Below, piece by piece: positions 1 to 23,008 of a DNA stretch of 23,008 bases. The notes beneath the pieces are model-generated. The model ran no database searches and was not told where the DNA came from. It saw only the letters and a program-made list of their open reading frames with translations. Source of the stretch: a virus. Within the stretch, counting starts at the first letter, position 1, and each line of letters begins with the position of its first letter. A program made the translations under genes and the position numbers. The DNA lies in IMG/VR virus record IMGVR_UViG_3300027687_000681, positions 1-23,008 of that record; one strand, given 5' to 3'.

Positions 1-75
1 ATCAACAGTAATAGAACCTACAATGGTGCTACCATCAATTAATCTAACCATACGATAATCTGTTTTTTTAGTCAT
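1..75 (-). CDS. Small protein of unknown function, 5' end only
   Basis: The first 25 codons of a gene run off the left edge of the window. The start is the ATG at 73-75. It lies 8 nt downstream of the stop codon of a uvsW 3' remnant, which suggests that this gene once followed uvsW directly. The visible sequence begins MTKKTDYRMVRL and continues IDGSTIVGSITVD. A hydrophobic strand followed by a D-G turn and a second strand loosely recalls the Sm1 motif of LSm/Hfq-type folds, but 25 residues are too few for a family call. The reading frame is open throughout the visible part. Confidence 0.5.
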   Translation of the reverse strand, partial: MTKKTDYRMVRLIDGSTIVGSITVD

Positions 76-83
76 ATTAATAT

Positions 84-127
84 TTAGTCTTTTAGGTTAA
101 CGTTGTGTATTTCATATTCAAATTCTT
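84..127 (-). pseudogene. Remnant of the uvsW 3' end, left-hand copy of the 40-bp direct repeat
   Basis: Positions 88-127 match 1311-1350 at 39 of 40 bases; the only difference is 105 against 1328. Read in the uvsW frame, this copy encodes EFEYEIHNVNLK, then D and a TAA stop at 84-86. The intact uvsW has the same residues and then continues with EKIEGDK. The single mismatch inside the repeat is synonymous (CAC against CAT, both His). No start codon or independent gene is attached. I read it as the ancestral end of uvsW, stranded downstream of amt when amt entered. The amt stop codon (126-128) overlaps the repeat by 2 nt. Confidence 0.85.
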
Positions 128-1289
128 ACTTTCTTTTATTCATAAACTCTGGATAAGCATTGCCAGTACCTTCATACATATCAGAGCCAACAAGTTCTTC
201 TTCTTTGCCTACCCTAATACCAATTGTCTTGCCTAGTATAAACCACACCGCATATGATGTTGTAAACACAAAGCCACCGATAATACCAATACCATATAGT
301 TGTGCTAGTATTGTTCCATCAATGTTAAAGATAGGAACTAATAGTAATCCAATTATACCTGCAATACCGTGTACAGAAATAGCACCAACTGGATCGTCAA
401 TTCCCCACTTCTCAAGTAAAGTCATAGAAACTGGAATTAAAATTCCACCTAATAGTCCGTATAGTATTGCAAACTCTGGACTTGGTGATAGGGGGTCAGC
501 AGTAATAACAACTAGTCCTGCTAATGCACCGTTTAGTGTTACGTTAAGTACAACTCGTTTTGTCCATAGTTTAGATACAATCATTGCACCTAACAATCCA
601 CCTGAGGCAGCCATGTTAGTGTTTACAAAGATTTTACCTAATGCTTGTGCATCAGATATAGTATCAAATTTTAATTGTGATCCTCCATTAAAGAAAAACC
701 AACCAAGCCATAGGATTAACGTACCTAGTGCAACCAGTGGCATATTGTTTCCTGGAATATTCTTTGGATTGCCATGTTTATCATACTTGCCATCACGAGG
801 TCCAATTAATAATACAGCCGCAAGTGCCGCACTTGCACCAGCCATGTGAACAATGCCAGAACCAGCAAAATCAATAAATCCTAGTCCACTTAAAAATCCA
901 CCTCCCCAAGTCCATTGACCTTCTAGTGGATAAATCACTGCCGCAAATACTGTTGAGAATATCAAGAATGACCATAACTTTTTACGTTCTGCCACTGCTC
1001 CTGAAACAACAGACATTGCAGTTGCAACGAATACCATTTGGAAAAAGAAATCAGCATAGATGGCATGACCTTCTGGCTCAACCCATCCATACATAATTTT
1101 ATAACCGCACAACAAGAACGCAATACTTGCTACTGAAAACAATGCTACGTTCTTGGTTAATATTTCTGTAACATTTTTGGTTCTTACTGAACCTGCTTCA
1201 AGAGCAGTAAATCCTGCCGCCATCCACATAACCATTGCACCTGATATCAAAAAGAATACTGTGTTTAATGCATAGTCTAATTCGTTCAT
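126..1289 (-). CDS. amt: Ammonium transporter (Amt/MEP/Rh family), auxiliary metabolic gene
   Basis: This is a 387-residue inner-membrane channel protein for ammonium uptake, close to full family length, with about eleven hydrophobic segments. Family hallmarks are present: AGFTALEAGSVRTKN in the first helices (25-39), SGAVAER (96-102), the pore pair His148 (in DFAGSGIVHMAGA) and His307 (in DDPVGAISVHGIAG), and Asp140. The C-terminal cytoplasmic motif is recognisable as EEELVGSDMYEGTGNAYPEF. Nothing is truncated, so it looks functional. Its ATG shares one base with the uvsW stop (TAATG), and a GGAGA Shine-Dalgarno lies in the uvsW end, so it is translationally coupled to uvsW. It is not part of the T4 core gene set. 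The flanking 40-bp repeat marks it as an insertion. The inferred role is to raise nitrogen import in the infected cell. Confidence 0.95.
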   Translation of the reverse strand: MNELDYALNTVFFLISGAMVMWMAAGFTALEAGSVRTKNVTEILTKNVALFSVASIAFLLCGYKIMYGWVEPEGHAIYADFFFQMVFVATAMSVVSGAVAERKKLWSFLIFSTVFAAVIYPLEGQWTWGGGFLSGLGFIDFAGSGIVHMAGASAALAAVLLIGPRDGKYDKHGNPKNIPGNNMPLVALGTLILWLGWFFFNGGSQLKFDTISDAQALGKIFVNTNMAASGGLLGAMIVSKLWTKRVVLNVTLNGALAGLVVITADPLSPSPEFAILYGLLGGILIPVSMTLLEKWGIDDPVGAISVHGIAGIIGLLLVPIFNIDGTILAQLYGIGIIGGFVFTTSYAVWFILGKTIGIRVGKEEELVGSDMYEGTGNAYPEFMNKRK

Positions 1290-2800
1290 TATTTATCTCC
1301 TTCTATTTTTTCTTTTAGGTTAACGTTATGTATTTCATATTCAAATTCTTCTTCAGTATAAATGTTGATTCGTTCCTGAAAGTGTTTTAAAGTATAATTC
1401 TCTTTTGACTTATAAATTAAATCATCCGATATATCATATAAAGTGGCATTAACTTTATTATCTCCTAGTCTTAAACCTCTACCGATTGATTGTAGATTTC
1501 TTATTCTGCTTTTAGAAGGACTCGCAAAGATTATATTATGTAAATTCTTAATGTTAATACCAGTAGAAAAAGTACCATAACTTGCTACAATAATAGCATC
1601 ATTTTCGTTCTCAACTATGGCTCTTGCCTTTTCTCTTTCTTCTGTTTCTACGCCACCATATATATAAAAAACCTTTCGATTTTCTTCCGCTTTTTCTTCA
1701 ATAATCTTATGTAAATTTTTACCATGTTTTTCTACAAGTTGAAATAATATTAAAGTATTACCTTTCAGTTTAAGTGCTAGATTACGAATAAAATTATTTC
1801 TAGGTTTACTACCTACAAGATAATCTATCTCGTCTTGATATTTACCATTTGACACAATTTTAGAATTGGCTTCACTGTGTTTAAGAATTAAACATCTAAC
1901 CACTAGATTACTTAACTGTTTCTTATCCATTAACTTTTTAGTTGTAGTTACCTTATTAACAGCGCCGAATAGTCCTTCTAATACTAACTTATGTGTATGA
2001 GCACCATCTAATGTTCCTGTAAGACCGATACGATATTTACAATCAATAAGTTTAGTCATAATTTCTGTTAATGATTTTGATTTAAATAGATGTGCCTCGT
2101 CACCAAACACAACACCAAATTGTTTAAAGTATTCTTTTGGCAACTTATATAAACTTTGCCATGTAGATATCAACACTTTTTTATTAGTTTGATTTGAATA
2201 TCCGCTATATAATCTATGACAATACTTCTTTACATTCCAACCATATGATTCAAAATCGGTATACATTTGTTCTACTAATGATGTTGTAGGAACAATTAAA
2301 AGTATTCTACTATTGTGCTGTTCTTTGATTAGATGAGTGTAGTATCGTATTAAGGAATATATGATGAATGACTTGCCTGATGCAGTAGGACTTACTAGCA
2401 ACGCCCTATTGCGTTTTAAACTATGATATATGGCGTCTATCTGATAATCTCTTGCTTGAAATTTTTGCCCTAAACTATTAGAAAATTTAGTTACCGTTCC
2501 TTTGTCAACCTTGTTATCTATCTCTATACCTTTACCAGCAACTATGCTATACCCTCTTTCATCTGCAAAGGCTTTGATATATGGATATAGTCCAAAGTAT
2601 ATCTCTTTCGTCTTTTGTGAAAACAATCTTATCTTGCCATCCCACATTCTATTTCGAAATGCTGGCATAAATTTGTATCCTGGTACATAGAAAGTAAAAA
2701 ACTCCGATATCTCTCTTTGTATATCAGGCTCAGTTATTACTGTAATGTAAACTTCATTTACCTTTTCTATAATAAGAAGATTAGAATTATCTTTATTCAT
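1289..2800 (-). CDS. uvsW: UvsW-like superfamily 2 DNA/RNA helicase
   Basis: This 503-residue SF2 helicase has the length and gene neighbourhood of T4 UvsW, which unwinds R-loops and branched DNA and switches replication from origin-dependent to recombination-dependent initiation. Visible motifs are Walker A PTASGKSF (138-145), the DEAH box GDEAH (233-237), motif III GLTGT (259-263) and motif VI QSIGRGLR (437-444). The N-terminal 100 residues correspond to the UvsW N-domain. It lies three bases after a 2OG oxygenase gene and close to uvsY, keeping the recombination genes near each other. Its final codons, ending KEKIEGDK, contain one copy of the 40-bp repeat and appear rebuilt compared with the older end KD-stop preserved at 84-127. 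Confidence 0.95.
   Translation of the reverse strand: MNKDNSNLLIIEKVNEVYITVITEPDIQREISEFFTFYVPGYKFMPAFRNRMWDGKIRLFSQKTKEIYFGLYPYIKAFADERGYSIVAGKGIEIDNKVDKGTVTKFSNSLGQKFQARDYQIDAIYHSLKRNRALLVSPTASGKSFIIYSLIRYYTHLIKEQHNSRILLIVPTTSLVEQMYTDFESYGWNVKKYCHRLYSGYSNQTNKKVLISTWQSLYKLPKEYFKQFGVVFGDEAHLFKSKSLTEIMTKLIDCKYRIGLTGTLDGAHTHKLVLEGLFGAVNKVTTTKKLMDKKQLSNLVVRCLILKHSEANSKIVSNGKYQDEIDYLVGSKPRNNFIRNLALKLKGNTLILFQLVEKHGKNLHKIIEEKAEENRKVFYIYGGVETEEREKARAIVENENDAIIVASYGTFSTGINIKNLHNIIFASPSKSRIRNLQSIGRGLRLGDNKVNATLYDISDDLIYKSKENYTLKHFQERINIYTEEEFEYEIHNVNLKEKIEGDK
1311..1350. repeat. Right-hand copy of the 40-bp direct repeat flanking amt
   Basis: This is the copy inside the intact uvsW coding sequence, covering codons for FEYEIHNVNLK near the C terminus. 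It matches 88-127 in the same orientation with one mismatch, at an offset of 1223 bp. The segment between the two copies is amt together with its ribosome-binding site and the last uvsW codons. Confidence 0.95.
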
Positions 2801-2803
2801 AAT

Positions 2804-3367
2804 TTACATAACCCAAGTCATAATGCTATATCTAACACCACTAGTAACTTTTTTAACTTCATGTGGATACATAAAGTTTGACGGAAACACTACAGCAGAA
2901 CCCTTGCCTTTATCAATTGTTTCACCACACAATGTAAATTCACCACCATCATAATCTTCGTTTAGAAATATTAAAGATGTTATATGTGGATAACCTTGTT
3001 TTTGCCCATGACTATGATGAATATTATCTATATGTTCTTTCATAAACCCACCAGTTTCATAACAGTTAATTCTAAAATGTGTATATTCTTGAACCTTTAT
3101 TTTATCATGTACACTAACATAATCATTGACCGTTTTTTCAAAACCTTTTTGTAAAGTTTCGTAAAACTTATCTTTTGGTCCAATCCAATAATCTTTCATC
3201 TCAACTTTAGATGTGCCTGTGTTGCTATTTGTTGTTGTAAAGGTAGATGTTTTCCACCCCTTAAAGTGGTCTTTATTGTAGTAATTAATTATATTATCAC
3301 AGGTAGTTGAATCTAATAATTTTGGATAACAAAATATAAAGTTAGAAATTTCCTGATTGGAATTCAT
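2804..3367 (-). CDS. 2-oxoglutarate/Fe(II)-dependent oxygenase, prolyl-hydroxylase-like
   Basis: A 187-residue protein of the 2OG-Fe(II) oxygenase superfamily. The jelly-roll ligands are visible: HxD as His112 and Asp114 (KEHIDN), the distal His169 (FMYPHEVKK), and Arg179 (SGVRYSIMTW), the expected 2-oxoglutarate binder. The strand TSLIFLNEDYDGGEF and a following GKGSAVVFPS segment fit P4H/PiuC-type enzymes. A clear AGGAG lies 6 nt before the ATG. Its start overlaps the end of the upstream oxygenase gene by 26 nt, and uvsW follows 3 nt after its stop, so the three should be co-transcribed. The substrate is unknown; protein side-chain or nucleobase hydroxylation are possibilities, not conclusions. 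Confidence 0.88.
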   Translation of the reverse strand: MNSNQEISNFIFCYPKLLDSTTCDNIINYYNKDHFKGWKTSTFTTTNSNTGTSKVEMKDYWIGPKDKFYETLQKGFEKTVNDYVSVHDKIKVQEYTHFRINCYETGGFMKEHIDNIHHSHGQKQGYPHITSLIFLNEDYDGGEFTLCGETIDKGKGSAVVFPSNFMYPHEVKKVTSGVRYSIMTWVM

Positions 3368-3941
3368 GGTGTTCTCCTAATTGACCTCTTATCTGTATAT
3401 TCCATGATATACTTATACGATTACTCGTTGATAGATTTGTAGGTACCCAATGTACTAACCATGAAGGGAAGATTATTATTCGATTTGTTTTTGCTTTATA
3501 ATGTAATAGATTTGTATTGTTATTATCGATTTTTTTTCTTGGTAGTATAACGCCTGCACCTGGTCTTGGGTCCTGAAAAGTAATACCTGGTGTAGTTTCG
3601 CCAGCGTCTAAATAAAAAACGCCACTTAAAAAATTGTTTGAATGAGTATGAGGCTGATGAGTTTCATGTTGTTTTAATACATTGGCCCACATATCAGTTA
3701 TTTCTATTTCATCTGCCTTATAATTTAACTTATCAAGTATTTCAAAACTTGACTTACTAACCTCTCTAGTGAAATCTTTAAAAATATCCATCTTATCTAA
3801 ATTCGGACTTGATTGCCAATTAGGTCTTTTATCTCTTATATATTGATCTAACACTTCACCTTTCATAGTATAAATTATATCAGGACTAATGAAATCGTCC
3901 TTAATGAAAAGATGTGTTGAGAATATTTCTTGATGTTCCAC
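3342..3941 (-). CDS. 2OG-Fe(II) oxygenase of the TIGR02466 type
   Basis: A 199-residue protein with the pattern of the TIGR02466 putative 2OG-Fe(II) oxygenases: MWANVLKQ (84-91), HQPHTHSNNFLSGVFYLD (95-112), FQDPRPG (122-128), then IIFPSWLVHWV (156-166) with the distal His164, and NRISISWN (174-181) with Arg175. It is a clear paralogue of the protein at 22224-22832, sharing MWAN, THxH, SGV(F/Y)Y and DPRPG. The start is a GTG at 3939-3941 sharing its first base with the uvsY stop (TAGTG), so translation is coupled to uvsY. No nearby in-frame ATG would keep the N-terminal family region. Biochemical function is unknown. Confidence 0.85.
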   Translation of the reverse strand: MEHQEIFSTHLFIKDDFISPDIIYTMKGEVLDQYIRDKRPNWQSSPNLDKMDIFKDFTREVSKSSFEILDKLNYKADEIEITDMWANVLKQHETHQPHTHSNNFLSGVFYLDAGETTPGITFQDPRPGAGVILPRKKIDNNNTNLLHYKAKTNRIIIFPSWLVHWVPTNLSTSNRISISWNIQIRGQLGEHHEFQSGNF

Positions 3942-4369
3942 TATATGGCACCACTAGTGAATTTCTTCCACTCAATAGCGTTTTTAATTAGGAATGTTCT
4001 ATTATTAATACTTCTTAATACTTGTTCAAGATACTTAACTATTTGATTTTGATATGCAACCTTTTGATCTGCTTTTTGTAAATCTGAATCTGAATCCATA
4101 TAGATATGTACATCTGATTTTAATACCTTTATGTCAAAAGGCTTTAAAATATATACAGCTGCATCTGCCTTGCCTGTATAATATTCCCATTTATCTCTTA
4201 ACATACTTTTATGCTCATATTCTGATTTCTTTAATAGTAAAGAAAACTTATTAAAGTATTGTAAATATTTGTTATGTAGCAAAGGTATCTTAATTGATTC
4301 AGCATCTAATTCTGTATCATCTAATTTAAAATCCCTATCAACTGATTTTTGTAATTCTTCTAATGTCAT
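3941..4369 (-). CDS. uvsY: UvsY-like recombination mediator
   Basis: A 142-residue protein, close to the 137 residues of T4 UvsY, the mediator that loads UvsX recombinase onto gp32-covered single-stranded DNA. It shares the N-terminal start (MTLEELQKSVDRDFKLD), the central basic region KSMLRDKWEYYTGKADA (55-71), a DSDSDLQKAD stretch, and the C-terminal NRTFLIKNAIEWKKF segment in the positions expected from T4. It is mostly alpha-helical and highly charged. Its position, downstream of the capsid genes and close to uvsW, is typical of marine T4-like phages. The UvsX recombinase itself is not in this window. Confidence 0.85.
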   Translation of the reverse strand: MTLEELQKSVDRDFKLDDTELDAESIKIPLLHNKYLQYFNKFSLLLKKSEYEHKSMLRDKWEYYTGKADAAVYILKPFDIKVLKSDVHIYMDSDSDLQKADQKVAYQNQIVKYLEQVLRSINNRTFLIKNAIEWKKFTSGAI

Positions 4370-4393
4370 AATGATATTATATCACCTTTTCGG

Positions 4394-5194
4394 TTAATTG
4401 TAAAGCATCTGTGCCATTTTTTCTTGTGTTATATATTTTAGATTAGCACACGAACTCCATTCGGGTATTTCGGAAGCGGTAAAATCACCAGGAGTATCGC
4501 TGTTTACCTTATAGAATTGCACTTTGCTAAACTTATCAAAGGTATTCTTATGTTGTAGTATCCAGTTATATGTTTCATCTGGATTATTAGGATTCATTGC
4601 CAATGCGTCTTTCTTAGAATAACCTTTTGTACCTGCATACAAGTTATTGATTTTATCATTATCAGAATATAGATCATGTCCTACAATGAATACTGTTTCA
4701 GCACCCAAATCACAGGCAAGATGTACTGAACGACTACCTGTTGCATAGGCAAATCCATCTACATCTGGTTCTATACTTTTAACAGGACCTTGCTTTTCTT
4801 TCACTTCGGTCACATATGCAATTCCTAAATTCTTTCCTTTAACTGCTGTAAAAACTCCATCGGCACCATGATAAACACATTCATTTCCCCCTTCGGTGGC
4901 GTCGGAATCAATTTTTGTTTTACAAGAGCGTAGCATCTCCATTGCAACCATATTCGGTATTGGAGTCCAATAACCTAAATACGCTTTCATATTGTTAAGA
5001 TTTGCCTTACGATATATCTCATGGGAAATTCTTGAATCTACTGCCACTAATATGTCAGGAGTGAAGTCACGATAGATAGCATTACAACCTATTACAGTTG
5101 CATACTTTTTCATTTTTTCGAGATCTAAGCCTTGTCTTGATTGCCCATTACCCAGGCAGACTGCTATTTTGTTCCATGTTAAAGTCTTCATCAC
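4394..5194 (-). CDS. Rossmann-like protein resembling DUF115/MptE-type or sialyltransferase-like domains
   Basis: A 266-residue protein of uncertain function. It opens with KIAVCLGNGQSRQGLDLE, the glycine-rich nucleotide-type loop typical of DUF115-like domains, followed by VIGCNAIYRDFTPDILVAVD (33-52). A second conserved block, YATGSRSVHLACDLGAETVFIVGHDLY, resembles the half where such domains recognise the nucleotide part of a CMP-sugar or related ligand. An SD of AGGA precedes both the GTG at 5192-5194 and the ATG at 5189-5191, so either may be the start. It lies between the gp3-like gene and uvsY. A glycosyl- or nucleotidyl-transfer role is a weak inference; no catalytic residue is certain. 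Confidence 0.75.
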   Translation of the reverse strand: MMKTLTWNKIAVCLGNGQSRQGLDLEKMKKYATVIGCNAIYRDFTPDILVAVDSRISHEIYRKANLNNMKAYLGYWTPIPNMVAMEMLRSCKTKIDSDATEGGNECVYHGADGVFTAVKGKNLGIAYVTEVKEKQGPVKSIEPDVDGFAYATGSRSVHLACDLGAETVFIVGHDLYSDNDKINNLYAGTKGYSKKDALAMNPNNPDETYNWILQHKNTFDKFSKVQFYKVNSDTPGDFTASEIPEWSSCANLKYITQEKMAQMLYN

Positions 5195-5222
5195 AAATCA
5201 TCCTATATTTTTGTACTATGTA

Positions 5223-5822
5223 TTATGAAGTAGAAATTTGTGCAATTTCGTAATACATATAATTAAAACTTGCTTGTACTTGTAAGTAGTCAACGTCACT
5301 TGCCTTAATATCATAAGACAATGACCCTAAAGAGATGGGATAAACATTTTGAAATCTTATTTCAGTTTTAGCAATATTCTTACTGTTTAAAACTATTAAA
5401 GTTGCGTCTGAATATATACCACCTTCGTCAAGAGGTTGTTTAATAGATGTTCCTGTTGCAACTGTACTTGCTGTTGTTCCTGGAAATCTATCAGCACTTG
5501 TTCCTTGTAGATCTGCAAATTGATTGTGATTTTGTGGAAATCCTAGACCTGTAATCCAGTCGTGTATCTCTTTGTAGTTATTTAAATTTTCATCAACAAG
5601 AAACGAAACATCTAAAGTTTGATAATTTACTTTATCTCCTGCACCAGCAATGTCTTTTAATGGTGTTTCTTGATTAGTCGATCCTAAAGAAATACCAGGT
5701 ATGTTTGCTGTTTGTACAAAAAACTCAACCTGTGGAAGTTTAGACATTTTAAATCTAAACTGAATAGGACTTGCATAGTCAAATTTATCTGGCTCTCTAT
5801 CGAGTATATTTGTTGTTGTCAT
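5223..5822 (-). CDS. gp3-like tail completion / tube-fold protein
   Basis: A 199-residue protein of the gp19/gp3/gp54 tube-fold type. It has FRFKMSKLPQVEFFVQTANIPGISLG (23-48), the typical strand-turn pattern of tail tube domains, then LDVSFLVDENLNNYKEIHDWI, which resembles T4 gp3. The C-terminal half ends in IKASDVDYLQVQASFNYMYYEI, the usual closing strands. It is distinct from the main tube gene at 13005-13532, which carries the gp19 signature. Its place after gp23 and before uvsY matches gene 3 in marine T4-like phages. gp3 caps the tail tube and stabilises the sheath before head joining. An alternative is a second tube paralogue. Its ATG overlaps the upstream small gene by ATGA. Confidence 0.7.
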   Translation of the reverse strand: MTTTNILDREPDKFDYASPIQFRFKMSKLPQVEFFVQTANIPGISLGSTNQETPLKDIAGAGDKVNYQTLDVSFLVDENLNNYKEIHDWITGLGFPQNHNQFADLQGTSADRFPGTTASTVATGTSIKQPLDEGGIYSDATLIVLNSKNIAKTEIRFQNVYPISLGSLSYDIKASDVDYLQVQASFNYMYYEIAQISTS

Positions 5823-5992
5823 AATATTTTGCCTTTATTTTTACCTTGCTTAATCATATATTTTTGTGTTCCATTTGCACCAATCTCTACTTCTTTACGA
5901 GAAAACTTAAACATCTTCATTTCTTTAGCATCTTGAAATTTTCTTTGAACATAATCTAAAACTTTTTGTTTGTTAATTTTATCTCTATCCAT
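5819..5992 (-). CDS. Small basic protein, 57 residues, unknown function
   Basis: The short reading frame runs from the ATG at 5990-5992 to a TGA at 5819-5821 that overlaps the start of the gp3-like gene by ATGA. That overlap, and a GAGGGTG ribosome-binding site just ahead of the ATG, support it as a real gene. The product starts MDRDKINKQKVLDYVQRKF and ends IKQGKNKGKIL; it is rich in Lys and predicted helical in the first half. I recognise no domain. A TATAAATA late box at 6085-6092 lies about 90 nt upstream, so it probably opens the late unit that contains the gp3-like gene. Confidence 0.7.
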   Translation of the reverse strand: MDRDKINKQKVLDYVQRKFQDAKEMKMFKFSRKEVEIGANGTQKYMIKQGKNKGKIL

Positions 5993-6050
5993 TACACCCT
6001 CTTTATTAAATTAAAATTAGGTGCGTTCCTTCAGCTTATGCTTACTACCG

Positions 6051-6070
6051 TCTTGTATAGTTTTACAAGA
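6051..6070. repeat. Inverted repeat in a late leader
   Basis: A 7-bp perfect inverted repeat, TCTTGTA and TACAAGA, is separated by 6 nt. It lies a few bases downstream of the transcription start expected from the TATAAATA box at 6085-6092, in the untranslated leader of the 57-residue gene. No T-run follows on the minus strand, so it is not a terminator. It may be an RNA hairpin or a protein site. Confidence 0.5.
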
Positions 6071-6084
6071 TGAACGTATATTAC

Positions 6085-6092
6085 TATTTATA
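6085..6092 (-). promoter_or_regulatory. T4-type late promoter box TATAAATA
   Basis: This is an exact match to the T4 late promoter -10 consensus, which is recognised by the gp55 sigma factor with gp33/gp45. It stands in non-coding DNA just after the zinc-ribbon gene, with the 57-residue gene and the gp3-like gene downstream. No -35 element is needed for this class. Confidence 0.7.
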
Positions 6093-6097
6093 TGTTT

Positions 6098-6238
6098 TTA
6101 TTGATGCCATCCTAGATCTTCTATTTTTTCACTATTGCAATTCGGACACTGCCATTCGCCATCTTCATCTGGTAACACTAAATCTGGTGGTGTACCTTTC
6201 CATGTGCAATCATAACAATACCAGTTCCACTCTTTCAT
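6098..6238 (-). CDS. 46-residue zinc-ribbon protein
   Basis: A very short gene from the ATG at 6236-6238 to a TAA at 6098-6100. The product begins MKEWNWYCYDCTWKGTPP and contains two CxxC knuckles, Cys8/Cys11 and Cys31/Cys34 (WQCPNCNSE), spaced as in rubredoxin-like zinc ribbons; five Trp residues are also notable. Four-cysteine zinc binding is a confident structural inference, the function is not. T4-type phages use small zinc proteins in regulation and DNA metabolism, but I cannot assign this one. It lies alone between the gp23 terminator and a late promoter. No Shine-Dalgarno is visible and no other in-frame start exists before a stop, so it may be translated from a leaderless mRNA. Confidence 0.8.
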   Translation of the reverse strand: MKEWNWYCYDCTWKGTPPDLVLPDEDGEWQCPNCNSEKIEDLGWHQ

Positions 6239-6243
6239 ATAAC

Positions 6244-6251
6244 TATTTATG
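6244..6251 (-). promoter_or_regulatory. Possible late promoter box CATAAATA directly before the zinc-ribbon gene
   Basis: CATAAATA differs from the T4 late consensus at the first base only. If transcription starts 6 nt after the box, as in T4, the first transcribed base would be the A of the zinc-ribbon ATG. It lies 13 nt beyond the T-tract of the capsid terminator, so the gene would otherwise need read-through. Confidence 0.45.
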
Positions 6252-6264
6252 TAAGCATTAGGCT

Positions 6265-6297
6265 AAAAAAAAAGGGTGCCGATTAAAGCACCCTTTT
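6265..6297 (-). terminator. Strong intrinsic terminator after gp23
   Basis: On the minus strand a 10-bp stem, AAAAGGGTGC paired with GCACCCTTTT, encloses an 8-nt loop and runs into a tract of nine T. It begins about 36 nt after the gp23 stop codon. This is a canonical Rho-independent terminator and closes the gp22-gp23 late unit. Confidence 0.92.
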
Positions 6298-6333
6298 AAG
6301 ATAGTAACTCTACTTTAGAAGTAGAAAGTAACC

Positions 6334-7656
6334 TTACATTATATTCGTTACCTTCGTTCTTCTGTAATAAACGTTTTGATCACCAGCTGCAGGTGACGTT
6401 AAGTCAATTGCACCTAGACCGTTAGAAGTTGCGAAAGGATTTGCAACCATACCGTACCTGGTTTTGAACCCAATTTTCGGTTGGAAGCTATCTTGACCAA
6501 CTGCACGTACCATTTGTAATGGAACGTAAGGACAATAGAAAATACCACTGTCGTATGGTGAAGCACCTTTGTAACCTACAACGTAGAATTGTGATGCAGA
6601 AACGTTAGCACTGTATGGATCAATGTAAACTCTAAATTTACCATTTAATACACCAGCGAAAGTGTTTCCTGTATCATCAACGTTTAGATTAGTAGCAAGA
6701 GCAGGAGCGTAATCTAATACACCACTCATTTGAAGTGCCGAAGCAACATCAGCTGAACAGATAATTATATTACCTTTTCCTCTTCTTGTTTGTTGACCAA
6801 TTGCATTAGCATCTCTCTCTAATTGAAATAATAGTCCTTTGAATTTCTCAACTGACCATCTACCATTAGAGTCTGTGTCTAAGTCAAATATACCAGCAGT
6901 AGTAACATTAACTTGAGCACCAGCTTTTGCAGTAGTGTAGATTGTTCTAACAACTTCTCTATTGATTTCCGCAAGGATTTCAGAAGAAAGAATGTTAGCA
7001 AGTTCTGTTTCAGCATCTAAACCATGGATTGCTTTTAAGTCTTGAGCAAGTTCCATAGTGTATTCTGCTTTAAGAGCTCTTGATTTTGCAGTAACCGTAA
7101 CTTTATCGATTGAGAAAGCCATTTCAGCAAACTCGTCAGTACCATCGCCAAGCGTTTCTGCTTGAGCAGTAGTCATACCATCACCAGTAGTGTAAGCACC
7201 AGCAGCAGGACTATCGTTTAAAGTTGCAGGGTTAGTACCAGCTTGTGCAGATGTAGAACCTGAACCGCCAGCAGCATCTCTTGATGAGAAGTCTGAATCA
7301 GCTTCGTCAAATAATGCTTCAGCACCAGCTTGTGTACCAAATCTGGATTTCATAGCGAAGATAAGACCAGTTGGTCCAGTCATCGGTTGAACACCACAGA
7401 TGTCATAAGCAATAAGATTAGGCATTGCTCTTCGAACAAGTGATATTAAAACAGGATCCCAATTGTCAATTGAAGCACTAGTTGCGTTAGCCGGTGCAGC
7501 TTCTGACATAAATGATCTGTCTTCTCTAACTGCTTTTTCTTGGTTTTCCAAGATAACAGTTGTTACAGCTCTTTTGTATGCGTCACCGATTTTTGGTAAA
7601 TCAGGATGCTCCAATACTGGCTGCCATTTGTTTTGTAATGTTTCAGTAAGATACAT
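6334..7656 (-). CDS. gp23: Major capsid protein gp23
   Basis: A 440-residue T4-type major capsid protein (T4 gp23 has 521). The N-terminal block KWQPVLEHPDLPKIGDAYKR, then VLISLVRRAMPNLIAYDICGVQPMTGPTG, is the hallmark of this family. The C-terminal half contains GKFRVYIDPY and GYKGASPYDSGIFYCPYVPLQ, also diagnostic. A likely gp21 cleavage point is after Glu52 (FMSE|AAPAN), which would leave a mature chain of about 388 residues; this is inferred from the gp21 rule, not shown. The AGGAGAG ribosome site is strong. The gene is visibly richer in GCA/GCT Ala and in GC than its neighbours, as expected for the most abundant virion protein. The terminator at 6265-6297 follows it. Confidence 0.97.
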   Translation of the reverse strand: MYLTETLQNKWQPVLEHPDLPKIGDAYKRAVTTVILENQEKAVREDRSFMSEAAPANATSASIDNWDPVLISLVRRAMPNLIAYDICGVQPMTGPTGLIFAMKSRFGTQAGAEALFDEADSDFSSRDAAGGSGSTSAQAGTNPATLNDSPAAGAYTTGDGMTTAQAETLGDGTDEFAEMAFSIDKVTVTAKSRALKAEYTMELAQDLKAIHGLDAETELANILSSEILAEINREVVRTIYTTAKAGAQVNVTTAGIFDLDTDSNGRWSVEKFKGLLFQLERDANAIGQQTRRGKGNIIICSADVASALQMSGVLDYAPALATNLNVDDTGNTFAGVLNGKFRVYIDPYSANVSASQFYVVGYKGASPYDSGIFYCPYVPLQMVRAVGQDSFQPKIGFKTRYGMVANPFATSNGLGAIDLTSPAAGDQNVYYRRTKVTNIM

Positions 7657-7674
7657 TTTTATCTCTCCTAGTTA

Positions 7675-7686
7675 TTAATTAATTAA
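7675..7686. repeat. Palindrome TTAATTAATTAA upstream of gp23
   Basis: A perfect 12-bp palindrome covers the gp22 stop codon and lies a few bases upstream of the gp23 ribosome-binding site. The same 12-mer occurs in the gp18 leader (15555-15566), and I saw it at no other place in the window. It could be a late mRNA processing or translation element. Confidence 0.5.
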
Positions 7687-8729
7687 ATCTTTACAGATTT
7701 AAGGTTTTTAGTAATAGCGGCTGTATATGCAGCCATAGCATCGGTACTGCTCTCAATTGGAGCGTTAGCCGCAACTGCGTCAACCTCATCTGCTTTTGAT
7801 GTAGCTTCAGCAATTCTTGTTTTAGGGAAGTAAGATTCTTTAATCGTTTCTAACTTTTCCTTAAACTTTTCTGCACTATCGTACTCAACATTTTCGGCCA
7901 TTGAATTAAATTTCTCTTTTTCTGTATCAGCTAAATCGCTTGACACTTCGTCAATTATTTTAACTTTCTCAGCTTCAGATACTTTTTTGCTTAACACAAC
8001 ATTTTTTTCAAATTGTTCGTTAAGTTTTTCTTCAAGTTTTTTTGCTTGATTTGTTAAGTCATCAAGTACATTGTATTTTTCTTCAGGAACATCAATATAA
8101 TGTTCTTTGAATAAATCTTTAAGACCAGTAATGAAGTCTTCAGCAATCTCAGTTCTTATTCCTCTTTCAACTGCTAATTCATTTTCTTTCATCCATTCTT
8201 CAACAACATAGTTTAGGTATGAATCAACTTTTTCGACCATAGCTTCTTTTACTGTTTCAGTTTCTTTTGAAAGTTTTTCTTCGTACTTCGCCTCAAGGAT
8301 TTTAGTTTGTTCTTGGATTCTTGTTTTAACAGCAGTTTCAAATATTGTCGCAGCTTTTTCTTTAAATTCTTCAGATAAGTCAGCGTCACTTGAAACTAAT
8401 GCCTTAACGTCAGCAGTTAAATCTATTTCTAAATTGTCAGTAGTTTCTTCAGTTTTAACTTTAACTTCTTTTTCTACTTCTTCTTCTTTAACAGATGTGC
8501 CAGATTTACTATCTTTTGATAATGAACCATCTTTGGCATTTTTTAGTGCTGGATCCGATGTGTTTTGTTTCGCTTTTGAAACGGTAGCACTATCAGTTGG
8601 TTTTACAACTGCCGCACCCATATCAACTGCGTCATTTTTAAGGTGAGTAGGTTCAGCAGGAGCAGCATTTGCTACAGCAGCATTTACTTTTTCTTCTACT
8701 TTTTCTACATCATTTTTAATGTCAGACAT
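7683..8729 (-). CDS. gp22: Prohead core scaffold protein gp22
   Basis: A 348-residue, highly charged, helix- and coiled-coil-rich protein, in the gp21-gp22-gp23 order. The N-terminal third is low complexity with many K, E, S and A. The middle (about 100-300) is predicted coiled coil, including KKLEEKLNEQFEKNVVLSKK. It should form the inner scaffold of the prohead and be degraded by gp21 during maturation. A candidate cleavage motif RIAE|A lies at 305-309, near the C terminus, where T4 scaffolds are also cut. It is longer than T4 gp22 (269), as in marine relatives. The SD AAGGAG is 9 nt before the ATG. A late promoter stands at 8787-8794. Confidence 0.88.
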   Translation of the reverse strand: MSDIKNDVEKVEEKVNAAVANAAPAEPTHLKNDAVDMGAAVVKPTDSATVSKAKQNTSDPALKNAKDGSLSKDSKSGTSVKEEEVEKEVKVKTEETTDNLEIDLTADVKALVSSDADLSEEFKEKAATIFETAVKTRIQEQTKILEAKYEEKLSKETETVKEAMVEKVDSYLNYVVEEWMKENELAVERGIRTEIAEDFITGLKDLFKEHYIDVPEEKYNVLDDLTNQAKKLEEKLNEQFEKNVVLSKKVSEAEKVKIIDEVSSDLADTEKEKFNSMAENVEYDSAEKFKEKLETIKESYFPKTRIAEATSKADEVDAVAANAPIESSTDAMAAYTAAITKNLKSVKI

Positions 8730-8756
8730 TCGGTCTCTCCTTGATTATTATATTAA

Positions 8757-8776
8757 TAAAAATTTATAAATTTTTA
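8757..8776. repeat. 20-bp perfect AT palindrome in the gp22 leader
   Basis: The sequence TAAAAATTTATAAATTTTTA equals its own reverse complement over 20 bases. It lies between the TATAAATA box at 8787-8794 and the gp22 start, so it would form the beginning of the gp22-gp23 leader RNA. It is AT-only and gives a weak hairpin, so a role is not certain. Confidence 0.5.
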
Positions 8777-8786
8777 ATGTTACTAT

Positions 8787-8794
8787 TATTTATA
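8787..8794 (-). promoter_or_regulatory. Late promoter box TATAAATA for gp22-gp23
   Basis: An exact T4 late -10 consensus lies in the non-coding gap of 112 bp between gp21 and gp22, 58 nt before the gp22 start. It is placed to drive the scaffold and capsid genes as one unit up to the terminator at 6265-6297. Confidence 0.78.
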
Positions 8795-8841
8795 CAATCT
8801 ACCTTTTTTATACCATTCGCAAATAAGTTATTCCGCGTAGG

Positions 8842-9480
8842 TTATTTCATTTTAGATAAAAAGTCGTTAAAAATAGAGGCTTTCTTTTCTGCCAAATCGG
8901 CACGTTTAGTATTCTCTATTTGTTTTTTGTATTGTTCAACTTCAATACTTTTCAGCATTCCGTTGTCCCATATCCATTCTTTGCCTTCCATTATGCCTTC
9001 AACGAAAGCATCTGGAGCGCTAGGATCTGCAACTATATCAGCCGCAGTAGCAAGGTAAAAATCTCTTCCAACTGTACCGTTAGATATTGATCCCATACCT
9101 CTTGATGACACACCTAATTGAGCACCTTCGTCAATTAAATTCTTAACGATTTTACCGTAAGGAGTATCCATGATTTTGGCTTCACCTATAAAGTTTCTAC
9201 CTTCTGGTTTTAAACTTGTAATCATGTGTGAAACTCTTTCTAAGTTAACTGTTGGTCCATCTGGATGTCCTAGTTCACCGAAAGCACGTTTCTTGGTTAT
9301 GAATTGTTCGTTATATCTTTTAACTTCTTTAGCAAGAGTTTCAACAGGATAAGTACGACCGTTACGGTTCTTAATATCCGCTTGCATAAAAATACCTCGT
9401 ATCTTGTATTGTTTAACACCAGAAGCATTTGCTTCTGTTAATACTTCGATATCTTCTATTGTTTCTGTTATTAACTTCAT
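8842..9480 (-). CDS. gp21: Prohead core protease gp21
   Basis: A 212-residue protein, the length of T4 gp21, the serine protease (peptidase family U9/S80 type) that degrades the core and trims gp23. Visible features are NRNGRTYPVETL (38-49), the GELGHPDGPTVNLERVSH block (68-85) with candidate catalytic His, and GVSSRGMGS (123-131) with the candidate Ser. An N-terminal LTE|ANASG at 14-20 fits a self-cleavage point after Glu16. The ribosome site GGAGAG lies in the end of the preceding small gene. It is followed by 112 bp of non-coding DNA, then gp22. Confidence 0.93.
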   Translation of the reverse strand: MKLITETIEDIEVLTEANASGVKQYKIRGIFMQADIKNRNGRTYPVETLAKEVKRYNEQFITKKRAFGELGHPDGPTVNLERVSHMITSLKPEGRNFIGEAKIMDTPYGKIVKNLIDEGAQLGVSSRGMGSISNGTVGRDFYLATAADIVADPSAPDAFVEGIMEGKEWIWDNGMLKSIEVEQYKKQIENTKRADLAEKKASIFNDFLSKMK

Positions 9481-9481
9481 G

Positions 9482-9655
9482 TTATCTCTCCGCCTTGTTT
9501 TTATTGTAAACTTTATCTACAATTCCTTGTTTAACTTCTTCTTGTTTAACTTTATACTTTTCAGCAAATGCCATCTTAAATTTTTCTGCAAGTTCACTTT
9601 TACTTTTAGTACCTACAATTCTTTCTAATATCTGTCTTGTGTTATCTTTACTCAT
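9482..9655 (-). CDS. 57-residue protein upstream of the protease
   Basis: The short frame runs from the ATG at 9653-9655 to a TAA at 9482-9484, packed between the upstream gene (1-nt gap) and gp21 (1-nt gap). The product starts MSKDNTRQILERIVGTKSK and is charged and helical (ELAEKFKMAFAEKYKVKQEE). Tight packing and the gp21 ribosome site in its last codons support it as real. A minor prohead core role is possible by position, since T4 has small core genes 67 and 68 here. I recognise no specific family. Confidence 0.75.
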   Translation of the reverse strand: MSKDNTRQILERIVGTKSKSELAEKFKMAFAEKYKVKQEEVKQGIVDKVYNKNKAER

Positions 9656-9656
9656 A

Positions 9657-10076
9657 TTATCTTATCTCAATAATGATAGTATAGTTATCTCCTGCAACAA
9701 ATCCTTTTGTTGAAAGTAATACATCGCCAGCAGGACTTGTACTTGCTGTTAATGTTGCATTGTTAGGAATACTATTACCTGAAGTATAGTAATCGTGATA
9801 TCCTCTTCCAGAAAAGAAACCTATTGTTGCGTCAGCAGCACTTGTTCCGCTACCTGCCCATAATAATTCTATACCAGATTTACCATTGGTCGTATTAACT
9901 GCCCACCAAATCTTTGCAATACTTTTGGTAGCATCTTCGGTCATAAAAGTTAAAGCACTAGAATCCATTTTTGTTACTAGTGTCTCACCTGATCCATCAC
10001 TCATATTAGTAAACTTCATCACGGTTTTTGTTCCAGATGTATCTACTATCGTTTGACTTGTTACTACATCAGCCAT
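9657..10076 (-). CDS. Small virion-like protein, third of three tandem paralogues
   Basis: A 139-residue beta-rich protein, rich in Ser, Thr, Gly and Ala. It aligns by eye with the protein at 10435-10854: a KIWWAVN block near 83-89 matches RAWWALT, SGRGYHDYYTSG matches AGTGHYDG, and both end in a short strand (TIIIEIR against CILEFRK). The intervening 117-residue protein shares the same outline. The ATG overlaps the previous stop by TAATG, with GGAG 8 nt upstream. Position between the portal/core genes and gp21 suggests a structural or capsid-decorating role, but this is inferred from context only. Confidence 0.75.
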   Translation of the reverse strand: MADVVTSQTIVDTSGTKTVMKFTNMSDGSGETLVTKMDSSALTFMTEDATKSIAKIWWAVNTTNGKSGIELLWAGSGTSAADATIGFFSGRGYHDYYTSGNSIPNNATLTASTSPAGDVLLSTKGFVAGDNYTIIIEIR

Positions 10077-10429
10077 TAAGCAGTTCTCCTAAATTCAGTT
10101 ACTAACAAATAACTAATTACATTTGAATCAGTTGTTAATAATACTTGTTTATCATTACCAAATTTTAATTGATCGGGTCTTAAGCCATACTTACCCTTAC
10201 CAGTTAAAATCAAATCGTTTTCTTCACTAGAGGTACTTAATGTTAATGTGCCAGTACCTTCTATTAAATAATAACATTCTATTAAACTCACTAATGATTT
10301 ATCATTACCACCTGCAAGTTTTTCAGCACTGCCTGTAATCATCTCTTGGTCTATTTCATTTCCAATACCTTTTGATTTAACAATGTATTTAGAAATAGAA
10401 TTTACAACTGATGTATTACTAATTGCCAT
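10076..10429 (-). CDS. Small virion-like protein, second of three tandem paralogues
   Basis: A 117-residue protein of unknown function. The central part LIECYYLIEGTGTLTLS, then LILTGKGKYGL, then the end SYLLVTEFRRTA, lines up with the aromatic block, the glycine-rich turn and the closing strand of its two neighbours, so it looks like a diverged copy of the same beta-sandwich fold. Identity is low and the relation rests on pattern. It has no clear Shine-Dalgarno and starts 5 nt after the upstream stop, so translation is probably coupled. Confidence 0.75.
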   Translation of the reverse strand: MAISNTSVVNSISKYIVKSKGIGNEIDQEMITGSAEKLAGGNDKSLVSLIECYYLIEGTGTLTLSTSSEENDLILTGKGKYGLRPDQLKFGNDKQVLLTTDSNVISYLLVTEFRRTA

Positions 10430-10434
10430 AAAGA

Positions 10435-10854
10435 TTAAGCAGTAAATGTTTCGTCTTTTCTAAATTCTAAAATACAGTATCCAGATGTTCCTCTTGTCTG
10501 ACCATTGATGTCAGCTGAAGTGACAGTAGTATTTACTGCACTACCTAAAACTTTACCAGCAGTACCGTCATAGTGACCTGTGCCAGCAAGTTGTATTGCA
10601 ACTACATTATCAGAAGCACCTATAAATTTTACGATTAGATCACCTGTATTTGCAGCAGCTGTACCTTGTGTAAGTGCCCACCATGCTCTTGTTAAATGCA
10701 ACTTAGCACCGTTAGCAAAACCAGATAGAGCATCTCCGTTTAAAATAAGATTATCAGCAGTATCATTATCAAATATTGCTTTAACGGTTACAAGACCGCC
10801 ATTAGCACCATCTGAAACTACTGTATCTTTTACTGTTGTTGTTACGAATGACAT
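10435..10854 (-). CDS. Small virion-like protein, first of three tandem paralogues
   Basis: A 139-residue beta-rich protein. It contains TVKAIFDNDTADNLILNGDA, the aromatic block LTRAWWALTQG, and AIQLAGTGHYDGTAGKVLG, with the end YCILEFRKDETFTA. The pattern recurs in the two genes that follow. AAGGA precedes the ATG. Short, compact, charged-poor proteins in this place of marine T4-like genomes are often found in virions, and I infer a head-surface or head-associated role. No catalytic motif is visible. Confidence 0.75.
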   Translation of the reverse strand: MSFVTTTVKDTVVSDGANGGLVTVKAIFDNDTADNLILNGDALSGFANGAKLHLTRAWWALTQGTAAANTGDLIVKFIGASDNVVAIQLAGTGHYDGTAGKVLGSAVNTTVTSADINGQTRGTSGYCILEFRKDETFTA

Positions 10855-10872
10855 TTATTTTTCCTTTTTTTA

Positions 10873-11130
10873 TTAGTTTAATATCTCATTGTCAAAATAA
10901 TCTTCTATTGAAGACACTTTAATATTTCTTTTTTTTGCCACTTGTTTGATAATACCATCAATCTTACTTATGATGTCCCCCTTAGTATTACCTAACATAG
11001 CAAATATATCTTTTACGGCCTTTTTTTCAACAGGAGATAATTTCTTAAACTCCGCAGTTTCTTTAGGACCGTCTTCTTTTCGTTCTGTTAGTTTATTTTT
11101 AAACTTCTGGAACGACAGGTTGTTCAACAT
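10873..11130 (-). CDS. Small basic protein in the gp68 (prohead core) position
   Basis: The protein of 85 residues starts MLNNLSFQKFKNKLTERKED and ends SSIEDYFDNEILN. I chose the ATG at 11128-11130 because AGGTGGAG lies 5 nt before it; a GTG at 11137-11139 would add three residues. The start lies inside the end of the gp67-like gene, so 32 bp are read in two frames. In T4 the order is 20, 67, 68, 21, so position suggests a gp68-type core protein, but I see no sequence proof. It is lysine-rich and predicted helical. Confidence 0.65.
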   Translation of the reverse strand: MLNNLSFQKFKNKLTERKEDGPKETAEFKKLSPVEKKAVKDIFAMLGNTKGDIISKIDGIIKQVAKKRNIKVSSIEDYFDNEILN

Positions 11131-11410
11131 CTTCTCCACCTTGATCTATTTCTACTGGTTCTTGTGTAACAGGTTCAGCAGGTTCTTGTCCTGGTGTAAC
11201 TACTCCACTAACATTATCTAACTGTGCAGCGTCTTTTGTTGCTTCTAATTCAGTACCAGCATTTAACCAGCCAGTAGCAACTGATTGTCTTTTGTCGTCA
11301 AGTGCTTGTCCTATTTTATCAGCTAAAGCATTTTTAAATACGTCTTGAGCTTTAACGTTATCACCACTTGCAAGTGAATTAACCATATTCTTTATATCAT
11401 CATTTGGCAT
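11099..11410 (-). CDS. gp67: Prohead core protein gp67-like
   Basis: A 103-residue protein directly after the portal gene. The N-terminal half, DDIKNMVNSLASGDNVKAQDVFKNAL followed by IGQALDDKRQSVATGWLN, matches the pattern of T4 gp67 (short helix, a gap, then a helix with paired basic residues). The rest is acidic and low complexity, rich in Glu, Pro and Val, as the acidic tail of T4 gp67 is. gp67 is a component of the prohead core and is cut by gp21. AGGAG lies 9 nt before the ATG, inside the portal end; a TATAAATA box is also there. Confidence 0.72.
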   Translation of the reverse strand: MPNDDIKNMVNSLASGDNVKAQDVFKNALADKIGQALDDKRQSVATGWLNAGTELEATKDAAQLDNVSGVVTPGQEPAEPVTQEPVEIDQGGEDVEQPVVPEV

Positions 11411-11412
11411 AA

Positions 11413-12975
11413 TTATTCATCTCCTATATTATTTATATCAGCATTATCAGTATCATCATCATTTCCTGTCATATTTTGTCCTTCAGGAGAAGCAATAACA
11501 CCTTGTTTTATCTCATTAGCAATTTGATTATCAATTTCAATGATATCTTCATCACTTTGTTTTAATACTTTTTTTCTTATAAAGTCTATCGAGTAGTATT
11601 TTCCAATATATGGACTTACTTCTTGTGCTAAACTTAATCGTTCTCTTAGTATTTCTGCTTCTTTTAGTTCAGCAAAATATCCATCTTTTAAATAATCATA
11701 CTGTATATGATGATGAATTTTTTGCCAATCTTCAATTGCAATAATACCTTTTAATATTAACTGTGATTTCAATACATCACTAAAGACTGCTGTAAATCTT
11801 TTTCTCAGTCTTTGAATGAATTTAGTAAACTTCAATTCATCTCTAGTAATCTCAGCAGCCTTACCAAGATTGAAACCTGCTTCTGATTCCATTCTTGAAA
11901 TTGGTACATTCAATGCCTTGTAAAGTTTCTTTTGAAAGTACTGAACATCTGTGATCTCACCTAAGTTTTGTCCACCAGGTAAAGTAGATACTTCTGTTCC
12001 TTTTGCACCCTCTCTACGAGGTAACCAAAAGTCTTCAAGCATAGACATATGTTTTCGGTCATCTCTTATCTCACCTGTTGAGGCATCATAAACAAGTTTA
12101 TTTCTATATCTTGCCATCACATCTCTTAGATATGCTTCTGCTTTTACTTTTGGTAAATTACCAACATCAACATAGAATACTCGTCTTTCTGGTGCTCTTA
12201 CTATTCTGTAAATAACAACAGCGTCTTCAATCATTCTTAATTGATTGACAGGTTTAATTGCTTTATGCAAATGACTCATGACCATATTTTTAGTTTGATC
12301 AACAACGCCAGATGTAATGTAAGTAATTGAGTCAGAAGAAATCTTTACACCAGCATTTGAATTTGCTGATGACATTCCTTTTTCATTATAAACAAACCAT
12401 TCTGCGGTTTGTTCTACAACCTCAATACCTTTACCTTGACTGTCTCGTCTTTTAGTTATCTCTCGAACCTTTTTAATTTTTCTAGGATCGATATATCTAA
12501 TTTCTGTTAATCCTTTTCTAGGACTAGTAGGATCGATCACCTTGTGGAAGTAAATTCTTCCGTCAACATACCATCGTTTAAAGATGTCGTGTCCTTTTTC
12601 GTCAAAATTTATAAGGCGTAACACCTCATCAAACTCTGCTCTAATTTTTACTTTTATATTTTCAGAAATAGCAAGTTTATCTAGTGATAGAGAAATTGAG
12701 GAATCTCTTTCATTAGAAACGATAACTTCATTAATGATGTCTTCAATCGCTGTATCACATTCAGGATGCTGAGCAACTTCACGATATCTCTTGATTAAAT
12801 CAAAATCATTCTTAGCAGTAACTTCCATATCCAAGTATTGGCCAAAGTAACCACCAGCAGATATAGTTGTAGTACCGTCATCTGGAGAAGGGATGGTAAA
12901 AGCCTGTTTGGCTTGTGCCGGCTTCTCCAGATCATTATCTTTTCTTGTTATTTCGAATCCAAGTAGTTTTACCAT
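11413..12975 (-). CDS. gp20: Portal vertex protein gp20
   Basis: A 520-residue portal protein (T4 gp20: 524). It has the family block YREVAQHPECDTAIEDIINE (66-85), RIYFHKVIDP, LTEIRYIDPRKIKKVREI, the highly conserved APERRVFYVDVGNLPKVKAE segment, and RESEAGFNLGKAAEITRDE-type sequence near 365-378. Twelve copies form the DNA channel at one vertex, initiate capsid assembly and bind the terminase. The C terminus is acidic (DDDTDNADINNIGDE). AAGGA lies upstream of the ATG. The gene is complete and lies between the tube and core genes as in T4. Confidence 0.96.
   Translation of the reverse strand: MVKLLGFEITRKDNDLEKPAQAKQAFTIPSPDDGTTTISAGGYFGQYLDMEVTAKNDFDLIKRYREVAQHPECDTAIEDIINEVIVSNERDSSISLSLDKLAISENIKVKIRAEFDEVLRLINFDEKGHDIFKRWYVDGRIYFHKVIDPTSPRKGLTEIRYIDPRKIKKVREITKRRDSQGKGIEVVEQTAEWFVYNEKGMSSANSNAGVKISSDSITYITSGVVDQTKNMVMSHLHKAIKPVNQLRMIEDAVVIYRIVRAPERRVFYVDVGNLPKVKAEAYLRDVMARYRNKLVYDASTGEIRDDRKHMSMLEDFWLPRREGAKGTEVSTLPGGQNLGEITDVQYFQKKLYKALNVPISRMESEAGFNLGKAAEITRDELKFTKFIQRLRKRFTAVFSDVLKSQLILKGIIAIEDWQKIHHHIQYDYLKDGYFAELKEAEILRERLSLAQEVSPYIGKYYSIDFIRKKVLKQSDEDIIEIDNQIANEIKQGVIASPEGQNMTGNDDDTDNADINNIGDE
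11430..11437 (-). promoter_or_regulatory. Possible late promoter box TATAAATA before gp67
   Basis: An exact late consensus lies inside the last codons of the portal gene. A start 6 nt downstream would fall within the gp67 ribosome site (AGGAG), leaving a very short leader. Coding constraint (codons for D-I-N-N) could also have produced it by chance. Confidence 0.4.
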
Positions 12976-13004
12976 ATTATAATTTTCCTTTTCGATTTAA
13001 CTTA

Positions 13005-13532
13005 TTATGTAGTAGTATCTGTTTCAAAGTATTGGAATTGGAACGTAACACCAAATTCTTCTATAGTGTCATTAGTTCCGTAATTCAAAGCAATATTATC
13101 TAAGGCAATTGGAAACAATCCTCTATAAGTGTAGGACTTTAGAGTTGATCCGTTTCTATCTAAATGATCAACAAAACCATCAACTTGATAATCAGCAGGA
13201 TTTGCGATACCTTCGTTGTCAGTCATATTGTTTATACCATTCATCCATCTTTCAAAACCTCTATATAGTTTAAAGTCAGTATCATTTAATACCGTAATTG
13301 TCCAAGGTTCGAAAGTTCGATCCCCAGCGATATTAAGTTTTCTTCCTCTAAAATCAACAGCTACATTACCTAGTGTTTGACCAGGTATAGCAGTTGCTTT
13401 ACATAAGAAAGCAAGGTCAGATGTTTCACCACCAACTGCAGCGTATCCAGGAAAAGGTAAAGTTACCTTAAACTGATTGGCTCTCGCTCCACCACCACGA
13501 AGGCGAGATTTAAAGTCATTTATATTTGGCAT
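13005..13532 (-). CDS. gp19: Tail tube protein gp19
   Basis: A 175-residue tail tube protein (T4: 163). The signature GRKLNIAGDRTFEPWTITVL (63-82) is almost the T4 gp19 sequence, and the start MPNINDFKSRLRGGGARANQ with FKVTLPFPG is typical of the family. The C terminus EEFGVTFQFQYFETD gives the last tube strands. Hexamers stack into the inner tube inside the sheath. GGAG is 9 nt upstream of the ATG. The gene lies 21 bp after the gp18 stop. Confidence 0.95.
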   Translation of the reverse strand: MPNINDFKSRLRGGGARANQFKVTLPFPGYAAVGGETSDLAFLCKATAIPGQTLGNVAVDFRGRKLNIAGDRTFEPWTITVLNDTDFKLYRGFERWMNGINNMTDNEGIANPADYQVDGFVDHLDRNGSTLKSYTYRGLFPIALDNIALNYGTNDTIEEFGVTFQFQYFETDTTT

Positions 13533-13553
13533 ATTATATTTCTCCTTCTATGA

Positions 13554-15542
13554 TTATGCGCCTGCGACTTCAGAAAAGGCAACGCCTGATCTAGTAGCCA
13601 CAAAGTTAAGTTGAATAAAATTGATAGAACGTGCAGGTTTGATAAAGATATCAGCCCTAAACTCGTTTCTATCTATAACATCTCCAGTATTATTTGTATC
13701 ATCACAAACTACTGAAAAGTCTGTTACACCTCTACGACCTTGTACATCTCTTAGAAAAGGTTCCACTAGATTTCTAAATTGTGCTCGAGTGAATTCATCA
13801 TTAAATTCAAACAATTGAAATTTAGAAGCAGTAGAAATTGCTTTTTCTAATACGATAAACAATCTTCTAACGTTTATTCTGTCGAAAGCACTAGGTTTTA
13901 GTTGAGCAGTTTTATCGCCAAACAATACAGTACCTTGTCCAGGAAATGCTACAACAGGATTTACTCTTGATCTGTATAGTTCATCTCTTTGAAGTTGGTT
14001 TGGATTGAATGCTAATTTAACAGCACCTCTAATTTGACCTCTATTGAAACCGCCTGGTGAGAACCATGCGTCTGCAATATTGTCAGTTCTAGCACAAAGA
14101 CCAGCAGTATCTCCGTTCAAAGGAACGAATCTGTAAACGTCATTGTATTTGTCGTACATATATTTGTAACCACTGTCAATTACAGCATAACTTGAAGATG
14201 GTAAACCTTCAGCAAATGATTTAACATTTGCAGTTTGTATTATACCACTTGTGATATCAACCACATCTGCTCTCGCAGGTGATATGAAAGCAACACAATC
14301 TTTTCTTGTTGTTGCAATATCCATAACAGCAGTAGCCTTTGTATCTCCAGTTGCGTCAGCACCTGTTTGAGAAGGTCCACACATTAGTAATGATATATCA
14401 ACTGATTCAGCATCAGAAAATAAATCATATGCTAAAGTGATTTCGCCTTGTGTAGCAGCGTAATCATCTGTACCATTAGCCAAAGAGTAATTAAATACAG
14501 CAAATGCACTTGAACCTACTTGATCAAATGTATTACTAGCTTTTAGTTCTCCAGCGTCTCCAAGTGTTGTTTCGTGATCCATCCAATAAACATATTGTGA
14601 TTTTTGGTAAAGAACATCAGCATAGTAATTACTATTACCTTGAGAAGTTTTAGCATCTGAAGCTTGTGATACACCTTCAAATGTTTCTAAAATTGTTCCT
14701 GCAGTTCCTGTAATTGCACCATCTTCATCTGATACAACAATGTGAAGTTCATCAAGTGAACCACCAGCATTAGATACATCATCTGTAGTAGTTGGAGCAT
14801 TAGTAAAGTTAAAGTAATATTCCCAATGTCTTTTTATTAAAGCGTTATCAACAACAGCGTGTCTTAGTCCGCCCGATTCTGTTGCGCCAGTAGCAATATT
14901 AAATCTAGCAACGGTCAATAAGTGAGTTGATATTGCAGTTATTTTGTAATAGTGTCCAGAAGGTACTGCTGTAAATACAGAAGTATCTCCAAACTCTAAT
15001 AGGTCACCTACTTGAAACAACGTACCATCATCAACAGTAATTGCCGTGTCGCCAACTGCTGCGGACGCATCATTAACAGCACCTGTGCCAGCTGCACCTG
15101 TACTTTGTGGTCCAAAAGCCGTTGAGTTAGAACATTTAGATACTCTTAAAGAATTTCCTAATATTCCTGGTTCTCTTGCGGCATAAGCACCAACTGATCC
15201 TGATCCGTCTGAGAAAGAAGTTAAGTAATGTGATGTATTTCTTATTATAACAGCCGTTCCAGATACTGCAGCATTTACCATGCCAGTTTCAGGACGTACT
15301 ATTTTTAGATTGTTTCCGTATCCTAAAAAGTTTGATGCTGTAAACCATTCTTCAAAGTTAGAAGAATTTGGTTTCCCAAATACTTCAACTAATTCTTGTT
15401 CAGATGAAATTGAAGTAATTTCACTAACTGGTCCTTTAGCAGCAGTAATAACAATCGCTCCACTAGTTGTAGAAACAGCGGGAATTACGTTTGTTAAATC
15501 CTTTTCAGTAACGAGAACACCTGGTGATACTTGAAAAGCCAT
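13554..15542 (-). CDS. gp18: Contractile tail sheath protein gp18
   Basis: A 662-residue sheath protein (T4: 659). It begins MAFQVSPGVLVTEKDLTNV, a standard sheath start, and ends with FRADIFIKPARSINFIQLNF, a signature of the C-terminal domain that carries the contractile core. The block INVRRLFIVLEKAISTAS (about 567-584) is another hallmark. The middle domain (about 120-380) is variable and rich in Ala, Thr and Asp, as expected for the part exposed on the tail surface. AAGGAG precedes the ATG, overlapping a palindrome; a CATAAATA box lies at 15604-15611. Confidence 0.96.
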   Translation of the reverse strand: MAFQVSPGVLVTEKDLTNVIPAVSTTSGAIVITAAKGPVSEITSISSEQELVEVFGKPNSSNFEEWFTASNFLGYGNNLKIVRPETGMVNAAVSGTAVIIRNTSHYLTSFSDGSGSVGAYAAREPGILGNSLRVSKCSNSTAFGPQSTGAAGTGAVNDASAAVGDTAITVDDGTLFQVGDLLEFGDTSVFTAVPSGHYYKITAISTHLLTVARFNIATGATESGGLRHAVVDNALIKRHWEYYFNFTNAPTTTDDVSNAGGSLDELHIVVSDEDGAITGTAGTILETFEGVSQASDAKTSQGNSNYYADVLYQKSQYVYWMDHETTLGDAGELKASNTFDQVGSSAFAVFNYSLANGTDDYAATQGEITLAYDLFSDAESVDISLLMCGPSQTGADATGDTKATAVMDIATTRKDCVAFISPARADVVDITSGIIQTANVKSFAEGLPSSSYAVIDSGYKYMYDKYNDVYRFVPLNGDTAGLCARTDNIADAWFSPGGFNRGQIRGAVKLAFNPNQLQRDELYRSRVNPVVAFPGQGTVLFGDKTAQLKPSAFDRINVRRLFIVLEKAISTASKFQLFEFNDEFTRAQFRNLVEPFLRDVQGRRGVTDFSVVCDDTNNTGDVIDRNEFRADIFIKPARSINFIQLNFVATRSGVAFSEVAGA

Positions 15543-15553
15543 ATTTAGTTCTC

Positions 15554-15567
15554 CTTAATTAATTAAG
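15554..15567. repeat. 14-bp palindrome at the gp18 ribosome site
   Basis: CTTAATTAATTAAG is a perfect palindrome whose last bases on the minus strand form the start of the AAGGAG ribosome site. Folding would hide part of that site. Its 12-bp core also precedes gp23. Confidence 0.5.
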
Positions 15568-15603
15568 TGTTAAAGTTTGTATTAGTTATAACCCTTTTGT
15601 AGA

Positions 15604-15611
15604 TATTTATG
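15604..15611 (-). promoter_or_regulatory. Late promoter box CATAAATA for gp18
   Basis: One base off the T4 late consensus (first position). It lies in the 85-bp gap between gp17 and gp18, 62 nt before the sheath start, and is the only late-type box there. Confidence 0.55.
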
Positions 15612-15627
15612 TTATCCTATATCTCTA

Positions 15628-17274
15628 CTATTCTCCCCTACGATACGTTACAGGTTGCCATAAGACACCTGCGTCATCAAAATATCCATTATCTTTACCT
15701 TCAGGATCGTCTAGTCCGTTATCTATAAACCCAAAAGGTGCCATATCTGCCTCAATTGCGTTTTTTTGATCTGTAAACATTTGACCTCTAACATCTATAT
15801 TTGTTAGTTCTTTAAAGTATCTTTGATTGGCTAACCAAGAAAAGATAACTAGACACATCACTAAATCATCATGTGAACCTGCTTCAGCCTCAAAAGATTT
15901 TCCTTTGGCAATAAACGTTGATAGTTCTGAGATAATATCAAAGTCATTTATGATTAATTTATCAGATTCTATCAAACTTTTCAGATTTGAAGTTCCGATT
16001 TTTTTAGTACCTTTAGTCATTCTCACACCAAGTTGATTACCTCTTCCACTGAAGCCTCCACCCAATACTTGACCTGCTCGTCCTCGTTGTGTAACCATCA
16101 TCATGTTATCATATTCTAGTTCAAATTGCATTGCGTCTGCCACTTGTTGACCTAGATCGTTTATCTCTATTAGAATATATGCTTTGTTATATAACTTACC
16201 TATCTTGTCTAATACATTTGGAAAGACAATGGGTTTGATATCATTATTTTTATACTTTGCAACAATCTTATATGGTGCCTTTGTAGAGTCTATGACTATG
16301 AAAGCAGAGTAATCGTTCTGTACACCTCTCGCAACGTCAACTGTAATGACATAAGTATGATCTTTAATAGGCATTTCATATACGTCTAGTCCTTGTGGAC
16401 TTCTTCTAGGGTCTATGACAGCCATTGCTTTTAATTTTTGTGCATTGATTAATGTATCAACACTACCTAAAAATTCACACTCAAACTCAGTCTGAAATTG
16501 TGACTCACTTGTGTTTCTTATTGTTTGTTCTTTCCACTTTTCATCTCTACCTGGAACTTCTGACCAGTGTACTTCAATAGGTACAAAGGTACTTTTCTTA
16601 TTGACAGCATCCATCCACATCTTATAAAACATATTCATTCCGTGAGGTGTAGATACGATCATAACCTTTGATGATTTACCAGATGATATTGTAGGATATA
16701 CTGAGCTAAAAAATTCTTCAGCGATGTTATTAGGTACGTAAGCAAACTCATCAAGAAATATAATATTAAAAGTACTACCTCGAACAGCACTTGATGAAGT
16801 TGAAGCCGCAACGATTCTACTTCCGTTCTCTAGTTCAAGTGATCCTTTGTTCCAATTTAGTACTCCTTGTTGCATCCATTTTGGCAAGTGCTCGTAAGCA
16901 AGTTGCAATCGCCCTAATAAATCCCTTGCCGTAGAAGATTTGTTGGCGAGTATTGCAACGTTTACATTATCATTAAACAAAACGTAATGTAAGAGGTAGG
17001 AGACAATGATAGTTGACTTTCCACTTTGTCTAGGTAGTTTACAAATTGTAAACCTATTGTCGTGAAAAGTGTCTACCATCTTCCGCTGAAAGTCATACAT
17101 CTCAAAAGGCACTAGACCTTTATCGATTGTGACAATTTTTAAATATTTTTCTATGAAATATTTAGGATCCTCAAGGCACTTCATCACTTCATCTACCTGT
17201 TTAGGAGAGAATCGTGATTTAGTGTGTGCCTTTTTTAAATTAGGGTTACCTAAGTATTGATCTAATGTTGCCAT
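15628..17274 (-). CDS. gp17: Terminase large subunit gp17
   Basis: A 548-residue DNA-packaging motor (T4: 610). ATPase motifs: Walker A PRQSGKST (81-88), Walker B IIFLDE (171-176), and the coupling motif STPHG (208-212). The nuclease domain has Asp313 (TVDVARG), an acidic site around Glu370-Asp373 (LIEIND), and Asp469/Asp470 (SHDDLVM), the expected RNase H-like metal ligands. It translocates DNA through the portal gp20 and cuts the concatemer. Its ATG shares a base with the gp16 stop, so they are translationally coupled. Confidence 0.96.
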   Translation of the reverse strand: MATLDQYLGNPNLKKAHTKSRFSPKQVDEVMKCLEDPKYFIEKYLKIVTIDKGLVPFEMYDFQRKMVDTFHDNRFTICKLPRQSGKSTIIVSYLLHYVLFNDNVNVAILANKSSTARDLLGRLQLAYEHLPKWMQQGVLNWNKGSLELENGSRIVAASTSSSAVRGSTFNIIFLDEFAYVPNNIAEEFFSSVYPTISSGKSSKVMIVSTPHGMNMFYKMWMDAVNKKSTFVPIEVHWSEVPGRDEKWKEQTIRNTSESQFQTEFECEFLGSVDTLINAQKLKAMAVIDPRRSPQGLDVYEMPIKDHTYVITVDVARGVQNDYSAFIVIDSTKAPYKIVAKYKNNDIKPIVFPNVLDKIGKLYNKAYILIEINDLGQQVADAMQFELEYDNMMMVTQRGRAGQVLGGGFSGRGNQLGVRMTKGTKKIGTSNLKSLIESDKLIINDFDIISELSTFIAKGKSFEAEAGSHDDLVMCLVIFSWLANQRYFKELTNIDVRGQMFTDQKNAIEADMAPFGFIDNGLDDPEGKDNGYFDDAGVLWQPVTYRRGE

Positions 17275-17705
17275 TATTTTTTATCTTTATTTTTCTTTAT
17301 CATTTTTTGTAGTTCGGTTGTTGATCCTACAAATAAAGCGTTAGTGACATTCTTTGGTACATCACCTTTAATGTCTTTAATTTTTTTAAGTTTATCTTGC
17401 AAGTCTAATAGATTTTGAGCTACTTCACTTTGAGTTTTGATTAGTTGACCTGCGACTTCATATGCACGAGGATGCTCTCCTTCTTTTGCTAATGATAGTA
17501 TTCCTTCTATTGCTTCGTTACCTTTTTCTAATAACTTGTAGAGTTCTCCTCTACCAGTTTCAAAGTCTGTTTCTACATCTGCCTGTGGAATAACAGGTAT
17601 AGATTTTTCTTTTACAATCTCTAAAGGATTCTTTTCTTCTTTTTTTTCTAGTACTTCTTCAGCAATATTTAGTACTTCATTTAATTTATCATCAATGTTA
17701 CTCAT
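17274..17705 (-). CDS. gp16: Terminase small subunit gp16
   Basis: A 143-residue, helix-rich protein immediately upstream of gp17, as in T4 (gp16: 164). The first 40 residues are charged (EEVLEKKEEKNPLEIVKEK). The core GRGELYKLLEKGNEAIEGIL and EHPRAYEVAGQLIKTQSEVA (77-97) fits the T4 gp16 central coiled-coil region. The C terminus is lysine-rich (MIKKNKDKK). It should recognise DNA and stimulate the gp17 ATPase. Confidence 0.85.
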   Translation of the reverse strand: MSNIDDKLNEVLNIAEEVLEKKEEKNPLEIVKEKSIPVIPQADVETDFETGRGELYKLLEKGNEAIEGILSLAKEGEHPRAYEVAGQLIKTQSEVAQNLLDLQDKLKKIKDIKGDVPKNVTNALFVGSTTELQKMIKKNKDKK

Positions 17706-17723
17706 TTTAAAAACCTTTTGTTA

Positions 17724-18542
17724 TTATGTATCGTTACCTGTTTCCTCTTCATAGTTTTTTGCATCATCAAAAAAATCTAAAGCAGTTGTGTATGTGTATG
17801 AATCATCTTTGTCAGCACCAGTTGGATTTGGTGTAACTGTAACTCTTTCACTACGATATGGATTTTTATCTGCTGTAGTTGTATATAAGTCAGCAGATGA
17901 TTTTCTTATTACAGCACTTGAACCAATTGGTCCATATAAGTATATTTTTGCTGTAAATTTTAACGTGTAAATAATTCTTCTTCTGTCTGTTAACGCACCA
18001 GTGTAAGTGTCTTCATAATCAACACTTTCTAATATAAAAGGTATATCTCTTTTTGTATCCATATAATCTCTATCAACAATCATAGTAACTGTATAGTCTG
18101 GTTGAAAATATGGAAGTATTTGTTCTATAACTTGTAGACCATCATCTGATGTTGCAGTAAAAACATTTAACTCAAAACTTACATCATAAGGAACAGGAGA
18201 GTATTGAGTATATACTTTTTTTTCATCTCCTGAAGCATTTTTAGCTACACTATATCTTTGATTCTTGTTTAATTTACGAGAAGAATCATAACTGTAACCA
18301 GTGACATCAAATGACATACGAGGTAGAGTAATCGCTACGCTTGAATCGTCTCCAGTTAAGTTTGAGTTTTGATCTAATCTTACAAGGAATTTTTCTTTAG
18401 GTGCATATGATAAAGGTACTCTAATTGTTTGTAAAGGATTCCCGCTAGAATCCAATCGTTTGATATTAATATTATTAAATATCGTACCGAAAGCAATTAC
18501 AGTATTTCTTATTGTTTTATGGTAAAAGTGTTGTCCAAACAT
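17724..18542 (-). CDS. gp15: Tail sheath terminator / neck protein gp15
   Basis: A 272-residue protein, equal in length to T4 gp15. The start MFGQHFYHKTIRNTVIAFGT is highly characteristic of the family. The central segment RMSFDVTGYSYDSSRKLNKN and the block VPYDVSFELNVFTATSDDGLQ (137-157) also fit. gp15 hexamers cap the finished sheath and tube and join the tail to the head through gp13/gp14. The ATG shares a base with the gp14 stop. Confidence 0.94.
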   Translation of the reverse strand: MFGQHFYHKTIRNTVIAFGTIFNNINIKRLDSSGNPLQTIRVPLSYAPKEKFLVRLDQNSNLTGDDSSVAITLPRMSFDVTGYSYDSSRKLNKNQRYSVAKNASGDEKKVYTQYSPVPYDVSFELNVFTATSDDGLQVIEQILPYFQPDYTVTMIVDRDYMDTKRDIPFILESVDYEDTYTGALTDRRRIIYTLKFTAKIYLYGPIGSSAVIRKSSADLYTTTADKNPYRSERVTVTPNPTGADKDDSYTYTTALDFFDDAKNYEEETGNDT

Positions 18543-19318
18543 TAATTATCATCAACCTCTCCGAAAGGATTTCTTTCGCTAAAATCTAATATATCATCGG
18601 CTGTAGATGATGTGTTTGTACCTGCAGCTGTTTCAAATGCTTTTGATTGATCAATAGGTTGTTGTGTTGTCATTGTAAAGTCTTCGTTGACAAGGTAATT
18701 AATTTCACCTATATCACTCTCTAGTGTAATAGCACCACTAGCAGATGTGCCAGTTTCTAAACTAAATTGAAAGTTATTTGTATCAGTTGATAATGAGTCT
18801 TCAACAGAATCAATCGAAGCGATACCTGTATCAACTCTTTCGGAACTGTATTCCCATTTAGTGCAAGATAATTTATAAACAGGTAAAGCACTTTGTTGAT
18901 AGAAAGGTTGTTCATGTTCAACAAACTGTATTTCAAAGAATGCTTTTGTTGTAGGGAAATAAACTAAGTCACCTTCTTGAGGTCTCTCAGCAACTAAATC
19001 ATTATTGTTAGATACTAAAGTTTCCCATCTCAATTTAGATACAGTAAACTTAATATCATCTCTTAATTCTAAACCAAACTTCTTGATTATCTCTTGTTCA
19101 CCCATATATCCATCTGTGTTGTCAACATACATTTCTATAATGTACGAGTCATTGAAAGATGAAGCTGGGTCCTCACCAAAGATAGTATCTTTATTTGCTA
19201 TCTTTCTTGGTAAGTAAAAAACATCTTGACCATATATCTTAAGCTGTTCTATAATTAAATCTTCATATAGTCTTTGCTCAGATGTAGTGCCAGTGCTGAA
19301 ATAAACATTAGTTGGCAT
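18542..19318 (-). CDS. gp14: Neck (head completion) protein gp14
   Basis: A 258-residue protein (T4: 256). It starts MPTNVYFSTGTTSEQRLYED and continues IEQLKIYGQDVFYLPRK, the signature of gp14. The part TKAFFEIQFVEHEQPFYQ (about 124-141) is also conserved. The acidic C terminus (LDFSERNPFGEVDDN) matches family endings. With gp13 it forms the collar under the portal. It lies 7 bp after the gp13 stop. Confidence 0.94.
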   Translation of the reverse strand: MPTNVYFSTGTTSEQRLYEDLIIEQLKIYGQDVFYLPRKIANKDTIFGEDPASSFNDSYIIEMYVDNTDGYMGEQEIIKKFGLELRDDIKFTVSKLRWETLVSNNNDLVAERPQEGDLVYFPTTKAFFEIQFVEHEQPFYQQSALPVYKLSCTKWEYSSERVDTGIASIDSVEDSLSTDTNNFQFSLETGTSASGAITLESDIGEINYLVNEDFTMTTQQPIDQSKAFETAAGTNTSSTADDILDFSERNPFGEVDDN

Positions 19319-19325
19319 TTAGTTT

Positions 19326-20132
19326 TTATCCTTGTTGCATATGTGCAGGCTCTTCATAATTTGATCTTATTTCTTCTTCAAGTTTTTGTTGTTCTGCTAT
19401 TGCTGTTGAGAATAGCTCAGGTCCGTTAAGTGTTACTCCACCTAACATTGCTGTGCCATTAAACTTGGACAAATTTTGTCCCCATTGTCTTTTGATTAAG
19501 GCTGTTGTATATCTTTTTAAATAGATATCATCAAACATATCTGTGAAAGTTGCAGGATCTAATCTACGATAAACTTCTATAACTAAAAATTCTCCTGCTG
19601 TAATATCATTTGACCAATCTTGATCAATATATAATCTATTTGATAGATGATTAAATCTCATTGGTTTTTCTCCAACTAATACATGGTCAAGAAAGTCCAA
19701 GTGTTTCATTGTCATTTCATAATGAACAATACTAGTAGATGAAAAATCATATAGATCATTTAATCTTAATTGATATCTAACATCAAACATATTTAAGTTT
19801 GCTCTATCAGATAAAGGAAATACATTAACAACAGAAATAACTGTTGAAGGAACTATAAGAAAATTATTTCCTTGTTTCCATGCAGTAGTCACTGAATTTG
19901 ATGTTACAGACTCAGATGAATCAGTTGTCATACGAGTTACATCATCTGCGGTTACTTGATATTTTAAATACATTCTTTCAACACCATCTGTATGATATTG
20001 ACAAAAATATTGTACTGCTTCATCTATTCTATCGTCTACCTGATCATCATCAACGTTTATGTCAATTACAGGTTTACCTAGTGATCTTAGGCAGTATTCT
20101 TTTAATGTGTCTTTTGTATTTGGTACGGCCAT
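19326..20132 (-). CDS. gp13: Neck protein gp13
   Basis: A 268-residue head completion protein (T4: 309). The beginning TKDTLKEYCLRSLGKPVIDI followed by VDDDQVDDRIDEAVQYFCQYH is diagnostic. FVIPSTVISVVNVFPLSD-type sequence and EVYRRLDPATFTDMFDD (about 189-205) add support. gp13 joins the portal and gp14. The C-terminal 30 residues are charged and helical. AAGGA lies 9 nt upstream of the start. Confidence 0.93.
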   Translation of the reverse strand: MAVPNTKDTLKEYCLRSLGKPVIDINVDDDQVDDRIDEAVQYFCQYHTDGVERMYLKYQVTADDVTRMTTDSSESVTSNSVTTAWKQGNNFLIVPSTVISVVNVFPLSDRANLNMFDVRYQLRLNDLYDFSSTSIVHYEMTMKHLDFLDHVLVGEKPMRFNHLSNRLYIDQDWSNDITAGEFLVIEVYRRLDPATFTDMFDDIYLKRYTTALIKRQWGQNLSKFNGTAMLGGVTLNGPELFSTAIAEQQKLEEEIRSNYEEPAHMQQG

Positions 20133-20158
20133 AATTTTTTCCTTATAATACTATTTAG

Positions 20159-21160
20159 TTATCCTAATGCGACTGCTTGTGCGATTGCAAATGCTTTAGT
20201 AGCCTTAGAGTCTAAGACTGTTTGTATATTATTCCCATCTAGTGTTAAAACACCAGTGATTGATAAATTTCTAAATCCTGATATATCTTTATTAGTATCA
20301 ACAATTACTACTTTACTAGCACTAATTGTTCCTGCAGTAACACCATCTAAAACTGCAATTTCAGTACCAGCAATTTCAGTATCACCAACAATAAGTGAAC
20401 CACCTGTTAAATATAATTTACGCCAAGGTCTTGTTGCAGAACCTAAATCAAAAGTTCCTGATGTTGTAGGCAATAAATCAGCAGATATTTTATTTGTATC
20501 TAGTCCACCACCAACAGTAGAAAGTTGTACAGAAGTGGCGTTTTTAAAATTTAAAAACTCCTGAGTTAATTTTTCTAAAGTATCAATAGACCTAAGTTTA
20601 GATATTTTTTCTTTCTCTAACTCATTAGCAACTCTCATTTCTGAAATCTGCTTAGATACTTTATCTATTATACTATCATCATATACTGGAACTTCTTTAG
20701 GAAGTAAATATTCTAATAATCCTGAAGCTGCTTCAATCTCTTGTGTCTTGATCGCACCAGCTTCATCTTTCTTAGGTTCTTTCTTAGGTTCTTTCTTAAT
20801 CTCAACTTTAGGTTCTACTTTTTTTTCTTCAACAGGTTTTTTCTTTTCTTGTTTTAAAGTAGAAAAAAGTTCTTCTAAAGCACCAATCTTAATTTCTTCT
20901 TTCTTAACTTTTTGTTCTAGTTGTTCTTTCTCAACCTGTACAGTAGATAAAAAACTATCTAATCTATGTCCTAATATATCAACTTCTTTTGGTAATACAC
21001 TTTGAATACCTTTAGTAAATTTTTGTTCTTGTAGTTGTCTAATCTGTTTCTCAATATCTTCGTCAATCTCATTAACTTCATTAACAACTTCAACCTTTTG
21101 AATAGTTGGTTGAGACACTAAATCAGGCCATTTACTATCAAGATAATTTTTAGTTGACAT
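20159..21160 (-). CDS. Coiled-coil fibre-like protein in the wac (fibritin) position
   Basis: A 333-residue protein of unrecognised family. Residues 25-105 are predicted coiled coil (EKEQLEQKVKKEEIKIGALE), residues 105-132 are a Lys/Glu/Pro linker with KKEPKKEPKK, 160-205 is a second helical part, and 220-325 is a beta-rich domain with TSGTFDLGSATRPWRKLYL and VIVDTNKDISGFRNLSITGV, motifs shared by marine phage fibre proteins. In T4 the gene before 13 is wac, whose trimeric coiled coil makes the collar whiskers. By position and architecture I infer a neck or collar fibre; sequence homology to fibritin is not visible. Confidence 0.7.
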   Translation of the reverse strand: MSTKNYLDSKWPDLVSQPTIQKVEVVNEVNEIDEDIEKQIRQLQEQKFTKGIQSVLPKEVDILGHRLDSFLSTVQVEKEQLEQKVKKEEIKIGALEELFSTLKQEKKKPVEEKKVEPKVEIKKEPKKEPKKDEAGAIKTQEIEAASGLLEYLLPKEVPVYDDSIIDKVSKQISEMRVANELEKEKISKLRSIDTLEKLTQEFLNFKNATSVQLSTVGGGLDTNKISADLLPTTSGTFDLGSATRPWRKLYLTGGSLIVGDTEIAGTEIAVLDGVTAGTISASKVVIVDTNKDISGFRNLSITGVLTLDGNNIQTVLDSKATKAFAIAQAVALG

Positions 21161-21164
21161 AACT

Positions 21165-21497
21165 TTATCTAGTTACACTTGGTGTAACTGTGGCTCTTCC
21201 CTCAATTTGTCTAGTGACGATACCACTTGAATCAGTTTGAGTTAAATCCCAAACATATCTACCTTCAGAAAGACCTGAGGTAACTGTGTCTGTTAATGTT
21301 ATTGAACAAGTACCATCAGTTGCACTTACAAGAGCAGTAGTAAAACTTGTAGCACTACTTGACAAATGAGTTTTTCTCAACTTACTTGTCATTGTACTTC
21401 CTGTTAAATCTACGACTGTTCCTGTAGAATCTTTAACAGTTAAAGTTTCTGTGAAATCAGCGTCCTGGTCAATAGTGATATTTTGTATTGTTGCCAT
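21165..21497 (-). CDS. Small beta-rich protein, Ig- or BppU-like
   Basis: A 110-residue protein rich in Thr, Ser and Val. The pattern QDADFTETLTVKDSTGTVVD, then LTGSTMTSKLRK, later SEGRYVWDLTQTDSSG and REIEGRATV-type closing strand, resembles the upper baseplate BppU-type or Ig-like beta domains, in which a parameterised strand pair follows a short linker. It is 4 nt upstream of the coiled-coil protein and behind a late promoter. It may attach to or fold with its neighbour. No enzymatic motif is present. Confidence 0.72.
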   Translation of the reverse strand: MATIQNITIDQDADFTETLTVKDSTGTVVDLTGSTMTSKLRKTHLSSSATSFTTALVSATDGTCSITLTDTVTSGLSEGRYVWDLTQTDSSGIVTRQIEGRATVTPSVTR

Positions 21498-21535
21498 TAA
21501 TCAATCTCTCTATGTATGTATTTAAATTACTCTTA

Positions 21536-21543
21536 TATTTATA
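21536..21543 (-). promoter_or_regulatory. Late promoter box TATAAATA
   Basis: An exact late consensus lies in the 73-bp gap between the oxygenase gene and the 110-residue gene, 38 nt before the start. It is part of a short palindrome CTTATATTTATAAG. It should drive the fibre-like protein and gp13-gp17. Confidence 0.75.
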
Positions 21544-21570
21544 AGAAATTTAAAACGTCTAACTAACAAA

Positions 21571-22227
21571 TCAAGAGAAATTAATTTTGGGTATACCCAA
21601 CATAGGTCTTTTATCGTACAAATTAGTCTTTGCAAAGGGTCCACTTGCATGGTTATAGTGAAGAAACACTTGACCACATAGCTTACCTTGGAAAGGTTCT
21701 CTCCAATGCTCTAATTCGCAACCAGAGTATATAATCATATCACCTGGTTTAAGATCAATTCTTACACCTTTAGGTGCATTAGGTTTCATTATACCTTGGT
21801 ATTCATTAACAACATTATTAGATCCTGTTGGATCTATGAATATTGGCCATAGATCACCACCTAGGTTAATCGTTGTTGATATCTCACAACTAGGTCTATC
21901 TTTATGTCTATTTAATATATTACCTGTTCTGTATAATCTTGTGTAAGAATAAGTGGGTATTAAATCTAATCCTGTTTTAGCTTTCATTACAGGTATTGTT
22001 TGAATTAGTAGTGTCTCCATTAATCGATCTGCATATTTAGCATAGGATCCTGGTACTTGTTTATCTTTAAAATCACCTATTAATGAATTACCCTCATGTG
22101 TTACACCATTTTGTAACATCCAATGATCTGCCTCTGCTGATATTTGTAAATAAGAAAAAGCTATGTCAGCTAGTTCTTTTGATATAGCACCACGTATAAC
22201 TTGATATTTATTTTTTTTAAAACTCAT
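21571..22227 (-). CDS. 2OG-Fe(II) oxygenase, HxD type
   Basis: A 218-residue 2-oxoglutarate/Fe(II) oxygenase. Ligands are His108 and Asp110 (NRHKDRPS), with the partner His174 (ELEHWREPF) after a PGDMIIYSG strand. TRLYRTGNI (96-104) precedes the metal motif as in P4H-like enzymes. A second strand CEISTTINLGG follows. It overlaps the upstream oxygenase by ATGA (4 nt). It resembles the 2804-3367 protein only in general fold, so both form two HxD-type members, each following a TIGR02466-type one. The substrate is unknown. Confidence 0.86.
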   Translation of the reverse strand: MSFKKNKYQVIRGAISKELADIAFSYLQISAEADHWMLQNGVTHEGNSLIGDFKDKQVPGSYAKYADRLMETLLIQTIPVMKAKTGLDLIPTYSYTRLYRTGNILNRHKDRPSCEISTTINLGGDLWPIFIDPTGSNNVVNEYQGIMKPNAPKGVRIDLKPGDMIIYSGCELEHWREPFQGKLCGQVFLHYNHASGPFAKTNLYDKRPMLGIPKINFS

Positions 22228-22832
22228 GTTTGTATAAAATTATAAGAAACAGATATTCTCCAGTTCTTCTCACCTTTTTCTGTGTTCATATTTATATCTA
22301 CGCCATGAGGCTGCCATGCTGGAAAAAATATCATTCTACCCTCAACAGGTTCATAAGCACATACTCTCCATAATTGTTCGGGCAGATTATCTAGTCGTCT
22401 TGGCATATATGTATTAGGTCCTGGTCTCGGGTCTTCTAAAAATAATTTACCTGAGTTCTTTGGTACTTTAATATAATATACACCTGACCATAATGAGTTA
22501 GGATGCGTGTGTGTTTTGTTATAACTGTGCGTGGGATTGATATTAGCCCACATATTACCTAATCCTAGTTTAGGTTGTACACCATAATCTTTATTACATT
22601 CTTCTGCCATTTTAAATAGTTCTGATGTAAGTGGATCAAATATTTTTTTTTCATTCATGTCAGTTTTACTATGCCAACCATAACCTGAATTAGTTTTTAT
22701 CTCACCTTTAGGGTCAGCTTTCTTCCATGCTTTAATATGTTTAAATAAATATTTATTTAACTCTTTAGCATTAGGTAAGTCTTTAAAATATATAGGTGTT
22801 GGAAATAATGTTTTTCTTTGTAATGAACTCAT
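22224..22832 (-). CDS. 2OG-Fe(II) oxygenase of the TIGR02466 type
   Basis: A 202-residue paralogue of the protein at 3342-3941. It has LGNMWANINP (91-100), THTHPNSLWSGVYYIKV (107-123), FLEDPRPG (131-138), the distal His176 (FFPAWQPHGVD) and Arg192 (WRISVSYNF). The start LFPTPIYFKDLPNAKEL is typical of TIGR02466. Overlap with both neighbours is ATGA, so the three oxygenases form one tightly coupled unit. A TATAAATA inside it (22289-22296) is likely chance. Confidence 0.88.
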   Translation of the reverse strand: MSSLQRKTLFPTPIYFKDLPNAKELNKYLFKHIKAWKKADPKGEIKTNSGYGWHSKTDMNEKKIFDPLTSELFKMAEECNKDYGVQPKLGLGNMWANINPTHSYNKTHTHPNSLWSGVYYIKVPKNSGKLFLEDPRPGPNTYMPRRLDNLPEQLWRVCAYEPVEGRMIFFPAWQPHGVDINMNTEKGEKNWRISVSYNFIQT

Positions 22833-23008
22833 TTAAATGGTGTCCCACCAAACCACATAACCAATGATCTTCTCATTCCTTTTTTAACTGGTGCTACTCT
22901 ATGTCTAATAAAACTTGCAAAGAATATAGCTTGACCTTGTTTAAGATCAGGTATCTTATTCTTTTCCATAAATTCTAATTCACCACCTTTAAAAGTAGAA
23001 GGGTCTGA
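22829..23008 (-). CDS. 2OG-Fe(II) oxygenase, C-terminal 59 residues only
   Basis: The gene enters from the right edge in frame; the visible chain is SDPSTFKGGELEF, then a linker and AIFFASFIRHRVAPVKKG with the distal His, then MRRSLVMWFGG with the 2-oxoglutarate Arg. This PiuC/P4H-like end is distinct from those of the two genes that follow. The TGA at 22829-22831 overlaps the next ATG (ATGA). The HxD pair is outside the window. Confidence 0.82.
   Translation of the reverse strand, partial: SDPSTFKGGELEFMEKNKIPDLKQGQAIFFASFIRHRVAPVKKGMRRSLVMWFGGTPFK

Follow-up and report, generated by a model that had tools for sequence, protein, structure and literature searches.

Gene order at the uvsW-amt locus

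The window, meaning the whole 23,008-nucleotide stretch analysed here, is a 23-kb IMG/VR record from a T4-like phage. Its minus strand carries the genes for gp23, the scaffold and the prohead protease, followed by uvsY, two 2OG-Fe(II) oxygenase genes, uvsW, amt and the 5′ end of a PHROG-471 gene, and profile searches identified the neighbours of amt as phage genes, including uvsW, uvsY, gp23 and gp21. The features at the amt end of the window are listed below, with related contigs and loci given L numbers.

1–75, minus strand: 5′ end of the PHROG-471 gene, the native successor of uvsW, present as allele sm2 (identical to L164 and L162 over window positions 1–127)
76–83, minus strand: native 8-nt spacer from the uvsW stop to the next start codon (equal gap in L002, L003 and L164)
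84–127, minus strand: outer copy, a stranded uvsW 3′ end made up of the repeat (88–127), the ancestral Asp codon and a TAA stop (84–86), which is now outside the translated part of uvsW
126–1289, minus strand: amt, ammonium transporter of 387 aa, the cargo gene (Pfam PF00909, Ammonium_transp, E = 1.7e-91)
1289–1310, minus strand: junction segment, a 7-codon uvsW extension and stop that overlaps the amt start (TAATG)
1296–1304, minus strand: strong Shine-Dalgarno-like sequence AGAAGGAGA before amt, translated within the uvsW extension EKIEGDK (seen in the four amt-carrying contigs only)
1311–1350, minus strand: inner copy of the 40-bp repeat, the functional uvsW 3′ end
1289–2800, minus strand: uvsW helicase gene, allele A (PHROG 16, E = 9.6e-108; Pfam UvsW_N)

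A single base is shared by the amt start and the uvsW stop within TAATG, and the amt stop codon (126–128) has two bases in common with the outer copy. The start of the next gene (position 75) lies 8 nt beyond the TAA of the outer copy. PHROG 471 is annotated as 'methylamine utilization' in cyanophages, and the match of this gene to DUF6561 was weak.

The best match to UvsW among phage isolates was that of Pelagibacter phage Mosig (61.8% identity), in which the order is gp23, tail tube, uvsY, oxygenase, uvsW, PHROG-471 gene and gp55 (late sigma), with amt absent. In HTVC008M, a small gene and then gp55 directly follow uvsW. With T4-like core genes nearest to those of a SAR11 phage isolate and the same gene order as Mosig, the window belongs with the T4-like pelagiphages (Kyanoviridae), and the host of the amt-carrying phages is probably a SAR11 bacterium, as judged from sequence relationships. 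Two further features of this region were observed. Between uvsY and uvsW there are two adjoining 2OG-Fe(II) oxygenase genes that belong to separate Pfam families (window positions 2804–3941) where Mosig has one, and a 266-aa open reading frame (4394–5194) between uvsY and the tail tube gene matched only PHROG 30607, of unknown function.

A 40-bp repeat flanks amt

An earlier note on this sequence, made from the letters alone, had described amt as flanked by two near-identical segments, and this was confirmed. Positions 88–127 and 1311–1350 are in the same orientation and are equal in 39 of 40 bases, and the match can be extended to 81–127 and 1304–1350 (47 nt, 94%). No comparable repeat was found in 100 dinucleotide-shuffled versions of the window. 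The one mismatch is synonymous, as the note had stated, with His encoded by CAC at position 105 in the outer copy and by CAT at position 1328 in the inner copy. The description of the outer copy as a stranded uvsW tail also held, as in the uvsW frame it reads EFEYEIHNVNLKD and then TAA at 84–86. The inner copy runs on as EKIEGDK and a stop, again as described, and a slight likeness to the native sequence continues further, to AAATAG, with AA replacing CT.

The repeat was examined for properties other than coding. No RNA structure was found (0 kcal/mol fold, z +1.5), and there was no promoter or terminator match in the repeat or at the borders of amt. Synonymous variation in the last 13 codons of uvsW was 0.439 against a gene median of 0.403, so is not reduced, and the possibility that the uvsW tail is a selected regulatory element was rejected on this basis. 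As no sign of special constraint on the uvsW tail was seen, the idea that the outer copy is retained to serve the next gene as its leader is unsupported.

Relatives with an empty site

A search of IMG/VR with UvsW produced 80 loci, one of which (L001) included amt. Approximately 75 related uvsW loci had no amt at this site and a single copy of the repeat. In these relatives, uvsW ends in NxxLKD/E and a stop, or very nearly so, and the PHROG-471 gene comes next where the contig extends far enough. The arrangement anticipated for genomes lacking amt, namely uvsW ending in NVNLKD and a stop, was seen as NVNLKD- or NINLKD-type tails followed by the next gene in L002, L003, L164 and about 70 more. 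Among the roughly 80 related loci, none without amt retained both copies, so the finding that the note had named as a refutation was not made.

Two of the empty sites are near-isogenic with amt carriers, so that almost identical phages occur with and without amt. L002 is colinear with window positions 1303–6156, with 99.7% identity over 4854 bp, and lacks amt. L164, recovered from a DNA scan for the tail, also lacks amt and shares 99.87% identity over 3699 bp with L081, a contig that carries it. The tail in L164 is ...CACAACGTTAACCTAAAAGACTAA followed by 8 nt and ATG. The last 127 bp of this contig, comprising the uvsW tail, the stop, the spacer and the beginning of the following gene, match window positions 1–127 base for base. 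The ancestral junction proposed in the note, with uvsW ending at 84–86 directly ahead of the gene that starts at 75, is therefore found in nature as the empty site of L164.

Probable exchange between alleles at the repeat copies

Four contigs, originating from several data sets, carry amt at this site (the window, L001, L081 and L082), and there are no DNA differences between them within amt. Their surroundings fall into distinct alleles. Two uvsW alleles, approximately 12% apart, were distinguished, A in the window, L001 and L002, and B in L081, L082 and L164. The downstream gene is found as sm1 in L001, L081, L082 and L002, and as sm2 in the window, L164 and L162; further downstream, L162 and L001 differ by approximately 16%. 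The resulting haplotypes are A+amt+sm2 (window), A+amt+sm1 (L001), B+amt+sm1 (L081 and L082), A-empty-sm1 (L002) and B-empty-sm2 (L164), all read from assembled contigs, some perhaps from one project, in which left and right alleles, separated by the 1.2 kb of identical amt, could be wrongly phased. Both amt states were seen with each uvsW allele and with each downstream allele, giving all four combinations in either case. Given a single origin of amt, recombination or repeated gain and loss is therefore needed.

The positions at which the alleles change were examined. L001 and L081 diverge by approximately 12% across uvsW as far as the mismatch base of the inner copy, which also differs, and past this base there are no mismatches for approximately 2.8 kb, including amt, the outer copy and the sequence that follows. 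On the other side, divergence between the window and L001 begins just past the outer copy. The apparent allele switches are thus located at the repeat copies. If an A-type carrier was produced from an empty A genome and a B carrier, the crossover would fall within the 17-bp segment AACGTTAACCTAAAAGA that ends the repeat. In L081 and L082 the two repeats are perfect (40/40) and the outer copy has CAC in every carrier, and these observations point to a B-type (CAC) genome as the background in which the insertion would have occurred. Spread of the insertion among differing phage backgrounds via recombination at the repeats, which adds to the earlier reading, is supported by these alignments.

The ends of the contigs are also informative. 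The window and L164 have exactly 127 terminal bases in common, and this 127-mer is also the beginning of L162. L002 terminates in a 127-mer that starts one base past the repeat mismatch, and the base before it is C in L001, L081 and L082 and T in L002. The window extends only 127 bp past the start of the outer copy, and its end is an assembly fork. We infer that the shared ends were generated by a k = 127 de Bruijn graph in which two sequences enter one path, and because the 127-mer ends fit this configuration, the samples probably hold amt carriers and non-carriers together.

Properties and source of amt

The product of amt is a member of the Amt/Mep/Rh family (PF00909, 307 bits) and includes the Amt histidine motifs FAGxxVH and SVHGxxG at residues 141 and 305, respectively. 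Its nearest relatives, with 94 and 93% protein identity, are encoded by the phage contigs L083 and L084 at other loci. In L083, amt lies between thyX and purC, while in L084 it is followed by a fatty-acid desaturase gene and thyX. The dN/dS value was 0.10 in comparison with L083 and 0.14 with L084, indicating purifying selection on amt. A tree built from 80 Amt rows placed the window with L083 and L084, within a large clade from viral contigs. As the nearest relatives are phage contigs within a viral clade, the immediate source of amt was most likely another phage.

A cellular donor was considered and rejected, as a pattern-based search of 84,980 genomes confirmed four relatives, the best of which was 67% identical. 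Searches with the leader and the 3′ end of amt recovered no donor at a different locus, only the same contigs, and no donor molecule bearing both flanks was found. In cultured phage isolates, there was no amt with more than 39% identity. One contig in the tree, L165, is labelled Dehalococcoidia UBA1152 and its Amt is nested among the viral rows; the label is doubtful because amt adjoins aceE.

As a host-like gene absent from close relatives (L002, L003, L164 and others), amt can be classed as an auxiliary metabolic gene or moron in the broad sense. It falls outside the strict definition of a moron, which includes a promoter and terminator of its own, and overlaps uvsW by one base. Family knowledge and the purifying selection together suggest, as the most likely function of amt, an increase in ammonium uptake by the infected cell.

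Proposed acquisition of amt by duplicative insertion

We propose, with a probability of roughly 0.86, that the arrangement was left behind when a single gene, amt, was recently inserted, with duplication, at the boundary between uvsW and the PHROG-471 gene of a T4-like pelagiphage. The ancestor would have had a uvsW ending in NVNLKD and a stop, with the next gene 8 nt on. An amt gene with its own ribosome-binding site, drawn from the pool of amt genes in marine phages, would have been joined on one side to the end of uvsW and on the other to a duplicate of the 40 bp that end uvsW. The first join may have arisen via illegitimate recombination between overlapping ends, perhaps assisted by microhomology, during phage replication. 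Subsequent spread between genomes would be by homologous recombination in or beside the repeat, because the single copy in each empty genome can pair with either end of the cassette. The entry of amt together with a second copy of the uvsW end, as the note had envisaged, is supported by the empty sites, by the polymorphism in amt presence and by the finding of one amt on differing uvsW and downstream alleles that switch at the repeat copies.

The duplication of the border leaves both neighbours intact, as uvsW gains seven codons and the next gene keeps its native upstream sequence. With only 8 nt separating the uvsW stop from the following start codon, few kinds of insertion other than a border-duplicating one would leave both genes unharmed. 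The ribosome-binding site of amt (AGAAGGAGA, 1296–1304) has been turned into the uvsW extension. Recombination between the two copies could also remove amt precisely, and loss by this route is possible and fits the empty alleles, but it cannot be distinguished from the ancestral state because an exact deletion would recreate the original sequence.

The same final layout would result if the end of uvsW had first been duplicated in tandem and amt had entered the duplicated segment later. Tandem duplications arise by T4-type recombination. However, no intermediate with two tails and no amt was present in the approximately 80 related loci, and the repeat ends exactly at the borders of amt, with the amt stop sharing two bases with one copy and the leader beginning at the end of the other, making this order of events unlikely. 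The layout could instead be an artefact of assembly, with amt originating elsewhere and the 40-bp repeat marking a false join. The contigs are metagenomic and the graph is branched, with the window and L164 ending on the same base in a common 127-mer. Against this, both the uvsW-amt junction and the junction of amt with the outer copy recur in the window, L001, L081 and L082, a 40-bp repeat is much shorter than k = 127, and TAATG is common to uvsW and amt with the extension in frame. As the four contigs concur and the forks at the 127-mers are consistent, a false join was judged very unlikely.

Direct repeats around an insert are also the signature of a staggered cut, as would be expected if a transposon or homing endonuclease had delivered amt with a target-site duplication. 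In this case amt is the sole gene in the cassette, neither a transposase nor an endonuclease was present among the genes scanned and the cassette ends have no inverted repeat. The target duplications of transposons are usually shorter than 40 bp. With both terminal inverted repeats and a transposase not found, a transposon was rejected, and delivery by a mobile element of either type is highly improbable. Gene shuffling via promoter/stem-loop (PeSL) modules has been reported in T4-type phages (cited in PMC4503421), and repeated terminators are found on either side of amt at some other loci (L145). Mobilization of amt by flanking modules of this type is likewise highly improbable, as the repeat is uvsW coding sequence with a predicted fold of 0 kcal/mol (z +1.5) and no promoter or terminator match, and neither an early promoter with a stem-loop nor any other hairpin was present in the repeated border.

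Comparison with known systems

A duplicative insertion of amt followed by exchange at the repeats belongs to a class of mechanism that is not foreign to phage biology. Virus-borne ammonium transporters, presumed to aid nitrogen uptake during infection, are known from oxygen-minimum-zone viruses, including a T4-like one, as glnK-amtB (PMC8115048), and an Amt is also reported for an Ostreococcus virus (cited in PMC9083009). Unlike these, the amt described here is single, without glnK or its own promoter and terminator, and its translation overlaps that of uvsW; the carrier is a pelagiphage-like T4 relative in which the gene is polymorphic for presence and has left an insertion scar. PeSL mobile regulatory cassettes, as far as they are described in the citing paper (Arbiol 2010, cited in PMC4503421), are similar in that short border repeats permit homologous shuffling of accessory genes, but the present repeat belongs to a core gene for recombination, of which it forms the 3′ end, and has no stem-loop or promoter.

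Accessory genes are also gained and lost in the marine T4-like cyanophage S-PM2, where the 'ORFanage' region is spontaneously lost and illegitimate recombination and mispackaging were proposed (PMC4503421). That account makes no mention of repeats, whereas the present case concerns a single gene with a defined 40-bp repeat. Recombination and gene turnover likewise distinguish close relatives among natural cyanophage ecotypes (PMC6722890), but in the present case the breakpoints of a single gain and of the later exchanges can be seen at the level of the base. In the open-licence literature, we found no published core-gene tail duplication bordering a metabolic gene with both empty alleles.

Acquisition of metabolic genes by phages is usually inferred long afterwards. 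Here, the event is recent and can be followed from its join points, from two empty alleles and from several recombinant carriers, making the gain and swapping of a metabolic gene visible at single-base resolution in phages of ocean bacteria that are probably very abundant. In read data, the two amt-border junctions and the empty-site junction would allow acquisition, exchange and possible loss to be counted, giving a carrier frequency per sample that could be compared with ammonium availability.

Repeats and inverted arms at other loci

Stranded tails of core genes may be a general route for single-gene uptake and transfer in marine T4-like phages, though at present this is a tentative suggestion and somewhat doubtful. 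If it is correct, the border of a core gene becomes a repeat that matches every empty relative, and the gene can be exchanged or removed without a mobility gene; L108/L172 and the purC gene of L083 would be further cases. The stranded-tail layout recurs with different genes in L108 (3003–4253) and L172 (261–1144), where a gene for a 144-aa protein is followed by a 232-aa open reading frame of unknown function and a perfect 71-bp copy of the 3′ end of the 144-aa gene. An empty site for this cassette was not found, and L171 starts inside the cassette. In L083, purC (6232–6930), one gene past amt, is flanked by a 35-bp direct repeat (6192–6226 and 6964–6998, 34/35), one copy immediately before purC and the other immediately before the next gene. 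In L138 and L140, amt itself is flanked by a repeat of approximately 78 bp that ends near TATAAATAGA and in which segments of 44 bp and 28 bp match, while L139 has a different, 86-bp repeat that is part of neighbouring small paralogous genes. L108/L172, L083 and L138/L140 are leads towards a general route rather than proof of one.

Other features were noted at these and further loci. A tmRNA gene lies directly after the stranded tail in L108 (4241–4585), L171 (797–1141) and L172 (1132–1476), as predicted by ARAGORN, which marked it with an asterisk and gave the tag as ANDNVFMGDFALAA or ANDNFAYEDFALAA. In L145, an identical 26-nt hairpin terminator (AAAGCACCTTCGGGTGCTTTTCTTTT) is found on both sides of amt (4862–4887 and 6186–6211).

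In another group of marine phages (L123–L146, L149 and L155), amt is flanked by inverted arms of approximately 9–20 nt, located just before the ribosome-binding site and just past the stop, for example at 2682–2697 and 3898–3913 in L134 and at 243–258 and 1447–1462 in L123. Complementarity of the flanks was not seen in two other amt groups, and no comparable stand-out pairing was found for neighbouring genes in the 11 arm-bearing loci checked. The sequences of the arms vary among lineages with complementarity retained. For 15 distinct loci, the predicted duplex between the 5′ and 3′ untranslated regions had a mean of −23.2 kcal/mol, compared with −14.4 for shuffled 3′ flanks and −16.6 when flanks were swapped between loci. 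On these predictions, the arms look like a covarying long-range pairing of the mRNA ends.

Follow-up and report, generated by a model that had tools for sequence, protein, structure and literature searches.

The oxygenase genes at the right-hand end of the viral DNA analysed here are part of a larger cassette, which consists of a coiled-coil gene (U1) followed by four oxygenase genes (O0, O1, O2 and O3). O0 to O3 and U1 are inherited together as a block, to which the flanking structural gene is only loosely tied. Sequence comparisons indicate that this block is swapped as a unit between phages, including T4-like phages and phages that we presume to be HTVC023P-like. The public label of the last gene, 'ferrochelatase', is very probably wrong: by the fold of its model and its iron triad the protein is very likely a 2OG-type oxygenase.

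Oxygenase genes of the window

The window, a complete virus record of 23,008 bp, has T4-like structural and other genes: portal, sheath, tube, terminase, neck proteins, major capsid protein, protease, uvsY and uvsW. Five of its genes have oxygenase signatures, all on the minus strand (Table 1), and the nearest cultured relatives of two of these (A1 and B3) are Pelagibacter phages. Cluster A has the order uvsY - A1 - A2 - uvsW. Cluster B has the order B1 - B2 - B3, corresponding to O1, O2 and O3 of the cassette, and is followed on its 3' side by a small gene related to fibre assembly, a fibre-like gene and gp13. This gene architecture is near certain. A sequence-only reading had recognised a TIGR02466-type gene in either cluster and a further oxygenase 5' of the second one; all three are borne out by profile scores above the cut-offs, the last as the 3' end of a PF13640 gene that is full-length in relatives. 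Its count of five oxygenases stands as a lower bound, with four genes complete and one cut, because O1 runs off the end of the contig and relatives have O0 still further upstream.

Table 1. Position of the oxygenase genes and of neighbouring features in the window
Feature	Position	Strand	Assignment and evidence
B1 / O1	22829..23008	-	phrog_61 / PF13640 oxygenase, 3' end (59 codons), cut by contig end; PF13640 32.4 bits, cut-off 27 (on 22833-23008); phrog_61 E 3.5e-14
B2 / O2	22224..22832	-	TIGR02466-type (PF13759, phrog_81) oxygenase, H-x-H motif; TIGR02466 133.1 bits (cut-off 62.5); PF13759 76.1 bits (cut-off 27); solved relatives 3bvc, 2rg4
B3 / O3	21571..22227	-	phrog_2954 (E 5.4e-53, PHROG profiles); public label 'ferrochelatase', reassigned to a predicted 2OG-Fe(II) oxygenase fold
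Putative recombination switch point within B3	21900..22070	no strand	DNA identity to L194
Small gene of tail-fibre-assembly-related families	21165..21497	-	adjoins the cassette in T4-like relatives; phrog_1084 E 7e-25; phrog_3304 'L-shaped tail fiber protein assembly' E 1e-18
Probable fibre-like structural protein	20159..21160	-	cassette-to-neck interval, weak assignment; phrog_30158 (unknown function) E 4.5e-8; no match in Pfam search; size varies among relatives
Neck protein gp13	19326..20132	-	phrog_211; backbone anchor of the site; 100% identical in L194
uvsY	3941..4369	-	cluster A flank; PF11056 138 bits
A1	3342..3941	-	TIGR02466-type oxygenase, between uvsY and A2/uvsW; TIGR02466 92.0 bits (cut-off 62.5); PF13759 80.8 bits (cut-off 27)
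A2	2804..3367	-	phrog_61 / PF13640 (P4H/PKHD-like) oxygenase; PF13640 64 bits (cut-off 27); phrog_61 E 1e-33
uvsW helicase	1289..2800	-	cluster A flank; phrog_16 DNA helicase E 1e-107

The same reading had described the two clusters as repeats of one pair, with a TIGR02466-type gene followed by an HxD-type gene, and had regarded the two TIGR02466-type proteins as clear paralogues. The motifs MWAN, H-T-H, SGV-YY and DPRPG are indeed present in both proteins, and H-x-H is conserved across A1, O2 and O0, in a comparison set that possibly contains the window itself (loci L001 and L002). A1 and B2 are homologues, but distant ones (31% identity over 149 aa), and they belong to separate groups of the phylogenetic tree: among 58 rows, including L001 and L002, the A1-type proteins (14 rows) form one group with a support of 99/98 and the O2-type proteins (15 rows) another with 100/100; the deeper order of the tree is unsure, because several unlabelled rows have long branches. 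The order within the pair is not the same either. The gene after A1 belongs to phrog_61 and the gene after B2 to phrog_2954 (E 5e-53), while a phrog_61 gene precedes the TIGR02466 gene in cluster B and follows it in cluster A. BLASTP found no significant similarity between A2 and B3 (best E 0.15, over 17-23 residues). Duplication of a single pair inside the phage would account for a TIGR02466 gene being followed, in each cluster, by a gene with an H-x-D motif; it is nevertheless extremely improbable and was rejected, given the BLASTP result, the different PHROG families of the HxD partners, the separate supported groups of A1 and B2 in the tree, and the absence of A2 beside A1 in four of 27 loci and in phage Mosig. 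Cluster A and cluster B are near certainly independent of each other.

The slot that cluster A occupies between uvsY and uvsW looks like a variable insertion site. Among 27 viral contigs with A1 relatives, uvsY is found 5' of A1 in 23 (the remaining four are truncated there by the contig edge) and A2 after A1 in 23; in the loci L010-L013, A1 is directly followed by uvsW. The slot between uvsY and uvsW holds A1 alone in phage Mosig, where uvsW has the same position, and in P-SSM2 the TIGR02466 gene lies outside this slot, between gp23 and gp3. The Mantel correlation between A1 and A2 (18 loci) is 0.52, compared to 0.63 for A1 and uvsY and 0.59 for A2 and uvsY: co-inheritance of A1 and A2 is no stronger than that of either gene with uvsY. 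Neighbouring oxygenases are kept together in cluster B, and in cluster A this expectation half fails.

Order, co-inheritance and exchange of the cassette

Each locus search covers the best 80 of a larger set and the counts thus describe near relatives. The best 80 of 338 confirmed loci with B2 relatives have the order O0-O1-O2-O3 (47 loci), O1-O2-O3 (22), O2-O3 (10) or O2-O3-A2 (one), and O3 is found within two genes after O2 in all 79 that have at least 500 nt of room. The cassette order recurs among the best 80 of at least 592 O3 relatives; here, the 227-aa helical U1 precedes O0, and O2 and O3 are sometimes separated by a ParB-like gene. U1 is predicted to be all-helical and coiled-coil-like, and its model has no Foldseek match below E 0.001. 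In cultured phages, the order O1-O2-O3 is present in HTVC033P and HTVC023P, and looser runs with the same O1 and O3 families in HTVC008M and Mosig.

Across the 95 loci with complete O0-O3, Mantel correlations among the distance matrices of the four oxygenases range from 0.83 to 0.94. Near-copies inflate such values, and the downstream structural gene D1 provides a control on the same 39 loci that were used for U1: U1 correlates with O2 at 0.94 and with O3 at 0.91, D1 with the oxygenases at 0.26-0.30. The loci are partly non-independent, as L130 and L194 come from one contig and L063 and L140 from one contig; L140 was left out of both co-inheritance analyses (of the cassette and of the kelch-like genes described below).

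The relationship of the window to two sorts of loci points to exchange of the block. L194 and the window share 99.4% DNA identity along 11,060 bp; the O2 and O3 of L194, however, are only 48% and 76% identical to those of the window. The change lies inside B3, at about 21.9-22.07 kb, where DNA identity to L194 falls from near 100% on the low-coordinate side to about 65% on the high-coordinate side. With L036 and L037, two loci that have D1 and no T4-like neck genes, the window has 91.5% (O2) and 91.6% (O3) identity, and its DNA similarity to L037 stops at 21,585, the end of B3. D1 is also found in HTVC023P. We take D1-type loci to be HTVC023P-like, or podovirus-like, from the D1 match and from DNA polymerase A, which was found in three of the 12 records searched; a T4 portal was found in one of the 12 (L130). 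The cassette thus crosses between T4-like phages and these presumed HTVC023P-like phages.

Fused genes suggest that different oxygenases act together. The family phrog_3531 (362 positions) has the look of a two-domain protein, with B3 aligning to positions 55-174 and A2 to positions 186-361. Gp210 of cyanophage ACG-2014f (362 aa, annotated as 'ferrochelatase') is a fusion of an O3-type and a phrog_61-type protein, and in cyanophage S-T4 both domains are within one open frame, inside which the annotated start lies. An A2-type gene immediately follows O3, at a distance of at most 6 nt, in seven of 161 loci. Genes that are neighbours in one lineage and fused in another are classically taken to function together. 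The proposal that neighbouring oxygenases act together thus gains support, with different oxygenases probably acting jointly, for the larger cassette O0-O3 and not for the pair for which it was originally made.

The gene labelled ferrochelatase

The Pfam search with B3 returned no match. Its AlphaFold2 model (pLDDT 88.9, pTM 0.87) has the double-stranded beta-helix fold, and both Foldseek and VIA agree: the top Foldseek match is a Pseudomonas P4H (4iw3, E 1.7e-9), and the 50 VIA matches listed are 2OG oxygenases with Z scores of 14.6-16.4, among them SnoN (Z 16.4, rmsd 3.4 over 180 residues), the P4H 4j25 (Z 15.6, rmsd 2.9 over 162 residues) and PHD2 (Z about 15). The P4H-like fold is common to B3 and the Pseudomonas P4H (4j25, 4iw3), at an identity that is low and with substrates that are not transferable. 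The iron triad H-x-D...H (H108, D110, H174) is present in 157 of 157 O3 rows, a set that includes the window and possibly the window's own locus copy, and the same rows are invariant for Arg176 (distal His +2) and Gln186 (distal His +12). A Lys or Arg near 12 residues past the distal His usually holds 2OG. The link between the O3 family and PF13640-type proteins is drawn from fold and triad, because hhalign of O3 against A2 gives a probability of only 2.6% (E 0.017), with H-x-D nonetheless in register.

None of 44 O3 members matches ferrochelatase or oxygenase Pfam models at E up to 1, which may be the reason why the 'ferrochelatase' label has persisted; when the O3 profile was compared with PDB sequences, only three weak and unrelated Mn-transporter chains were found. 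The predicted oxygenase fold and the absence of a match to ferrochelatase Pfam models make the ferrochelatase reading of B3 very improbable, and it was rejected.

Two further public labels concern related proteins. The families phrog_274 and phrog_2297 ('DNA endonuclease V' / 'DNA endonuclease') align near full-length with these oxygenases, and Syn9 proteins labelled as such endonucleases have weak oxygenase matches; both endonuclease labels therefore need checking.

The fold of O3 also bears on the functions that have been proposed in print for phage oxygenases: 2OG/nitrogen signalling (Sullivan 2010), AlkB-like DNA repair near uvsY (Clokie 2010) and a role in heme or iron metabolism with a ferrochelatase partner (Wittmers 2022, PMC9599517). 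A role in metabolism or repair of any of these kinds appears very unlikely. It is in line with the position of cluster A, which adjoins uvsY, uvsW and an ammonium transporter, and with the oxygenase run of Mosig, which includes a heme oxygenase and a PcyA-annotated gene; however, the supposed ferrochelatase partner has a predicted oxygenase fold, A1 and A2 match PF13759 and PF13640 with the AlkB-type PF13532 not listed at E up to 1, and the slot between uvsY and uvsW is filled by a different, unnamed gene of 831 bp in HTVC008M.

Fibre genes, kelch-like genes and possible function

The cassette site is upstream of gp13/gp14 and its content differs widely among gp13 loci. It is variable, fibre-bearing and next to neck genes, like the host recognition cluster of pelagimyophages (Zaragoza-Solas et al. 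2020, PMC7029224), which is described as the same hypervariable region, with tail fibres, ending at the neck genes on one side and having VrlC as its other border. At 49 of the 50 loci with O0 and more than 2.5 kb of upstream sequence, Mosig-tail-fibre-like genes or genes of phrog_27227 are present upstream, and U1 is found at 48. The family phrog_27227 is of unknown function; we call its members kelch-like, presuming a kelch relationship from the look of their repeats. The association is seen from the other side too: among kelch-anchored loci (best 80 of 526) with at least 3 kb downstream, 50 of 52 have at least two oxygenases and 50 of 52 have U1; oxygenases are absent in L302 and L341. The T4-like locus L242 has, at the same site as the window, three kelch-like genes, U1, O0-O3 and an A2-type gene. 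The window itself displays no kelch-like gene, its contig ending at 23008, too early for one.

At the gene level, co-inheritance of kelch-like genes with the cassette is only moderate: the nearest kelch-like gene correlates with O2 at 0.42 and with D1 at 0.18. Of 64 loci with a kelch-like gene and O3, 43 have D1 downstream, 14 have no room, one has a T4 neck gene and six have other genes. The linkage of kelch-like genes and cassette is thus partly shared ancestry, because most kelch loci come from one phage type. Among T4-like gp13 loci (best 80 of 416) with at least 1 kb visible, a length measured from gp13 itself where no small fibre-assembly gene was detected, only 10 of 37 have oxygenases at this site and 27 have none, indicating that the oxygenases are dispensable for the backbone.

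A likewise oxygenase-type run beside tail-fibre and fibre-assembly genes is present in cyanophage Syn9 (gp41-gp54): fibre and fibre-assembly genes, two halogenases and an oxygenase/cupin-rich stretch, with the 'ferrochelatase' family member gp54 at its end. It differs from the cassette by a larger number of families (JmjC_2, DUF6445 and the two halogenases) and by low sequence identity.

The most likely function of the cassette, which we infer from this linkage and give a little less than an even chance, is that its enzymes jointly hydroxylate the phage's own adhesins. O0-O3 would work as a set: each enzyme would bind Fe(II) and 2-oxoglutarate within its double-stranded beta-helix and, during assembly, hydroxylate side chains in fibre or kelch-like adhesins of the phage itself. 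The need for several enzymes would be explained by their acting on different residues or one after the other, and the need for the enzymes to fit their substrate would make the cassette travel with the adhesins. Against this reading, linkage is no proof of an enzyme-substrate relation, and genes of unrelated function share hypervariable islands; moreover, O3 has Gln186 near the position of the usual 2OG-holding Lys/Arg, and TIGR02466 proteins have H-x-H and not H-x-D.

In a more general form, which we regard as doubtful, ocean phages would carry a mobile multi-enzyme kit that modifies their own receptor-binding proteins post-translationally and is swapped together with the adhesins, changing host recognition. 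The kit would consist of the four 2OG oxygenases and a coiled-coil helper, plus halogenases in cyanophages, and would write a pattern of hydroxyl groups, perhaps also of halogens, on beta-propeller or fibre adhesins.

Alternatively, the cassette may act on glycans of the host surface or produce a small molecule, which would serve to exclude superinfecting phages or to make the host more competitive. The host recognition clusters of pelagimyophages also contain glycosyltransferases with a presumed effect on the host surface (PMC7029224), a cyanobacterial jumbo phage has a cluster of a halogenase, a 2OGFeDO and a carbamoyltransferase that is predicted either to make a metabolite or to decorate the capsule (Iyer et al., PMC7824862), and small-molecule oxygenases such as SnoN and the trans-proline hydroxylase H11 are among the structural neighbours of B3 in Foldseek and VIA. 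We consider this rather unlikely: the annotations of the cassette regions examined in cultured phages, where some of the unnamed ORFs were scanned, contain no glycosyltransferase, carbamoyltransferase or methyltransferase, and the genes constantly found with the cassette are the helical U1 and those for fibre or kelch-like proteins. Furthermore, among proteins of solved structure A2 is closest in sequence to PKHD-type hydroxylases, with A2 resembling PiuC (9qn0, 9ghl; E 4e-7) at a low identity and with substrates that are not transferable.

Host proteins, for example EF-Tu or ribosomal proteins, could also be hydroxylated during takeover, given that the top Foldseek match of B3, 4iw3, is a Pseudomonas P4H solved with EF-Tu, and that one gene of the Syn9 cluster matches JmjC_2, a family that we take to include the ribosomal oxygenase YcfD. 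This is unlikely, as fold similarity leaves the substrate unfixed and host targets would explain neither the exchange with fibre genes nor the absence of the oxygenases from most T4-like relatives.

Parts of this arrangement have been described before. HTVC023P-type pelagiphages were reported to have co-located oxygenases that are always adjacent to a 'ferrochelatase' (Wittmers et al. 2022, PMC9599517); in HTVC023P, gp65-66-67 are of the O1-O2-O3 types, the same genes as in the cassette. That paper regards O3 as a ferrochelatase and the oxygenases as too expanded and too short for trees. In our analysis, the predicted fold makes O3 an oxygenase, the genes keep a fixed order and are inherited together, and T4-like phages acquire the block by exchange. 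The study of the pelagimyophage clusters (PMC7029224) places its stress on glycosyltransferases; its main text has no word beginning with 'oxygenase', and its sole mention of a 2OGFeDO concerns Fonsibacter phages. For marine metaviromic islands, eight Fe(II)-dependent oxygenases with an inferred role in 'host recognition' are given in Table 1 of Mizuno et al. 2014 (PMC3909814), the row in which 'oxygenase' occurs for the only time in the main text, with no mechanism or order. Elsewhere in print, 2OG oxygenases of marine phages are explained by nitrogen signalling, heme/iron, repair or secondary metabolites, and among open-licence PubMed Central papers we found no statement of phage oxygenases modifying tail fibres. 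As far as the searches show, the following points are new: the 'ferrochelatase' has a predicted oxygenase fold; four genes keep a fixed, co-inherited order with U1; T4-like phages receive the block by exchange, the switch lying inside B3; cassette and kelch-like genes are linked in both directions; and the fusion of O3 with a phrog_61-type protein is evidence for joint action.

Marine phages commonly carry 2OG oxygenases, which are classed as 'auxiliary metabolic genes'; cultured carriers of the cassette are HTVC023P, HTVC033P, HTVC008M and Mosig. With the 'ferrochelatase' reassigned, the iron/heme reading loses a central support. Should phage adhesins be the substrate of the cassette, these genes would belong to host recognition rather than to metabolism, and phages would gain a chemical, and not only a sequence-based, route to receptor variation.

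Public annotations of probable oxygenase genes

The 'DNA endonuclease V' annotation of the genes within the oxygenase runs of phages Mosig and Syn9 is probably wrong: both Syn9 proteins have oxygenase matches, albeit weak, and the window's oxygenases align over nearly the full length with phrog_274 and phrog_2297, phage families labelled 'DNA endonuclease V' or 'DNA endonuclease'. A Pfam search with the Mosig protein returned no match. In phage S-T4 (L277, ~5000-6152), the open frame of gp025 extends upstream of the GenBank start through a complete domain of the O3 type (the cassette's fourth oxygenase, publicly labelled 'ferrochelatase'); this start appears to be placed too far downstream.

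Features in the window and in related viral loci (L-numbers)
Feature	Locus	Position	Strand	Match
'DNA endonuclease V' label, within oxygenase run	L003 (Mosig)	6663-7175		
'DNA endonuclease V' label, within oxygenase run	L275 (Syn9)	5885-6403		
'DNA endonuclease V' label, within oxygenase run	L275 (Syn9)	7008-7592		
U1, conserved helical protein, ~227 aa	L103 and relatives	1259-1942 (L103)		
ParB_N-like small gene, between O2 and O3	L103	3804-4214		PF02195
Tryptophan-halogenase-like	L005 (HTVC008M)	296-2255		PF04820, 354 bits
Tryptophan-halogenase-like	L259	4419-7052		
Tryptophan-halogenase-like	L279 (Syn9)	6966-10071		
Ammonium transporter, full-length	window	126-1289	-	PF00909, 307 bits

Small genes of the cassette

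U1, encoded before the first oxygenase gene (O0), co-travels with the cassette oxygenases and is possibly a scaffold or an adhesin chaperone. L103 and its relatives account for 65 copies of 205-250 aa; the L103 copy had no match in Pfam or PHROG and the predicted model none in a fold search. Some cassettes have the ParB_N-like gene separating O2 from O3, and L194, a contig of which one stretch is nearly identical to the window, has a 107-aa ORF in this gap.

Ammonium transporter and halogenase-like genes

The ammonium transporter gene immediately follows the helicase gene uvsW in this T4-like phage, is retained in L008, and is a possible auxiliary gene for nitrogen uptake. Tryptophan-halogenase-like genes repeatedly adjoin oxygenases, close to fibre or packaging genes (all three loci listed), and the two enzyme types might have a native substrate in common.
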